From: Georgenia sp. EYE_87
GTDB lineage: Bacteria > Actinomycetota > Actinomycetes > Actinomycetales > Actinomycetaceae
Assembly (NCBI RefSeq): GCF_023148685.1
Contig: NZ_JAHXNL010000014.1
Coordinates: 1-64,000 of the forward strand
Reading direction: 5' to 3'
DNA length: 64,000 nt
Part shown: positions 1 to 64,000 of the stretch, piece by piece
How the letters are laid out: each line of letters opens with the position of its first letter
Numbering within the stretch: the first letter of the stretch is position 1
Program-made: the position numbers and the translations under genes
Notes under the pieces: model-generated
What the model was told of the DNA's origin: nothing
The model's input: the letters and a program-made list of their open reading frames with translations, nothing else
The model's database searches: none

Positions 1-124
1 TTGGCCGACAACTTACCACAACACTTTTACGTCAAAGAAAATTGTTACGCGTCCACTGTGCGGTTCCCGAGATACGCCCCAACCCCCCGACAAACACGGG
101 GGCGGCCGAGGACATCTCCATAGA
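1..124 (+). other. 23S-5S rRNA internal spacer
   Basis: The bases before the 5S gene carry no open frame of interest and resemble the A/T-richer 23S-5S spacer of actinobacterial rRNA operons. A small hairpin is visible: CCCCCG at 84-89 pairs with CGGGGG at 97-102 across a 7-base loop, probably a processing signal of the rRNA precursor. The 23S gene itself must lie just left of the window. Confidence 0.7.
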
Positions 125-242
125 GTTACGGCGGTCATAGCGAGGGGGAAACGCCCGGTCCCATTCCGAACCCGGAAGCTAAGCCCCTCAGCGCCGATGG
201 TACTGCACGGGAGACTGTGTGGGAGAGTAGGACACCGCCGAA
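125..242 (+). rRNA. rrf: 5S ribosomal RNA
   Basis: The stretch begins GTTACGGCGGTCATAG, contains the conserved CCCGGTCCCATTCCGAACC and the GAAGCTAAGCC block, and closes with GACACCGCCGAAC, which pairs with the 5' end to form helix I. The length of about 118 bases is normal for 5S rRNA. It is the last gene of an rrn operon reading in from the left, and a strong terminator follows at 253-286. The exact ends may be off by one or two bases. Confidence 0.95.
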
Positions 243-252
243 CACCCATTCC

Positions 253-286
253 AAGGAGGCCGCAACTTCATAGTTGCGGCCTCCTT
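253..286 (+). terminator. rRNA operon terminator hairpin
   Basis: AAGGAGGCCGCAAC at 253-266 is followed by a six-base loop and its exact complement at 273-286, giving a perfect 14-bp stem ending ten bases after the 5S gene. The tail is GCGTTGT rather than a run of T, as is common in actinobacteria. Confidence 0.9.
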
Positions 287-347
287 GCGTTGTGCGCAGA
301 TTCCTGCGGCAACTCAGTATTAGTTCCGAGCATAGACGAGGGAATTC

Positions 348-3011
348 ATGTCGACTTCAGAAAACAACAGGAACGGCGCGAATCCTCCTCGTCGAAATGG
401 ATCTGGTTCAGCTCGCGGTGGGTCGGAGCAGCGTCGCTCCGGTACATCGCGCCCCGCAAAGGACCAGCCGGCTGCGGCAGCATTCCGTGAGCGTTCGCAG
501 AAGCGCGGTGGACCGCGCGACGATCGCCGCGGAAGGGACGCCGGCGATCAGGGCGGTGCCCGCCGTGAGGGCGGTTATCAGGGTGGCCCGCGCGGTGAGG
601 GAGAACGTCGCGAGGGTGGTTATCAGGGCGGTCCGCGTCGTGAGGGTGACCGTCGCGAGGGTGGTTATCAGGGCGGTCCGCGTCGTGAGGGTGACCGTCG
701 CGAGGGTGGTTATCAGGGCGGTCCGCGTCGTGAGGGTGACCGTCGCGAGGGTGGTTACCAGGGTGGCGCGCGTCGTGAGGGCGGTTACCAGGGCGGTCCG
801 CGTCGCGAGGGCGAGCGTCGCGAGGGTGGTTACCAGGGTGGCGCGCGCCGTGAGGGCGGTTACCAGGGCGGTCCGCGTCGCGAGGGCGACCGCCGTGAGG
901 GCGGTTTCGATCGCGGCCCCCGTCGCGAAGGTGGTTACCAAGGCGGGCCCCGGCGCGAGGGTGACCGTCGCGAGGGTGGTTACCAGGGTGGCGCGCGCCG
1001 TGAGGGCGGTTACCAGGGCGGTCCGCGTCGCGAGGGCGACCGCCGTGAGGGCGGTTTCGATCGCGGCCCCCGTCGCGAAGGTGGTTACCAAGGCGGGCCC
1101 CGGCGCGAGGGTGACCGTCGCGAGGGTGGTTATCAGGGCGGTCCGCGTCGTGAGGGCGAGCGTCGCGAGGGTGGTTACCAGGGTGGCCCGCGTCGAGAGG
1201 GCGGTTACCAGGGCGGTCCGCGCCGCGAGGGCGGTTTCGACCGCGGCCCGCGCCGTGAGGGTGGTTATCAGGGTGGTCCGCGTCGTGAGGGCGAGCGTCG
1301 CGAGGGTGGTTATCAGGGTGGTCCGCGTCGTGAGGGCGACCGCCGTGAGGGTGGTTACCAGGGTGGCCCGCGTCGAGAGGGCGGTTACCAGGGCGGTCCG
1401 CGCCGTGAGGGCGGCTACCAGGGCGGTCCGCGCCGTGAGGGCGGCTACCAGGGTGGCGACCGGCGTGAGGGCGGTTTCGACCGCGGCCCCCGTCGTGAGG
1501 GTGGTTATCAGGGTGGTCCGCGCCGCGAAGGCGACCGCCGTGAGGGCGGTTTCGACCGCGGCCCCCGTCGTGACAGTGGCTACCAGGGCGGTCCGCGCCG
1601 TGAGGGCGACCTCCGCGAGAGTGGTTACCAGGGCGGTCCGCGCCGCGAGGGCGAGCGTCGCGAGGGCGGTTTCGACCGCGGCCCCCGTCGCGACAGTGGC
1701 TACCAGGGCGGTCCGCGCCGTGAGGGCGAGCGTCGCGAGGGCGGTTTCGACCGCGGCCCGCGCCGTGAGGGTGGTTACCAGGGCGGTCCGCGTCGCGAGG
1801 GCGGGTACGGTGCTGGGCCGCGACGTGACGGCGACCAGCGCGAGGCACGTCCCGACCGTTTCGAGCGTGTGCAGGAGCCGCACATCCCTGATGAGGTCGA
1901 GCCGCAGATGCTCGACCGTACGGCCCGCGCGCGCCTGCGGACGCTCAGCAAGAACAACGCCGATCTCGTCGCTCGTCACCTCGTGATGGCCGGTCGGCTC
2001 ATCGACGCAGATCCCGCTACGGCGTACGAGCACGCTCAGGCGGCGATGCGACGGGCGGGTCGGGTGGACGTCGTCCGCGAGGCTCTGGCTGTCACCGCCT
2101 ATGCGACCGGGAACTACGCCGAGGCGCTTCGCGAGCTGCGGACGGTTCGCCGTCTCTCGGGCATTGACGCGCACCGTCCCATGGAAGCCGACTGTGAGCG
2201 TGGGCTCGGCCGACCGGAGCGCGCCCTCGCGGTCGTCGCCGACTCGGATCCCGCGTCGTTGTCCGAGCACGACCGTGTCGAGCTGGCGATCGTGGCCAGC
2301 GGGGCACGTGCCGACCTCGGCGAGACGGAAGCTGGGCTGCACGTCCTCGAATCCTCGCTGGTCGGCAAGATCACCCGGCCCGAGCTGCAGCGGCGCCTCG
2401 ACCTCGTGCGAGCCGAGCGACTCGAGGAGCTCGGTAGGACGGAGGAAGCTGGGGCTCTGAGGGAAGCGGCCGGGCCGGAGCCCGAGCCGGACGAGGAGAT
2501 CGTCGTCCTGGACCTCGCGGACGACTTCCCGCAGGCGGAGCGCCCGGTCCAGCCTGAGAGCGCGCCGCACGAGGGGCACGATTCCCAGGCGGACACCGCG
2601 CAGGTCGCCGACGAGCGGCCACAGGACGGCGAGCCCACTGACGACACGCCCGACGAGAGCGGCGTGGGGTCGGCGAACGCGGACGACGGCGTGGCTGACG
2701 CGGACGACGGCGTGGCTGACGCTGGAGACGGCGAGGCGGAAGACGTCGAGACGGACGTCTCGACGGAGGCCGACACCCGGTCGCCCGAGCAGGCAGAGGC
2801 TGCCGAGGCGGAGGATGCGGTCACCGTCGCGGACTCTGGCGGCGCCGCCGAGGAGGCGGCAGGGACCGCCGGAGCCGAGGCGGCCGGCGACCTACCTGGG
2901 GACGTTCCTGACGCCACCACCGCGTCGGCCGACGAGGCTGACGTGCAGGAGCCGGACCCCTTCGAGCAGGCGGAGCTCGACCTCGACGTGAGCGACAAGG
3001 AGCGAGAGTGA
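348..3011 (+). CDS. TPR protein with giant Arg/Gly/Tyr-rich repeat domain
   Basis: An 887-residue protein in three parts. Residues about 65-495 are dozens of copies of a RREGGYQGGP-type motif, with variants GGFDRGPRR and GDRREGG. This is basic, almost certainly disordered and reminiscent of RGG boxes of RNA-binding proteins. Residues about 504-703 are helical and TPR-like (NADLVARHLVMAG, ATAYEHAQAAMRRAG, GNYAEALRELRTV). Residues about 705-887 form an acidic Asp/Glu/Ala tail. The position directly before the HAD phosphatase and tlyA matches the Rv1691 TPR protein of Mycobacterium. The ATG at 348 follows a GACGAGG ribosome-binding site and there is no signal peptide. Its 3' end overlaps the next gene by 4 bases (GTGA). 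The molecular function is unknown; RNA or ribosome association is inference from the RGG-like domain only. Confidence 0.85.
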   Translation: MSTSENNRNGANPPRRNGSGSARGGSEQRRSGTSRPAKDQPAAAAFRERSQKRGGPRDDRRGRDAGDQGGARREGGYQGGPRGEGERREGGYQGGPRREGDRREGGYQGGPRREGDRREGGYQGGPRREGDRREGGYQGGARREGGYQGGPRREGERREGGYQGGARREGGYQGGPRREGDRREGGFDRGPRREGGYQGGPRREGDRREGGYQGGARREGGYQGGPRREGDRREGGFDRGPRREGGYQGGPRREGDRREGGYQGGPRREGERREGGYQGGPRREGGYQGGPRREGGFDRGPRREGGYQGGPRREGERREGGYQGGPRREGDRREGGYQGGPRREGGYQGGPRREGGYQGGPRREGGYQGGDRREGGFDRGPRREGGYQGGPRREGDRREGGFDRGPRRDSGYQGGPRREGDLRESGYQGGPRREGERREGGFDRGPRRDSGYQGGPRREGERREGGFDRGPRREGGYQGGPRREGGYGAGPRRDGDQREARPDRFERVQEPHIPDEVEPQMLDRTARARLRTLSKNNADLVARHLVMAGRLIDADPATAYEHAQAAMRRAGRVDVVREALAVTAYATGNYAEALRELRTVRRLSGIDAHRPMEADCERGLGRPERALAVVADSDPASLSEHDRVELAIVASGARADLGETEAGLHVLESSLVGKITRPELQRRLDLVRAERLEELGRTEEAGALREAAGPEPEPDEEIVVLDLADDFPQAERPVQPESAPHEGHDSQADTAQVADERPQDGEPTDDTPDESGVGSANADDGVADADDGVADAGDGEAEDVETDVSTEADTRSPEQAEAAEAEDAVTVADSGGAAEEAAGTAGAEAAGDLPGDVPDATTASADEADVQEPDPFEQAELDLDVSDKERE
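516..1830 (+). repeat. In-frame tandem repeat array within the TPR protein gene
   Basis: Short in-frame units coding for variants of RREGGYQGGP fill this region. At DNA level there is a larger recent duplication: 816-982 is identical to 966-1132, a 150-bp period with both copies adjoining. All units keep the frame, so expansion or contraction changes protein length only. Because the units contain few stop triplets, long open frames also appear in the other five frames; these are not genes. Confidence 0.9.
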
Positions 3012-4084
3012 CGGCGGCGACCGAAGGGCTGCTGGAGAGCCGGCAGCCGCTGGCCAGCGTCTACGACGTGGCGCTGATGGACCTGGACGGCGTGTGCTAC
3101 CGCGGTTCGGAGCCGGTCGACCACGCGGACGAGGGTGTGGCAGGCGCCCGGGCGCTCGGCCAGCGGATGATGTTCGTGACGAACAACGCCGCCCGAGAGC
3201 CGCAGACCGTCGCCGACCAGCTCACGAGCTTGGGCATCCCCACGCTGGCTGACGAGATCATGACGTCCTCGCAGGCGGCCGCGGCCATCCTCGCCGCCGA
3301 GCTGCCGCAGGGGTCCCTCGTGCTGCCGGTCGGGGGAGCGGGCCTGCGGGCCGCTCTTCTCGAGAGGGGGTTCCGCCTCGCCGAGAGCGCCGCGGAGCGG
3401 CCCGCCGCCGTCGTGCAGGGTTTCGCGCCCGACGTGGGGTGGCGCGAGCTGTCCGAGGCCGCCTTCGCCATCAGCGCCGGAGCGCGGTTCGTGGCCACGA
3501 ACCTCGACGCGACGCTCCCGACGGAGCGAGGAATGGCGGTCGGCAACGGCTCCCTCGTCGCAGCCGTCACGAACGCCACGGGCGTCGTCCCGGTCTCTGC
3601 CGGCAAGCCGCAGCCAGAGATCTTCCGGCAGGCCACGGCCAAGGCGGGCGGGACTCGACCGCTCGCCGTCGGAGACCGGCTCAACACCGACCTCGCCGGG
3701 GCACGCGCGGCGGGCATCCCTGGGCTGCACGTCCTCACCGGGGTCAGTGACGCCCGGGACGTGGTCCTCGCGGCGCCCGAGGAGCGGCCCAGCTATCTCG
3801 CGGTCGACCTGCGCGGCCTGAACGAGCCGCACCCTGCGCCCTCCCTGGCCGCCGACGGCTGGTGGCGCTGCGGCTCGGCGGCCGCTCGCGTCGTCGGCCC
3901 CCGGCCCACCTTCGAGCTGCGGGTGGGAAGCAGGACCGTCGACCTGGACGTCGACGACGCACCGGTCGCCGTCTCGCTCGACAGCTGGCGGTGCCTGACG
4001 GCGGCCGCCTGGTCGGCGGTGGACGCCGGCACGGTACTCACAGGCGAGCAGGTGCCTGTGCTCGAGGTCGTCGCGCCGCGATAA
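3008..4084 (+). CDS. HAD-IIA family phosphatase (NagD/p-nitrophenylphosphatase-like)
   Basis: A 358-residue hydrolase of the haloacid dehalogenase superfamily, subclass IIA. Motif I is seen as DLDGVCYRG near residue 25, motif II as VTNNAA near 57, and motifs III/IV as GKPQPEIF and GDRLNTDLAGA (about 199-226), so a phospho-Asp mechanism with Mg is expected. The last hundred residues go beyond the usual NagD length and are specific to the actinobacterial family. The start is GTG at 3008, overlapping the TPR gene stop by 4 bases. Order and identity match Rv1692 of M. tuberculosis, whose homologue acts on glycerol-3-phosphate in lipid recycling; applying that here is inference. Confidence 0.85.
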   Translation: MTAATEGLLESRQPLASVYDVALMDLDGVCYRGSEPVDHADEGVAGARALGQRMMFVTNNAAREPQTVADQLTSLGIPTLADEIMTSSQAAAAILAAELPQGSLVLPVGGAGLRAALLERGFRLAESAAERPAAVVQGFAPDVGWRELSEAAFAISAGARFVATNLDATLPTERGMAVGNGSLVAAVTNATGVVPVSAGKPQPEIFRQATAKAGGTRPLAVGDRLNTDLAGARAAGIPGLHVLTGVSDARDVVLAAPEERPSYLAVDLRGLNEPHPAPSLAADGWWRCGSAAARVVGPRPTFELRVGSRTVDLDVDDAPVAVSLDSWRCLTAAAWSAVDAGTVLTGEQVPVLEVVAPR

Positions 4085-4124
4085 CCTTCCCTGAGCCAGG
4101 GCCACAGCGAGGCAGGAGGAGCGG

Positions 4125-4268
4125 ATGGGCGAGACACCCGCCGGTCAGGAGACTGACCCGCTTGCTCAGCTTGATGACATCCAGGACGTCCCGCTGGCTG
4201 AGCAGGTCGCCGTCTTCGACGCCATCCACGCCCACCTGTCCTCGCGGCTGACGAGCGCCGAGAGCTGA
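4125..4268 (+). CDS. Small conserved protein between HAD phosphatase and TlyA (Rv1693-like)
   Basis: A 47-residue frame beginning MGETPAGQETDPL and ending SRLTSAES. It is preceded by a good ribosome-binding site (GGCAGGAGGAGCGG, 4112-4125) and its TGA overlaps the tlyA ATG by one base. The composition is acidic at the N-terminus, and the second half (VAVFDAIHAHLSSRL) looks like one amphipathic helix. A gene of similar size sits in the same place in mycobacteria (Rv1693). Function unknown; the tight coupling argues that it is real and co-translated with tlyA. Confidence 0.75.
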   Translation: MGETPAGQETDPLAQLDDIQDVPLAEQVAVFDAIHAHLSSRLTSAES

Positions 4269-5116
4269 TGGCGCGTCTGGTCCGTATCGACGCCGAGCTG
4301 GTCCGCCGGGGGCTGGCCCGGTCGCGCCAGCACGCCGCGGAGCTCATCGCGGCCGGGCAGGTGCTGCTCGACGGCCAGGTCGTCACCAAGCCGGCGCGCC
4401 AGGTGAACCCTGCCCAGGCGGTCCGTGTGGACGCCCCGGCCGGGGACGAGTACGTCTCCCGCGGCGCCCACAAGCTCGCCGGCGCGCTCGACGCCCTGGG
4501 CGCCGACGCGCCGGTGGTCGCCGGCCGGCGCTGCCTCGACGCGGGAGCCTCCACCGGCGGGTTCACCGACGTGCTCCTGCGCCGGGGGGCCGCCCACGTG
4601 GTCGCCGTCGACGTCGGGTACGGCCAGCTGGCCTGGTCCCTGCAGTCGGACCCGCGGGTGACCGTCCTCGACCGCACCAACGTGCGCACGCTCACGCCGG
4701 AGCAGGTCGCGCCCGCGCCGGAGCTGGTGGTGGGCGACATGTCATTCATCTCGCTGACCCTCGTCCTGCCCGCGCTCGCCCGGGCCGCCGCGCCGGACGC
4801 CGACCTGCTGCTGATGGTCAAGCCGCAGTTCGAGGTCGGCAAGGAACGGCTCGGCCACGGCGGTGTCGTGCGGGACACCGACCAGCACGTCGAGTCCGTG
4901 CTCAAGATCGCCGCTGCGGCGGCGGAGCTGGGACTGGACACGTGGGCCGTGGTGCCCAGCCCGCTGCCGGGGCCCTCGGGGAACGTCGAGTACTTCGTCG
5001 CCCTGCGTCGCGCGCACCCCCGGGCGCTGCACGGCGAGGCACTGACCGCAGCGGCCGCACGCGCCGTGCGCACCGGCCCGGCCGGCGAACCGCAGACACC
5101 GCAGGAGGCACCATGA
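4268..5116 (+). CDS. tlyA: TlyA family 2'-O-methyltransferase of 16S/23S rRNA
   Basis: A 282-residue protein with an N-terminal S4 RNA-binding domain (residues 1-60, RIDAELVRRGLARSR) followed by a Rossmann methyltransferase (DAGASTGGFTDVLLRRGA is the SAM-binding loop near residue 90). The conserved VGDMSFISL and KPQFEVGKE motifs are present. Family members methylate ribose on 16S and 23S rRNA, and loss gives capreomycin resistance in mycobacteria. The old name hemolysin is not supported by the sequence. The gene is translationally coupled upstream (TGATG) and downstream, where its TGA overlaps the nadK ATG. Confidence 0.95.
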   Translation: MARLVRIDAELVRRGLARSRQHAAELIAAGQVLLDGQVVTKPARQVNPAQAVRVDAPAGDEYVSRGAHKLAGALDALGADAPVVAGRRCLDAGASTGGFTDVLLRRGAAHVVAVDVGYGQLAWSLQSDPRVTVLDRTNVRTLTPEQVAPAPELVVGDMSFISLTLVLPALARAAAPDADLLLMVKPQFEVGKERLGHGGVVRDTDQHVESVLKIAAAAAELGLDTWAVVPSPLPGPSGNVEYFVALRRAHPRALHGEALTAAAARAVRTGPAGEPQTPQEAP

Positions 5117-5952
5117 CCCGCCGCATCCTCGTCGTGACGCACGAGGGCAGGCCCGAGGCCGTCCGCGCCGCGGACCGGGTCTGCGAGGGCCTGCAGCGCC
5201 GCGGCATCGACGTCGTGCGCGACGGCAGCGCCGAGGGGGCCGAGCTCGCCATGGTGCTCGGCGGCGACGGGACGATCCTGCGGGCGGCCGAGGTCGCCCG
5301 CGAGCACGACGTGCCCCTGCTGGGCATCAACCTCGGTCACGTCGGCTTCCTCGCCGAGGCCGAGCCCGAGGCTCTCCCGGACGTGATGGACCGCGCCGTG
5401 GCGAAGGACTACCACGTCGAGGAGCGCATGACGATCGACGTCGTCGCCACCGCCCCCGACGGCAGCCAGCAGCACGGGTGGGCGATCAACGAGGCCGCCG
5501 TCGAGAAGGGCGAGCGCGCCCGGATGGTGGAGGCGACCATCGGCGTCGACGGGCGCGGCCTGTCCAGCTTCGGCTGCGACGGCATCGTGCTCGCCACCCC
5601 CACCGGTTCGACCGCCTACGCGTTCTCCGGCGGCGGCCCGGTCGTCTGGCCGGACGTGGAGGCGCTGCTCGTGGTGCCCATCGCCGCCCACGCCCTCTTC
5701 GCACGGCCCATGGTGGTCGGCCCGCGCTCCGTGCTCGAGGTCGAGATCATGCCCTACGAGGACAAGAACGCCGTGGTGTGGTGCGACGGACGACGCCGGA
5801 TGGAGGTTGCGGCGGGTACGCGCATCACCGTCTGCCGCGGCGCTCAGCCGGTGCGGCTCGCCCGTCTGACGGAGGTGCCGTTCTCCGGTCGGCTCGTCGC
5901 GAAGTTCAACCTTCCGGTGCAGGGGTGGCGGGGGGTGCGCACGCGGCCGTGA
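5113..5952 (+). CDS. nadK: NAD kinase
   Basis: A 279-residue ATP-NAD kinase (also called PpnK) that phosphorylates NAD to NADP in the cytosol. The glycine-rich GGDGT motif is at residues 50-54, NLGHVGFLAE follows, and the catalytic-domain block FGCDGIVLATPTGSTAYAFSGGGP is intact, together with the NE pair in AINEAAVEKG. The ATG at 5113 overlaps the tlyA stop (ATGA), and its own TGA overlaps the GTG of recN by 4 bases. The neighbour order tlyA-nadK-recN is standard in actinobacteria and many Firmicutes. Confidence 0.96.
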   Translation: MTRRILVVTHEGRPEAVRAADRVCEGLQRRGIDVVRDGSAEGAELAMVLGGDGTILRAAEVAREHDVPLLGINLGHVGFLAEAEPEALPDVMDRAVAKDYHVEERMTIDVVATAPDGSQQHGWAINEAAVEKGERARMVEATIGVDGRGLSSFGCDGIVLATPTGSTAYAFSGGGPVVWPDVEALLVVPIAAHALFARPMVVGPRSVLEVEIMPYEDKNAVVWCDGRRRMEVAAGTRITVCRGAQPVRLARLTEVPFSGRLVAKFNLPVQGWRGVRTRP

Positions 5953-7670
5953 TCGAACAGGTCAGGATCGAGAACCTCGGGGTCATCGCCGCCGCCGAGC
6001 TCGACCTCGCGCCCACCTTCACCGTCATCACCGGCGAGACCGGCGCGGGCAAGACGATGGTGCTCACCAGCCTCGCCCTGCTCCTCGGTGGCAAGGCGGA
6101 CCCGGTGCTGGTGCGGCGCGGGGCCGACCGCGCCGTCGTCGAGGGCGCGTTCGCCGTCGACCCGGACGGGCCCGCCGCCGCCCGGGCGGAGGAGGCCGGC
6201 GCGGCGGTGGAGGACGGCGAGCTCATCGCCGCCCGCACGGTCCCCGCCGCCGGGCGCTCCCGCGCGCACCTGGGCGGGCGAACCGTCCCGACCGCTGTGC
6301 TCACCGAGATCGGTGAGCAGCTGGTCACCGTGCACGGGCAGTCCGAGCAGCTGCGCCTGCGCGCGCCCGCGCAGCAGCGGGCCGCCCTCGACGCCTTCGG
6401 CGGTGAGGAGCACGCCGCCCTGCTCGCCGCTTACCGGCAGGCGTGGGCCGGCGCCGTCGCCGCCCGGGAGGAGCTTGCCGCCTGGGAGGAGGCGGCCGGC
6501 GTGCGTGAGCAGGAGATCGCGCTGCTTCGCGCCGGCCTCGAGCAGATCGACGGGCTCGACCCGCAGCCAGGCGAGGACCATGCCCTGCGTGAGGAGGCCG
6601 GCCGCCTCGGCAACGTCGAGGGGCTGCGCGCCGCCGTGGGACGGGCCCACCAGGTGCTCCTCGGCGGTGACGACGCGGCCGCGCCGGACGCCGTCGACGC
6701 CACCACGCTGCTCGAGGACGCCCGGCGCAGCCTCGAGCAGGGGGCGGGGGACGACCCGGCCCTCGGCGGGTGGGCGGAGCGCCTCGCGGAGGCCTCGTAC
6801 CTCGTCTCCGACGTGGGCACGGAGCTGGCGTCCTACCTCTCCGGCCTCGACGCCGACCCCGAGCGGCTCGCCTGGGTCCACGAGCGCCGCGCGGCGCTCA
6901 CCGAGCTCACCCGCGTCCACGGTCCCGACGTCGACGGCGCACTCGCCTGGGCGGAGACCGCCCGGGAGCGGCTCGCCTACCTCGACGGCCCCGAGGACAC
7001 CGCCGAGCGGCTGCGTGCACGGCTGGCCGGCGCGGAGGACGAGCTCGGCCGGGCCGCCGACGCCCTGACCGCCTCGCGGGGCGAGGTGGGGGAGCGCCTC
7101 GCCGCCGCCGTCGACGCGGAGCTGGCCGGGCTCGCCATGGCCGGGGCCCACCTCACCGCCCGTCTCACCCCGCTCGACGCGCCCGGCCCGTTCGGCGCGG
7201 AGACCGTCGAGCTGCTGCTCGCCGCCCATCCCGGAGCGCCGGCCCGCCCCCTCGGGCAGGGTGCCTCCGGCGGTGAGCTCTCCCGCGTGATGCTCGCCAT
7301 CGAGGTCGCCCTCGCCGCGGCGCCCGGCGCCGAGCCGGAGTCGCGCACGTTCGTCTTCGACGAGGTCGACGCCGGCGTCGGAGGGAAGGCCGCGGTCGAG
7401 GTCGGGCGCCGCCTCGCCCGGCTGGCCCACGGGTCCCAGGTGGTGGTCGTCACACACCTCGCCCAGGTCGCCGCGTTCGCCGACCGTCACCTCGTGGTGA
7501 ACAAGCACACACCCGGGTCGGACGGCGCCATCACGGCCACGGACGTGACCAGCGTCGAGGGCGAGGATCGCCTGCGAGAGCTCGCCCGGATGCTCTCCGG
7601 GCAGGAGGAGTCGGAGACCGCCCTCCGGCATGCCGCTGAGCTTCTGGAGCGGGCGACCGTGCAACGATGA
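5949..7670 (+). CDS. recN: DNA repair protein RecN
   Basis: A 573-residue SMC-like ATPase that holds or tethers broken DNA ends during recombinational repair. Walker A GETGAGKT is at residues 29-36, a long helical middle section follows, and near the C-terminus are the ABC signature ASGGELSRVMLAIE and the Walker B FDEVDAGVGG. The Q-loop region VTVHGQSEQL is also visible. The GTG at 5949 is chosen because it overlaps the nadK stop and begins VIEQVRIENLGV, the usual family N-terminus. The length is close to that of other RecN proteins. Confidence 0.95.
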   Translation: MIEQVRIENLGVIAAAELDLAPTFTVITGETGAGKTMVLTSLALLLGGKADPVLVRRGADRAVVEGAFAVDPDGPAAARAEEAGAAVEDGELIAARTVPAAGRSRAHLGGRTVPTAVLTEIGEQLVTVHGQSEQLRLRAPAQQRAALDAFGGEEHAALLAAYRQAWAGAVAAREELAAWEEAAGVREQEIALLRAGLEQIDGLDPQPGEDHALREEAGRLGNVEGLRAAVGRAHQVLLGGDDAAAPDAVDATTLLEDARRSLEQGAGDDPALGGWAERLAEASYLVSDVGTELASYLSGLDADPERLAWVHERRAALTELTRVHGPDVDGALAWAETARERLAYLDGPEDTAERLRARLAGAEDELGRAADALTASRGEVGERLAAAVDAELAGLAMAGAHLTARLTPLDAPGPFGAETVELLLAAHPGAPARPLGQGASGGELSRVMLAIEVALAAAPGAEPESRTFVFDEVDAGVGGKAAVEVGRRLARLAHGSQVVVVTHLAQVAAFADRHLVVNKHTPGSDGAITATDVTSVEGEDRLRELARMLSGQEESETALRHAAELLERATVQR

Positions 7671-7674
7671 GGCG

Positions 7675-8880
7675 GTGAGTGCTCTCTTCCGGCGTCGTCG
7701 TGATGCCGTCGTCAACGGCTTCGGGGCGACCGGGCCCGCTCGCGTCGACGCACGCACGAAGAACCTGACCAAGCGCCTCCAGCCGGGCGACGTCGCCGTC
7801 ATCGACCACGAGGACATCGACCGGGTCTCCGCCGAGGCCCTCGTCTCGTGCCGGCCGGCCGCGGTGCTCAACGCCGCCCGATCGACCTCGGGCCGCTACC
7901 CCAACCTCGGCCCGGAGATCCTCCTCGAGGCAGGCATCCCGCTCATCGACGACCTGGGGCCGGCGGTGATGTCGCTGCGCGACGGCCAGCCGGTCATCGT
8001 CGAGGGTGCCGAGGTGCGCGTCGGGGACGCCCTGGTGGCCGAGGGCACCGTGCAGGACGCCGCCACGATCGAGGCGAACATGGCCGCCGCCCGCGAGGGG
8101 CTGTCCGCGCAGCTCGAGGCGTTCGCCGCGAACACCATGGACTACGTGCAGCGCGAGAAGGACGTCCTCCTCGACGGCATCGGCGCCCCGAAGCTGCGCA
8201 CGAAGCTCGAGGGCCGCCACGTGCTCGTCGTGGTGCGCGGGTACCACTACAAGGAGGATCTCGCGATGCTGAGCTCCTACATCCGCGAGTACCGCCCGCT
8301 CCTCCTCGGCGTCGACGGCGGCGCGGACGCCATCGTGGAGGCCGGCTACAAGCCTGACCTGATCGTCGGAGACATGGACTCCGTCTCGGACCAGACCCTG
8401 CGCTCCGGCGCCGAGATCGTGGTGCACGCCTACCGCGACGGCAGGGCGCCCGGGCAGAAGCGGGTCGAGGACCTCGGCGTCGAGCACGTCGTCTTCCCCG
8501 CCACCGGCACCAGCGAGGACGTGGCGATGCTGATCGCCGACGACTCCGGCGCCGAGCTGATCGTCGCCGTCGGTACCCACAACACCCTGATCGAGTTCCT
8601 CGACAAGGGCCGCTCGGGCATGGCCTCGACCTTCCTGACCCGGCTTCGCGTGGGCAGCAAGCTCATCGACGCCAAGGGCGTCTCGCAGCTCTACCGGACC
8701 CGGATCTCCACGTGGCAGCTGGTGCTGCTCGCCCTGGCGGGCCTGCTCGCGCTGTTCGTCGCCCTGGCCGCGACGAACGTCGGGCAGACGATCTTCGGGC
8801 TCTCCGGTGCGTGGCTTGACGACCTCGTGAACTTCTTCCGGTCGCTGGTGGGGCTGGCCCCCTCGGCGCCGACGACCTGA
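7675..8880 (+). CDS. steA: SteA-like septation/envelope protein (thiamin-pyrophosphokinase-like fold)
   Basis: A 401-residue protein. The central part carries GVDGGADAIVEAG and VGDMDSVSD, the hallmark of a thiamin-pyrophosphokinase-like domain, but the protein is far longer than a TPK. A single membrane segment lies near the C-terminus (WQLVLLALAGLLALFVALA, residues about 345-365). The order recN, this gene, then a coiled-coil membrane protein equals Rv1697-Rv1698 of M. tuberculosis and SteA-SteB of Corynebacterium glutamicum, where the pair is needed for cell separation. The GTG at 7675, 4 bases after the recN stop, is preferred over an upstream ATG at 7630 that would overlap recN. Confidence 0.88.
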   Translation: MSALFRRRRDAVVNGFGATGPARVDARTKNLTKRLQPGDVAVIDHEDIDRVSAEALVSCRPAAVLNAARSTSGRYPNLGPEILLEAGIPLIDDLGPAVMSLRDGQPVIVEGAEVRVGDALVAEGTVQDAATIEANMAAAREGLSAQLEAFAANTMDYVQREKDVLLDGIGAPKLRTKLEGRHVLVVVRGYHYKEDLAMLSSYIREYRPLLLGVDGGADAIVEAGYKPDLIVGDMDSVSDQTLRSGAEIVVHAYRDGRAPGQKRVEDLGVEHVVFPATGTSEDVAMLIADDSGAELIVAVGTHNTLIEFLDKGRSGMASTFLTRLRVGSKLIDAKGVSQLYRTRISTWQLVLLALAGLLALFVALAATNVGQTIFGLSGAWLDDLVNFFRSLVGLAPSAPTT

Positions 8881-8902
8881 GCAGCTGGAGAGAAGAGCCT
8901 TC

Positions 8903-9937
8903 ATGATCGACTTCCGCTACCACCTGGTCTCCCTGATCGCGGTGTTCCTGGCGCTGTCCGTGGGCATCGTGCTGGGGGCCGGGCCGTTGCGCGACACCAT
9001 CGGCGAGACCCTCACCGGTCAGGTGGAAGACCTGCGCGAGGACCGCGAGCGGCTCCGCGCCGAGCTCGAGACGGCGCAGACGGACGTCAACGAGCGCAAC
9101 ACCTACCTCGAGGAGTCGGCCCCCGTCCTCCTGGCGGACGCGCTGCGGGACCAGCGGGTCGCCGTCGTCACCGTCCCGGGCACGCAGGACGACGACGTGG
9201 AGGCGGTCCGTGAGCGGCTCACCCAGGCCGGCGCCCAGGTGGTGGGCCAGGTCGCCGTGACCGAGGCCTGGACCGACCCGGACACCCAGTCCTTCCGCCA
9301 GACCTTCGCCGGGCAGCTCGCGGGTTACCTCGACCCGGCGCCGGCCGACGACGCCTCCACCGAGACGGTCATGGGGCTCGCGCTCGGCACCGCGCTCACC
9401 GGCACCGACGGCGAGGCCTTCAGCGAGGACGCCGCCACGCTGATGGATCTCCTCACCTCCGCGGACGCCCCCCTCGTGGCCGTCGAGGGCGACCTGACCG
9501 ACCCCGCCGACGCCACCGTGCTCGTGGGCCCCCACGCCGCCCAGACGCCCGAGGCCGACACCGACCCCGAGGCCGCCGAGGCCGCCGCCGAGGTGCTCGC
9601 CGCCCACGTCGACCTCGCCGAGGGGCTCGCCGGCTCCGGCCGCGGGTCCGTCACGGTCGGGGCCGCCGCCAGCGACCTCGACCTCGTCACGGCGGTGCGC
9701 GGCGACGACGCGGCAGCCGGGACGGTCACCACGGTGGACTCCGTCGGCGAGGTCACGGCGAACATCTCCGCCCCCCTCGCCCTCGCGGTCTCCATCGCCG
9801 GCAGCACCGACGCCTACGGCTTCCAGAACGGCGCCGAGCAGCCCGTCCCGCCCCGCGTGGAGCTGCCCGCCGAGGAGCCCGCGCCGGCGCCGAGCGCCCC
9901 GGACGGGCAGCCCACCGAGGAGCCGACGGACGCATGA
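8903..9937 (+). CDS. steB: SteB/MctB family membrane protein (DUF3186)
   Basis: A 344-residue protein with an N-terminal anchor (YHLVSLIAVFLALSVGIVLGA, residues 5-25), then a coiled coil (VEDLREDRERLRAELETAQ), a periplasm-side domain and a Pro/Glu-rich end. The family comprises the mycobacterial copper-homeostasis protein MctB (Rv1698) and corynebacterial SteB, partner of SteA in cell division. Which role applies here cannot be told from sequence; adjacency to steA supports the SteAB role. The ATG at 8903 follows a GAGAAGAG site. The stop overlaps the next gene by 4 bases. Confidence 0.85.
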   Translation: MIDFRYHLVSLIAVFLALSVGIVLGAGPLRDTIGETLTGQVEDLREDRERLRAELETAQTDVNERNTYLEESAPVLLADALRDQRVAVVTVPGTQDDDVEAVRERLTQAGAQVVGQVAVTEAWTDPDTQSFRQTFAGQLAGYLDPAPADDASTETVMGLALGTALTGTDGEAFSEDAATLMDLLTSADAPLVAVEGDLTDPADATVLVGPHAAQTPEADTDPEAAEAAAEVLAAHVDLAEGLAGSGRGSVTVGAAASDLDLVTAVRGDDAAAGTVTTVDSVGEVTANISAPLALAVSIAGSTDAYGFQNGAEQPVPPRVELPAEEPAPAPSAPDGQPTEEPTDA

Positions 9938-10797
9938 GCCGGCTCGTCGAGCTCGCCCTCCCGGCGGTCCTGGGCGCGTCCGTCACGACCGTGGCGGCCG
10001 CAGCCCTCGAGAGCCGGCCACCCGGCGGGCGGCAACGGTGGGAGCGGACCAACTACGCCGGCCGGGCCGTCAGCCTGCTCGGCGGTGCCGCCGTCGGGGC
10101 GGGCGCGACGGTCGCGTCCCTCGCGACGACGGCGACCGCGCCGGGCGCCTCTCGCGCCGCCGTCGCCGGGGCGGTGGCCGCCGGCGCGGGCGCCGCGATG
10201 GGGCTGGTCGACGACCTGCGCGAGGACACCGCGGACCGGGCCAAGGGCCTGCGCGGCCACCTCGGGGCGCTCGCCCGCGGCCGCGTGACCACGGGCGCCA
10301 TGAAGATCGCCGGCATCGGCGCGGGCGCGCTCGTCGCATCCATCCTGGTCACGCCGCGACGCGGCGCCCCCGCCGTCCGCGCCGCGGAGACGCTCGCCGG
10401 CGCCGCCCTGGTCGCCGCGACCGCCAACCTCCACAACCTCTTCGACCTGCGCCCCGGCCGCACCCTGAAGGTCGCGACGCTGCTGTCCGCGCCCCTCGCG
10501 CTGGCCGCGCCCGGCACGCCACGCGGCGCGCTGGCCGCCGGCGCCCTGGGCGTCGCCGGGGCCGCGATGGCGGACGACCTGCACGAGACCACCATGCTCG
10601 GCGACACCGGCGCGAACGCCCTCGGCGGGCTCGTCGGCGTGGCCCTCGCGGCGCACCCGTCCCGCGCGGTGCGCGGCAGCGCGCTGGCCGCCACGGTCGT
10701 GCTGACGCTGCTGAGCGAGCGGGTCAGCTTCTCCCGGGTCATCGAGACCACCGCCTCGCTGCGCCGCCTGGACGCGCTGGGCCGCCGGGCCCGCTGA
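9934..10797 (+). CDS. WecA/MraY-like polyprenyl-phosphate glycosyl-1-phosphate transferase, divergent
   Basis: A 287-residue Ala/Gly-rich integral membrane protein. Three motifs of the GT4 phosphotransferase superfamily can be seen: an Asp pair in GLVDDLRED (residues about 93-94) followed by KGLRGHLGAL, an NxxNxxD motif in NLHNLFDLRPG (about 165), and GDTGANALGG (about 223). In WecA/MraY these bind Mg and the undecaprenyl phosphate/UDP-sugar. The protein is shorter than typical members (320-360 residues) and the sequence is unusually rich in Ala. It is sandwiched between SteB and a MurJ-like flippase, which suits a lipid-linked sugar step. The assignment rests on motifs and is moderately sure; the sugar substrate is unknown. 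Confidence 0.65.
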   Translation: MSRLVELALPAVLGASVTTVAAAALESRPPGGRQRWERTNYAGRAVSLLGGAAVGAGATVASLATTATAPGASRAAVAGAVAAGAGAAMGLVDDLREDTADRAKGLRGHLGALARGRVTTGAMKIAGIGAGALVASILVTPRRGAPAVRAAETLAGAALVAATANLHNLFDLRPGRTLKVATLLSAPLALAAPGTPRGALAAGALGVAGAAMADDLHETTMLGDTGANALGGLVGVALAAHPSRAVRGSALAATVVLTLLSERVSFSRVIETTASLRRLDALGRRAR

Positions 10798-10801
10798 CGC
10801 G

Positions 10802-12409
10802 ATGACCCCCCGCAGGCTGGCCGGCGGTGTCCTCGGCGCCGCCGGGCTGATCACCGTCCTGACGCTGCTCTCCCGGGCTGTCGGCTTCGTCCGGTGGCTG
10901 GTGCAGTCCTGGACGCTCGGCTCCTCCGCCACGGCGCAGGCCTACGAGACCGCCAACCGCATCCCCAACGTGCTGTTCGAGGTGGCCGCCGGCGGGGCCC
11001 TGGCCGGCGCCGTCGTCCCGCTGCTCGCCGTCCCGCTCGTCCGGCACCTGCGCGCGGAGGTCGACCGCACCGCTTCCGCGCTGCTCGGCTGGACGCTGAC
11101 CGCGCTCGTCCCGCTCGCCGTGGTCGTCGCCCTTCTGGCCCGCCCCGTCGCCGGCCTCCTGCTGGGGGACGACGCCGGAGCCGGGACCGAGGACCTCACC
11201 GTCACCTTCCTGCGGATCTTCGCGATCCAGATCCCCCTCTACGGGATCGGGGTCGTCCTCTCCGGGGTGCTGCAGGCCCAGAAGCGGTTCTTCTGGCCCG
11301 CGTTCGCCCCGCTGCTGTCCTCGCTGGTCGTCATCACCACCTACGTCGCCTTCGGCGCGCTCTCGGTAGGGCGTCAGGACGATCCCGCCGCCCTGCCCGG
11401 CTCCGCCGTCGCCTGGCTCGCCTGGGGCACCACCGCCGGCGTCGCGGCGATGAGCCTGTGCCAGTTCGTCCCCGTGCTGCGCACCGGGGTGCGGCTGCGG
11501 CCGGCGCTGCGCTTCCCGCCGGGCGTGGGGCGGCGGGCCCGGCACCTGGCCGCGGCGGGGCTCGGCGCCCTGCTCGCCCAGCAGGTCAGCGTCCTCGTGG
11601 TGCTCTACCTGGCGAACACCCACGGCGAGACGGGCACGATCAACGTCTACGGGTACGCCCAGGCGGTCTACTTCCTCCCGTACGCGGTGCTGGCGGTGCC
11701 CCTGTCCACCGCCGTCTTCCCACGCCTGTCCGAGCGTGCGGGCGCGGGGGACCGCGCCGGCTTCGCCACGATGGCCGGCGGCTCCACGCGGCTGGTGGCG
11801 GCCGCCTCCCTGACCGGCCTGGCCCTGCTGGTGGCCGTCGCTCCCGCGGCGACGGCGGTGTTCTCGCTGCGGGACGACATGCCCGGGATGACGTCCGCGA
11901 TCACGTGGTTCGCGCCGGGCCTGCTCGGGTACGCGCTGATCTTCCACGTCTCCCGCGCGCTGTACGCCGTGGACCGGGGACGCGCCGCCGTCGTGGCGAC
12001 GGCCACCGGCTGGGTCGTCGTCTCCCTCGCCTCCTGGCTCCTCGTGCGGGTGCTCGTCCCCGGCGGCGACGACGGACCCGCCACCCTCGTCGCGCTGGCG
12101 GTGGGGTCGAGCCTCGGGATGACGGTGGCGGGCGCCCTGCTCCTGGCGGCGCTCCGCCGCGCCGCCGGGCCGGGGGTGCTCACCGGGCTGGGCCGCACGC
12201 TGCTCGTCGGCGCCGTCGGCGCCGCGGTCGGCGCCGTGGCCGGCCGCCTGGTCGTCGACGGCGTGCTCGGCGCGGCCGGCGAGGGGCTGGTCGGCGCGGT
12301 GCTCGCCGCCGTGGCCGGCGCCGTCGTCGCGGCGGCGGCCCCGGCGGGTGCGGTGCTGGCCCTCGACCGCGGCGCCCTGCGGGTGGGGCGCTGGGCCCGG
12401 AGCTCCTGA
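10802..12409 (+). CDS. MurJ-like lipid flippase (MOP superfamily)
   Basis: A 535-residue polytopic membrane protein with roughly 14 hydrophobic segments. The N-terminus ITVLTLLSRAVGFVRWLVQSWTLG and the stretch YETANRIPNVLFEVAAGGAL are diagnostic for the MurJ/MviN family, which moves lipid II or related polyprenyl-linked precursors across the membrane. There is no fused pseudokinase domain as in mycobacterial MviN. The principal murJ of actinobacteria usually lies elsewhere, so this may be a paralogue serving the product of the WecA-like gene 5 bases upstream; that is inference. Confidence 0.85.
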   Translation: MTPRRLAGGVLGAAGLITVLTLLSRAVGFVRWLVQSWTLGSSATAQAYETANRIPNVLFEVAAGGALAGAVVPLLAVPLVRHLRAEVDRTASALLGWTLTALVPLAVVVALLARPVAGLLLGDDAGAGTEDLTVTFLRIFAIQIPLYGIGVVLSGVLQAQKRFFWPAFAPLLSSLVVITTYVAFGALSVGRQDDPAALPGSAVAWLAWGTTAGVAAMSLCQFVPVLRTGVRLRPALRFPPGVGRRARHLAAAGLGALLAQQVSVLVVLYLANTHGETGTINVYGYAQAVYFLPYAVLAVPLSTAVFPRLSERAGAGDRAGFATMAGGSTRLVAAASLTGLALLVAVAPAATAVFSLRDDMPGMTSAITWFAPGLLGYALIFHVSRALYAVDRGRAAVVATATGWVVVSLASWLLVRVLVPGGDDGPATLVALAVGSSLGMTVAGALLLAALRRAAGPGVLTGLGRTLLVGAVGAAVGAVAGRLVVDGVLGAAGEGLVGAVLAAVAGAVVAAAAPAGAVLALDRGALRVGRWARSS

Positions 12410-12480
12410 GGCGGCGATTCCCCGGGGCGCGCGGACCGCTGGGCGATACTGGGGGGCCGAGCGAGGAGAAGAGGACGAGC

Positions 12481-16162
<3,682 letters not shown>

Positions 16163-16208
16163 GCCCCGCCTCAACCCCGGCTGAGACCGCCGCGTCCCAC
16201 GGGGGAGG

Positions 16209-17186
16209 TCAGGCGGCGGGCTCGCGCCGTGCGTACAGCGCGCTGCACGCGAACGTGACCGCCACGACCACCAGCGCGGCGCCGAGCATGTGCAGCCCCA
16301 CGAGGACCTCGGGCAGGCCGTTGAAGTACTGGGTGTAGCCGATCAGCGCCTCGACGACGGTCACGGCGAGCAGCCCCCACCAGGCGCGGCGGGCGCCGGC
16401 CAGCGCGGCGTCGTCGCGCTGGCGGACGAGCAGCACCGCACCGGCCGCTATCACCGCGACGAACAGCCACACCGACGCCGAGTGGGCCCGCGTGACGAGC
16501 AGCGGGTCGAGGGCGTAGCGGAAGGCCTCGTCCTCGTCGCCGGAGTGCGGCCCGGTCCCGGTCACCACGGTGCCGAGGATGACCACGGCAGCCGCCGCCA
16601 GGGTCAGCACCCACGGCAGCGGCCGCCAGGACGACGGCGTCACCGCGGCCGCCGGGCCGTCCGCCGACCGCAGCCGCACCAGCAGGTAGGTCGAGACCGC
16701 GACCAGGGCCAGCGAGATGAGCATGTGGGAACCGACGATCGCCGGGTGCAGGTCGTACCAGACGGTGATGCCGCCGATGACGGCCTGCACGGCGATACCC
16801 GCGAGCGGCAGCCAGGCGAGGCGGCGCAGGGAGGCCGGCCGCGACGCCGTCGGCTCCCGGCGGTACACGGCCCAGAGCAGAGCGACGGCGACGACGCTCA
16901 GCACTCCCGTCAGGGTGCGGTTGCCGAACTCGATGTACGGGTGGATCGACGTCGCCTCGTGGAAGACGGGTGTGAAGGAGCCCGGCTCGCACAGTGGCCA
17001 CTGAGAGCAGCCGAGGCCGGAGCCCGTCAGTCGCACGGCGCCGCCGGTGACGATGATGCCGATCTGCGCGACGAGGTTGGCGATCGCCAGCCCCCAGGTG
17101 AGGCGGTCGACCCTGGACCGGTCGACCGGTGCGGCGGGGTCGGCGGGCCGCCCGGTGCGGCGGGTGGGGTCGGTCGCGGTGCTCAC
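16209..17186 (-). CDS. ctaA: Heme A synthase CtaA/Cox15
   Basis: A 325-residue membrane protein with eight predicted helices that oxidises the heme O methyl group to make heme A for cytochrome aa3 oxidase. It carries the regulatory cysteine pair of Bacillus-type CtaA (GLGCSQWPLC) and heme-ligand histidines in FHEATSIHPYIEFGNRTLTG, GSHMLISLAL and GLHMLGAAL. The start is the GTG at 17186 (VSTATDPTRRTG), since a -10 box ends 6 bases ahead of it; upstream frame extension is not family-like. It sits close to the SUF operon and an ABC exporter, an arrangement shared with mycobacteria. Confidence 0.92.
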   Translation of the reverse strand: MSTATDPTRRTGRPADPAAPVDRSRVDRLTWGLAIANLVAQIGIIVTGGAVRLTGSGLGCSQWPLCEPGSFTPVFHEATSIHPYIEFGNRTLTGVLSVVAVALLWAVYRREPTASRPASLRRLAWLPLAGIAVQAVIGGITVWYDLHPAIVGSHMLISLALVAVSTYLLVRLRSADGPAAAVTPSSWRPLPWVLTLAAAAVVILGTVVTGTGPHSGDEDEAFRYALDPLLVTRAHSASVWLFVAVIAAGAVLLVRQRDDAALAGARRAWWGLLAVTVVEALIGYTQYFNGLPEVLVGLHMLGAALVVVAVTFACSALYARREPAA

Positions 17187-17192
17187 CGCACC

Positions 17193-17198
17193 AGGGTA
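17193..17198 (-). promoter_or_regulatory. -10 box for leaderless ctaA
   Basis: On the minus strand TACCCT ends 6 bases before the GTG start of ctaA, with no ribosome-binding site between. This fits a leaderless transcript beginning at or near the start codon. Confidence 0.4.
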
Positions 17199-17253
17199 CG
17201 TGGGCACCCACCGCGGGTCGGGCGTGGACGGGGTGGTCCGCGCCACCCTTCTC

Positions 17254-18066
17254 TCACTCCCAGCGGAAGGTGCGGGTCGCCACCCAGGCGGCCACCGCGG
17301 CCCACAGCGCCAGGACGACGGCGGCCCCGACATCGAACGCGCGGGCCGTCGCCAGCGTGCGCAGCCCCTCGCCGAGGGCGCCGGACGGCAGCAGCCGCAC
17401 CACGGCGGCGAGCGGCGCGGGCAGCGAGTCCACCGGGACGAGCAGACCGCCGCCGGCGGCCATGAGCACCCACAGCAGGTTGGCGACGGCGAGCACCGCC
17501 TCCGGCCGGAGGGTTCCGCCCACGACCATCGCAAGGGCCACGAACGCCGCGGTGCCGAGCAGCATCAGCGCCGCCGCACCGAGAGAGGACCCGACGGTCA
17601 GGCCCTGCGCCCGCCAGCCCAGCAGCGCGGCGACGGCCACCAGGACCGCCGTCTGGACCACCACGACGCACAGCACCGCCCCCAGCCGCCCGGCGAGCAG
17701 CCCGCCCCGCCCGAGCGGGGTGGTGGCGAGCATCCGGAGCACGCCCCAGCGGCGGTCGAACGCGACCGCGATCGCCTGCGACGTGAAGGTCGAGGCGACG
17801 GCGAGGGCGAGCACGCCGGCGAGCGCGGGCGCCGTGCGCTCGTCCCCCGGCAGCGGGACGACGTCGGTGCGCACCAGGACCACCAGCGCGATGACCGGCA
17901 GGACGAACGTGAGCAGCAGCTGCTCGCCGTTGCGCAGGATCGCGGCGGTCTCGAACCGGGTCTGGGCCAGCACCCGGCGCAACGTGGCGCCGGAGCCGGG
18001 TGTGCCGGGGCCCGGAGCGCCGGGTGCCGTGGCGCCGGAGCCTGCCGTGGTCGCCGGGGTGGTCAT
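17254..18066 (-). CDS. ABC-2 type transporter permease
   Basis: A 270-residue protein with a Gly/Ala/Pro-rich cytoplasmic N-terminus and six hydrophobic segments (first LLLTFVLPVIALVVLV). ATTPLGRGGLLAGRLG lies between segments two and three and the family block PSGALGEGLRTL lies near the end. Such permeases pair with an ATPase to export a substrate or lipid. The ATG at 18066 overlaps the stop of the ATPase gene by 4 bases, so the two form a translationally coupled pair. Substrate unknown; mycobacteria have a similar ABC system beside ctaA and suf. Confidence 0.85.
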   Translation of the reverse strand: MTTPATTAGSGATAPGAPGPGTPGSGATLRRVLAQTRFETAAILRNGEQLLLTFVLPVIALVVLVRTDVVPLPGDERTAPALAGVLALAVASTFTSQAIAVAFDRRWGVLRMLATTPLGRGGLLAGRLGAVLCVVVVQTAVLVAVAALLGWRAQGLTVGSSLGAAALMLLGTAAFVALAMVVGGTLRPEAVLAVANLLWVLMAAGGGLLVPVDSLPAPLAAVVRLLPSGALGEGLRTLATARAFDVGAAVVLALWAAVAAWVATRTFRWE

Positions 18067-19109
18067 CGCTGCTCCTCCTCGCCGCGCAGCTCGCGGCCGG
18101 TCAGGTCCAGGAACGTGTCCTCGAGGGTGCGCCGGTGCGGGACCACGCCGGCGTCCGCGTGCCCGGCGTCCGCCAGGGCGGTCGCGACGCGGGCGAGGGT
18201 GCCGGCGTCGACGGCGCCGCGCGCCGGCGTGCCGGAGGGGGCGGCCCCGGCCGTGCCGGCGCGGGTGGTGGACACAGCGACCCAGCCCTCCCCGGTGCGC
18301 ACGCTCAGGTGGTCGTCCCCGGTCAGGGCGGCGGTCAGGGCGTCGGCCAGGACGCCGGGCGGGGTGCCCGGCGGGGGAGTGACCCGCACCTCCGGCGGTC
18401 CGGTGAGCTCGCCCGGGGTGCCCGCGGCGACCACCTGACCGGCGTCGATGATCACGACGTGGTCGGCGAGCTCCTCGGCCTCGGTCATCAGGTGCGTCGT
18501 CAGCACGAGCGAGGTGCCGCCGTCGCGAAGCTCGCGAAGCAGGTCCCACACCGCCAGGCGCGACTGGGGGTCCAGGCCGGCGGAGGGCTCGTCGAGGAAG
18601 ACCAGCTCCGGCCGGCCGACCAGCGCGACGGCGAGCGCCAGCCGCTGCCGCTGGCCGCCGGAGAGCCGCCGGACCGGCGTCGCGGCGACGTCGGTCAGGC
18701 CGAGCCGTGCGAGGAGCCGGTCGGGGTCGAGCGGGCGGTCGTGCAGGCGGGCGACGTGCGCCAGCACCGTCCGGGCCCGCGGGGCGAGCGGCAGACCACC
18801 GTCCTGCAGCATCACGCCGACCCGCGCGCGCAGCGGCGCGTCGGCGGCGCGGGACGCCCGGTCGAGCCCGAGGACCTCGATGGAACCGCCGTCGGGGCGG
18901 CGCAGCCCCTCGCAGCACTCGACGGTCGTCGTCTTCCCCGCCCCGTTGGGCCCCAGGACCGCCGTGAGCTCCCCGCGTCCGGCGGTGAAGGTCAGTCCGC
19001 GGACCACCTCGCGCGAGCCGTACGTCTTGCGCAGGCCGGTCACGCGCAGCGCGGGAGCGGTCGGGGCGTCCGGGCGTGCGCCCGTGGGAGCGTCGAGCGG
19101 GAGTGGCAC
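18063..19109 (-). CDS. ABC transporter ATP-binding protein
   Basis: A 348-residue ATPase. Walker A GPNGAGKTT is near residue 55, the signature LSGGQRQRLALAVAL near 150, Walker B LVFLDEPSAGLDP, and the switch His in VLTTHLMTEAEELADH. The last hundred residues after the core are a variable regulatory region. It is encoded with the ABC-2 permease that follows. The start is taken as the GTG at 19109, which lies 7 bases after a TACGCT box; the gene is divergent from the sufR-suf operon and shares the 211-bp intergenic region with it. Confidence 0.88.
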   Translation of the reverse strand: MPLPLDAPTGARPDAPTAPALRVTGLRKTYGSREVVRGLTFTAGRGELTAVLGPNGAGKTTTVECCEGLRRPDGGSIEVLGLDRASRAADAPLRARVGVMLQDGGLPLAPRARTVLAHVARLHDRPLDPDRLLARLGLTDVAATPVRRLSGGQRQRLALAVALVGRPELVFLDEPSAGLDPQSRLAVWDLLRELRDGGTSLVLTTHLMTEAEELADHVVIIDAGQVVAAGTPGELTGPPEVRVTPPPGTPPGVLADALTAALTGDDHLSVRTGEGWVAVSTTRAGTAGAAPSGTPARGAVDAGTLARVATALADAGHADAGVVPHRRTLEDTFLDLTGRELRGEEEQR

Positions 19110-19116
19110 GCCGCCA

Positions 19117-19122
19117 AGCGTA
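19117..19122 (-). promoter_or_regulatory. -10 box for leaderless ABC exporter operon
   Basis: TACGCT on the minus strand lies 7 bases before the GTG start of the ATPase gene, with no ribosome-binding site in the gap. No convincing -35. Confidence 0.45.
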
Positions 19123-19177
19123 GGCGGCGTGGTGGGGCGGGACGCCCACCCGGCCGGCGGGTGCGGAGCCTCACAGC

Positions 19178-19196
19178 CCTGGTGAGGCTGACCTTC
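19178..19196. promoter_or_regulatory. Putative DtxR/IdeR-type iron box upstream of sufR
   Basis: CCTGGTGAGGCTGACCTTC matches the DtxR/IdeR consensus TTAGGTTAGGCTAACCTAA at 12 of 19 positions, including the whole GGT-AGGCT-ACCT core. It lies about 125 bases before the sufR start. DtxR-family iron sensors are reported to influence suf genes in some corynebacteria, so iron-responsive control of this operon is plausible; this is inference from sequence only. Confidence 0.45.
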
Positions 19197-19221
19197 CTTG
19201 CGGGGAACGATTTAAGGAAGG
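19192..19221. promoter_or_regulatory. Inverted repeat in suf promoter region (candidate SufR operator)
   Basis: CCTTCCTT at 19192-19199 and AAGGAAGG at 19214-19221 form a perfect 8-bp inverted repeat with a 14-base spacer, in the most A/T-rich part of the intergenic region. It overlaps the right edge of the iron-box candidate. Two helical turns between arm centres would suit a dimeric winged-helix repressor such as SufR. No defined operator for SufR in this lineage is known to me, so the call is tentative. Confidence 0.4.
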
Positions 19222-19320
19222 AGACTGTTACCTAAAGTGTCAGGGGTCAGCAGGCCCCGGTGGACCGCCGGTCGGCGGGACCGCGCAGCACGACCAGGGG
19301 AACGAGGGGAGGACCACGCC

Positions 19321-20112
19321 ATGAGGACGGCCGAACGCCACGTCCCGGAGACCGAGGCCACCACGCGCGAGCGCGTCCTCGAGCTCGTCGTCGAGCAGGG
19401 CCCGGTGTCCGCCGCGACCCTGGCGCACGTCCTCGAGCTCACCCCCGCGGCCGTCCGCCGCCACATCGGCCACCTCGAGGAGGCCGGGCAGATCGTCGTG
19501 CACGAGCCGGGCGGGCCTGGCGTGCGCCGCCGGGGACGCCCCGCGCGGCACTACGTGGCCACCGACGCCGGCCGCGCCGTGCTCAGCGACGCCTACTCGG
19601 ACCTGGCCACGCACGCGCTGGACTTCCTCGTGCAGGTGGCCGGCCCGGACGCCCTCGACGCCTTCGCCGAGGCCCGCGTGACCGAGCTCGAGCGCCGGTA
19701 CCGCCCGCTGGTCGAGCAGGCGGGCAGGTCCCTCCCGGACCGCGTCCACGCCCTCGCCGGCGCGCTCACCGCCGACGGCTACGCGGCCACGACCCGCACC
19801 GTCGGCGCACAGGGCCTCGCCCTGCAGCTGTGCCAGGGGCACTGCCCCGTCCAGGACGTGGCTGAGGGCTTCCCGCAGCTGTGCGAGGCCGAGACGCAGG
19901 CCTTCTCCCGGCTGCTCGGCGTCCACGTGCAGCGGCTCGCGACCCTCGCGGCCGGCGGCCACGTGTGCACCACGCACGTCCCGCTCGCCGTCGCCCCCGC
20001 CCGGATCCCCGTGCGCACCGGCTCGCACGCCGCCGGCGCCGGCCCCCAGACCCCGTCCGACTCTTCCCAGACCACCACGTCGCCGGCCGGCGACGTCACG
20101 GAAGGAAACTGA
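19321..20112 (+). CDS. sufR: SufR-type Fe-S-sensing transcriptional repressor
   Basis: A 263-residue regulator. An N-terminal winged helix-turn-helix ([37 protein letters not shown], about 18-54) is followed by a dimerisation part and a C-terminal cysteine set: Cys171, Cys175, Cys188 and Cys216. The spacing C-x12-C between 175 and 188 resembles cyanobacterial SufR, where cysteines hold a 4Fe-4S cluster and the holo-protein represses suf. The ATG at 19321 follows GGGGAGGACC. The TGA overlaps the sufB ATG by one base, so regulator and machinery are one transcript, as with Rv1460-Rv1461. Confidence 0.9.
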
Positions 20113-21563
20113 TGACAAGTCCCACCCAGCAGGAGGTCAAGGCGCCCGACGCGCCGATGACCCAGGACGAGACGATCGCCTCGATCGGCAACTACAACTA
20201 CGGCTGGCACGACGCCGACGACGCCGGCGCCAACGCCCGTCGTGGTGTCGACGCCGACGTGGTGCGCAACATCTCGGCGCTGAAGAACGAGCCCGAGTGG
20301 ATGCTCAAGCGTCGCCTCAAGGGCCTCAACCTCTTCGACAAGAAGCCCATGCCGAGCTGGGGCGCGGACCTGTCGGACATCGACTTCGACAACATCAAGT
20401 ACTTCGTGCGCTCCACGGAGAAGCAGGCCACCAGCTGGGAGGACCTGCCGGACGACATCAAGAACACCTACGACCGCCTGGGCATCCCGGAGGCCGAGAA
20501 GCAGCGCCTCGTCGCGGGCGTCGCCGCCCAGTACGAGTCCGAGGTGGTCTACCACCAGATCCGCGAGGACCTCGAGGCGCAGGGCGTCATCTTCCTCGAC
20601 ACCGACTCCGGCCTGCGCGAGCACCCGGAGATCTTCGAGGAGTACTTCGGCTCCGTCATCCCGGCCGGTGACAACAAGTTCGCCTCGCTCAACACCGCCG
20701 TGTGGTCCGGCGGCTCGTTCGTGTACGTGCCCAAGGGCGTCCACGTGGAGATCCCGCTGCAGGCCTACTTCCGGATCAACACCGAGAACATGGGCCAGTT
20801 CGAGCGGACGCTGATCATCGCCGACGAGGGCTCCTACGTGCACTACGTCGAGGGCTGCACCGCCCCGATCTACCAGTCCGACTCGCTGCACTCGGCGGTC
20901 GTGGAGATCATCGTGAAGAAGGACGCCCGCGTCCGGTACACGACGATCCAGAACTGGTCGAACAACGTGTACAACCTCGTCACCAAGCGCGCCACGGTCG
21001 AGACCGGCGGCACGATGGAGTGGATCGACGGCAACATCGGCTCCAAGGTGACCATGAAGTACCCGGCGGTCTACCTCATGGGCGAGCACGCCCGCGGGGA
21101 GACGCTGTCCATCGCCTTCGCCGGCGAGGGCCAGCACCAGGACACCGGCTCGAAGATGGTCCACCTCGCGCCGAACACGTCCTCCTCGATCGTGTCCAAG
21201 TCCGTCGCCCGCGGCGGCGGCCGTGCGTCCTACCGCGGGCTGGTGCAGGTGCTCGAGGGCGCCACGCACTCCAAGTCCAACGTGCTGTGCGACGCGCTGC
21301 TCGTGGACCAGATCTCCCGCTCGGACACCTACCCGTACGTCGACGTCCGCGTCGACGACGTGGAGATGGGCCACGAGGCCACGGTCTCCAAGGTGAGCGA
21401 GGACCAGCTGTTCTACCTCATGTCCCGGGGCATGGCGGAGACGGAGGCCATGGCGATGATCGTCCGTGGCTTCGTCGAGCCCATCGCCCGTGAGCTGCCG
21501 ATGGAGTACGCCCTCGAGCTCAACCGCCTGATCGAGCTGCAGATGGAAGGGGCCGTCGGCTGA
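20112..21563 (+). CDS. sufB: Fe-S cluster scaffold subunit SufB
   Basis: A 483-residue SufB, the scaffold part of the SufBC2D complex on which clusters are built. Family blocks seen include GNYNYGWHD near the N-terminus, [28 protein letters not shown] (with the functionally important Cys), [15 protein letters not shown], and the C-terminal [24 protein letters not shown]. No intein is present, unlike mycobacterial SufB. The ATG at 20112 overlaps the sufR stop (TGATG) with GAAGGAAA upstream. Confidence 0.97.
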
Positions 21564-22792
21564 TGACCGCCGCCACCACACAGAACCTGACCACCGACCA
21601 CTCCCGCGCCACCGCGGACGCCGCGCACAGCCACGGCGACAGCCACGGCGGCGGCACCGCGCCCGAGGGCTCGCGCGCCGACCGCGCGACGTCGTTCGCG
21701 CTGGCCGACTTCCCCGTGCCCACCGGGCGCGAGGAGGACTGGCGCTTCTCCCCGGTCGACCGCCTGCAGAAGATCTTCGCCGGCGAGCTCCACGGGACCG
21801 GCCCGGTCGTGACCGTCGAGGCCGACGACGACGTGCGCGTCGAGCGGGTGGGTCGCGACGACGACCGGCTCGGCAAGGTGGGGGCGCCCGGCGACCGCGC
21901 GGCGGCCGCCGCCTGGGAGTCGTTCGGCGAGGCCCTCGTCGTCACGGCGCCGAAGAACCACGTCGACGCCCGTCACACGATGATCTCGGTCAACGGTGAC
22001 GCGGCCGCGGCGGAGGAGCCCTCCGCGCAGCACATCCTCCTCGTCGCCGAGCAGCACAGCGAGTCCCTCGTGGTCCTGGACCACCGGGGCGGCGCGCACC
22101 TCTCGCAGACCGTCGAGATCGACGTGCGCGACGGCGCCAGCCTGACCGTCGTCTCCGTCCAGGACTGGGCCGACGGCGCCGTGCACCTGTCCTCCCACCG
22201 CGCGAACGTGGGCCGCGACGCCCGCCTCAGGCACATCGTCGTCACGTTCGGCGGCGACGTCGTGAGGATCACCCCCGACGCGGCCTTCACCGCGCCGGGC
22301 GGGGACGTCGAGCTGCTCGGGCTCTACTTCACCGACGCCGGCCAGCACCAGGAGCACCGTCTCTTCGTGGACCACGCGGTGGAGAAGTGCAAGTCCCGTG
22401 CCACCTACAAGGGCGCGCTGCAGGGCGAGGGGGCGCACTCGGTGTGGGTCGGCGACGTGCTGATCCGCAAGGAGGCCGAGGGCACCGACACGTACGAGCT
22501 CAACCGCAACCTCGTGCTCACCGAGGGCGCCCGGGCGGACTCCGTGCCGAACCTGGAGATCGAGACCGGCGAGATCGAGGGTGCCGGGCACGCCTCGGCC
22601 ACCGGCCGGTTCGACGACGAGCAGCTGTTCTACCTGCGCTCGCGCGGCATCCCCGAGGCCGACGCCCGCCGCCTGGTGGTCCGCGGCTTCTTCGCCGAGC
22701 TCATCAACCAGATCGGCGTCCCGCTGGTCCAGGACCGGCTGATGGCGGCCATCGAGGCCGAGCTCGACCGCACCATGGAGGCCGCTCGCTGA
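21563..22792 (+). CDS. sufD: Fe-S cluster assembly protein SufD
   Basis: A 409-residue paralogue of SufB that completes the SufBC2D scaffold and is linked to iron entry. Family features are FPVPTGREEDWRFSPVDRL, HLSSHRANVGRDARLRHIVV, the YKGALQGEGAHSVWVGDVLI block and the closing DEQLFYLRSRGIPEADARRLVVRGFF. The first 40 residues are His/Gly-rich (AHSHGDSHGGG), perhaps weakly metal-binding. Start ATG 21563 overlaps the sufB stop by one base. Confidence 0.95.
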   Translation: MTAATTQNLTTDHSRATADAAHSHGDSHGGGTAPEGSRADRATSFALADFPVPTGREEDWRFSPVDRLQKIFAGELHGTGPVVTVEADDDVRVERVGRDDDRLGKVGAPGDRAAAAAWESFGEALVVTAPKNHVDARHTMISVNGDAAAAEEPSAQHILLVAEQHSESLVVLDHRGGAHLSQTVEIDVRDGASLTVVSVQDWADGAVHLSSHRANVGRDARLRHIVVTFGGDVVRITPDAAFTAPGGDVELLGLYFTDAGQHQEHRLFVDHAVEKCKSRATYKGALQGEGAHSVWVGDVLIRKEAEGTDTYELNRNLVLTEGARADSVPNLEIETGEIEGAGHASATGRFDDEQLFYLRSRGIPEADARRLVVRGFFAELINQIGVPLVQDRLMAAIEAELDRTMEAAR

Positions 22793-23139
22793 TGACCGCC
22801 GAGCACGTCGCCGACGTCACGGACCTGGAGCCCGGGGAGGCCATGCGCCTCGAGCTGGACGGTCCGGACGGCTCGCCGCTGCCCGTCGCGCTGGTGCGCG
22901 ACGAGGCGGGGGAGTTCCACGCCATCTCGGACATCTGCTCGCACGGGCAGGTGAACCTCTCCGACGGCGAGGTGGAGGGCTCGACCATCGAGTGCTGGCT
23001 GCACGGGTCGACCTTCGACCTGAGCACCGGCCGACCGCTCAGCCTGCCCGCCACCCAGCCCGTACCCGTCTACCTCGTGACGGTGGACGGCGAGCGCGTC
23101 CTGATCGACGTCGACGCCACAGCCGACGTCGTCGGCTGA
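22792..23139 (+). CDS. Rieske [2Fe-2S] ferredoxin-like protein in the suf operon
   Basis: A 115-residue soluble Rieske protein of the kind annotated as bifunctional or non-heme oxygenase ferredoxin subunit. Ligands are complete: Cys49 and His51 in CSHG, Cys68 and His71 in CWLHG. There is no membrane segment, so it is cytosolic. It lies between sufD and sufC, overlapping the sufD stop by one base. The same insertion is found in the suf operon of Streptomyces and relatives but not in mycobacteria. It may supply electrons for cluster assembly; this is inference from position. Confidence 0.9.
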   Translation: MTAEHVADVTDLEPGEAMRLELDGPDGSPLPVALVRDEAGEFHAISDICSHGQVNLSDGEVEGSTIECWLHGSTFDLSTGRPLSLPATQPVPVYLVTVDGERVLIDVDATADVVG

Positions 23140-23185
23140 CCGCCGCCCCCGCCCCCCAGACCCCAGGAAGAGAAGAAACCCACAG

Positions 23186-25773
<2,588 letters not shown>

Positions 25774-25777
<4 letters not shown>

Positions 25778-26124
25778 GCGAGACCACCAACCCGGCCACC
25801 GCCACCAACCCCTCGCCGACCACGGCGGCCGACGTCGAGGAGGCCATGCGCGACGTCATCGACCCCGAGCTCGGGATCAACGTCGTCGACCTCGGCCTCG
25901 TCTACGGCATCACGGTGGACCAGAACAACCAGGCGGTCATCGACATGACGCTGACCTCGGCGGCCTGCCCGCTGACCGACGTCATCGAGGACCAGGCCGC
26001 CCAGGCGCTCGAGGGTCTCGTCGCCGGCCAGCGCATCAACTGGGTCTGGATGCCGCCGTGGGGCCCGGAGAAGATCACCCCGATCGGCCGCGAGCAGCTG
26101 CGCGCCATCGGCTTCAACGTCTGA
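25774..26124 (+). CDS. sufT: SufT-like MIP18/DUF59 Fe-S maturation protein
   Basis: A 116-residue MIP18-family protein: DVEEAMRDVIDPELGINVVDLGLVYG is the family opening and TSAACPLTDVIEDQ carries the conserved Cys (near residue 67). These proteins help insert clusters into target enzymes, as with Rv1466 in mycobacteria. ATG 25774 follows AAGAAGGAGGA. It is the last gene of the suf operon, and a strong hairpin follows at 26185-26222. Confidence 0.93.
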
Positions 26125-26184
26125 CGCAGACCCGCTGCGCCGGCTCCGCCCGGCGCACGGCCCGCACGCTCGGCTCGCCGCACG

Positions 26185-26222
26185 GACGGCCCGGTCGCCT
26201 CCACCGAGGTGACCGGGCCGTC
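26185..26222 (+). terminator. suf operon terminator
   Basis: GACGGCCCGGTC at 26185-26196 pairs fully with GACCGGGCCGTC at 26211-26222 across a 14-base loop, about 60 bases after sufT. The 12-bp GC stem lacks a T-tract, as usual in actinobacteria. Confidence 0.8.
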
Positions 26223-26284
26223 GTCGTCCGCTTTCACCATCCGGAAGAAGTTCCGGGATCCGAAAAGAAATGTCCACCAGGGGG

Positions 26285-26313
26285 TTACTCACGGCCCCTC
26301 CGTGCCCTAACCT
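26285..26313 (+). promoter_or_regulatory. Promoter of nucleobase permease
   Basis: TTACTC at 26285-26290 and TAACCT at 26308-26313 are separated by exactly 17 bases, a sigma-70-type arrangement, and lie about 40 bases before the permease start. The intergenic stretch has no purine-riboswitch fold that I can see. Confidence 0.55.
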
Positions 26314-26352
26314 GTGCCGAACGGTCCAACGACGGACTCAACAGGAGGTCAC

Positions 26353-27810
26353 GTGTCCCGCACCGTCACGGCGTCGGCAAAGCATCCGGTCGACGAGATC
26401 CCCCGGATCGACAGGCTCTTCCCCCTGGGGCTGCAGCACGTGCTGGCGATGTACGCCGGCGCCATCGCGGTCCCGCTCATCGTGGGCGGAGCCCTGGGCT
26501 ACTCGTCCACCGACATCGCGTTCCTCATCAGCGCCGACCTCTTCGTGGCCGGCGTCGCCACCCTGATCCAGTCGATCGGGTTCTGGCGCTTCGGCGTGCG
26601 CCTGCCGCTGATGCAGGGCGTGACGTTCGCGGCCGTCGGCCCGATGATCGCCATCGGCAACCAGTACGACATCACCGCCATCTTCGGGGCCACGATCGCC
26701 TGCGGGCTCTTCATGATCGCGCTGGCTCCGGTGTTCAGCTCGATCCTGCGGTTCTTCCCGCCGCTCGTGACCGGCACGGTCATCATGATCATCGGGCTGT
26801 CGCTCATGGGGGTCGCGGCCGGCTGGATCACCAACAACGAGCCCTCGGCGCAGCCGCGCGACCTCGCCTTCGCGGCGGGGACGCTCATCTTCATCATCCT
26901 GCTCGAGAAGTTCGCGCCGCCCTCGGTCGCCCGCGTCTCGGTGCTGCTCGGCCTGGTGGTCGGCACGATCGTCGCGCTCCCGTTCGACATGGTCGACTGG
27001 TCGGGCGTCGGCGAGGCCGGCTGGTTCGCGGTCATCACGCCGCTGCACTTCGGGTTCCCGACCTTCCCGATCGCGGCCGTCATCTCGATGCTCGTCGTCG
27101 GGCTGGTCATCATGACCGAGACGACGGGCGACATGCTCGCGGTCGGCGAGATCGTCGACCGGCCGGTCACCAAGCGCCAGCTCGGCGACGGGCTGCGCGC
27201 CGACGGCCTGTCCACCATGCTCGGCGGCTTCTTCAACACCTTCCCGTACACGGCGTTCGCGCAGAACGTGGGCCTGGTGAGCCTGACCCAGGTGAAGTCG
27301 CGCTGGGTCACCGCGATGTCCGGCGTGATCCTCATCGCGCTGGGCCTGGTGCCCAAGGTCGCCGCCATTGTCGAGGGCGTGCCACGCGCCGTGCTCGGGG
27401 GAGCGGGCATCGCGCTGTTCGGCATGGTCGTCGCCGCGGGCGTGCGGACGCTGGTGAAGGTGCACTTCACCAACACCAACGTCCTCGTCGTGGCGATCTC
27501 GGTCGGCATCGCGCTGCTGCCGACTGTCCAGCCGGAGATCTACGCGAACTTCCCGAGCTGGTTCCAGCTCATCTTCCACTCGGGCATCAGCGCCGGCGCG
27601 CTGGCCGCCATCCTGCTCAACCTGCTGCTCAACCGCGACCAGATGAACGAGGACCACGTGGCGGCCGCGCAGGAGACCCGTGCGATCCCCAAGAGCCTCA
27701 GCCGGCCGGACGAGGTACGCCGGGCGGAGGCGGCCAGAGAGGCGGCCAGAGAGGGGAGCCGGGCCGAGCGTGGGCCCGCCGAGGGTATCGAGCGCGACCC
27801 CGGCCGCTGA
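26353..27810 (+). CDS. NCS2 family nucleobase (xanthine/uric acid type) permease
   Basis: A 485-residue transporter with 12 or more membrane segments, starting LGLQHVLAMYAGAIAVPLIVG. The NCS2 signature QNVGLVSLTQVKSRW is near residue 305 and the ETTGDMLAVGEI motif near 257. This subfamily moves xanthine, uric acid or uracil with protons; the sequence alone does not settle which. The GTG at 26353 has an ideal AGGAGGT four bases ahead, preferred over in-frame codons upstream. A charged C-terminal tail of about 40 residues is cytoplasmic. It stands alone with its own promoter and terminator. Confidence 0.9.
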   Translation: MSRTVTASAKHPVDEIPRIDRLFPLGLQHVLAMYAGAIAVPLIVGGALGYSSTDIAFLISADLFVAGVATLIQSIGFWRFGVRLPLMQGVTFAAVGPMIAIGNQYDITAIFGATIACGLFMIALAPVFSSILRFFPPLVTGTVIMIIGLSLMGVAAGWITNNEPSAQPRDLAFAAGTLIFIILLEKFAPPSVARVSVLLGLVVGTIVALPFDMVDWSGVGEAGWFAVITPLHFGFPTFPIAAVISMLVVGLVIMTETTGDMLAVGEIVDRPVTKRQLGDGLRADGLSTMLGGFFNTFPYTAFAQNVGLVSLTQVKSRWVTAMSGVILIALGLVPKVAAIVEGVPRAVLGGAGIALFGMVVAAGVRTLVKVHFTNTNVLVVAISVGIALLPTVQPEIYANFPSWFQLIFHSGISAGALAAILLNLLLNRDQMNEDHVAAAQETRAIPKSLSRPDEVRRAEAAREAAREGSRAERGPAEGIERDPGR

Positions 27811-27874
27811 GCGAGGGGCGACGCCGACCGGCACATCCGCGACAGCGCCGGTCGCGCCCTTCCTCCGGCCGCTC

Positions 27875-27924
27875 CACGAGACGCCGACCGCTACCTGCAT
27901 GCCGGTAGCGGTCGGCGTCTCGTG
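27875..27924. terminator. Perfect 21-bp hairpin between convergent genes (bidirectional terminator)
   Basis: Bases 27875-27895 are an exact inverted complement of 27904-27924, with only the 8-base TGCATGCC between. It lies 64 bases after the permease stop and 69 bases before the stop of the convergent metallopeptidase gene, so it can end transcripts from both sides. The rest of the 183-base gap shows only a partial copy of the GACGCCGACCG arm near 27830. Confidence 0.8.
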
Positions 27925-27993
27925 CAGCGGGGGATGCGGATGGCCGCCGTTCGCGGGTCGGCAGCCGCGCGGAAGGGGTGGCTGCGCCGCGGA

Positions 27994-28875
27994 CTACAGC
28001 TGGCCGGCGGAGAAGGTGTCGCAGGCGGCCATCGTGCCCTGCTCGTAGCCGGTGGTGAACCAGCGCATGCGCTGCTCGGCGGAGCCGTGGGTCCACGCCT
28101 CCGGGTTGACCTCCTGGCCCGCGCTCTCCTGGATGCGGTCGTCACCGACGGCGGCGGCGGCGTCCAGGGCGTCGGAGAGCTCCTCCTTCGTGGGGGCCTT
28201 CAGCAGCGGGGCGTTGTCCGGCGAGTTGGGGTCGGGCGTGTTGGCGGCGTGGGCGAGCCACATGCCGGCGTAGCAGTCCGCCTGCAGCTCGAGGCGCACG
28301 CCGTCGGACTCCGGACCGGTGTCCTGCCGGTCCATCTGGTCCATGATCCCCTGCTGGTTCGAGATGTGGTGCCCCCACTCGTGGCCGACGATGTACAGCT
28401 GCGCCAGCGGGGCGTTCTCCGCGCCGAGCTGGGTCTCGAGCTGGTCGAAGAAGCCGGTGTCGAGGTAGACGCTCTCGTCCGGCGGGCAGTAGAAGGGGCC
28501 GACGGCGGAGGTGGCGTTCCCGCACCCGGTCGTCACCGAGTTCTCGAAGACCTCGAAGCCGGGCATCCGGTACTCGATGTCCGCCTGCTCGGGCAGCGCC
28601 GTCTGCCAGAACGCGTCGAGCGACTCGGCGCCGCCCACCATCCGGCACTCGACGTACTCGTTGGCGTCGGCGCCCGTCTGGCAGTGCTCCAGACTGATCC
28701 CGCTCTCCTGCTGCGACGGCTCGCCGCCGCCGAGCACGCCGGAGAGGTCCTGCCCGGTGAACAGGTAGACGAGCAGGACGAGGATGCCGGCACCGCCGCC
28801 GATGGCGGCCCCCTTGCCACCACGGGACGAACGCACGCGGCCGGAGTCGATCCGGCCACCCTCGTTGAAAGTCAT
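27994..28875 (-). CDS. Neutral zinc metallopeptidase, YpfJ family, membrane-anchored
   Basis: A 293-residue protein with a short cytoplasmic N-terminus (MTFNEGGRIDSGRVRSS), one membrane segment (GAGILVLLVYLFTG, about 30-44) and an outside peptidase domain. The zinc motif HEWGHH lies in LYIVGHEWGHHISNQQG near residue 157, with the third ligand Glu likely in LELQADCYAGMW. Six or more cysteines (HCQTG, ECRM, TGCGN, FYCPP, DCYAG, ACDTF) suggest disulfides. Substrates are not known for the family. The ATG at 28875 is 6 bases after a TACTTT box. Confidence 0.88.
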   Translation of the reverse strand: MTFNEGGRIDSGRVRSSRGGKGAAIGGGAGILVLLVYLFTGQDLSGVLGGGEPSQQESGISLEHCQTGADANEYVECRMVGGAESLDAFWQTALPEQADIEYRMPGFEVFENSVTTGCGNATSAVGPFYCPPDESVYLDTGFFDQLETQLGAENAPLAQLYIVGHEWGHHISNQQGIMDQMDRQDTGPESDGVRLELQADCYAGMWLAHAANTPDPNSPDNAPLLKAPTKEELSDALDAAAAVGDDRIQESAGQEVNPEAWTHGSAEQRMRWFTTGYEQGTMAACDTFSAGQL

Positions 28876-28881
28876 GGGCAC

Positions 28882-28887
28882 AAAGTA
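28882..28887 (-). promoter_or_regulatory. -10 box for leaderless metallopeptidase gene
   Basis: On the minus strand TACTTT ends 6 bases before the ATG. The intervening TGTGCCC has no ribosome-binding site, so a leaderless mRNA is likely. Confidence 0.45.
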
Positions 28888-28930
28888 GTGCGGGCGGCGG
28901 GCGGCGGCGCGTCGGGCGGTCGGCCGGCGG

Positions 28931-29030
28931 TGAGAGCAAATTCTCTCGGTGCCGCCGGACGTCCCACGTAGACTGGTCCCGCACCACGTCGGTGCTCCCA
29001 ACCCCAGTCAGTGTCTAGAGGTCTGCCCCT
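28931..29030 (+). promoter_or_regulatory. Leader region of the ABC-F gene
   Basis: The region before the GTG holds an inverted repeat GAGAG-CAAATT-CTCTC (about 28932-28947), a -10-like TAGACT at 28969-28974 and a short hairpin GCACC/GGTGC (28981-28995). If transcription starts near 28980, the mRNA leader is about 50 bases. ABC-F genes are often controlled by leader attenuation, but no uORF with clear ribosome-binding site is visible. Confidence 0.3.
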
Positions 29031-30644
29031 GTGATCACCGCCCACGACGTCTCCATGCGCATCGGCGCCCGCGAGCTGCTCCACGAGGCCAGCTTCCGCG
29101 TCGACGCCGGCATGCGCATCGGGCTCGTCGGACGCAACGGCGCGGGCAAGACCACGCTGACCAAGCTGCTCTCCGGCCAGGACGCCACGGCCTCGGTGGT
29201 CCAGCACACCGGCCAGATCGTGCGCACCGGGGAGATCGGCTACCTGCCCCAGGATCCCCGCACCGGTGACATGCAGGTCCTCGCCCGTGACCGCGTGCTC
29301 TCCGCCCGCGGTCTGGACGAGATCGTCCGGCGCATCCGCCGGGCCGAGCAGACCATGAGCACCGCCGAGGGCGCCGCTCAGCAGAAGGCCATGGAGAAGT
29401 ACGTCCGGCTGGACGCCGAGTTCGCCGCGCAGGGCGGGTGGGCCGCCGAGTCCGAGGCGGCCCGCATCACCTCCAACCTCGGCCTGCCCACGCGCGTGCT
29501 CGAGCAGCCGCTGGAGACCCTCTCCGGCGGCCAGCGCCGCCGGGTCGAGCTGGCCCGCATCCTGTTCTCCGGCGTCGACACGCTGCTGCTCGACGAGCCG
29601 ACGAACCACCTGGACCACGACTCCATCGTGTGGCTGCGCGACTACCTGAAGAGCTACGCCGGCGGTTTCGTCGTGATCTCCCACGACGTCGAGCTGCTCC
29701 GAGAGACGGTCAACCACGTCTGGAACCTCGACGCCAACCGCGGCGTGCTCGACGTGTACAACATGGGCTGGGACGCCTACGTCAAGCAGCGCGAGGCCGA
29801 CGAGCGGCGCCGCCACCGCGAGCGCGCCAACGCGGAGAAGAAGGCCGGCCAGCTCATGGCCCAGGCGGACAAGATGCGCGCGAAGGCCACCAAGACCGTC
29901 GCCGCGCAGAACATGGCCCGCCGGGCCGAGCGGCTGCTCTCCGGGCTGGACGACGTGCGCCGGGCCGACAGGGTCGCGCACCTGCGCTTCCCCGACCCCG
30001 CGCCGTGCGGCAAGACCCCGCTCACGGCCGAGGGGCTGAGCAAGTCGTACGGCTCCCTCGAGGTTTTCACGGACGTCAACCTCGCCATCGACCGCGGCTC
30101 CAAGGTGGTCATCCTGGGCCTGAACGGCGCGGGCAAGACCACGCTGCTGCGCATCCTCGGCGGGGTCGAGGAGCCGGACACCGGCGAGGTGGTCCCCGGG
30201 CACGGCCTGAAGGTGGGCTACTACGCCCAGGAGCACGAGACCCTCGACGTCGAGCGCACCGTGGTGGAGAACCTGCGTTCGGCCGCCCCGGACCTCGACG
30301 ACACGGGCGTGCGGAGCGTGCTCGGCTCGTTCCTCTTCTCGGGCGAGGACGCGGACAAGCCGGCCAAGGTGCTCTCCGGCGGGGAGAAGACCCGCCTCGC
30401 CCTCGCCGTCCTCGTGGTCTCCTCGGCCAACGTCCTGCTCCTGGACGAGCCGACGAACAACCTCGACCCCGCCAGCCGCGAGGAGATCCTCGGCGCGCTG
30501 CGCTCCTTCACCGGCGCCGTCGTCCTCGTCACGCACGACGAGGGGGCGGTCGAGGCCCTCAACCCCGAGCGGGTGCTCCTGCTGCCCGACGCGGACGAGG
30601 ACCTGTGGAGCGACCAGTACCTCGAGCTCGTCACCCTCGCCTGA
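29031..30644 (+). CDS. ABC-F family ATP-binding cassette protein
   Basis: A 537-residue protein with two ATPase domains and no membrane part. Walker A motifs are GRNGAGKTT (about 34) and GLNGAGKTT (about 363). Signatures are LSGGQRRRVELA and LSGGEKTRLALA, and Walker B motifs are LLLDEPTNHLD and LLLDEPTNNLD. The linker (about 255-315) is rich in Lys, Arg and Ala, as in ribosome-acting ABC-F proteins. Members bind the ribosomal E site to regulate or rescue translation, some giving antibiotic resistance; the subfamily cannot be fixed here. The start is GTG 29031 with a poor ribosome-binding site. Confidence 0.9.
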   Translation: MITAHDVSMRIGARELLHEASFRVDAGMRIGLVGRNGAGKTTLTKLLSGQDATASVVQHTGQIVRTGEIGYLPQDPRTGDMQVLARDRVLSARGLDEIVRRIRRAEQTMSTAEGAAQQKAMEKYVRLDAEFAAQGGWAAESEAARITSNLGLPTRVLEQPLETLSGGQRRRVELARILFSGVDTLLLDEPTNHLDHDSIVWLRDYLKSYAGGFVVISHDVELLRETVNHVWNLDANRGVLDVYNMGWDAYVKQREADERRRHRERANAEKKAGQLMAQADKMRAKATKTVAAQNMARRAERLLSGLDDVRRADRVAHLRFPDPAPCGKTPLTAEGLSKSYGSLEVFTDVNLAIDRGSKVVILGLNGAGKTTLLRILGGVEEPDTGEVVPGHGLKVGYYAQEHETLDVERTVVENLRSAAPDLDDTGVRSVLGSFLFSGEDADKPAKVLSGGEKTRLALAVLVVSSANVLLLDEPTNNLDPASREEILGALRSFTGAVVLVTHDEGAVEALNPERVLLLPDADEDLWSDQYLELVTLA

Positions 30645-30665
30645 CTCGCGGAGCTCGCTGCCCGC

Positions 30666-31757
30666 TCAGCGCTCGAGGTGCGGGGACGACGGCGGAGCCT
30701 GCGGGGACCGGGCAGCACGATCCGCGGCGCCGGGATCGGCGGTCATGGACCCGGGGTCCGCGGCCTCGATGACCCGCGGCCCAGCCGTGACGTCCCGCGC
30801 GCCCGGGAGCGCGTCGATGTTCGCGTGCCGTCCCGGCGAGCTCGTGACCTCTCGCGGGGAGGTGGGGCCGGACGGGAGGGCGGCGTGCGCGCGCAGCTGG
30901 GTGTAGACCTCGAGGTCCTCGTCGAACTCGGCCCGCCCGACGCGGCGCACCGGGCCGTGCCCGGACCGCTCGGCGGCCTCGCGCCGGGCTAGCACCACCA
31001 GCGCCACGAGCATCCCGGCGGAGAAGACCCACCACTGGAACGCGTACGAGATGTTCATGGCGTGCTTGGAGCCCGGGCGCCCGTAGCCGCCCACCGCCCC
31101 GGCCGCCTCCGGGTCCTCGGCCGCGGCGATCACGTACCCGTCGAGCACCGGCAGGTCCGCGACGGCGCCGAGGTCGGTGACGCCGCCGACGGCGTCGAGC
31201 ACCTGGGCCGGTGCGAGGGTGTAGACCTGCCCGGCGGGCGGGACGCGCTCGTGCGCGGCCTCCGCGGTACGGAGCCGGGCGGTGAGCGTCACCTCGCCGT
31301 CCGGGGGCTGCGGGACGGTGCCGCCGCCGTCGGCCACCTGGGCGGGCACCCACCCGCGGTCGACGGCGACGAGCACCTCGCCGTCGTCCGTCCGGGCGAC
31401 GAACGGGGCCACGACGTGCACCGCCGGGGTGCCCTCGACCGGACGGTTGCGCAGCAGCACCGTGCCGCCGTCGAGGTACCGTCCCCGCAGCTCCACGGGC
31501 TGCCACTGCTCGTCCGCCCGCACGGGGCCGGTGGGGGAGCGCAGCGCCTCCTCGAGCGGGACCGGGTCGGCGTCGTAGGCGGCACTGACCTGCTCGGCCT
31601 CGGCGTGCCGGTCCGTGAAGCGCCCCCACTGCCACACGCCCAGCAGCGCGCACGCGACCGAGGCGGCGACCAGGAGCGCGGTGAGCCTCACCCAGCGCCG
31701 TGTCCGCAGGAACGCGTACCGCCCGCGCGGGCCGGCCGCGTCACCCACGGCGCTCAC
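30666..31757 (-). CDS. SURF1 family cytochrome oxidase biogenesis protein with long C-terminal tail
   Basis: A 363-residue SURF1 homologue. The first membrane helix is LTALLVAASVACALLGVWQWGRF (about 22-44), the large extracytoplasmic domain contains VELRGRYLDGGTVLLRNRP and VDRGWVP, and the second helix is AFQWWVFSAGMLVALVVLA near 245. SURF1 assists heme a insertion or assembly of aa3-type oxidase, in keeping with ctaA in this window. About 105 residues after helix two are Pro/Ala/Gly-rich and not part of the usual family. Start GTG 31757 overlaps the stop of the small gene upstream by 4 bases. Confidence 0.88.
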   Translation of the reverse strand: MSAVGDAAGPRGRYAFLRTRRWVRLTALLVAASVACALLGVWQWGRFTDRHAEAEQVSAAYDADPVPLEEALRSPTGPVRADEQWQPVELRGRYLDGGTVLLRNRPVEGTPAVHVVAPFVARTDDGEVLVAVDRGWVPAQVADGGGTVPQPPDGEVTLTARLRTAEAAHERVPPAGQVYTLAPAQVLDAVGGVTDLGAVADLPVLDGYVIAAAEDPEAAGAVGGYGRPGSKHAMNISYAFQWWVFSAGMLVALVVLARREAAERSGHGPVRRVGRAEFDEDLEVYTQLRAHAALPSGPTSPREVTSSPGRHANIDALPGARDVTAGPRVIEAADPGSMTADPGAADRAARSPQAPPSSPHLER

Positions 31758-31969
31758 CCGTGCGACTCGTCCAGCTCGTCCACGCCGACGACCTCGCGCA
31801 GGAACGACCGGTCGGCGAGGAACCGGCTCAGGTGCTCCCGGTGCGCGTCGCAGGCCAGCCACACCTTCCGGCGGCCCGTGGTGTGCAGGCGCGGGTTGTT
31901 CCACAGCAGGGCGTGGGCGGCCTCGGCGCCGCAGCCCTTGGCGCTGCAGCGCAGAACCTCCTCGGTCAT
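31754..31969 (-). CDS. Small putative zinc-binding protein
   Basis: A 71-residue protein with Cys8, Cys13, Cys40 and His43 (CSAKGCG ... LACDAHREHLSRFL), an arrangement like a small treble-clef or zinc ribbon. It overlaps the DUF3099 gene stop and the SURF1 start by 4 bases each, so it belongs to this three-gene operon. Similar small proteins accompany SURF1-type genes in other actinobacteria. Function unknown; a link to oxidase assembly is inference from position. Confidence 0.75.
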   Translation of the reverse strand: MTEEVLRCSAKGCGAEAAHALLWNNPRLHTTGRRKVWLACDAHREHLSRFLADRSFLREVVGVDELDESHG

Positions 31970-32289
31970 CGCAGGTACTCCGTCGTGGGGTCGTAGGGCA
32001 GCTGGCGCGGGGGCGGTTCCCCGGGCGGGCCGATGAGCGTCGTCGGGGCCTGCGGGCGTTCGCGGCCGGCGTTGGCGAAGAGGACGGCGACGGCCGGCAG
32101 CACCACGGCCCCGGCCACGCAGACCCACTTCCAGGGTCCCGGCACCACCAGCAGGAGCAGGAAGCAACCAGTGCGGACTCCCATAGAGATCAGGTAGCGC
32201 ACCGTGCGGTCGTGCACGTCGTCGGCGAGGGCGCGCGGTGCCGAGGTGATCGCCTGCACCTGCGATCCCCGCGAACGACGGCCGGGCAT
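31966..32289 (-). CDS. DUF3099 family membrane protein
   Basis: A 107-residue protein with the DUF3099 pattern: ITSAPRALADDVHDRTVRYLISMGVRTGCF, then two membrane helices (CFLLLLVVPGPWKWVCVAGAVV and LPAVAVLFANAG). The C-terminus ends PYDPTTEYLR. The ATG at 32289 with GAGAGGTGAGG just upstream is preferred over a GTG two codons earlier. It is the first gene of the operon that goes on to the small zinc protein and SURF1. Function unknown. Confidence 0.85.
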   Translation of the reverse strand: MPGRRSRGSQVQAITSAPRALADDVHDRTVRYLISMGVRTGCFLLLLVVPGPWKWVCVAGAVVLPAVAVLFANAGRERPQAPTTLIGPPGEPPPRQLPYDPTTEYLR

Positions 32290-32414
32290 CCTCACCTCTC
32301 AAGGCTACGCCGCGTGGCCGCGGGCGGCCCTGCCCGGAGCGGGCGGACGGCACCTGTGGGATGCCCCACCCCGCCCGCCACGGACGCTCTTCGCCGCCGC
32401 GGGCGCGCGTCGGC

Positions 32415-32420
32415 TACGGT
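32415..32420 (+). promoter_or_regulatory. Candidate -10 box of fabG
   Basis: TACGGT lies 32 bases before the fabG ATG, giving a short leader that contains the AAGAGGA ribosome-binding site. No convincing -35. Confidence 0.35.
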
Positions 32421-32451
32421 TTCCCCGCAGCGACCGGTGGATGAAGAGGAG

Positions 32452-33174
32452 ATGTCCGTGGCCGAGAACGTCGGACGCAGTGTGCTGGTGACCGGGGCCA
32501 ACCGGGGCATCGGCCGCGCAATCGCCGAGCGGTTCGTCGCCGCGGGCGACAGGGTCGCCACGATCTACCGGTCCGGGGACCTCCCGGCGGGCGTGCTCGG
32601 CGTCGTCGGCGACGTGCGGGACACCGCCTCGATCGACGCCGCCTTCACCCGCGTGGAGGAGGAGCACGGACCGGTCGAGGTCGTCGTCGCCAACGCCGGC
32701 GTCACCCGCGACCAGCTGCTCATGCGCATGAGCGACGAGGACTTCGACACCGTCCTCGACACCAACCTCGCCGGCGCCTTCCGTGTCGCCCGCCGCGCCT
32801 CCAAGGCCATGATCCGCGCCCGGGCCGGCCGCATCGTCCTCATCTCCTCCGTCGTCGCCCTCTACGGCGGTCCGGGTCAGGTGAACTACTCCGCCTCCAA
32901 GGCCGGCCTGGTCGGGATGGCGCGCTCGATCACCCGCGAGCTGGGCGGTCGGGGCATCACGGCCAACGTCGTCGCCCCCGGCTTCATCGACACCGCCATG
33001 ACGCAGGCGCTGCCCGAGAAGCAGCAGCAGGCCTACCTCGGCGCGATCCCCGCCGGCCGGTTCGGCCAGGTCGACGACGTCGCCGCCGCCGTGCAGTTCC
33101 TCGCCTCGCCCGAGGCCGCCTACATCTCCGGGGCCGTCATCCCGGTCGACGGCGGCCTCGGCATGGGCCACTGA
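32452..33174 (+). CDS. fabG: 3-oxoacyl-ACP reductase FabG
   Basis: A 240-residue short-chain dehydrogenase reducing 3-oxoacyl-ACP with NADPH in fatty-acid elongation. The Rossmann motif TGANRGIGRA starts at about residue 13, NAG follows, the catalytic Ser is in ISSVVALYGG and the YxxxK pair is in NYSASKAG. The family closing VDGGLGMGH is intact. It precedes fabI by 74 bases, the same order as fabG1-inhA in mycobacteria, which supports the FAS/FAS-II role over a generic SDR. AAGAGGA precedes the ATG. Confidence 0.92.
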   Translation: MSVAENVGRSVLVTGANRGIGRAIAERFVAAGDRVATIYRSGDLPAGVLGVVGDVRDTASIDAAFTRVEEEHGPVEVVVANAGVTRDQLLMRMSDEDFDTVLDTNLAGAFRVARRASKAMIRARAGRIVLISSVVALYGGPGQVNYSASKAGLVGMARSITRELGGRGITANVVAPGFIDTAMTQALPEKQQQAYLGAIPAGRFGQVDDVAAAVQFLASPEAAYISGAVIPVDGGLGMGH

Positions 33175-33248
33175 CCACCACCACCGACCACGCCGACGAC
33201 GCGATGTCGTCAGCCACCGGCGCCCGCGGCGCCACCGAAAGGAGACCC

Positions 33249-34016
33249 ATGGGACTGCTCGAGGGCAAGACGATCCTGGTGACCGGGGTGCTGAAGGACA
33301 ACTCGATCGCCTTCCACGTGGCCCGGCTGGCGCAGGAGCAGGGCGCGAAGGTGGTCCTGACCTCCTTCGGCCGCCAGCTGCGCCTGACGGAGATCACCGC
33401 CCGGCGCCTGCCCGCGCCGGCGCCGGTCGTCCAGCTGGACGTGCAGAACCAGGAGGACCTCGACAACCTCGCCGACGCCGTGCGCGAGCACGTCGACCAC
33501 CTCGACGCGGTCGTCCACTCCATCGGGTTCGCCCCGCAGTCGGTGATGGGAGGCAACTTCCTCGCCGGGCAGTGGGAGGACGTCGCCACCGCCGTGCACG
33601 TCTCCGCGTTCTCCCTCAAGGCGCTCGCCGTGGCCGCCCAGCCGCTGATGGTGCCGGGCTCGGCCCTCGTCGGTCTCACCTTCGACGCCAGCTTCGCCTG
33701 GCCGGTCTACGACTGGATGGGCGTTGCCAAGGCCGCCTTCGAGTCCACCGCGCGCTACCTGGCCCGCGACCTCGGGCCCTCGGGTATCCGGGTCAACCTC
33801 GTCTCGGCGGGCCCGGTGCGCACCACCGCGGCGACGTCGATCCCGGGCTTCGACCAGGTTGAGGGCGGCTGGGACGAGCGCGCCCCGCTGGGCTGGGACG
33901 TCTCCGACGCGGAGCCCACCGCGCGCACCGTGCTCGGTCTGTGCTCCGAGTGGTTCCCGAAGACGACGGGGGAGATCGTCCACGTCGACGGCGGTGTCCA
34001 CGCGATGGGGGTGTGA
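33249..34016 (+). CDS. fabI: Enoyl-ACP reductase FabI/InhA
   Basis: A 255-residue NADH-dependent enoyl-ACP reductase carrying out the last reduction of fatty-acid elongation. LEGKTILVTGVLKDNSIAFH is the atypical FabI nucleotide-binding start. The active-site motif Y-x6-K is in YDWMGVAKAAFES (about residue 155), and SIGFAP is the substrate-loop block. The ATG at 33249 follows AAAGGAGACC. The stop overlaps the sixA-like gene ATG by one base. Confidence 0.94.
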   Translation: MGLLEGKTILVTGVLKDNSIAFHVARLAQEQGAKVVLTSFGRQLRLTEITARRLPAPAPVVQLDVQNQEDLDNLADAVREHVDHLDAVVHSIGFAPQSVMGGNFLAGQWEDVATAVHVSAFSLKALAVAAQPLMVPGSALVGLTFDASFAWPVYDWMGVAKAAFESTARYLARDLGPSGIRVNLVSAGPVRTTAATSIPGFDQVEGGWDERAPLGWDVSDAEPTARTVLGLCSEWFPKTTGEIVHVDGGVHAMGV

Positions 34017-34516
34017 TGTCCAGGACGCTCGTCCTGCTGCGGCACGCCAAGGCCGAGCCCGAGGGCGACCTCGGTGACGCGCTGCGCCCCCTCGCGGCCA
34101 AGGGCCGCAAGCAGGCCGGCAAGCTGGGGCCGCGGCTGGCCGAGGTGACCGGCGCCGTCGACCTGGCGCTGGTCTCCTCCGCGCTGCGCACCACCGAGAC
34201 GTTCAAGCTCGTCAGCCAGCACCTGAGCGTCCGCGAGCAGCAGGTCAGCGAGGAGCTGTACCGGGCGAGCCCGCGCCAGCTGCTGAGCATGCTGCAGGCG
34301 GTCGACGCCGACGCCGCCACCGTGCTCGTCGTCGGTCACGAGCCGACCATGTCCGGCCTGGCGTACCTCCTGCACGACACGCGCGACGACCTCGCCCAGC
34401 AGGTCAGCCTCGGCATCCCGACGGCGGCCGCGTGCGTCATCGACGTCCCCACGCCGTGGGCCGAGCTGGACCGGTCGACGGCGCACCTCGCCCAGCTGGT
34501 GCGGCCCCAGGACTGA
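34016..34516 (+). CDS. SixA-like histidine phosphatase
   Basis: A 166-residue histidine phosphatase superfamily protein. The catalytic RHG-type motif is seen as LLRHAKAEPEG, and the second His in VVGHEPTMSGLAYLL. Small proteins like this are related to SixA, which removes phosphate from histidine-phosphotransfer proteins, but in actinobacteria the target is not known. It is coupled to fabI (TGATG). The start could also be the GTG at 34013. Confidence 0.85.
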   Translation: MSRTLVLLRHAKAEPEGDLGDALRPLAAKGRKQAGKLGPRLAEVTGAVDLALVSSALRTTETFKLVSQHLSVREQQVSEELYRASPRQLLSMLQAVDADAATVLVVGHEPTMSGLAYLLHDTRDDLAQQVSLGIPTAAACVIDVPTPWAELDRSTAHLAQLVRPQD

Positions 34517-34613
34517 GGCTCGCCCGACCGGACGGTCCTGCGCCGTCCGCGGTCCGCCGTCGGGCCCGGCCTCCGCCGTCGGCAAAGGCATGGACGACGG
34601 CGGTCCGGCGGGG

Positions 34614-34619
34614 CACGCT
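34614..34619 (+). promoter_or_regulatory. Weak -10 box for leaderless reductase gene
   Basis: CACGCT lies 7 bases before the ATG at 34627, with GGCGGC only in between. The same GGCACGCTGG context precedes the DUF2277 gene at 62701, hinting at a shared promoter type. Confidence 0.3.
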
Positions 34620-34626
34620 GGGCGGC

Positions 34627-35232
34627 ATGGAGAAGCAGGCGTCGCCGTCGTCCCCGCCGCGGCCCGCGGGGCGACCCCGGGTCGTGTACTACACCGCCTC
34701 GACCCTCAACGGGTTCCTCGCCGACGAGGAGAACTCCCTGGCGTGGCTGTTCGCCGTCGACAGCGACGGGACGCCCGAGCTGTCGACCCAGCTCGGGGAC
34801 GTCGGCGCCGATGTCATGGGCTCCACCACGTACGAGTGGGTGCTGCGCGAGGAGCGGCTCCTCGAGCAGCCCGGCCGCTGGCAGGAGCTCGAGTACCTCG
34901 GCGACCGGCCGACGTTCGTCTTCACCTCGCGCGACCTGCCGCGGCCCGACGGCGCGGACGTGCGGTTCCTCCGGGGCCGGGTGGGCGACGCGCTGCCGGA
35001 GATCGCCGCGGCCGCCGGCGACAAGGACGTCTGGCTGCTCGGCGGCGGGGACCTCGCGGGCCAGTTCTGGGAGGCCGGGGCGCTGGACGAGATCCAGGTG
35101 TCGTTCGCCCCGGCGACGCTGCCCGGCGGGGCGCCGCTCCTGCCGCGGCGCATCGGGCCCGACGCTCTGCGGCTGCGCCAGGTGGAGCGGTTCGGCCAGT
35201 TCGCGCACCTGACCTACGACGTGGTGCGCTGA
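34627..35232 (+). CDS. RibD C-terminal/dihydrofolate reductase-like protein
   Basis: A 201-residue protein of the RibD-C/DHFR fold: VVYYTASTLNGFLADEENSLAWL at the N-terminus, GSTTYEWVLRE, and the nucleotide-binding GGGDLAGQFWEAG near residue 140. These stand-alone proteins reduce folate- or riboflavin-type substrates with NADPH; the actual substrate is not predictable. The C-terminus VVR is encoded by the first copy of a 20-bp tandem duplication at 35217-35256. Confidence 0.85.
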   Translation: MEKQASPSSPPRPAGRPRVVYYTASTLNGFLADEENSLAWLFAVDSDGTPELSTQLGDVGADVMGSTTYEWVLREERLLEQPGRWQELEYLGDRPTFVFTSRDLPRPDGADVRFLRGRVGDALPEIAAAAGDKDVWLLGGGDLAGQFWEAGALDEIQVSFAPATLPGGAPLLPRRIGPDALRLRQVERFGQFAHLTYDVVR

Positions 35233-35256
35233 CGGCCGACGTGGTGCGCTGACGGC
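35217..35256. repeat. Perfect 20-bp tandem duplication across a stop codon
   Basis: Bases 35217-35236 (CGACGTGGTGCGCTGACGGC) are repeated exactly at 35237-35256. The first copy encodes the last residues and TGA of the reductase gene, the second is untranslated. The following hundred bases up to the small gene show nothing else. Confidence 0.9.
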
Positions 35257-35351
35257 GTCGCGGCCCCCGTGCTGACGTCGCCGCCCCGCCTGGTGCGCCG
35301 CGTGCCACGGGGGGACAATCGGGAGTGCCCCGCAGCAGGAAGGAGACCGCG

Positions 35352-35513
35352 ATGTGTTACGACCGGTACTACACCGAACGCTGGGCAGAGCGGGAGCGGG
35401 AACGCCGCGCCCGTGAGAGCGGACCGGCCGAGAGGCCGGCGGAGGGGACCACCGAGGTGCCGTCCGAGGTCCCGACCGAGATGGTCGAGGAGCAGCTCGA
35501 GAAGACGCGCTGA
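35352..35513 (+). CDS. Very small charged protein of unknown function
   Basis: A 53-residue frame starting MCYDRYYTERWAERERERR and ending EEQLEKTR. It has a strong ribosome-binding site (AGGAAGGAG, 35338-35346) and a perfect terminator hairpin right after it. About half of the residues are Arg or Glu, probably a single charged helix, with an aromatic N-terminus. An in-frame ATG at 35325 gives a longer version without a ribosome-binding site. I recognise no family. The clean expression signals make it likely to be a real gene. Confidence 0.65.
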   Translation: MCYDRYYTERWAERERERRARESGPAERPAEGTTEVPSEVPTEMVEEQLEKTR

Positions 35514-35525
35514 GAAGCGCCTACG

Positions 35526-35556
35526 ACGCCGGACCGGCCGCTGACCGGTCCGGCGT
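35526..35556. terminator. Terminator between small protein gene and serB
   Basis: ACGCCGGACCGG at 35526-35537 and CCGGTCCGGCGT at 35545-35556 form a perfect 12-bp stem with a 7-base loop, ending about 80 bases before the convergent serB stop. It can serve both strands. Confidence 0.85.
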
Positions 35557-35635
35557 TCCACGTCGGGGGCGTGACACCCGCGCGCGACCGTGGTCGGCGA
35601 TGTGGTCGCTGCGGACAACCACATCGGCAACCTGT

Positions 35636-36538
35636 TCAGCGGCCGAGGAGGCCCAGGACAGCGTCGAGGCGGGGGAAGCCGACGGCCGCGTCCGCCTGCT
35701 CCTGCACGACGGGCTTCGCGCAGAAGGCGATGCCCAGGCCCGCGGCACCGAGCATGTCGAGGTCGTTGGCGCCGTCCCCGACCGCGACCACCCGCTCCAG
35801 CGGCACGCCGTCGGCCTCGGCCCACGCCCGCAGGTGACGCTCCTTGGCGGCGCGGTCCACGACCGGGCCGGTGGTGCGGCCGGTGAGGCGGCCGTCGGCC
35901 ACCTCCAGCTTGTTCGCCACCACGTGCTCGATGCCGAGCGACGCGGCCAGCGGGCCCACGATCTCGCCGAACCCGCCGGAGACGAGGCCGACGGTCCCGC
36001 CGGCTGCGTGCACGGCCTCGACGAGCTCGCGAGCTCCCGGCGTGAGGGCGACCCGCGCGCGCACCTCCTCCAGCACGCCGACGTCGAGGCCCGCCAGCGT
36101 GGCGACGCGCTCGCGCAGGCTCGCGGCGAAGTCGAGCTCGCCGCGCATCGCCCGCTCGGTCACCGCCGCGACCTGCTCGCGCGTGCCCGCGTGCTCGGCG
36201 AGCAGCTCGATGACCTCTGCCGTGATGAGCGTGGAGTCCACGTCGGTGACGAGAAGCCCGACCCCGTCGACGGCGAGGGGGCCGGCGGTCACGGCGACGT
36301 CCACGCCCAGCGCGGTCGCCGGGCCGCGCAGCTCGGCGGCCGTGCCCTCCGCGCTCGTGCCGGGTCGCAGGTCACCGGTGAGGGCGAGGCCGAACCACCC
36401 GTCCCGGGAGGTGTCGGCGACCGTCACGCCGTCGGCCACGCGGGCGAGGACCGCGGCCGCGTGGGTCACCAGCGACTCGGGGACGGGGCGGGGGGAGACG
36501 AGGCCCGCGCGGACCGTGGAGGGGACGGGAAGGCTCAC
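35636..36538 (-). CDS. serB: Phosphoserine phosphatase SerB
   Basis: A 300-residue HAD phosphatase completing serine synthesis. Catalytic motif I is VTDVDSTLI (near residue 97), the cap GTREQVAAVTERAMRGELDF follows, and motifs II to IV are VSGGFGEIV and GDGANDLDMLG. The first 90 residues are an ACT-like or degenerate regulatory part. The GTG at 36538 lies 7 bases after TAGGCT, fitting leaderless transcription. The 179 bases between it and glgC hold no convincing gene. Confidence 0.94.
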   Translation of the reverse strand: MSLPVPSTVRAGLVSPRPVPESLVTHAAAVLARVADGVTVADTSRDGWFGLALTGDLRPGTSAEGTAAELRGPATALGVDVAVTAGPLAVDGVGLLVTDVDSTLITAEVIELLAEHAGTREQVAAVTERAMRGELDFAASLRERVATLAGLDVGVLEEVRARVALTPGARELVEAVHAAGGTVGLVSGGFGEIVGPLAASLGIEHVVANKLEVADGRLTGRTTGPVVDRAAKERHLRAWAEADGVPLERVVAVGDGANDLDMLGAAGLGIAFCAKPVVQEQADAAVGFPRLDAVLGLLGR

Positions 36539-36545
36539 GGGCGGC

Positions 36546-36551
36546 AGCCTA
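36546..36551 (-). promoter_or_regulatory. -10 box for leaderless serB
   Basis: TAGGCT on the minus strand is 7 bases from the GTG start, with no ribosome-binding site. The box matches the actinobacterial -10 consensus well. Confidence 0.5.
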
Positions 36552-36717
36552 TGGGCCGGCCGCCGTGCGCCGCCCGGCGGTCCACCGGCCGGGCCACGGT
36601 CGGGGCGTGGAGACGACCACGGCGCTGCTGGACAGCCCGCTCCCGGGCACGCCACCTGGGGCCTCGGTGGCCGCCGACTCGCGCGGGCCGCCCCGCCAGG
36701 CGCGGCGGTGGTGCGCC

Positions 36718-37959
36718 TCAGCGCTCGACCGTCCAGCCCTTCGGCACCACGGTGATGCCGGACTCGGTGACGGTGAAACCGCGCGCGCGGTCGTGCTCGT
36801 GGTCCAGGCCCACGCGGGCACCCGGCTCGACCTTGACGTTCTTGTCGAGAATCGTGCGGTTGACCGTGGCGTTGCGCCCCACGTCGACGCCGTCGAAGAG
36901 CACCGAGTCGCGGACCGAGGACCAGGAGTTCACCCGGGTGCCGGGGGAGAGGACGGAACCGATGACCTCGCCGCCGGAGACGATGACTCCGGGGGAGACC
37001 AGCGAGTCCAGGGCGTGCCCGAGCCGCTCCCGGTGCGCGTAGACGAACTTGGCCGGCGGCAGCCCGGTGTAGCCGGTGAACAGCGGCCAGTCGTCGTTGT
37101 AGAGGTTGAACACCGGGTAGACCGAGATGAGGTCCTGGTTGGCGTCGTAGTAGGCGTCCACCGTCCCGACGTCGCGCCAGTAGTTGCGGTCCCGGTCGGT
37201 CGAGCCCGGCACGTCGTTGTAGGTGAAGTCGTACAGGCCGGCGGCACCGTCGGCCACGAACGCCGGGACGATGGAGCCGCCCATGTCGTGCTTGGAGGAC
37301 TCGTCCTTCGCGTCGGAGGTGACCGCCTCGACCAGGGCGTCGGCGTCGAAGACGTAGTTGCCCATCGACGCGAGGATCTCGTCGGGGGACTCGGCCAGCC
37401 CGACGGCGTCCGTCGGCTTCTCGAGGAACTCCCCGATCTTGTGGGGGTTGTCCTTGTCGGCCTGGATGACGCCGAACTGGTCCGCCATCGACAGCGGCTG
37501 CCGGATGCCGGCCACCGTCAGCGGGAAGCCGGAGTCCATGTGCTGCTCCACCATCTGGGAGAAGTCCATGCGGTAGATGTTGTCGGCGCCCACGATCACG
37601 ACGATGTCGGGCCGCTCGTCGTCGATGAGGTTGAGCGACTGGTAGACCGCGTCGGCGCTGCCGAGGAACCAGTGCTTGCCGACGCGCTGCTGGGCGGGGA
37701 CCGGGGCGACGTAGTTGCCGAGCAGGTTCGACATCCGCCACGTCTTGGCGATGTGCCGGTCCAGGCTGTGCGACTTGTACTGCGTCAGCACGACGATCCG
37801 CAGGTAGCCGGAGTTGACGATGTTCGACAGGGCGAAGTCGATGAGCCGGTAGATCCCGCCGAACGGCACCGCGGGCTTCGCCCGGTCGACGGTCAGCGGC
37901 ATGAGCCGCTTCCCCTCGCCACCGGCCAGGACGATCGCAAGTACGCGTGGGGCTGCCAT
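36718..37959 (-). CDS. glgC: Glucose-1-phosphate adenylyltransferase
   Basis: A 413-residue ADP-glucose pyrophosphorylase. The nucleotidyltransferase signature [13 protein letters not shown] is near residue 12, [19 protein letters not shown] follows, and the glucose-1-phosphate site VEKPT appears as LEKPTDAVG. The C-terminal part is the left-handed beta helix ([16 protein letters not shown] and similar). It makes ADP-glucose, used by the divergent glgM gene for alpha-glucan synthesis. The ATG lies 6 bases after TATGGT. Confidence 0.96.
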
Positions 37960-37965
37960 GCCCCG

Positions 37966-37971
37966 ACCATA
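37966..37971 (-). promoter_or_regulatory. -10 box for leaderless glgC
   Basis: TATGGT on the minus strand lies 6 bases before the glgC ATG. The shared 151-base region to glgM also holds GCAAC (38002-38006) and GTTGC (38019-38023), a loose inverted repeat that might be an operator. Confidence 0.45.
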
Positions 37972-38110
37972 TGGCCGAGAGCCGTGGCCCGTCGCGAGAT
38001 GGCAACAAATTGCACCGTGTTGCGTGGCTCACCCTCCGACAGGGCATGCTGTGCTCGCCGAATCGTGCTCCGGGGCCGGTGGCCCGTCCGACGAAGGAAG
38101 AGAAGGAACC

Positions 38111-39343
38111 ATGAGGGTCGACCTCCTCACCCGCGAGTACCCGCCCCACGTCTACGGCGGGGCCGGGGTCCATGTGACCGAGCTGGCGCGGGTGCTGCGC
38201 CGAAGCGTCGACGTCCGCGTCCACGCCTTCGACGGCCCGCGGCTGGCGGGGGACTCCGAGAACGACGTCGAGGTGCCGGTCACCGGCTACGACGACCTCC
38301 CGGAGCTCCAGCACGCCAACGCCGCGCTGCGCACGTTCGGCACGGACCTGACGATCGCCGCGAACCTCATCGGCACCGACCTGGTGCACTCGCACACCTG
38401 GTACGCCAACCTCGCCGGGACCCTGGGCGCGCTGCTCAACGACGTCCCCCACGTGCTGACGGCGCACTCGCTCGAGCCGCTGCGCCCGTGGAAGGCCGAG
38501 CAGCTCGGCGGCGGCTACGCGCTGTCGAGCTGGGCGGAGCGCACCGCCTACGAGGGGGCCGACGCCGTCATCGCCGTCTCCGGCGGCATGCGCGCGGACA
38601 TCCTGCGCGCCTACCCGCAGATCGACCCGGAGAAGGTCCACGTGGTCCACAACGGCATCGACCTGGACGGCTGGCGCCGGCCGTCCACCCCGGAGGAGCA
38701 CGAGGCCGCCGCGGCCACCCTCGCGCGGCTGGGCATCGACGCGGCGCGCCCCACGGTCGTCTTCGTCGGACGCATCACGCGGCAGAAGGGCCTGCCGCAC
38801 CTGCTGCGCGCCGTCGAGCAGCTGCCCGCCGAGGTCCAGCTCGTGCTGTGCGCGGGGGCGCCGGACACCCCGGAGATCGCCGCCGAGGTCACGGCCCTGG
38901 TGGAGAACCTCCAGGACCGCCGTCAGGGCGTCATCTGGATCGAGGAGATGCTCCCGCGGCCCGAGCTGATCGCCGTGCTGGCCGCCGGCACCGTCTTCGT
39001 CTGCCCGTCCGTGTACGAGCCGCTCGGCATCGTCAACCTCGAGGCCATGGCGGTCGGGCTGCCCGTGGTCGGCTCGGCCACGGGCGGGATCCCCGAGGTC
39101 ATCGACGACGGCGTCACCGGCACCCTCGTCCCGATCGACCAGGCCGACGACGGCACCGGCACGCCGATCGACCCCGCGCGCTTCGAGCACGACCTCGCCG
39201 AGGCCCTCACCGCGCTGGTCACCGATCCCGAGGCCGCCGGCCGCATGGGTGCCGCGGCCCGCCGCCGCGTCGAGGACCACTTCGCGTGGGAGGCCATCGC
39301 CGACCGCACCATCGAGGTCTACGAGCAGGTGCTGCGCCGGTAG
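38111..39343 (+). CDS. glgM: GlgM/GlgA-type glucan glucosyltransferase (ADP-glucose dependent)
   Basis: A 410-residue GT4 enzyme of the actinobacterial glycogen-synthase type. N-terminal features are LTREYPPHVYGGAGVHVTEL and HSHTWYANLAG. The C-terminal half has VGRITRQKGLPHLL and the E-x7-E motif in PSVYEPLGIVNLEAMA. The Mycobacterium homologue (Rv1212c), likewise divergent from glgC, makes maltose-1-phosphate from ADP-glucose and glucose-1-phosphate, so GlgM is a better name than glycogen synthase; activity here is inferred. GAAGGAAGAGAAGGAA precedes the ATG. Confidence 0.9.
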   Translation: MRVDLLTREYPPHVYGGAGVHVTELARVLRRSVDVRVHAFDGPRLAGDSENDVEVPVTGYDDLPELQHANAALRTFGTDLTIAANLIGTDLVHSHTWYANLAGTLGALLNDVPHVLTAHSLEPLRPWKAEQLGGGYALSSWAERTAYEGADAVIAVSGGMRADILRAYPQIDPEKVHVVHNGIDLDGWRRPSTPEEHEAAAATLARLGIDAARPTVVFVGRITRQKGLPHLLRAVEQLPAEVQLVLCAGAPDTPEIAAEVTALVENLQDRRQGVIWIEEMLPRPELIAVLAAGTVFVCPSVYEPLGIVNLEAMAVGLPVVGSATGGIPEVIDDGVTGTLVPIDQADDGTGTPIDPARFEHDLAEALTALVTDPEAAGRMGAAARRRVEDHFAWEAIADRTIEVYEQVLRR

Positions 39344-39382
39344 TGCGCCGACGCCTTCGTGAGGACTACGGCCAGCTCGCTC

Positions 39383-39433
39383 GGCGGGTCAGCTCACGCG
39401 GCGGGTCAGCTCACGCGACGGGTCAGCTGACGC
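39383..39433. repeat. 17-bp tandem repeat, three copies, at a gene end
   Basis: GGCGGGTCAGCTCACGC occurs at 39383-39399 and 39400-39416, then as a two-mismatch copy at 39417-39433. The third copy includes the stop codon (minus strand TGA, 39423-39425) of the neighbouring unknown gene. It lies in the 79-base gap after glgM. Confidence 0.85.
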
Positions 39434-40229
39434 GACGCGTGGCGCTCGCGGCGGCGAGCGCGTGCCGCGCCGACCGGGCCACGTGCGCGAGCGCGGCCGC
39501 CCTCGCGCCGGCCTGGCCCGCGGTGACCGCTGCGCCGTCGTCGCTCGTGGCGAGGTCGAGGATGGCCGTCAGCCGCGCCGCCCGCTCGAGCACGTCGAGG
39601 CGACGGGGGTCCAGGCGCGGGGGCAGCAGCTGGTCCGGCAGGGTCGCGAGGGAGAGGTCGAGCAGCTCGTCCGCAAGGTCGGGCCGGTCGCGGGCGACGT
39701 CCAGCGCCTCGAGCGCGTCGACCGCGTCGGACAGCGCGAGCTGGATCTCCCGGCGGGCCTGCGAGAGCGGTTCGACCCCGGCCAGCAGGAGGCTGGGGGC
39801 AGGCAGCAGGTCGCTCACGTCATGGTCGACGACCCAGGTGACGAGCTCACCCTGCTCCAGGACGCTGCCGTAGACCTCCCGCTCGGGCACGATGACGGCG
39901 CAGCGCTCCGCCGGGCTGCCGGGGCGGCGCAGCAGCAGCCCCTCGCCGGCGTCGAGCAGGTCCGCCGAGCGCACGGCCGGCGCTCCCATCGGGTCGCCCG
40001 GGCGCGGCAGGATCGCGGCGACCTCGCCGGCGGGCACGAGCGCGAGCAGCAGGTCGGCGAGCGTCGTCGTCCCGGTGAGGAGCGCACCGCGCTCGCGCAC
40101 GTGGTGGACCTCGTCCTGCCCGGTCACGGCACGGGCGGCGCGGCGGGCGGTCTCCGGGCCGTCGACAACCGGCAGCCACAGCGCCAGGACCACGGACGCG
40201 GGCAGGGTGAGGATCGCCGGACCGGACAT
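39423..40229 (-). CDS. Conserved actinobacterial protein of unknown function
   Basis: A 268-residue protein starting MSGPAILTLPASVVLALWL. I recognise no catalytic motif. The first half is mixed with short hydrophobic stretches (GTTTLADLLLALVPAGEVAAILPRPGDP), and the second half is helical and rich in Ala, Leu, Asp and Arg. It has no clear signal peptide or transmembrane helix. The ATG lies 7 bases after TAGGCT. Its place beside the ABC ATPase gene (divergent, 103 bases) is the only context; a joint role is not shown. Confidence 0.75.
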   Translation of the reverse strand: MSGPAILTLPASVVLALWLPVVDGPETARRAARAVTGQDEVHHVRERGALLTGTTTLADLLLALVPAGEVAAILPRPGDPMGAPAVRSADLLDAGEGLLLRRPGSPAERCAVIVPEREVYGSVLEQGELVTWVVDHDVSDLLPAPSLLLAGVEPLSQARREIQLALSDAVDALEALDVARDRPDLADELLDLSLATLPDQLLPPRLDPRRLDVLERAARLTAILDLATSDDGAAVTAGQAGARAAALAHVARSARHALAAASATRRVS

Positions 40230-40236
40230 GGGGACA

Positions 40237-40242
40237 AGCCTA
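40237..40242 (-). promoter_or_regulatory. -10 box for leaderless unknown gene
   Basis: TAGGCT on the minus strand, 7 bases before the ATG at 40229 and no ribosome-binding site in the gap. It is identical in sequence and spacing to the serB box. Confidence 0.5.
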
Positions 40243-40319
40243 GTTCTGGGCGCGGCGTAGCCCGTACGACGGCCGTCCACGCCTCGGCGTGCGCGCACGG
40301 GCAGGGGTCTGAGGTGTTC

Positions 40320-40325
40320 TAGGGT
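40320..40325 (+). promoter_or_regulatory. -10 box for leaderless ABC ATPase gene
   Basis: TAGGGT is 7 bases before the ATG at 40333. No ribosome-binding site and no good -35. Confidence 0.5.
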
Positions 40326-40332
40326 CGGTGCC

Positions 40333-41127
40333 ATGGGTGATGTGCTGGAGCTGAACGACGTCTCCGTCCGCCGCGGGAACAGGATGATCCTCGACGGCGT
40401 GGACTGGTCCGTGAACGAGGGCGAGCGCTGGGTGGTGCTCGGGCCGAACGGGGCGGGCAAGACGACCGTGATCCAGCTCGTCGCCGGGCGGCTGCACCCG
40501 ACCACCGGCACCGTGACGATCATCGGCGAGGAGGTCGGCCGGACCGACCTCGCCGAGCTGCGGCCGCTCGTCGGTCTGGCCTCGGCGGCGCTGGACCAGC
40601 GGCTCCCGTCGGGGGAGCGGGCCATCGACGTCGTCGTCACCGCCTCCTACGGCATCACCGGGCGCTGGCGCGAGGAGTACGACGAGCTCGACCTCGACCG
40701 GGCCCAGACGCTCCTCGACGTCTTCGGGGTCGGTCACCTCGCCGAGCGCACCTACGGCACGCTCAGCTCGGGCGAGCGCAAGCGGGTCCAGATCGCCCGC
40801 GCCCTCATGCCCGACCCCGAGGTGCTGCTCCTCGACGAGCCGGCCGCGGGTCTCGACCTGGGCGGGCGCGAGGAGCTCCTCGCGGCGCTGTCGGAGCTCG
40901 CCGGGGACGGACGCTCCCCGGTCATGGTGCTGGTCACGCACCACGTCGAGGAGATCCCGTCTGGCTTCACGCACGCCCTGCTGCTGCGCGACGGCGTCGT
41001 CGAGGCGGCCGGGCCGATCGAGGACGTCCTGACCCCCCAGCACCTCTCGGCCGCGTTCGGCCTCGAGCTCGAGGTCGAGCGGCACCGGGACCGCTACAGC
41101 GCCCGGGCCGCCGGCACGGCACGCTGA
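40333..41127 (+). CDS. Stand-alone ABC transporter ATP-binding protein
   Basis: A 264-residue ATPase with Walker A GPNGAGKTT (about 37-45), signature LSSGERKRVQIARAL and Walker B LLLDEPAAGLDLGG, then THHVEEIPSGFTHALLL (switch His). It resembles metal or ModF-like ATPase subunits that act without an obvious permease. None of the flanking genes encodes a permease, so the partner is either elsewhere or absent. The start ATG fits a leaderless transcript. Confidence 0.85.
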   Translation: MGDVLELNDVSVRRGNRMILDGVDWSVNEGERWVVLGPNGAGKTTVIQLVAGRLHPTTGTVTIIGEEVGRTDLAELRPLVGLASAALDQRLPSGERAIDVVVTASYGITGRWREEYDELDLDRAQTLLDVFGVGHLAERTYGTLSSGERKRVQIARALMPDPEVLLLDEPAAGLDLGGREELLAALSELAGDGRSPVMVLVTHHVEEIPSGFTHALLLRDGVVEAAGPIEDVLTPQHLSAAFGLELEVERHRDRYSARAAGTAR

Positions 41128-41319
41128 CCCGGCTGCCGTAGCGCCCGGCGGGCGGCCGCGTGCTGCAGCGCCCGGCCCGCGGCCGCGCGTGCCGTCAGCG
41201 CCCCGCGCGTTGGTGGGCCGCTGTGTCGGTGGGTCCCGATAGGATCTACCTCACACGACGACAACATCGACGCAGGTCAGCCGCGCGAGGACGCGCGTCA
41301 GCCTGGGGAACGAGGGGAC
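41128..41319. other. Intergenic region before nfeD
   Basis: This 192-base stretch has no gene. An imperfect direct repeat GCGCCCGGC(G/C)(G/C)GCGGCCGCG lies at about 41140-41158 and 41168-41186. TAGGAT at 41240-41245 could be a -10 box, but no -35 is clear. Confidence 0.5.
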
Positions 41320-41772
41320 ATGGGCTGGCTCTGGTGGCTGGGCGCGGCACTGGTCCTCGGCGTCGTCGAGATGCTGACCGTGGACCTGATCTTCCTCATG
41401 TTCGCCGGCGGTGCGCTCGCGGCCATGCTCGTCGCCCTGCTCGGTGCGCCGTTCTGGGTGCAGATCCTCGTCTTCGCGATCGTCTCCGCAGCCCTGCTCT
41501 TCGTCGTGCGGCCGTGGGCCAAGAGGTTCCTCGACCGCTCGACGCCGGACACCGCCACAAACATCGCCGCGCACGTCGGACGTGAGGCGACCGTGCTCAT
41601 CGACGTCACCGAGCACGCCGGCCGGGTCAAGCTCGCGGGCGAGGTCTGGACCGCCCGCGCCGCCCGGCACGGCAGCGTGCTGCCCACCGGCACCACCGTG
41701 CGCGTGGTGCGCATCGACGGCGCGACCGCCGTGGTCGACGCCACCGCCGACGACCAGCTGTACCAGTCCTGA
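41320..41772 (+). CDS. NfeD-like membrane protein
   Basis: A 150-residue protein with three to four hydrophobic segments (WWLGAALVLGVVEMLTVDLIFLMFAGGAL and VQILVFAIVSAALLFVV) followed by an OB-fold domain (about 85-145, GREATVLIDVTEHAGRVKLAGEVWTAR). Short NfeD proteins almost always pair with an SPFH/stomatin gene, which is the next gene, and they help organise membrane microdomains. Start ATG with GAACGAGGGGAC upstream. Confidence 0.9.
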   Translation: MGWLWWLGAALVLGVVEMLTVDLIFLMFAGGALAAMLVALLGAPFWVQILVFAIVSAALLFVVRPWAKRFLDRSTPDTATNIAAHVGREATVLIDVTEHAGRVKLAGEVWTARAARHGSVLPTGTTVRVVRIDGATAVVDATADDQLYQS

Positions 41773-41806
41773 CCCACCCCAGCGCCACCCCAACCCGAGG
41801 AGCAGC

Positions 41807-43171
41807 ATGGCCGAGAGCGTCGGCGGCATCGTCCTGATCATCGTCCTGATCCTGGTCGGCATCTTCGTCATCGTCGCGATCACGCGCGCGGTACGGATCG
41901 TCCCCCAGGCCGTCGCCCTGATCGTGGAGCGCCTGGGCAAGTACCAGACCACCATGTATGCCGGCCTGCACTTCCTCATCCCGTTCGTCGACAAGGTGCG
42001 TGCCGGCGTCGACCTGCGCGAACAGGTGGTCTCCTTCCCGCCGCAGCCGGTCATCACCTCCGACAACCTCGTGGTCAGCATCGACACCGTCATCTACTTC
42101 CAGGTGACCGACCCGAAGTCGGCGACGTACGAGATCGCCAACTACATCACCGGTATCGAGCAGCTGACCGTCACCACGCTCCGCAACGTCATCGGCTCGA
42201 TGGACCTCGAGCAGACCCTGACCAGCCGCGACCAGATCAACGGTCAGCTGCGCGGGGTGCTTGACGAGGCGACCGGGCGCTGGGGCATCCGCGTGAACCG
42301 CGTCGAGCTCAAGGCGATCGACCCGCCCGCCTCGGTGCAGGGCTCCATGGAGCAGCAGATGCGTGCCGAGCGCGACCGCCGTGCGGCCATCCTCACCGCC
42401 GAGGGCGTGAAGCAGTCCCAGATCCTCACCGCCGAGGGCGAGAAGCAGGCCGCCATCCTGCGTGCGGAGGGCCAGGCTCAGTCCGCGATCCTCAAGGCGC
42501 AGGGCGAGTCCCGCGCGATCCTGCAGGTCTTCGACGCCATCCACCGCGGCAAGCCCGACAGCCGCCTCCTGGCCTACCAGTACCTGCAGATGCTCCCGGA
42601 GATCGCCAACGGCAGCTCCTCCAAGCTCTGGGTGATCCCCACGGAGTTCACCACCGCCCTCAACGGCATCTCGAAGGGGTTCGGCGGCCTCGGTGCCTCC
42701 GGCGACGGCGGGGGACCGGACCTCGACGCGGGCGAGCACCCCAAGGTCGACTTCGGCGACTACGGCCAGGGTCTGTCCAAGAACCTGCAGGAGACCACGC
42801 TGCAGGACCCCGACGAGGCGCTCGCCCAGGCCCGCGGGGAGGCGCAGCGGGCGACGTCGGAGGCGTCGTACGCGGGCGAGGGGTCCGGCATGCCGTTCTC
42901 CCGGTCCGCCGAGGCGGGGCAGCAGCCGGCCGAGGCGACGCCGACCCGCGCCCAGCGCCGGGCGGCCTCCGAGGCGCGCATCGAGGAGGCGCTGGAGGCC
43001 GGCGGTGACCGCGCCCGCCGGGAGGCGCAGCGCCAGGCCGAGGAGCTCAGCGAGCGCACCCGGACCAGCCCCGCGGGGCCCGGGCCCCAGGAGGGGCAGC
43101 AGGAGCCCACGGACACCTCCCGCTTCGCCCCGCCGCAGGACGACCAGGGCGGCGAGCCCGGGCAGCGCTGA
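41807..43171 (+). CDS. SPFH/stomatin (Band 7) family membrane protein
   Basis: A 454-residue protein. A single N-terminal helix (GGIVLIIVLILVGIFVIVAI, 6-25) is followed by the Band 7 domain (about 30-200: VIVERLGKYQTTMYAGLHFLIPFVDKV, TVTTLRNVIGSMDLEQTL) and a coiled coil with repeated AEG/QAAILRAEGQ. The last 150 residues are Gly/Glu/Arg-rich and disordered, longer than in QmcA-type proteins. It forms oligomeric membrane assemblies, probably with the NfeD protein 34 bases upstream. GAGGAGCAGC precedes the ATG. Confidence 0.92.
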   Translation: MAESVGGIVLIIVLILVGIFVIVAITRAVRIVPQAVALIVERLGKYQTTMYAGLHFLIPFVDKVRAGVDLREQVVSFPPQPVITSDNLVVSIDTVIYFQVTDPKSATYEIANYITGIEQLTVTTLRNVIGSMDLEQTLTSRDQINGQLRGVLDEATGRWGIRVNRVELKAIDPPASVQGSMEQQMRAERDRRAAILTAEGVKQSQILTAEGEKQAAILRAEGQAQSAILKAQGESRAILQVFDAIHRGKPDSRLLAYQYLQMLPEIANGSSSKLWVIPTEFTTALNGISKGFGGLGASGDGGGPDLDAGEHPKVDFGDYGQGLSKNLQETTLQDPDEALAQARGEAQRATSEASYAGEGSGMPFSRSAEAGQQPAEATPTRAQRRAASEARIEEALEAGGDRARREAQRQAEELSERTRTSPAGPGPQEGQQEPTDTSRFAPPQDDQGGEPGQR

Positions 43172-43174
43172 CGT

Positions 43175-45268
43175 CTATTCAGGTCCGGCGCCGGCGGGCT
43201 CGAGCGGCCCGCCGGCGCCGGTGTCCCAGCCCGTCTCCCCGGTCAGCAGGGCGGTGGTCTGCAGGACGAGAAAGTGCGAGCGCAGCAGCTGCGCGGCGAC
43301 CTCACCCCCGCCCGGCGCCGGCGCGAGCTCGGCCGGGAAGACGTCCAGGCCGACGCCGCGGGCGCGGCGGTGATGCTCGAGCAGCTGAGCGGTCAGGGCG
43401 GCCGGGGAGGCGGCGCCGGTGCCCCGCTCGGCCTGCGCGACCAACCAGCCGCGCAGGTCCAGGAGCGCCGCCGGTACGACGGCGAGGCGGCTCCCCAGCG
43501 GTTGGGCGACACGCTCGCCGGGACCGCGAGCCCGTGGCCTGCCCCGCCGCCCGGCGGGTGCGGCGAAGTGCAGCGCCTGGACGGCGTCGCCGGCCGGCCG
43601 GTCGGTGTGGACCAGGCTGAGCGGCTCGCCGCTGAGTCCGGTGGCGTCCCGCCGCAGGCGGCAGACGAGCAGCGCACCCTCGGCGGTGCCGTCCCCCGCG
43701 ATGTCCTCGACCCGGTCGACCAGGTGCGCCGTCTCGGCGGTGTACGCCACCGTCAGCGGCAACGTGACGCCGTCGCGGTCGACCGCCACCCAGGTCAGGG
43801 CCTGGGACGTCGGGTCGAAGAACGCGGTCCCGTACCGCGCGGGGCGCAGGACCGCCCAGTCGCGCAGCGGGTCGGGCAGGTCGAGGAGGCCGGCCGAGTC
43901 CCGGGCGAGGGCGCCCCACGAGTCGACGACGGGCAGCACGTCGGCGAGCTCTTCGCCGGAGAGCGGGTGGACCGCTGCCCGGGTGCGGTCGACGCCGGAC
44001 AGGCGGCCCCCGGCGCTCAGCAGCGCGTCGGTGAGCACCACCCGGGCGCCGGTCGCGGCGGACGGGGAGGACAGCCCGCTCCACGGTCCGGCCGAGGCGT
44101 AGCGTGCGCGGGGGTCGAAACCGTGGAGCATCTCCGGGCGGGCGTCGGTGAGGGACACGAACCGTGACTGCTCGGGCCACCAGAACAGCGTGGTCAGTCC
44201 CCGGTAGCCGGACGCTGCACGCCAGGGCGCGGCGCCGAGCCCGAGGAGCTCCATCGTGCGGACCGCGTCGTACCGGTTCCGGGCCCGCCCGACCAGCCGG
44301 GCGGGGGCGCTGCCGGCGGTCGCGGCCGCCTCGAGGGCAGACACCAGCGCGTACGCGATCGACGCCTCGTCGAGGAGCCGGTGCTCGTCGGCCCGGGCGG
44401 ATCGCTCGAGCAGCAGCTCGACGTGGTCGGCGAGACGCCGCAGCAGCAGCGCGAGCCGGTGGTACTCGGCCCCCTGCGCCCACACCGCCACCGTCTCGTA
44501 ACGCTGATGCACGGAGGCCGAGAGGTGGGACAGGCCGAGCGCCACGGTGTCGGTGATGAGGCGGGAGGTGGTCGCGCGCAGGCGTGACCGTGTGAGGTCC
44601 AGGTCGTCCGCCGCCCGGGCGGGACGGCCGGGCTCGACGTCGGCAAGCTCGGCGCCGTGGGCCCGCTGGTAGGCCAGCACCGCCGCCACCTGGTACTTCT
44701 CGACGGCGGACAGCCGGGTGTCGGGCACCAGGCCGGGCGCTCCGCCGCCCATGTACCGGAAGATCAGGAAGGGGTGGGAGAACGTGATCGACACGTTCCG
44801 GCCGCTCTCGACGCGCACGCCGGCGCGCTCGAGATCGTCGACCAGCTGGCGGGCCCACCGGTAGCCGGGCCGGCCCGCGTGCCGGAGGAGCGCGTCGGGG
44901 TCGAGCCCCATGAGCTCCCGGTGCAGGGTGTCGTCCTCGGTGCCGGTGCCGGTGCCGGTGCCGGTGCCGGCGCCGGAGTCCCCGCCGTCGGCTCCCGATG
45001 CCAGCCACAGCCCGGCGGCGACGACGTGCTGGCACGTCGTCCCGCTCGGGCACGAGCAGCTGGCGTGGGTCGGACCACGCGCGTCGAGGGACACCTCGTG
45101 CGGGCCGACGCGCAGCCGCAGGACCTGCTCGTCGTCCGCGAGGACCGCGACCTCGACCCTCCCGAGGTCCTTGCGTGCGCGGCGGAGCAGGCCGCGGCTG
45201 GTGAGCGCCGCCCAGGCCTCGTCGTCGTACCGCTCGAGCTGGGCCACGACGGCGGCGCGCACGCTCAC
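43175..45268 (-). CDS. SWIM zinc-finger protein (YehQ-like)
   Basis: A 697-residue protein. The SWIM finger CxCx5CxH is at about residues 65-75 (ASCSCPSGTTCQHVV), preceded by a beta-rich segment as in other SWIM proteins. The remainder is large, mostly helical then beta-rich, without known catalytic motif. A GTGTGTGTG stretch near residue 105 is coded by a GTGCCG microsatellite. SWIM fingers bind DNA or protein partners. The GTG at 45268 overlaps the VWA stop (GTGA). It is the last gene of the DUF4132-MoxR-DUF5682-VWA-SWIM cluster, matching E. coli yehQ in position and domain. Confidence 0.85.
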   Translation of the reverse strand: MSVRAAVVAQLERYDDEAWAALTSRGLLRRARKDLGRVEVAVLADDEQVLRLRVGPHEVSLDARGPTHASCSCPSGTTCQHVVAAGLWLASGADGGDSGAGTGTGTGTGTEDDTLHRELMGLDPDALLRHAGRPGYRWARQLVDDLERAGVRVESGRNVSITFSHPFLIFRYMGGGAPGLVPDTRLSAVEKYQVAAVLAYQRAHGAELADVEPGRPARAADDLDLTRSRLRATTSRLITDTVALGLSHLSASVHQRYETVAVWAQGAEYHRLALLLRRLADHVELLLERSARADEHRLLDEASIAYALVSALEAAATAGSAPARLVGRARNRYDAVRTMELLGLGAAPWRAASGYRGLTTLFWWPEQSRFVSLTDARPEMLHGFDPRARYASAGPWSGLSSPSAATGARVVLTDALLSAGGRLSGVDRTRAAVHPLSGEELADVLPVVDSWGALARDSAGLLDLPDPLRDWAVLRPARYGTAFFDPTSQALTWVAVDRDGVTLPLTVAYTAETAHLVDRVEDIAGDGTAEGALLVCRLRRDATGLSGEPLSLVHTDRPAGDAVQALHFAAPAGRRGRPRARGPGERVAQPLGSRLAVVPAALLDLRGWLVAQAERGTGAASPAALTAQLLEHHRRARGVGLDVFPAELAPAPGGGEVAAQLLRSHFLVLQTTALLTGETGWDTGAGGPLEPAGAGPE
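43185..43221. terminator. Bidirectional terminator hairpin at convergent gene ends
   Basis: CCGGCGCCGGCGGG at 43185-43198 pairs perfectly with 43208-43221 across a 9-base loop. It begins 14 bases after the SPFH stop and lies inside the last codons of the minus-strand SWIM gene, so both convergent transcripts would form it. The two genes are only 3 bases apart. Confidence 0.7.
44940..44975. repeat. GTGCCG hexanucleotide microsatellite
   Basis: Five exact copies of GTGCCG (44940-44969) followed by GCGCCG lie within the SWIM gene. The unit of 6 keeps the frame, adding or removing dipeptides in a flexible linker. Confidence 0.85.
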
Positions 45269-46449
45269 GAGGTCACCTCCACCAGCCACTCGGCGAGCCT
45301 GCCCGGCGTGAGCGCGGCGATGCTCATGCCGCAGTCGGCGAGACGCTGGGCGATCTCCCGGTCGTAGTGCGGGTGGGCCTCGCCGTCGAGCGCGGCCAGG
45401 CCGATGAGCGTCACCCGCGACTCCGCGAGCGTGCGCACGGCGCGGACGAGCTCGCCGGGCGGGGCGCCCTCGCAGAAGTCCGTGACGAGCACGAGGACGG
45501 TGCGCTGCGGGTTCTCGACGAGCTGGGAGCAGTAGCGCACCGCCTGGGCGATGTCGGTGCCGCCGCCGAGCTGGACGCGCATGAGCACCTCAACCGGGTC
45601 CTCGACCTGGTCGGTCAGGTCGACGACGGCGGTGTCGAAGACGACCAGCCGCACCCGGAACGCGGGCAGCCCGGAGAGGATCCCGGCCATGACGGCGCTG
45701 TGGATCACCGATCCCACCATGGAACCGCTCTGGTCGACGCACACGATGACGTCCCACGGGAGGCGCCGGGTGTTGCGCTCGAAGAACAGCACCTCCTGGA
45801 GCACCAGCTGACCGCGGGCGGCGTCGAAGTGCTTGAGGTTGCGCCGGACGGTGCCGGCCGCGTCGAGGTTGGCGGCGATCTGCACGGGGGAGTGGCGGTC
45901 GCGGCTGAGCCGACCCGACATGGCCCGGCGCACGTCCGTCCGGAGCCGGCGGGTCAGCTCCTCGACCACCTGCCGGATGATCCGGCGCGCGACGACCAGG
46001 GCCTGCTCGCCGAGGTGGCCCTTGAGCGCGAGCAGCGTCCGGAGCAGCTGCTCGCTCGGCTCGAGCCGCTCGAGAGTCTGCGGGTCGGTGACGAGCTCGG
46101 TGAGCCCGTAGCGCTCCAGCGCGTGGCCCTCGATCACCTCGGCCGTCTCGCGCGGGAACAGCTCCCGCACCTCGCCGAGCCAGGTGACGAGACCGGGCGT
46201 GGACCCCTCCAGGGAGCCGGGGGTGATCTCGGCCGGCCGGTCCTCCGGCCGCAGACCCCTGCCGCCGTACTCGCGCCCGTAGAGCTGGTCGAGCGCGGCG
46301 TCCAGGCGCGCCGACGTGCCTCCGCTGCAGCCGCCGAGAGAGCTCGACGCGTACCGGCCGAGGACGAGCCGCCACCGTTCCAGCACCTCGTCGTGCGCGC
46401 CGTCGTGCGTGGCGCCCCCCGCGCCGACGTCCCCCGTGCCGCCGCTCAT
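45265..46449 (-). CDS. VWA-domain protein of MoxR-VWA system (YehP-like)
   Basis: A 394-residue protein. The C-terminal von Willebrand A domain has a complete MIDAS: DQSGS near residue 236 (VIVCVDQSGSMVGSV), Thr in GGGTDIAQA and Asp in VTDFCEGA. The N-terminal 200 residues are helical (LEPSEQLLRTLLALKGHLG, RTDVRRAMSGRLSRD). Such proteins work with MoxR AAA+ ATPases as chaperone or metal-insertion partners. ATG 46449 overlaps the DUF5682 stop by 4 bases. It corresponds to E. coli yehP in the homologous locus. Confidence 0.9.
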   Translation of the reverse strand: MSGGTGDVGAGGATHDGAHDEVLERWRLVLGRYASSSLGGCSGGTSARLDAALDQLYGREYGGRGLRPEDRPAEITPGSLEGSTPGLVTWLGEVRELFPRETAEVIEGHALERYGLTELVTDPQTLERLEPSEQLLRTLLALKGHLGEQALVVARRIIRQVVEELTRRLRTDVRRAMSGRLSRDRHSPVQIAANLDAAGTVRRNLKHFDAARGQLVLQEVLFFERNTRRLPWDVIVCVDQSGSMVGSVIHSAVMAGILSGLPAFRVRLVVFDTAVVDLTDQVEDPVEVLMRVQLGGGTDIAQAVRYCSQLVENPQRTVLVLVTDFCEGAPPGELVRAVRTLAESRVTLIGLAALDGEAHPHYDREIAQRLADCGMSIAALTPGRLAEWLVEVTS

Positions 46450-48848
46450 GCCCTCGCTCCCCACGCGGCGAGGCCGTCCCGTGCGAGCAGGTCGGCGGTC
46501 GCCCGCGACACCTCGAGATGCCGGCGGACCGTGCCCTCGTCGACGTCCGAGCGCCGGAGCACCCCGAGGTCCGTCGCACCGTGCAGGGCGGCGACCGCCT
46601 GGGCGATCCGGTCGGTCTCCCGCGGCGTCATCCCGGCGAACGCGAGGCGCAGTTCGGGCAGGTGCGCCACGAAGGTCTCCCGCTCCCAGGCGGCCAGCCG
46701 CCCGTCGAGCGCGCCGAGGAGCGCGGGCTCCTGCCACGCCGCCTCCCGGGCCGTGCGGAGCAGCCCGCTGACGAAGCCGACGCCGTCGGCGGCCGACGCC
46801 GTGCCGGACAGGTGCCCGGCGATCGCCCGCGCCACCGACTCCGGGTTGAGCCGGCCGGCGGAGTACCGCAGACCGGTCGCACCGCCGCGCACCAGCGGCG
46901 CCTCGTGCACGGACGCGAGCCGGTCCACCAGCTGCCAGTAGAGGTCGGCGTCGAGGGCGCTGCCCGCCTCGCCGAGGAGGACCTCCCGCAGCTGGACGAG
47001 GGCGTCGACCGCGTCGGCCGGGTCGCACTCCTGCCCGGACAGCTCGCGGCCGAGGAACACGGTGCGCTCGTACGCGGTGCGGAGCAGGGCGGGCAGCGGC
47101 TCGAGCGTGCGTGCCTCGAGCGGTTCGCGCGCCTCACGCAGCAGGGCGAGCTGCGCCGTCGCCGCGGCCAGCGCATCGAACGCGACGTCGGTGGCCAGGG
47201 CCTCCCGGACAAGCTCCAGCGGCTCCCCGACGTGGCGGTGGAGCCCGAGCACGCAGGCCCGGACGAGCAGCGAGGTCGCGGCCGGGGCGCTGCGGGCACC
47301 CGCGGCGCGCTCGGCCTCCAGCTGCGCCTCGAAGCGGGTGGCAACGGCGGCCGGGAGCGTCTCGCCGAGGACGGACATCTCCGCCAGCGCGCCGTCGGTC
47401 GCCGGGCTCCACCGGTACTCCCAGCGCTCCTGGAGCCGGCCCAGGCCGTGGCCGTGGACGAAGTCGGGCCCCGCCGCGCGGACCGCGAAGGGCACGCCCA
47501 GCAGGGCCAGCCCGTGCAGCAGGCGGCTCGTCTCGCGGTGGGCCGGCCGCCGGTACAGGTCCAGGGCGGCGGTCCGGGGCTCACCGTCCATGTTCAGCTT
47601 CTGACGCCGCAGCCGCCCGAGGGTGTCGGCGACCAGCGGTGGTGTGCCCGCCCCGGGCGGGACCGTGCCCACCGCCGTGCCGGTGAGCACGTGCCGGGTG
47701 ACGGCTGCCACCAGAGCGCCCTCGACGTCGGCGTCGCCCTTGACGAAGCAGCTGGTGACCGCGTCGACGAGGTCGCTGCGCAGCGGCGCGGCCCGGTCCC
47801 GCAGGTGCGCCAGCCGCAGCGCCTGCTCGAACGCGGCGGAGACGGCGGGCATCGGGACGGGGACCGTGCGGCGTCTCAGCTCCTCGGCGACGTCGAGGAT
47901 CGCCGCGAGCGCCGCGTGCGCCCGGGGCTCCTCCGCGCCCTCGGTCATGAGCTGCCAGAGCTGCTGGTGCCAGGCGGGGGAGGTCATGCCGGACGCGTAG
48001 CCGTTCAGCCGCTCCAGCCGCTCGAAGGTGTAGCGCACGACGGCGGCCCCGCCGGTCACCCCGTCGGCCCGTACGGCTGGCCGGGCGGGCGGCTCGGCCA
48101 GCAGCGCGGGGAGCGCCACCGCGTGGAAGCCGCCGACGACGACGAGCACCGGACCGTCGCCCGGGCCCCGTCCCGTCAGGGCCTGGGCGATGTGCCAGAC
48201 CATCTCCGCCTCGCGGGCGGTGGTGCCGTCCCGGTCGAGCTCGGCCGCGGGGTGGTCCTGCCGCGCCAGCTGGCACCACGCCGCGACGCGGGCGGTGTGC
48301 TCGGCGGCGGGCACCGCTGCGGCGTCGGCCTCGAGCAGATGCTCCCAGAGGTCCTCGTGGTCGCGGCAGCCCAGCTGCTCGGCCAGCGCCCGCAGGCGGG
48401 CACTGGTGCGGTAGTGGTGCTCGTCCAGCAGCGGCTCCTCGGCGTCCGGGCCGTACTCCCCGGCGCAGGCGAGGGACTGCTCGGCGAGGTCGAGGTCGAT
48501 GAAACGGGCCGGGATGTCGCGCACCGCGGCCTCCCGCAGGGCGACGAGCTCGGGGGAGTAGTCGCAGAAGGGCAGCTGGGCGCTCCACCGCTCCGCGGTC
48601 ACGCCCTTCCCGCGGACCGCCCACGTGTAGACCGACAGCGGCATCCGCGCCTCGGGGTGCGTGAGCAGGGGGATCAGCGGCGTGAGCGAGCGCGGCCCCT
48701 CCACCAGGACCACCGACGGGCGGTGCTCCTCGACCGCCCGGCGGACCTGCCACGCGCACGCCGGGCTGTGGTGCCGCACCGGCACGACCACCAGCTCGTC
48801 GCTGACGAGGGAGGCCGCGAGGTCACGGACGCCGGCGGTGCTGAGCAT
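46446..48848 (-). CDS. DUF5682 family protein (YehM-like)
   Basis: An 800-residue protein without a known activity. The N-terminus LVVVPVRHHSPACAWQVRRAVEEHRPSVVLVEGP and a later VLVVVGGFHAVALPALL resemble the ordering of motifs in TraB/EreA-like proteins (a GxxH-type His near the start, a Glu after a strand, another His later), but this is only my reading. The second half is helical, Ala/Leu/Arg-rich. ATG 48848 lies 9 bases after the MoxR stop, and the 3' end overlaps the VWA gene. It corresponds to E. coli yehM. Confidence 0.82.
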   Translation of the reverse strand: MLSTAGVRDLAASLVSDELVVVPVRHHSPACAWQVRRAVEEHRPSVVLVEGPRSLTPLIPLLTHPEARMPLSVYTWAVRGKGVTAERWSAQLPFCDYSPELVALREAAVRDIPARFIDLDLAEQSLACAGEYGPDAEEPLLDEHHYRTSARLRALAEQLGCRDHEDLWEHLLEADAAAVPAAEHTARVAAWCQLARQDHPAAELDRDGTTAREAEMVWHIAQALTGRGPGDGPVLVVVGGFHAVALPALLAEPPARPAVRADGVTGGAAVVRYTFERLERLNGYASGMTSPAWHQQLWQLMTEGAEEPRAHAALAAILDVAEELRRRTVPVPMPAVSAAFEQALRLAHLRDRAAPLRSDLVDAVTSCFVKGDADVEGALVAAVTRHVLTGTAVGTVPPGAGTPPLVADTLGRLRRQKLNMDGEPRTAALDLYRRPAHRETSRLLHGLALLGVPFAVRAAGPDFVHGHGLGRLQERWEYRWSPATDGALAEMSVLGETLPAAVATRFEAQLEAERAAGARSAPAATSLLVRACVLGLHRHVGEPLELVREALATDVAFDALAAATAQLALLREAREPLEARTLEPLPALLRTAYERTVFLGRELSGQECDPADAVDALVQLREVLLGEAGSALDADLYWQLVDRLASVHEAPLVRGGATGLRYSAGRLNPESVARAIAGHLSGTASAADGVGFVSGLLRTAREAAWQEPALLGALDGRLAAWERETFVAHLPELRLAFAGMTPRETDRIAQAVAALHGATDLGVLRRSDVDEGTVRRHLEVSRATADLLARDGLAAWGARA

Positions 48849-48857
48849 CGCCCGCGC

Positions 48858-49958
48858 TCACCGGTCCAGCTCGCGGCGCGCATCGAGCGCACGCCGCCAC
48901 CGCCGGTCCCGCCTGGCCCGCTCCTTGACGACGACGTCGAAGTAGTGCCGCAGCTTCGTGCCGTCCTGCGGCTCGTCCTTGAGCACGGTGCCGATGAGCT
49001 GGCGCGCCACGTGCTCCCCGCCCACCTCGCCGTCGCCGAAGTAGTGGGCGTCGAGGCCGGCGGCGTAGCCGACCGCCACGGCCTCGGCGGAGGAGAGGAC
49101 CGCGGTGGGTCGCTCGACCACCGTCCCCTCCGCGGTCACGCCGTCGCGCAGGTCGTGGAAGGCGGTGACGAGCAGGTCGACGACGTCCTCGCTCATCCGC
49201 GTGGTGACCTCCGCCTGCCGCAGCAGGGCGTCGGTCTGCTCTCGCACGAGCCGGGCCTCGAGCCGCCGGTCGGCGATGGGGCGGACGGTCTCGAAGTTGA
49301 ACCGGCGCTTGAGCGCGCTCGACATCTCGTGGACCCCGCGGTCGCGGAGGTTGGCGGTGGCGACGACGTTGAAACCCGGCCGGGCGAAGACGGTCTCCGC
49401 ATCGCCGTCGAGCTCGGGCACGTGGAGGACCTTGTCGGAGAGCAGCCCGATGAGCACGTCCTGGATCTCCGGCTGGACGCGCGTGACCTCCTCGAACCGG
49501 CACAGCGCGCCGCGCTCCATCGCCCGGTACATCGGGCCCCTGACGAGCGCACGCTCGCTGGGCCCCTCGGCGAGCAGGAGCGCGTAGTTCCAGGAGTACG
49601 CGATCTGGTCGCCGGTGGTGCCCGAGGAGCCCTGGACGGTGCAGGTGGAGTCCCCGGAGATCGCGGCGGCGAGCAGCTCGGAGAGCATCGACTTGGCGGT
49701 GCCCGGCTCACCGACGAGCAGGAGCCCCCGGTTGCTCATGAGGGTGACGACGCACCGGTCGACCAGGGCGTCGTCGCCGTAGAACTTGCGGCTGACCCCG
49801 AGGGCCGCCTCGCCGATCACGAACGCGCGCACCGCGCGGGGGGACAGGCGCCAGCCGGCCGGACGGGGGCCGGCGTCCGCCCGGGCGAGGGCGGCGAGCT
49901 CCGCCGCGTGGACCTGTTCGGCGGGGGCGCGGAGGACCGCGGACGGTGGCACGCTCAC
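48858..49958 (-). CDS. MoxR-type AAA+ ATPase, YehL subfamily
   Basis: A 366-residue AAA+ ATPase. Walker A GEPGTAKS is near residue 86, Walker B FEEVTR near 156, sensor 1 is in VVATANLRDRG near 201, and the arginine-finger stretch SSALKRRFNFETV follows. The C-terminal helical lid is present. MoxR ATPases remodel client proteins together with VWA partners. The start is GTG 49958, overlapping the DUF4132 stop by 4 bases. Classification as YehL type rests on its neighbours (DUF4132, DUF5682, VWA, SWIM) and is likely. Confidence 0.9.
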   Translation of the reverse strand: MSVPPSAVLRAPAEQVHAAELAALARADAGPRPAGWRLSPRAVRAFVIGEAALGVSRKFYGDDALVDRCVVTLMSNRGLLLVGEPGTAKSMLSELLAAAISGDSTCTVQGSSGTTGDQIAYSWNYALLLAEGPSERALVRGPMYRAMERGALCRFEEVTRVQPEIQDVLIGLLSDKVLHVPELDGDAETVFARPGFNVVATANLRDRGVHEMSSALKRRFNFETVRPIADRRLEARLVREQTDALLRQAEVTTRMSEDVVDLLVTAFHDLRDGVTAEGTVVERPTAVLSSAEAVAVGYAAGLDAHYFGDGEVGGEHVARQLIGTVLKDEPQDGTKLRHYFDVVVKERARRDRRWRRALDARRELDR

Positions 49959-52900
49959 CGGCCCACCACCTTCTCCCAGGCGGGGTCGTACCCGGTGCCG
50001 TCGGCGGCGACGAGGCGCATGTCGCCGTAGGCCTCCGAGAGCAGGACGGCCGGGACGTCGCCGAGCAGGACACCCGCGCGCTCGCCGGGGCCCCCGCCGG
50101 AGCCGCCCCCGAGGCCCGCGCCGTCTCCCGGCTGCCTGACGAACCGCAGGGCCGTGAGCGCGACCCTGTTGTTCTCCTCCGGCAGGCCGTTGCCGGAGAA
50201 CTCGAGGACGGTGGTCAGGCCCAGGGTGGGGAACCGCTTCTCGTAGGTGTAGAACCACCCGCCGTCCTCCGTCGGGCCACGGGTGTAACCGAGCTTGCCC
50301 GCCCGGCCGCGCAGGGCGAACGCCTCGAGCACGTGCCCGCGGAAGTCGGCGATCTCCGACCCGGCGGCTCCGTCGTCGGGCAGGAGGTAGGTGCCCTTCC
50401 CGAGCTGGACGAAGAGCGGGACCACCTCGTAGTCCGCCAGGTGCTCGACCCACCTCGCCGCGGTCCGCGGGTCGAGGTTGGTGTCGTGCGCCAGACTCAC
50501 CCGGGCGCCGGGCGCGATGGTGACGGGCTCGTCGTCGACGTCGGTCAGCGAGCCGTCCTCGAGCGGACGGAAGACGACGGCGGGCCCCTCCGGGGTGGCC
50601 GCCGTCCAGACGAGCCTCCGCACCAGGTGCCGCATCACCGGGTGCCGTGCGAGGTAGCGGTCCCAGTCCTCGTACGGCCAGGCACGCTCCGTGCAGAGCG
50701 CCTCGTAGAGCCGCTGGGTCTGCAGCTGCACCACGGCCTTCAGCTCCTTGCGCGCCGCGGCCAGGGTCTTCCTGGCCTCCGCGGCGCGGTCCGGGTCGTC
50801 GGTGCGGCGCGGGGCTGGCAGCGAGGCGATCCTCGTGTCCTCCGGCGAGCGCACCTCGAGCGTCAGGTCCGGCCGCAGCACGGCGGAGAACGTCCGCTCG
50901 CCGTAGCTGAGCTCGAGGCGTCCGGACTCGTCCAGGCCGGCCGTGGGGACCGTCCGGTCGGCCAGCTCCTCCACGGTCCATCCCTTCCGCTCCGCCAGCG
51001 CCAGGGCCTGCCGGTTCGCCTCCTCCTGGATGCTCTTGGTGCGGAACCGGGAGCCCACCGAGAGCATGAGCTGGGTGGCGGACGGGTGCTCGATCCAGCC
51101 CAGCATGCCCACGAGCGCCTTGGACTGGGAGGCGCGCCGGCCGTACCAGTCCTTGAGGTACCGGGCCACGGGTGCGGCGGCGCGCTCGCGCGCACACGCG
51201 GCGACGACGGCGAGCAGCCCCTTGGACGCCGCGGCGGACCCGACCGGTTCGCGCAGGAACCGCGGCAGGTACGCGGCGGTGAGCTCCTCCACCGAGGCGC
51301 CGAGGAGGGGGTTGTTCTGGTAGCCCTGCGGGTACCGGGTCATGGACTGGTGCGTCCAGCCGGCCTCCTGGGCGGCCCGCCGGTGGGCCTCCTCGGCGTC
51401 GATCGGCCGGGTGTCCTCCGCCAGCCACGACTCGAGGACGAACTGCCCGAGCCGCTCCCGGTCCACCGGGTCGAACATGGCGCAGTACTTGCGCAGCATC
51501 GCGTTCGGCTCCGGGCTCCTCGCCCGCACGGCCTGGGCGAGCAGCCACTGCAGCGTCTCGGTGCCGACCGGCTCGCCGCTGTCGGACCAGCGCACCTCGG
51601 GCAGGCCGGACCAGGGGAACCACCCGAGCTCCTTGGGCAGGCCCTTGGCGACGGCGGCCCGCGCCTTCTTTCGCAGGTCGGCGCGGTCGACGTACCGCTC
51701 GACGGGACGGCCGAGCGCCTCCAGCGCGTCGAGCATCGCGCCCTTGGCCAGGTCGTGCTTCTCCTTGCCGACGGCGGTCTCCAGGGCCGGCACGGCGGCC
51801 TCGGCGCGCCGACGGCGCAGCCAGCCGGCCGCCTCGGCGCGCGTGTCGAACTTCCCGTCCTGCAGGGCGGCGACGACGCGGGCCTCGGTGCCCGGGAGCG
51901 CGTCGAGGGCCACCTGGGCCGGGCGCCGGTCCACCCGGTTCCCGGCGAGGGCGGTGTCGAGGAGTGCGTCGACGGCCCGGCGGGGGAGCGTCGGCAGGGT
52001 CGCCAGCGCAAGGTAGGGGGCGTCCGGGGCGACCGACCAGTCGCGGTCCGTGCTGGACAGCGTGCGCAGCACGACATCCAGGTGAACCAGGACGAACGGA
52101 GCCACGTGCTCGTCCGGCCAGCCCCGGCCCAGGCGGGGGGCCCAGGGGGCGGCGAAGCGCCGGTAGACGGAGCTGGCGCCGTCGAGGCCGAGCTCGTCCA
52201 GCATCGTGGCGACCTCGAGCAGCGTGGGCCGACCGGTGCGGGCGTGCTCGGCCTCGAGGAGGGTCGCCGCGGTGCGCGACAGGGCGCCGCCGTGCTCGAC
52301 GAGGTGGCCGACGTGGTGCAGCAGCGCGACGATGCCGGCCGGCCCCAGCGGCAGGCGTCCGGCGCGACGCTCGAGCAGGTGCGCCACGACGTGCGGCGCG
52401 TCCTCCCTCGGGGTGGCGGGGTGCGTGCCGCGCCCGAGCTCGGACAGGACCCGCCTCAGCGAGCCGGGGTCGAGCGGGGGCGTGCGGTGGCGTCCGCCCG
52501 TGAAGCCCGGGTACTGGGCCCGCGACCTGGCCTCGGACTCCTCCGCCCTGCGGTTCGCGATCTCGATGTCCCGGTTGGCGTGCGCCCAGAGCTCCGCCAG
52601 CTCCGCCGTGAGCTCGGCCGTGACAGGGATCCGCCAGTCGACGGTCGGGCGGGGTGGGGCGACGGGGTCGCCGTGCCCAGGCCCGGCCGGGTCGGGCGCC
52701 CACTCCGCGGCGAGGGCCCGGACGCTCGCCGCCCGGTCCGTCGAGGCGCGCTCGAGTGCCCACGCCCGTGCGTCGTCGTCCGCCGCGCCCAGGGCGCGCA
52801 GGGCGTTCAGCCGGATCTCCGGCGTGCCGGACACCGCCAGCCCCTTCAGGGGCTCCACCAGCAGGGCACCGCAGCGGGCGGCGAGCGGCGCGACCGCCGC

Positions 52901-53662
52901 CCGGACCTGCTTGCTGCTGGAGGCCAGCAGACCGGCGAGCTCCGGCGCGAACAGGGTGAGAGCGTCGTCCGGCAACGGTGCCAGCATCTCGAGCGCCACG
53001 AGCTGGCCGCGGGCGCCCTGGCCGGCGACGAGAGGGCGGAGCACGTCGGCGTCACGCGTGACGGCGGCCGCGTAACCGCTCAGCTCCCGGATGCTCCTGC
53101 GGGGCCCCCCGTAGGAGCGCTCGGGCTTCCCCGAGTCGCGGAAGGCGGCGGCCATGAGGTCGTGCCGCTGCGCGCCGGCCGCCACCAGGGCGTCCTCGAC
53201 GACGGCGATGTCCGCCGGGACGGTCGTGCGGCGTCGTCGGTGGCTCCCGAGGAAGTCGGCCAGGTGGACCACGAGGTTCTCGGCCCAGTGCGCGCCCGCC
53301 ACCGGCTCGAGCCGCACCGACCACGACCCCGCGGACACCTCGAGCACGCGCGCCCACCGCACGACGATCTCTGGGGGCACGTCGCCGAGACCGGCGCAGA
53401 GCGCCTCCATCGCCTCCCGGTCGCCGTCGAAGCCGACGCTCCCGGCCCCGAGAGTGACGCGGCCCGTGTTCGTCCGCAGCACCGGGTGCTTCAGCACCTC
53501 CGCCGGGCTGCCGGTGAGGACGTAGTCGCGCAGCTCGCCGGGGAGGCCGGGGGAGGCGGTCGCGAACGGCGCGAGCACGCGTTCCAGGGCGGAGCGCCAC
53601 TGGCGGGGCACCGCGGTCGCCGCGTCGTCGCGCCGCCCGGTCAGCATCTGCCACAGTGCCAT
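49955..53662 (-). CDS. DUF4132 family giant protein (YehI-like)
   Basis: A 1235-residue soluble protein. The N-terminal two-thirds consist of Ala/Leu-rich helical repeats that look like HEAT or ARM repeats (for example LVALEMLAPLPDDALTLFAPEL, EIRLNALRALGAADD). The DUF4132 domain is at about 960-1150 (AARKELKAVVQLQTQRLYEALC, LARHPVMRHLVRRLVW, GKLGYTRGPTEDGGWFYTYEKRF). No WGR domain is evident. ATG 53662 follows AAGGGG. It leads the five-gene cluster and may be the scaffold or client recognised by the MoxR-VWA pair; that is inference. Confidence 0.88.
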   Translation of the reverse strand: MALWQMLTGRRDDAATAVPRQWRSALERVLAPFATASPGLPGELRDYVLTGSPAEVLKHPVLRTNTGRVTLGAGSVGFDGDREAMEALCAGLGDVPPEIVVRWARVLEVSAGSWSVRLEPVAGAHWAENLVVHLADFLGSHRRRRTTVPADIAVVEDALVAAGAQRHDLMAAAFRDSGKPERSYGGPRRSIRELSGYAAAVTRDADVLRPLVAGQGARGQLVALEMLAPLPDDALTLFAPELAGLLASSSKQVRAAVAPLAARCGALLVEPLKGLAVSGTPEIRLNALRALGAADDDARAWALERASTDRAASVRALAAEWAPDPAGPGHGDPVAPPRPTVDWRIPVTAELTAELAELWAHANRDIEIANRRAEESEARSRAQYPGFTGGRHRTPPLDPGSLRRVLSELGRGTHPATPREDAPHVVAHLLERRAGRLPLGPAGIVALLHHVGHLVEHGGALSRTAATLLEAEHARTGRPTLLEVATMLDELGLDGASSVYRRFAAPWAPRLGRGWPDEHVAPFVLVHLDVVLRTLSSTDRDWSVAPDAPYLALATLPTLPRRAVDALLDTALAGNRVDRRPAQVALDALPGTEARVVAALQDGKFDTRAEAAGWLRRRRAEAAVPALETAVGKEKHDLAKGAMLDALEALGRPVERYVDRADLRKKARAAVAKGLPKELGWFPWSGLPEVRWSDSGEPVGTETLQWLLAQAVRARSPEPNAMLRKYCAMFDPVDRERLGQFVLESWLAEDTRPIDAEEAHRRAAQEAGWTHQSMTRYPQGYQNNPLLGASVEELTAAYLPRFLREPVGSAAASKGLLAVVAACARERAAAPVARYLKDWYGRRASQSKALVGMLGWIEHPSATQLMLSVGSRFRTKSIQEEANRQALALAERKGWTVEELADRTVPTAGLDESGRLELSYGERTFSAVLRPDLTLEVRSPEDTRIASLPAPRRTDDPDRAAEARKTLAAARKELKAVVQLQTQRLYEALCTERAWPYEDWDRYLARHPVMRHLVRRLVWTAATPEGPAVVFRPLEDGSLTDVDDEPVTIAPGARVSLAHDTNLDPRTAARWVEHLADYEVVPLFVQLGKGTYLLPDDGAAGSEIADFRGHVLEAFALRGRAGKLGYTRGPTEDGGWFYTYEKRFPTLGLTTVLEFSGNGLPEENNRVALTALRFVRQPGDGAGLGGGSGGGPGERAGVLLGDVPAVLLSEAYGDMRLVAADGTGYDPAWEKVVGR

Positions 53663-53798
53663 GTCGCACCCCTTCCGGCGGTGCGCCCGCCGCGCCCGTC
53701 GAGGTGAAAGTAGCGGAGGAACGGACGGCGGATGACGGTTTCGCGGCTCGTGTGCGGCCGCCCGTCCGTCAGTGGGAGGGCCGGCCCGGAGAACTCCG

Positions 53799-53827
53799 TG
53801 GCTCGCCCGCACCGCGGCGCGTACGCT
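53799..53827 (+). promoter_or_regulatory. Promoter of the heterodimeric ABC exporter operon
   Basis: TGGCTC at 53799-53804 and TACGCT at 53822-53827 are 17 bases apart, 42 bases ahead of the ATG. The 207-base region to the divergent DUF4132 gene shows no other clear element. Confidence 0.45.
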
Positions 53828-53869
53828 GGTGCGGCTGCGACGGCCCGCGGCAGAAGAGAAGTAGGTCCG

Positions 53870-55618
53870 ATGCTGCTGAAAGTCCTCCGACGGTTCCTGC
53901 GCCCCTACCGGCGCGACGTCGTGGTCATCGTGGTGCTCCAGATCGTGCAGACCGTCGCGGCGCTGTCCCTGCCCACCCTCAACGCCGACATCATCAACGA
54001 CGGCGTGGTCCGGGGGGACACCGCCTACATCCTCCGCGTCGGCGCGCTGATGCTCGGCATCAGCGCGGTCCAGGTGGTCTGCGCCGTCGCCGCCGTCCGC
54101 CTCGGCGCGAGGACGGCCATGGCCGCGGGCCGCGACATGCGGGCCGCGGTCTTCCATCGCGTGCAGCGGTTCTCGGCCGCCGAGATGGGCCGGTTCGGCG
54201 CCCCGAGCCTGATCACGCGCAGCACCAACGACGTCCAGCAGATCCAGATGGTCACGGTGCTGACCTTCACCATCATGGTGATGGCTCCGATCATGATGGT
54301 CGGCGGCGTGTTCATGGCCCTGCAGCAGGACGTCGGTCTCTCCGCGCTGCTCCTCGTCGTCGTCCCGGTGCTCGGGGCCGTCATGGGGCTGGCGATCTGG
54401 CGGATGGCCCCGCTGTTCAAGGTGATGCAGAAGCGGATCGACCGCATCAACCTGGTCCTGCGCGAGCAGATCTCCGGGGTGCGCGTCGTCCGGGCGTTCA
54501 ACCGCCAGCCCACCGAACGCGCCCGCTTCGACGAGGCCAGCACGGAGCTGATGGCCACCGCGCTCGGCGTCGGCAAGATCATGGCCGTCGTCTTCCCGGC
54601 GGTGCAGCTGATCATCGGTGCGTCGTCGGCGGGGGTCATCTGGTTCGGTGCGGCCCGCATCGACGCCGGGGCGATGGAGGTCGGCTCGCTCGTCGCGTTC
54701 CTCAACTACCTCATGCAGATCCTCATGTCCGTGCTGATGGCGGTCATGATGTTCGTGATGGTGCCGCGCGCCGAGGTCAGCTCCGAGCGTGTCAAGGAGG
54801 TCCTCGACGTCGAGCCCGAGATCGTCGTCCCGGCCGCCCCGGTCACGCTCCCCGTGCCGCCCGACGGCGGTCGCGGCCTCGTCGTCGAGCTCGACGGCGC
54901 GAGCTTCGGCTACGCCGGGGCGGAGTCGCCGGTGCTCTGCGAGGTCGACCTGCGCCTGGAGCCGGGACGGACGACGGCGGTGATCGGCTCGACCGGGTCG
55001 GGCAAGACCTCCCTGGTGAACCTGATCCCGCGGCTGGTCGACGTCACGGCCGGCGCGGTCCGCGTGGCCGGGGTCGACGTGCGCGACCTGGACCCGGGCG
55101 CGCTGCGCGACCGGGTCTCCCTCGTGCCGCAGAAGGCGTACCTGTTCTCCGGGACGATCGCCTCCACCCTGCGGCACGGGCGGCCGTCGGCCACGGACGC
55201 GGAGCTGTGGCGGGCCCTGGAGGTCGCCCAGGCGCGCGACTTCGTCGAGGCGCTGCCCGACGGGCTCGACGCGCCCGTGGAGCAGGGCGGCGCCAACTTC
55301 TCCGGCGGGCAGCGCCAGCGGCTGGCGATCGCCCGCGCGCTGGTGCGCCGGGCGGACGTCTACCTCTTCGACGACTCCTTCTCCGCCCTGGACTTCGCGA
55401 CCGACGCCCGCCTGCGCGCCGCCCTGCCGGCGGCGACCGGCGGGGCGACCGTGCTCGTCGTCGGTCAGCGCGTCGCCTCCATCCGCGACGCGGACCAGAT
55501 CGTCGTGCTCGACGACGGACGCGTGGTCGGCGTCGGGACGCACCACGGGCTCATGGAGACCTCGCAGACGTACCGGGAGATCGTGCTGTCCCAGCTGAGC
55601 GCGGAGGAGGCGGCATGA
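53870..55618 (+). CDS. Heterodimeric ABC exporter subunit 1 (degenerate catalytic site)
   Basis: A 582-residue type IV ABC half-transporter: six membrane helices (first VVVIVVLQIVQTVAALSLP) and a C-terminal ATPase. Walker A GSTGSGKT is at about 373-380 and the signature FSGGQRQRLAIARAL is canonical. Walker B ends in Asp-Asp (LFDDSFSALD), with Asp502 where the catalytic Glu is expected. This is the TM287-like subunit of heterodimeric exporters with one dead site. The ATG at 53870 follows AGAAGAGAAG. Substrate unknown (drug, lipid or peptide). Confidence 0.92.
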   Translation: MLLKVLRRFLRPYRRDVVVIVVLQIVQTVAALSLPTLNADIINDGVVRGDTAYILRVGALMLGISAVQVVCAVAAVRLGARTAMAAGRDMRAAVFHRVQRFSAAEMGRFGAPSLITRSTNDVQQIQMVTVLTFTIMVMAPIMMVGGVFMALQQDVGLSALLLVVVPVLGAVMGLAIWRMAPLFKVMQKRIDRINLVLREQISGVRVVRAFNRQPTERARFDEASTELMATALGVGKIMAVVFPAVQLIIGASSAGVIWFGAARIDAGAMEVGSLVAFLNYLMQILMSVLMAVMMFVMVPRAEVSSERVKEVLDVEPEIVVPAAPVTLPVPPDGGRGLVVELDGASFGYAGAESPVLCEVDLRLEPGRTTAVIGSTGSGKTSLVNLIPRLVDVTAGAVRVAGVDVRDLDPGALRDRVSLVPQKAYLFSGTIASTLRHGRPSATDAELWRALEVAQARDFVEALPDGLDAPVEQGGANFSGGQRQRLAIARALVRRADVYLFDDSFSALDFATDARLRAALPAATGGATVLVVGQRVASIRDADQIVVLDDGRVVGVGTHHGLMETSQTYREIVLSQLSAEEAA

Positions 55619-57588
55619 GCGGGCACGGCCCCGGCCCCGGCCGCGGACCCGGCATGGGACCCGGCCGCGGGCCTGGCATGGGGCCCGGCATGGCACCCGT
55701 GCAGAAGTCGCTGCACTTCGGCGCCTCTCTGCGCAGACTGCTCGGCGAGCTGCGGCCCGAGCGGGCGTGGCTGGTCCTCACCGTCGTCCTCGGGGCCGGG
55801 TCGGTGTTCCTCCAGGTGCTCGGGCCCAAGCTGCTCGGCGACGCCACGAACATCGTCTTCGACGGCGTCGTCGGCAAGATGCTGCCGCCAGGGGTGAGCA
55901 AGGAGCAGGCGATCGCGGGCCTGCGGGCGGCCGGGCAGGACCAGGTGGCGGAGATGGTCTCCGGCATGAACGTCGTCCCCGGGCAGGGGATCGACTTCGA
56001 CGCCCTCGGCCGCACCGTTCTCGTGGTGCTGGCCGTCTACGTGGCCGCCGCCGTGCTCGGCTGGGGACAGGGGCTGATCCTCGCCCACGTCGTGCAGCGC
56101 ACGGGGTACCGGCTGCGCCGCGACGTCCAGGCGAAGATCGACCGGCTCTCCCTCTCCCACCTGGACTCCCAGGCCCGCGGGGACACGCTCTCCCGGGTCA
56201 CGAACGACATCGACAACGTCACCCAGTCGCTGCAGCAGACGCTCTCGCAGCTGATCGTGTCGCTGCTGACGGTCCTCGGCGTGCTGGCCATGATGTTCTA
56301 CCTGTCGTGGCAGCTGGCGCTCATCGCGCTGGTGACGGTGCCGGTCTCCGCGTGGCTGACGATGACGATCGCCAAGCGGGCCCAGCCGGAGTTCGTCGCC
56401 CAGTGGAAGTCCACCGGGGACCTCGGCGGCCTGGTCGAGGAGGCCTTCACCGGCCACGAGCTGGTCACGGCCTTCAACAGCCAGGACGCGTTCACCGACT
56501 CCTTCGCCGAGGAGAACGAGCGCCTGTACCGGGCGAGCTTCCGGGCCCAGTTCATCTCCGGGACGATCATGCCGTCGATGGCGTTCGTCTCGAACCTCAA
56601 CTACGTGCTGGTCGCCGTGGTGGGCGGGCTGCGGGTGGCGTCCGGCGCGCTGACCCTGGGCGAGGTCCAGGCGTTCATCCAGTACTCGCGCCAGTTCAGC
56701 CAGCCCCTGGCCCAGCTCGCGTCGATGGCGAACCTGGTCCAGTCCGGCGTCGCCTCCGCGGAGCGGATCTTCGAGCTCATGGACGCCGAGGAGGAGGTGC
56801 CCGACCCGGAGCCCGGGGCCCGCCCCGCCGTCGTCCGCGGCCGGGTGGAGTTCCAGGACGTCAGCTTCCGCTACGAGCCGGACACCCCCCTGATCGAGCA
56901 CCTCGACCTGGTGGTCGAGCCCGGCCAGACGGTCGCCGTCGTCGGTCCCACCGGCGCGGGCAAGACCACGCTCGTGAACCTGATCATGCGGTTCTACGAG
57001 ATCGACTCGGGCCGGATCCTGCTCGACGGCGTCGACACCCGGACGATGACCCGCGCGGACCTGCGCGCGCAGATCGGCATGGTGCTCCAGGACACCTGGC
57101 TGTTCCAGGGCACCATCGCGGAGAACATCGCGTTCGGCCGGGACAGGGCGACCGACGAGCAGGTGGAGGTGGCGGGGCGCGCGACGAGCGTGGAACGGTT
57201 CGTCCACTCCCTGCCGGACGGGTACGCCACGGTGGTCGACGACGAGGGCGGCGGGGTCTCGACCGGCGAGAAGCAGCTCATCACCATCGCCCGGGCGTTC
57301 CTCTCCGACCCGCAGATCCTCATCCTCGACGAGGCCACCAGCTCGGTTGACACCCGGACCGAGGTGCTGGTCCAGCAGGCGATGAACACGCTGCGGCACG
57401 GCCGCACCAGCTTCGTCATCGCCCACCGGCTCTCCACCATCCGCGACGCAGACGTCATCCTCGTCATGGAGTCCGGCCGCATCGTGGAGAAGGGCACGCA
57501 CGCCGGGCTGCTCGAGGCGGGCGGGGCCTACGCCCGGCTGTACGAGGCGCAGTTCGCGGCCCCGGCCGTGGAGGAACGCAGCGCCTGA
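55615..57588 (+). CDS. Heterodimeric ABC exporter subunit 2 (catalytic)
   Basis: A 657-residue half-transporter. A Gly/Pro/Met-rich N-terminus (MSGHGPGPGRGPGMG) precedes six helices, with about 60 extra residues between helices one and two. The ATPase has Walker A GPTGAGKTT and canonical Walker B LILDEATSSVD (Glu573), but its signature is VSTGEKQ (Ser549-Lys553) instead of LSGGQ. Together with subunit 1 this gives one consensus and one degenerate site. The ATG overlaps the stop of subunit 1 by 4 bases, so both are made together. Confidence 0.92.
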   Translation: MSGHGPGPGRGPGMGPGRGPGMGPGMAPVQKSLHFGASLRRLLGELRPERAWLVLTVVLGAGSVFLQVLGPKLLGDATNIVFDGVVGKMLPPGVSKEQAIAGLRAAGQDQVAEMVSGMNVVPGQGIDFDALGRTVLVVLAVYVAAAVLGWGQGLILAHVVQRTGYRLRRDVQAKIDRLSLSHLDSQARGDTLSRVTNDIDNVTQSLQQTLSQLIVSLLTVLGVLAMMFYLSWQLALIALVTVPVSAWLTMTIAKRAQPEFVAQWKSTGDLGGLVEEAFTGHELVTAFNSQDAFTDSFAEENERLYRASFRAQFISGTIMPSMAFVSNLNYVLVAVVGGLRVASGALTLGEVQAFIQYSRQFSQPLAQLASMANLVQSGVASAERIFELMDAEEEVPDPEPGARPAVVRGRVEFQDVSFRYEPDTPLIEHLDLVVEPGQTVAVVGPTGAGKTTLVNLIMRFYEIDSGRILLDGVDTRTMTRADLRAQIGMVLQDTWLFQGTIAENIAFGRDRATDEQVEVAGRATSVERFVHSLPDGYATVVDDEGGGVSTGEKQLITIARAFLSDPQILILDEATSSVDTRTEVLVQQAMNTLRHGRTSFVIAHRLSTIRDADVILVMESGRIVEKGTHAGLLEAGGAYARLYEAQFAAPAVEERSA

Positions 57589-57742
57589 GGGAACGCCGGG
57601 TTCTCAGCGCCTCACGTCGGGCCCGCGGTGGTCCCGCTCGCGCCCGGAAGGACCTTCGTCCGACGGGCCGGCCCGAAGCTGCGCCTAGCGTCACCTCCAA
57701 CGAGGCCCGGACCGCCCGGGCTGCCGACACGAGGTGATCCTC

Positions 57743-58513
57743 ATGGTCTTTCCGGTGCTCGAGGGCAGGGTCGCGGTGGTCACCGGCGCCGCGATGGGGA
57801 TGGGCGAGGCGACCGCCCGCCTGTTCGCCCAGGCCGGTGCCAAGGTCGTGATCGCCGACATCAACGAGGAGGCCGGACGTGCGACGACGGACGCGCTGCG
57901 TGCGGACGGGCTGGAGGTCGCCTTCGTGCGCGCGGACGTCTCGTCGGCGTCCAGCGTCGAGGCGATGGTCGCGTTCGCCGTGCAGACGTACGGGCGGCTC
58001 GACTGCGCGGTGAACAACGCCGCCATGACGCCGGACACCCACCCGGTCGCCGAGCTCGACGAGAGCGAGTTCGACCGGCTCATCGCCGTGGACCTCAAGG
58101 GCGTCGCGCTGTGCCTGACGTACGAGATCCGCCAGATGCTCGCCCAGGGCGGCGGCGGCGCGATCGTGAACATCTCGTCCGTCTCGGGAGTGCGACCCCA
58201 GCCCAACAACCTGGCCTACGTCGCGGCGAAGCACGCCGTCATCGGCATGACCAAGGTGGCCTCCCTGGAGTACGCCCCGTCGGGCATCCGCGTCAACAGC
58301 GTGGGGCCGGGCGCCATCGACACCCCGATGCTGCGGGGAGCCTTGGAGACGATCGGGGCGACGGAGGAAGAGTTCGCGCCCCAGTTGAGCCTTCTCGGCC
58401 GCTTCGGCCAGCCGTCGGAGGTGGCGGAGGCGAGCATGTGGCTGTGCTCGGACCAGTCCTCCTACGTCACCGGTGCGCTGCTCATGGTCGACGCGGGCTA
58501 CACCTCGCGCTGA
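57743..58513 (+). CDS. SDR family oxidoreductase
   Basis: A 256-residue classical short-chain dehydrogenase. The NAD(P) motif TGAAMGMGEA, the Asp after beta-2 in VIADINEEAG (NAD preference), NNAAM, the catalytic Ser in ISSVSGV, and Y-x3-K in YVAAKHAVIG are all visible. The closing VTGALLMVDAGYTSR is typical. Substrate cannot be told. The ATG at 57743 has GAGGTG six bases ahead and is preferred over the GTG at 57734 that overlaps this site. A TAGCGT -10-like box is at 57686-57691. Confidence 0.88.
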   Translation: MVFPVLEGRVAVVTGAAMGMGEATARLFAQAGAKVVIADINEEAGRATTDALRADGLEVAFVRADVSSASSVEAMVAFAVQTYGRLDCAVNNAAMTPDTHPVAELDESEFDRLIAVDLKGVALCLTYEIRQMLAQGGGGAIVNISSVSGVRPQPNNLAYVAAKHAVIGMTKVASLEYAPSGIRVNSVGPGAIDTPMLRGALETIGATEEEFAPQLSLLGRFGQPSEVAEASMWLCSDQSSYVTGALLMVDAGYTSR

Positions 58514-58522
58514 GGTCGGTCG

Positions 58523-58550
58523 GCGGCACGGGATGATGGTCCCGTGCCGC
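58523..58550 (+). promoter_or_regulatory. Hairpin covering the start codon, with -10-like GATGAT
   Basis: GCGGCACGGGA at 58523-58533 pairs with TCCCGTGCCGC at 58540-58550 (11 bp, 6-base loop), and the GTG start at 58544 lies within the right arm. GATGAT at 58532-58537 is 6 bases ahead of the GTG and could be the -10 of a leaderless transcript, in which case the hairpin would exist only as DNA. Confidence 0.4.
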
Positions 58551-59401
58551 TGATCCGCATCAACGACCCCGACGACGACCGGCTCGGGGACTACACCAAC
58601 CTCACCGACGTCGCGCTGCGCTCCAAGCACGAGCCCGCCAAGGGCCTGTACATCGCCGAGAGCTCCAACGTCATCTCCCGCGCCGTCGAGGCGGGCCACC
58701 GGCCCCGGTCCTTCCTCATGGCCGAGAAGTGGCTGGCGTCGATGGCCGCGGTCATCACCGCCGCGACCGGGGGGGACGACGGCGGGGCCGACGTCCCGGT
58801 CTTCGTCGCCGAGGAGCCGGTGCTGCGTGCCATCACCGGCTTCCACCTGCACCGCGGGGCCCTCGCCGCGATGCACCGGCCTCCGCTGCTCGGGGTGCGT
58901 GAGCTGCTCGCCTCGGCACGCGGGGGACAGGGTGCGCGCCGGGTCGCCATCCTCGAGGACATCGTCGACCACACCAACGTCGGTGCCATGTTCCGCTCGG
59001 CGGCCGGCCTCGGCGTCGACGCCGTGCTGGTGACCCCGCGCTGCGCCGACCCGCTGTACCGGCGCAGCGTCCGGGTCTCGATGGGCACGGTGTTCCAGGT
59101 GCCGTGGACGCGCCTCACGGTGTGGCCCGGCGCCGTGGAGAAGCTGCACGACGCCGGCTACACCGTGGCCGCGCTCGCGCTCTCGGACGACTCGGTCAGC
59201 CTGGACGAGTTCGTCGCGTCCCCCGCCGTACGCGCGCCGGGGTCGAAGCTGGCCCTGGTGCTCGGCACCGAGGGCGACGGGCTCGCGCGCAGCACGGTGG
59301 AGGCGGCCGACGCCGTCGTGCGGATCCCGATGTCCGGCGGGGTGGACTCGCTCAACGTCGCCGCCGCCTCCGCCGTCGCCTTCTGGGCCACACGCGCATG
59401 A
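58544..59401 (+). CDS. TrmH/SpoU family RNA 2'-O-methyltransferase
   Basis: A 285-residue SPOUT methyltransferase. The N-terminal substrate domain (SKHEPAKGLYIAESSNVISRAVEAG) is of the rRNA-methylase type. The SPOUT domain has motif 1 LEDIVDHTNVGAMFRSAAGLGVD, motif 2 LVLGTEGDGLA and motif 3 IPMSGGVDSLNVAAASAVAFW forming the knot. Probable target is ribose of a 23S rRNA or tRNA nucleotide; the site is not predictable. GTG 58544 begins VPLIRINDPDDDRL. Confidence 0.9.
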   Translation: MPLIRINDPDDDRLGDYTNLTDVALRSKHEPAKGLYIAESSNVISRAVEAGHRPRSFLMAEKWLASMAAVITAATGGDDGGADVPVFVAEEPVLRAITGFHLHRGALAAMHRPPLLGVRELLASARGGQGARRVAILEDIVDHTNVGAMFRSAAGLGVDAVLVTPRCADPLYRRSVRVSMGTVFQVPWTRLTVWPGAVEKLHDAGYTVAALALSDDSVSLDEFVASPAVRAPGSKLALVLGTEGDGLARSTVEAADAVVRIPMSGGVDSLNVAAASAVAFWATRA

Positions 59402-59510
59402 TCGACGGCGGAGCGGCCGCCGGGGAATCGACGCTCCCGCCTCACACCCCTCCCGGGCGGGGTCGGTCCGGGCCAGGATGGCCCCACCGAGTGGAGGAGG
59501 CGCGGACCCC

Positions 59511-60014
59511 GTGACGCACCCGATCATGTTCGATGACGACGATCCGTACCTCGCCCGCGTGCGCGAGCTTGCCCTCGCGTTCCCGGAGGCGGAGGAGCGG
59601 GTCGCCCACGGCCGGCCGCACTTCCGGGTGCGCAAGGTCTTCGCCGTGTACGGGTCGAGCACGAAAGGGGCCGCGGACGTGCGGACCCGATACCCGCACG
59701 GGCTGGTCGTGCTCCCCGAGGACTCCGACCGCGCGGCCCTGAGCGAGGACCCGCGCACCTTCGTCCCCGCTTACCTTGCGCCGTCGGGCTGGGTGGGTCT
59801 CGACCTTTCTGCCAGCGGCGGAGGTCCCGAAGGGGTGGACTGGCAGGAGGTCGCCGAGCTTCTCGACTGCTCCTACCGTCAGGTCGCGACACGGCGGCAG
59901 ATCGCCCGCCTGGACGAGGAGGGCGGTCCGGCCGACCTGCGCACCAGCGATGCGCCTGACCGTGGTCGCGGTCCAGGCGCTTCACCGCTCCAGCCCCGGC
60001 AGCCGGCGTCGTAG
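59511..60014 (+). CDS. MmcQ/YjbR family protein
   Basis: A 167-residue protein with the YjbR/CyaY-like fold signature: ALAFPEAEERVAHGRPHFRVRKVFAVYG, and SGWVGLDLSA, VDWQEVAELLDCSYRQVATRR at the end. The family is a putative DNA-binding or domain-of-unknown-role group. The GTG at 59511 has GGAGGAGG upstream; ATG 59526 is an alternative. The final 25 residues are disordered. Confidence 0.8.
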   Translation: MTHPIMFDDDDPYLARVRELALAFPEAEERVAHGRPHFRVRKVFAVYGSSTKGAADVRTRYPHGLVVLPEDSDRAALSEDPRTFVPAYLAPSGWVGLDLSASGGGPEGVDWQEVAELLDCSYRQVATRRQIARLDEEGGPADLRTSDAPDRGRGPGASPLQPRQPAS

Positions 60015-60068
60015 CCGCGCGTTTCCACAGGCCGGGCCTGGTTCGAGGCGCATGTCGGACCCCGCGCC

Positions 60069-60074
60069 TACGGT
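60069..60074 (+). promoter_or_regulatory. -10 box for leaderless DUF222-HNH gene
   Basis: TACGGT is 6 bases before the ATG at 60081, with no ribosome-binding site. The 66 bases from the preceding gene hold nothing else. Confidence 0.45.
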
Positions 60075-60080
60075 AGACAC

Positions 60081-61964
60081 ATGTTCGAAGGCGGGGTTCG
60101 CGGGGACGGTGATAAGGGTGCCGCCGGGGCCTCCGTCTCCGTGCTGGAGCGGGTGGTCGCCGCCAGCGTGGTGTCACGTCCGCCGCCGGCGGCCTCCGGT
60201 GCCACTGCCGCGGCCTCCGGGATGGCTGCTGCGGGCTACCGGATGGCGGCCGTCGAGGGCTTCGGGGTAGTGCCGGTCACGGTGGAGGCGGCCGGTGCGC
60301 GGCTCGAGCTGTACCCGCCCGCGCGGGGGCCGGTCCTCGTCCTCGACATCGACCTCGGAGTCTCCACCGACTCTGACGACGCCCCCGCCACCGACTCGCC
60401 AGCCTCTGACACGACAGCCCCTGACACCTGCCCCGACGTTAGTCACGCCGGTTCTGCTGCAGAGTCCGACACCGCCAGGCCCCCCGCCGCCGGCGATGCG
60501 GGGGGCCGTCCGCTGCCGTGGTGGGCGGCTGTGCCAATTGGTGCGGCGCCTGCGCCGGACTCGGGGATGCTGCCCGCGCCGGGTGACCCGGCCCTGACTG
60601 AGGCGTTCTCCCGCGGGCTCGTGGACCGGGAGGCTGATGCGGCCGGGGCCTCGGTGCTCGAGGGCCTGCCCGGCGGGCCGGAGCTCGCCGCCGTGCTGGC
60701 GCCGCTGGCACCCGGCCAGCTGGGGGAGGCGAGCCTGGTCGAGGCGGTCGCCGGGTACGAGCGGGTGGCTTCGTGGGCGATGGCGATGCAGGCCGCTCAT
60801 GTGCGGGAGCTGACCGACCGGCAGGGGCTGACGTCGAAGGCGGCGGATCAGGCGTCCGCGGAGGTCGCCGCTCGGCTGGGGTCGACCAACGCGGTCGGGT
60901 CGGCCAAGGTCAACCTTGCCGCGGCCCTGGACAGCTTCCCCGAGGTCGCCGACGCCCTGGGCACCGGGCGCATCGACGCCCGCAAGGCGAACGTGCTGAC
61001 CTCCCGTGAGCCGGGCCTGAGCACAGCCGAGCACCGACGGGTGGTCACCGAGCTGCTCAGGGAGGCGGACCGGCTCTGCGGGCCCAGGTTGCGCCACCGG
61101 CTGCGAGCGGCCGCCCTCCGTGCGAACCCAGAGGCCGGCGCCGAGCGGCGGGAGAAGGAGCACGCCGCCCGGAAGGTCACCGTCACCGCGGCACCGGACG
61201 GGATGAGCTGGATCACCGCCTACGTGCGCGCTGACAAAGCACACACCGTCAAGGTGGCACTGGACGCGCTCGCCGAGGCCGCCGTGGCCGACGCAGATCC
61301 CGGCGAGGACCCGCGCACCCGCGACCAGGTCCGCGCCGACGCCTTTGTCGACCTCTTTGCCGGCGTCCTCGACCGAGGGGTCGACCTCGCCGGCCACCCG
61401 CTGCCCCCAGGACGGGTGAGCCGGGCGGGGGCGCAGATCACGGTCGGGGCCGGAACCTTGCTGGGGCTGGACGCGAACGCAGGGTACCTGGCTGGGTACG
61501 GCCCGATCCCGGCGGAGCTCGCCCGGCAGATCGCGCAGGACGCCACCTGGCGGGCGTTGCTGACCGATCGGGACGGCCACTTCAAGGACCTCAGCACCCG
61601 GGCGTACCGGCCCGGGGCGGACCTGACACGCACCGTCCAGGCCAGGGATGTCACGTGCACGTTCCCCGGGTGCGCGCGCCCGTCGATCGTGTGCGACATC
61701 GATCATCGCATCGAGTACGACCCGGCGATCTCGCACCTGGTGAAGCAGACCAGCGTCTGCAACCTCCACCCGCTGTGCCGGCGACATCACAACCTCAAGA
61801 CCACGAGGCGCTGGGACGTCATCCGCGAGCGGGACGGGACGCTGCTGTGGATCCCGGCCCGCACGGGCCACCGGTACCGGCACGTGCCCGACCCGCCCGC
61901 TGGAGTCTCGGCCACCGCAAGCCGCTGGGCCGCCCTCTTCGCCGGCAGCGACCCACCATTCTGA
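60081..61964 (+). CDS. DUF222 and HNH endonuclease domain protein (13E12-like)
   Basis: A 627-residue protein. A variable N-terminus with a Thr/Asp/Pro/Ala linker (about 90-160) leads into the DUF222 domain (about 200-400: VGSAKVNLAAALDSFPEVADALGTGRIDARKANVL). An HNH nuclease follows at 515-580, where CTFPGC and the CDIDHRIEYDP, HPLCRRHHNLKT motifs supply zinc and catalytic ligands. Such proteins are multicopy in many actinobacteria and related to the REP13E12 family of M. tuberculosis. Function is not settled: mobile-element remnant, homing-type or defence nuclease. There are no flanking inverted repeats or direct repeats that I can see. Confidence 0.88.
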   Translation: MFEGGVRGDGDKGAAGASVSVLERVVAASVVSRPPPAASGATAAASGMAAAGYRMAAVEGFGVVPVTVEAAGARLELYPPARGPVLVLDIDLGVSTDSDDAPATDSPASDTTAPDTCPDVSHAGSAAESDTARPPAAGDAGGRPLPWWAAVPIGAAPAPDSGMLPAPGDPALTEAFSRGLVDREADAAGASVLEGLPGGPELAAVLAPLAPGQLGEASLVEAVAGYERVASWAMAMQAAHVRELTDRQGLTSKAADQASAEVAARLGSTNAVGSAKVNLAAALDSFPEVADALGTGRIDARKANVLTSREPGLSTAEHRRVVTELLREADRLCGPRLRHRLRAAALRANPEAGAERREKEHAARKVTVTAAPDGMSWITAYVRADKAHTVKVALDALAEAAVADADPGEDPRTRDQVRADAFVDLFAGVLDRGVDLAGHPLPPGRVSRAGAQITVGAGTLLGLDANAGYLAGYGPIPAELARQIAQDATWRALLTDRDGHFKDLSTRAYRPGADLTRTVQARDVTCTFPGCARPSIVCDIDHRIEYDPAISHLVKQTSVCNLHPLCRRHHNLKTTRRWDVIRERDGTLLWIPARTGHRYRHVPDPPAGVSATASRWAALFAGSDPPF

Positions 61965-62138
61965 GTCCGGCGCTCCCGCGTGATCACCACATCCGCACCA
62001 CGTCCTCGCAACCGTGGCCCCCACCCGCCCGCTCACGAACGGACACCACAGATCACGGCGGGGACCGACGCACACCCGTGCGTCGGTCACTCGTGCGAGG
62101 TTCCATGACCCCGTCCGGCAACTGTTGAGGGCGTCGCC

Positions 62139-62522
62139 TCAGGGTTCGTGCAGCAGCAGGATGTCCGGCGCGCGGATGAGCCCGAGGATCTGCCGCACCG
62201 GCACGGGTGCCCAGGACCGCGCCGCGTCGTGGATCACGCGCGGCTCGACCAGCTCGACCACCCGGCCGCGGGTGAGCAGCGTGCAGCCACCTGCGGCGAG
62301 GACGTTGCGCACCCACTGTGCGTCGCGTCCGTAGGTGAGCGCGATGCGGTAGCCGCGCTCGCCGTCGCGGAAGACGTTGACCGGGATCGTGTAGACGCGC
62401 CCCGACCGGCGCCCGACGTGGGTGAGCAGCCCGAAGAGGGGAAGGTGGCCGGCCACCCGGCTCATCAGCGGGTTGAGCACGTGCCGGTTCGCGCGGGCGA
62501 CGACGTGCGGGATCGGGCTCAC
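62139..62522 (-). CDS. Deazaflavin-dependent nitroreductase family (DUF385-like)
   Basis: A 127-residue protein of the F420/flavin split-barrel kind. HVGRRSGRVYTIPVNVFRDGERGYRIALTYGRDAQWVRNVLAAGG is the typical core, with conserved GR and the Y-G-x-W stretch. Members of the Ddn family reduce nitro or quinone compounds with reduced F420. The GTG at 62522 is preceded by GGAGGAGTCGAGG. A three-copy 20-bp repeat lies directly upstream at 62539-62598. The 174 bases between its stop and the HNH gene have no gene. Confidence 0.83.
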   Translation of the reverse strand: MSPIPHVVARANRHVLNPLMSRVAGHLPLFGLLTHVGRRSGRVYTIPVNVFRDGERGYRIALTYGRDAQWVRNVLAAGGCTLLTRGRVVELVEPRVIHDAARSWAPVPVRQILGLIRAPDILLLHEP

Positions 62523-62538
62523 CTCGACTCCTCCGCCA

Positions 62539-62598
62539 GATGGTGCTCAAGGTAGTCGGATGGTGCTCACGGTAGTCGGATGACGCTCGAGGTACGTG
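62539..62598. repeat. 20-bp tandem repeat, three copies, upstream of deazaflavin reductase gene
   Basis: GATGGTGCTCAAGGTAGTCG at 62539-62558, the same with one change at 62559-62578, and a more diverged copy (GATGACGCTCGAGGTACGTG) at 62579-62598. The repeat lies 17 bases ahead of the reductase start, between divergent genes, so it may be a multi-site operator. There is no open frame of interest through it. Confidence 0.85.
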
Positions 62599-62702
62599 GG
62601 CCATCGGGACTCTCCGACTGGTGCGCGCGGCGACGGTCCGGGTCGGCGAGGCGCCCGTTCGCCAGGGAGCGCCGTCCCCTTCTGTGGAGCGCGAGGCCGT
62701 GG

Positions 62703-62708
62703 CACGCT
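62703..62708 (+). promoter_or_regulatory. Weak -10 box for leaderless DUF2277 gene
   Basis: CACGCT lies 6 bases before the ATG at 62715, in the same GGCACGCTGG context as the box before the reductase gene at 34627. Confidence 0.3.
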
Positions 62709-62714
62709 GGCGGT

Positions 62715-62993
62715 ATGTGCCGAAACATCCACCCGCTGCACAACTTCGCGCCGCCGGCCACCACCGACGAGGTGCGCGCGGCCTCTCTCCAGTACGTCCG
62801 TAAGGTCGCCGGCATGACGAAGCCGTCCCAGGCGAACCAGGAGGCCTTCGACCACGCCGTGGAGCACATCGCGGCGATCACTCAGGAGCTGCTCGACTCC
62901 CTCGTCACCAGCGCACCGCCGAAGGACCGGGAGACCGAGGCGGAGAAGGCCCGCGAGCGCAGCCGTCGCCGGTACGCGCAGCAGCCCGCCTGA
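62715..62993 (+). CDS. DUF2277 family protein
   Basis: A 92-residue protein matching the DUF2277 pattern from start to end: MCRNIHPLHNFAPPATTDEVRAA, LQYVRKVAGMTKPSQANQEAFDHAV, LLDSLVTSAPPKDRETEAEKARER. It is small, soluble and helical, with a conserved Cys at position 2. Function unknown. It stands alone with a divergent reductase gene upstream and converges on the SulP gene seven bases downstream. Confidence 0.9.
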   Translation: MCRNIHPLHNFAPPATTDEVRAASLQYVRKVAGMTKPSQANQEAFDHAVEHIAAITQELLDSLVTSAPPKDRETEAEKARERSRRRYAQQPA

Positions 62994-63000
62994 CCAGACC

Positions 63001-64000
63001 TCAGCGCACGGGCCTCAGGGCGCACTGGAGCGACCAGATGTCGGCGAGTTCGTAGCGCACGTGGTTGCGGGCGTGCGCGACGGCCGCCGGCAGGTCCGTG
63101 AAGTAGTGGTCCGGGCTCCCGAGCGTGCCGAGCACGCCCAGGGCCCTCGACATCCGCAGCTGCTCGGCGTCCAGTCCCTTGAGGAGCACCGTCACGCCGC
63201 GACGCTGAAGGTCGGCGATGATCTCCTGCAGCGCGTTCGCGCCGGAGGTGTCCATCACCCGCACCTCCGTGAGCACGAGCACGATGACGTGGACGTCCTT
63301 GACGGTGGCGATCTCGTCGAGGAACTGCTTCGTGCCGCCGAAGAACAGGGCACCGTGGAAGCGGTAGACGGCAATGTGCTCGTCCAGGAGGGCGTCCTCG
63401 TCGGCCGCGTCGAGGCCCTCGGACACCCGCACGCGGTCGAGGCCCGAGACGCGCGACATCGACCGCACAGCGAGCAGGGCGGCGACGGCGACCCCCACCT
63501 GCACCGCCACGACAAGGTCGAACACGATCGTCACGGCGATCGTCACGAGGAAGACCGTGCCGTCGGCGCGGGTGGCCCGCAGGATCGAGCGGGCGGTGCC
63601 GAGGTCGATCATCCGCAGGGCGGTGACGATGAGGACGCCGGCGAGGGCGGACATCGGGATGAGCGCGACCAGGGGCGTGGCCACCAGCACCACCAGCGTG
63701 AGGACGACGGCGTGACTCGCCGAGGCCACCCGGGTGCGGGCCCCGGCCCGCACGTTCACCGCGGTGCGGGCGATCGCGCCGGTGGCGGGCATGCCCCCGA
63801 ACATGCCGCTGGCCACGTTCGCCAGCCCCTGCCCGACGAGCTCCCGGTCGGCGTCGGTGTCCGGCACGCGCTCGACCATGCCGTCGGCCACGCGCGCCGA
63901 GAGCAGGCTCTCCAGCGCGGCGAGCGCGGCGATGGCCATGGCCGACGGCAGCATCGCTGCGATCGCCGAGGTGTCCCAGCCCGGCAGCGACGGCGTGGGC
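63001..64000 (-). CDS. SulP family anion transporter with STAS domain (partial)
   Basis: The C-terminal part of a SulP/SLC26 anion transporter. The frame stays open to the window edge, so the first helices and the start are missing. Visible are the end of the membrane domain (GLANVASGMFGGMPATGAIARTAVNVRAGARTR, then helices VVLTLVVLVATPLVALIPMSAL and VFLVTIAVTIVFDLVVAV) and a cytoplasmic STAS domain of about 140 residues (VYRFHGALFFGGTKQFLDEI, VLTEVRVMDTSGANAL). Members carry sulfate, bicarbonate or other anions. The likely length of the full protein is 500-560 residues. Confidence 0.9.
   Translation of the reverse strand, partial: PTPSLPGWDTSAIAAMLPSAMAIAALAALESLLSARVADGMVERVPDTDADRELVGQGLANVASGMFGGMPATGAIARTAVNVRAGARTRVASASHAVVLTLVVLVATPLVALIPMSALAGVLIVTALRMIDLGTARSILRATRADGTVFLVTIAVTIVFDLVVAVQVGVAVAALLAVRSMSRVSGLDRVRVSEGLDAADEDALLDEHIAVYRFHGALFFGGTKQFLDEIATVKDVHVIVLVLTEVRVMDTSGANALQEIIADLQRRGVTVLLKGLDAEQLRMSRALGVLGTLGSPDHYFTDLPAAVAHARNHVRYELADIWSLQCALRPVR

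Follow-up and report, generated by a model that had tools for sequence, protein, structure and literature searches.

What kind of system do five closely packed minus-strand genes of Georgenia sp. EYE_87 encode, and what might it do? We analyzed a 64,000-nucleotide stretch of this genome (hereafter the window), in which positions 53662-43175 carry, in reading order, genes for a DUF4132 protein, a MoxR AAA+ ATPase, a DUF5682 protein, a CoxE-like VWA protein and a SWIM protein. The genes overlap or nearly overlap, with a 4-base overlap at three junctions and a 9-base gap between the MoxR and DUF5682 genes, and the unit is flanked by a Band_7 gene and ABC-transporter genes. A preliminary description had placed five minus-strand genes at 43175-53662 in an unbroken operon, and all five are present there in that arrangement. 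The families it had named were recovered in a Pfam check, which returned PF13569, PF07728, PF18934, PF05762 and PF04434, the last being marginal taken alone.

We characterized each protein by profile, model and residue conservation; for the conservation counts, sequences of <75% or >140% of the length of the window protein were excluded. The DUF4132 protein (P0001, 1235 aa, 49955..53662, minus strand, as for all features below) matches PF13569 (1.8e-42) at residues 944-1126 (50285..50833), and HEAT_2 falls below the Pfam cut-off. The model of residues 560-1235 has a pLDDT of 93.4, and the best 50 of 904 Foldseek rows are mostly HEAT-like solenoids (best E 1.3e-3), consistent with a HEAT-like solenoid followed by a C-terminal alpha/beta module. 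This protein is 27% identical to E. coli YehI over 339 aa and is the one DUF4132 match in the window genome. The MoxR protein (P0002, 366 aa, GTG start, 48858..49958; PF07728 AAA_5, 7.4e-35) is 47% identical to E. coli YehL over 355 aa, and this pairwise comparison finds GEPGTAKS and RFEE in both. YehL had been called a named MoxR subfamily, which a passage in PMC3893208 bears out. In the Walker A motif GEPGTAKS (49689..49712), six of eight residues have a conservation of 1.00 in 75 sequences, G83 reaches 0.99 and S90 lies below the listing threshold of 0.85.

The best profile for the VWA protein (P0004, 394 aa, 45265..46449) is CoxE (PF05762 VWA_CoxE, 2.4e-52), and it shares 46% identity with E. 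coli YehP over 370 aa. Its MIDAS, previously judged intact, consists of DxSxS (D239-S243, 45721..45735) completed by T298 and D324; D239, S241, S243, T298 and D324 are all at 1.00 in 75 aligned proteins, and both the Walker A and the MIDAS of the MoxR-VWA pair are intact. The SWIM zinc-finger protein (P0005, 697 aa, GTG start, 43175..45268) scores 19.9 bits against PF04434, just above the cut-off of 19.6. It carries a pattern-matched motif, CSCPSGTTCQH (C71-H81, 45026..45058), of which C71, C73, C79 and H81 are at 1.00 in 67 aligned family members. Its counterpart, E. coli YehQ, reaches 114 bits against the iterated SWIM family profile and only E 0.004 in pairwise blastp. The DUF5682 protein (P0003, 800 aa, 46446..48848) matches PF18934 over nearly its full length (1.7e-99) and is 29% identical to E. 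coli YehM.

We assessed whether the five families travel together by fetching loci through DUF5682 alone. The 80 loci used were the best 80 of 107 confirmed and were found by patterns from the window's own DUF5682, so that they are biased to its kin; going by record titles, the fetched relatives span ten phyla. All five families are present in 47 of the 51 loci with full flanks (>7.5 kb to either side of the DUF5682 frame), and in 45 of the 51 the genes share a strand and follow either of two orders. Co-occurrence is far above chance. No conserved sixth gene was found: when the 2274 ORFs flanking the 80 loci were clustered, one cluster reached at least six loci, and the sequence sampled from it looks like an ABC ATPase. 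Median identity to the window across 41 common loci decreases from MoxR (0.60) through VWA (0.51), DUF5682 (0.35) and DUF4132 (0.30) to SWIM (0.26), as expected for a fixed motor with variable recognition parts.

Alternative architectures, sampled in 296 genomes belonging to the same phylum as the window, point to a smaller core. MoxR, DUF5682 and VWA occur together in 17/17 fetched DUF5682 regions, out of 33 matches listed in this phylum. This near-constant triad, which we report here as new, has partners that vary: DUF4132 with SWIM, SWIM with DUF5691 and, once, TerD. The two SWIM families match each other (hhalign 92.2), and the idea that DUF5691 is a disguised DUF4132 found no support (hhalign probability 2.5). 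TerD was also dropped as a general partner, being present at locus L120 and not identified at L121. Exceptions to the triad are L018, with DUF5682 alone; L016, with MoxR-DUF5682 and no VWA within the stretch examined; and L043 and L065, where VWA-SWIM-DUF4132 is separate from MoxR-DUF5682. Giant ORFs of 1584-1951 aa at L114-L116 come from crude gene calls and have no Pfam match.

The unit is accessory in the window's genus, a further new observation: one of nine genomes has it. At the same junction, all eight congeners (8/8) have an empty site at which the Band_7 and ABC transporter genes directly adjoin. Blastn of window positions 40001-57000 against the sister genome G297 (locus L129) left 43231..53811 without a match while both flanks aligned. 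We first took these empty sites to mean that the unit had recently inserted in the window species. This was countered by a probable SWIM-gene remnant in G297, with a local score of 48 against a shuffle maximum of 35; the other four sites scored, L130-L133, gave 17, 30, 20 and 23. Relaxed tblastn at L129 returned mostly low-complexity noise and one match in the right place and on the right strand (SWIM residues 667-697, E 3e-4), which agrees with the scored remnant. Because of this remnant, older presence of the unit followed by loss in G297 is more likely. The set had been argued to be a unit of selection, and its joint presence in 47/51 loci, the lack of a shared sixth gene and its absence as a whole block from 8/8 congeners support its behavior as one unit. 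In E. coli, the yehL-yehQ stretch is near-core, being found in 5162/5426 genomes at 80% coverage. In a plasmid collection, 18/72556 records match, and the three that reach 80% query coverage are as large as chromosomes; phage records gave one weak match in 50697.

The N-terminal domain of the DUF5682 protein (residues ~1-290 of the product of 46446..48848, the remainder being a helical C-terminal part) appears to be a distant relative of TraB/PrgY/GumN in the TIKI superfamily, a relationship that is new here. Against an alignment of 16 TraB/GumN sequences, hhalign gave a probability of 90.6 and E 1.5e-7 (a single comparison), with an alignment that is collinear over the domain and whose columns are individually of low confidence (Sum_probs 82 across 240 columns). 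Default settings gave a probability of 91.1 and a score of 51.6 over 43 columns, the aligned stretch covering motifs 3-4 only. Control probabilities were ≤1.2%, and control scores were 19.7 for the reversed alignment, ≤19.1 for 60 column shuffles and ≤20.0 for 14 other-family blocks; TraB scored ≤20.7 with these 14 blocks. Taken by itself, the class II DUF5682 alignment reached a probability of 24.3 with TraB. ChaN, tried as a second TIKI anchor with three sequences from 20 genomes, was weak (7.6 with DUF5682 and 16.4 with TraB itself).

Four motifs align between DUF5682 and TraB. H26 in motif 1 (RHHSP, codon 48771..48773) aligns to the histidine of TraB GTxH, E50 in motif 2 (codon 48699..48701) to the conserved Glu of TraB, motif 3 RExxM (R212-M216, 48201..48215) to the TraB R(D/N) motif, and H242 in motif 4 (GGFH, codon 48123..48125) to TraB GAGH. 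Throughout the main set, H26/H27, E50, R212/E213/M216 and H242 do not vary, and the H, E, RExxM and GxxH positions are kept in 19/19 sequences compared across architectures, including E. coli. In the predicted model (pLDDT 91.8), H26 follows strand 19-24, E50 lies inside strand 46-52, R212 and M216 are in helix 209-226, and H242 is just past strand 234-239. The modeled protein would thus have a His after strand 1, a Glu in strand 2 and a late-strand His, the order described for TIKI enzymes in excerpts of PMC6254334. We note that a TIKI-like fold need not be an active enzyme, since one example in that source lacks the catalytic set. The second Glu beside the first His (ExH) of the Ere and RRSP enzymes is missing from DUF5682, which has RHH or CHH in 19/19 sequences; the 16 TraB sequences used are also without this Glu, and 15 have G(T/S)xH. 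Foldseek with the full-length model found nothing at E≤0.001 and no TIKI-fold protein among the best 50 of 406 rows (best E 0.2), and a profile search of PDB sequences with DUF5682 returned none at E 1.

We consider it plausible, though a little short of an even chance, that an ATP-driven MoxR-VWA machine serves a TraB/TIKI-fold hydrolase, either by activating it or by delivering substrate to it, and that the DUF4132 and SWIM proteins act as recognition modules. By analogy with NorQ-NorD and CbbQ-CbbO, a YehL-type MoxR AAA+ ring would pair with a MIDAS-bearing CoxE-like VWA adaptor; excerpts of PMC13036017 describe NorQD as a worked MoxR-VWA precedent. DUF5682, with a predicted TraB/PrgY/GumN-type hydrolase fold and its His/Glu/His set at the N terminus, would be the dedicated client of this pair. 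The ring would mature or gate the enzyme, or supply its substrate. Recognition or sensing may fall to the large HEAT-like DUF4132 protein and to the SWIM protein, which diverges fast; both would be exchangeable modules. The fold, the catalysis, the assembly of a complex, the direction in which it acts, its substrate and its trigger are all inferred, and the likeliest role is that of a hydrolase used conditionally in stress or protein quality control and gained or lost by lineages as a whole block. A more specific version is speculative: DUF5682 could mark widespread AAA+-controlled proteolytic machines in which MoxR and VWA load or switch a TIKI-fold peptidase and the recognition subunits (DUF4132/SWIM, DUF5691/SWIM, TerD) are interchangeable. 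If true, this would be a previously unrecognized class, an ATP-dependent protease family. To our knowledge, Clp, Lon, FtsH and the proteasome are built on other folds.

Studied MoxR-VWA pairs insert metals, according to portions of PMC13036017 and PMC9976466, and the window's VWA protein is closest to the CoxE profile; the pair could accordingly load a metal or cofactor into a client whose gene lies outside the unit, with DUF5682 as a carrier or docking protein that uses a TIKI-like fold for binding and is no hydrolase. A section of PMC12409786 lists yehM among the mutated genes in copper-exposed E. coli. We nevertheless regard such a maturase as unlikely, given no conserved metalloenzyme neighbor among the 2274 flanking ORFs, whose single recurrent cluster is ABC ATPase-like, and no client gene seen traveling with the unit. 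It is very doubtful that SWIM and DUF4132/WGR proteins direct the machine to nucleic acid once damage has occurred. The WGR gene yehF and the DUF4132 pseudogene yehH do adjoin the E. coli locus, and Deinococcus DUF4132 and WGR genes are up on DdrO depletion (in excerpts of PMC8533742), but Pfam returned no WGR match for the window's DUF4132 protein, no WGR-like cluster reaches six of the 80 loci, and DUF4132 also occurs away from the unit, 8/18 matches being without DUF5682 within 10 kb (one of the eight on a 5.7 kb contig).

The preliminary description had also hinted at a defense-type conflict system, that is, a unit sensing invasion and triggering an effector. MoxR-vWA pairs are the core of proposed ternary conflict systems (portions of PMC7159879), and the sporadic distribution in the window's lineage (1/9 genus genomes) and the single TerD neighbor would suit such a role. 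We scanned the five unit proteins and ten flanking window proteins with PADLOC (PADLOC-DB 2.0.0 of 2023). The sole match among the five was at E 0.026 for one protein, and among the ten only two ABC-ATPase genes matched (mad3, mad8, AriA and GajA profiles), which we read as cross-hits. Near-core status in E. coli and rarity in plasmid and phage records also speak against defense, which we hold to be quite unlikely. The earlier interpretation stands for the families, the yeh gene order, YehL as a named MoxR subfamily and the behavior as a unit, and its defense hint is not supported.

We compared the unit with known systems, using published descriptions for CoxD-CoxE, CbbQ-CbbO and RavA-ViaA. 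In the eLife paper on conflict systems of the MoxR-vWA type (PMC7159879), the words SWIM, DUF4132, TraB, Tiki and Yeh are absent from the main text. Those systems share the MoxR and vWA core with the window unit, and their third components, in the portions consulted, are VMAP, iSTAND, FtsH and beta-propeller; these are absent from the Pfam matches of the five proteins, although Pfam may not model each, and bpMoxR scores 23.7 bits against a cut-off of 27. NorQ-NorD, CoxD-CoxE, CbbQ-CbbO and RavA-ViaA likewise combine a MoxR AAA+ ring with a nearby-encoded MIDAS VWA partner, whereas the window-type pair nearly always occurs with DUF5682 and either DUF4132/SWIM or DUF5691/SWIM. NOR, CO dehydrogenase and Rubisco genes were not found among the flanking window proteins scanned.

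The closest counterpart is the E. coli K-12 locus yehI-(yehK)-yehL-yehM-yehP-yehQ, where these five families follow one another as they do in the window, on a single strand, the match that had been proposed. Given this order, the five families in 47/51 loci and the lack of a shared sixth gene, the window locus is a known kind of unit, of the yehI-yehQ type. It differs in its Band_7/ABC-transporter flanks, with no WGR or second DUF4132 in nine flanking proteins scanned, in SWIM proteins that barely align pairwise, and in being accessory in its own genus whereas the E. coli counterpart is near-core in that species. Despite that status and the occurrence of the fetched DUF5682 relatives in ten phyla, no function for a yeh-type unit was found in the literature searched. 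Compared with TraB/PrgY/GumN, DUF5682 is similar in profile above controls and in its H, E, R(D/N/E) and GxxH positions, and differs in having RHHSP where TraB has GTxH, in its large C-terminal part, which is helical, and in its association with MoxR and VWA. This putative placement names candidate catalytic residues and provides a biochemical idea for the whole operon that can be tested directly, in a laboratory strain.

The preliminary description placed five genes in one minus-strand cluster, and their positions and strand were as claimed. The unit comprises a DUF4132 gene (53662-49955, Pfam PF13569), a MoxR gene (49958-48858, Pfam AAA_5), a DUF5682 gene (48848-46446, Pfam PF18934), a VWA gene (46449-45265, Pfam VWA_CoxE) and a SWIM gene (45268-43175, Pfam SWIM), all on the minus strand. 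Pfam thus agrees with the families originally proposed, marginally so for the SWIM gene, whose match is barely above the cut-off; an NCBIfam scan of the five proteins gave no match above any cut-off. Three of the junctions within the unit are 4-base overlaps and one is a 9-base gap. A Band_7 gene is convergent with the SWIM gene, with 3 bases between their ends, and an ABC transporter gene lies divergently upstream of the unit. Elsewhere in the window, a glycosyltransferase gene (37853-39340, plus strand) has a secondary Pfam match to GT4-conflict (3.1e-15, above cut-off) that ranks behind stronger ordinary glycosyltransferase matches.

We assessed how often these families occur together. A pattern search with the window DUF5682 protein yielded 107 confirmed relatives, and the other families were sought in the best 80 of these 107 loci with profiles grown from the window proteins. 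Among these 80, MoxR was detected in 77, VWA in 76, SWIM in 72 and DUF4132 in 69. Many contigs are short, and 51 loci with >7.5 kb on each side of the DUF5682 frame were taken as the untruncated subset. All five families were present in 47 of them, which bears out the proposal that they co-occur as one unit. The exceptions are L018 (DUF5682 alone), L026 (without DUF4132) and L035 and L036 (VWA and SWIM not found in the available stretch). The order DUF4132-MoxR-DUF5682-VWA-SWIM occurs in 30 of the 51 loci, and in one more with a second MoxR downstream; DUF4132 is at the end in 15, and five have other orders. MoxR, DUF5682 and VWA form a triad that is not invariably together, since L016 has MoxR-DUF5682 without VWA; in L043 and L065, VWA-SWIM-DUF4132 is separate from MoxR-DUF5682. 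We found no shared sixth gene among 2274 flanking ORFs (≥110 aa) of the 80 loci; the one cluster of these ORFs that reached at least six loci looks, from a sample sequence, like an ABC ATPase. Median identity to the window proteins over 41 common loci was 0.60 for MoxR, 0.51 for VWA, 0.35 for DUF5682, 0.30 for DUF4132 and 0.26 for SWIM.

Several loci from Pseudomonadota and Verrucomicrobiota have two or three copies of DUF4132; in the Roseobacter-type and Verrucomicrobia loci L038, L039, L042, L049, L051, L056, L015, L021 and L022 the copies form tandem pairs or a triplet ahead of MoxR. A short second ORF with a SWIM-family match of 38-60 bits follows the SWIM gene in L041, L044, L046, L054, L055, L059, L061-L063, L069, L074 and L076 (Bacillota by title, apart from an untitled locus and one from Spirochaetes), which gives the impression of a SWIM protein split in two.

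Partners of the triad differ within the phylum of the window. In a survey of 296 genomes of this phylum, presumably Actinomycetota, DUF5682 was found in 21 and DUF4132 in 15 (14 above cut-off), with both in 12 (Fisher p 1.6e-13, a value that ignores kinship, 8 of the 12 co-carriers being from one genus). By coordinates, 10 of the 18 DUF4132 matches have a DUF5682 match no more than 10 kb away; the other eight do not, one of them being on a 5.7 kb contig. The triad was together in all 17 regions fetched around DUF5682, of 33 matches listed. Two regions (L117, L118) have the same arrangement as the window. In a larger group, SWIM and DUF5691 genes adjoin the triad, and such a cluster was present in 7 of 13 gene-called regions; Pfam confirms SWIM in L106, L109, L111 and L112 and DUF5691 in L109 and L112. 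Profile comparison by hhalign matched the two SWIM families (92.2) and did not support kinship between DUF5691 and DUF4132 (2.5). Three regions (L114-L116) have PF13569 matches, MoxR-DUF5682-VWA and a weak SWIM-profile match (62-66 bits). The VWA gene comes first in L120 and L121; in the VWA-MoxR-DUF5682 arrangement of L120 a TerD-domain gene (7137-8618, minus strand) directly follows DUF5682, a possible link, in one instance, to Ter-type stress systems. No TerD gene was identified in L121.

DUF5682 has (near-)invariant residues in four motifs: R25-H26-H27-S28-P29, E50, R212-E213-M216 and G239-G240-F241-H242. The four motifs are retained in the 19 sequences compared across architectures, E. 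coli YehM included. We aligned residues 1-291 with a TraB/PrgY/GumN profile built from 16 PF01963 domains, which came from 11 of the 25 genomes that were searched. The match was collinear throughout (probability 90.6; E 1.5e-7, for a single comparison), with low per-column confidence (Sum_probs 82 across 240 columns). As read from the alignment, H26 corresponds to the GTxH histidine, E50 to the conserved Glu, R212 to the R of the R(D/N) motif and H242 to GAGH of TraB. A rerun at default settings gave 91.1 (score 51.6, E 1e-6), its 43 aligned columns being the motif 3-4 stretch. Controls were far lower: 0.9 (score 19.7) for reversed TraB, a maximum of 0.7 (19.1) for 60 column shuffles and, for 14 blocks taken from the C-terminal part of DUF5682 and from MoxR, VWA, SWIM and DUF4132, no more than 0.8 (20.0) against the N-terminal domain of DUF5682 and no more than 1.2 (20.7) against TraB. 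In an AlphaFold2 model (mean pLDDT 91.8, pTM 0.86) the order along the chain is His, Glu, Arg/Met helix, His, the residues outside the helix being placed where strands end. Other results speak against a relationship with TraB. A Foldseek search using the complete model returned nothing at E ≤0.001 and no TIKI protein among the best 50 of 406 rows, and a profile search of PDB sequences with DUF5682 gave no match. Class II DUF5682 alone gave 24.3 against TraB; ChaN gave 7.6 against DUF5682 and only 16.4 against TraB itself. TIKI proteins have a beta-sheet core, active members carrying a 2His/2Glu set, according to excerpts of PMC6254334. DUF5682 has two His and one Glu at the expected places but lacks the ExH Glu, which is also missing from the 16 TraB sequences used. 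DUF5682 looks like a TraB/TIKI relative. Among the papers listed, none names DUF5682, DUF5691 or PF18934; the literature on Ter systems and the TIKI superfamily may already note the TraB link.

The relatives aligned show no variation in the MIDAS residues of VWA or in the C/C/C/H of the SWIM motif. The Walker A motif GEPGTAKS of the MoxR ATPase is almost fully conserved, and its E156-E157 pair is invariant where most MoxR proteins have DE. The best PDB match of the ATPase was midasin (1.5e-8), with NorQ at 5.5e-6; the VWA protein had no match to PDB chains at E 0.01. A model of the last 676 residues of DUF4132 reached a pLDDT of 93.4, and the best 50 of 904 Foldseek rows were mostly HEAT-like solenoids (best E 1.3e-3). 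The families, near-constant triad, motif set and profile similarity are our observations, and the fold, catalysis, binding and biological role of the unit we infer. The explanation we favour, at slightly less than even odds, is that MoxR and VWA form an ATP-driven machine whose target or beneficiary is a hydrolase of the TraB/TIKI fold (DUF5682), and in which the DUF4132 and SWIM proteins would be recognition parts.

The unit is sparsely distributed near the window species. In a search of 79 relatives, DUF5682 was confined to the window genome and one other genome of the same order (34-40% identity); none of eight other congeners had it. In all eight, the Band_7 and ABC transporter genes are adjacent without the unit between them. 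In the closest congener (G297), the DNA directly past the Band_7 stop codon aligns, on the same strand, to the window SWIM gene at its 3' end with a local score of 48 (1000 shuffles: mean 21.2, SD 3.1, maximum 35); four other congeners scored 17-30. By eye, one frame of this strip is similar to the C-terminus of SWIM. Most simply, the last ancestor shared by the window species and G297 had the unit, and a deletion removed it from G297. At the same junction two other congeners (L134, L135) have another reading frame, CapA-like by eye only, so the site itself is variable. A DUF5682 tree (quick method) groups the window with three actinobacteria (support 99), nested in a 16-row set (100) whose remaining 12 rows are Pseudomonadota. 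This topology suggests, but does not prove, cross-phylum transfer at some stage.

We found no paper that pairs DUF4132 with MoxR, or either of them with the SWIM zinc finger, and yeh gene names returned lists or noise. As far as the excerpts of these papers go, YehL is a MoxR subfamily (PMC3893208, PMC11432383), a DUF4132 gene and a WGR gene go up upon DdrO depletion (PMC8533742), yehM is mutated in copper-exposed E. coli (PMC12409786) and listed among genes expressed under one condition (PMC12114223), and PMC7159879 treats conflict systems; PMC13036017 describes NorQD, a studied precedent for a MoxR-VWA pair. The excerpted PMC9334617 reports the DUF4132/yeh region disrupted in 184 ST131 isolates, by a transposon in resolved cases, so the region is probably dispensable there.

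The suggested match to the E. coli yeh locus is supported by gene order: K-12 has yehI, yehK, yehL, yehM, yehP and yehQ in the same order as the window families. Identity to the window proteins is 47% for YehL, 46% for YehP, 29% for YehM and 27% for YehI (over 339 aa); YehQ matches the SWIM protein pairwise only at E 0.004, yet reaches 114 bits by profile. The E. coli flank differs in having yehF (WGR) and the pseudogene yehH directly upstream of yehI; in the K-12 region L105 these are at 2475-3299 and 3411-6270, yehH with DUF4132-profile matches. The yehL-yehQ stretch is near-core in E. coli (at least 80% of it in 5162 of 5426 genomes). The window locus is a further example of this known kind; what is new here, and open to testing, is the proposed link to a hydrolase.
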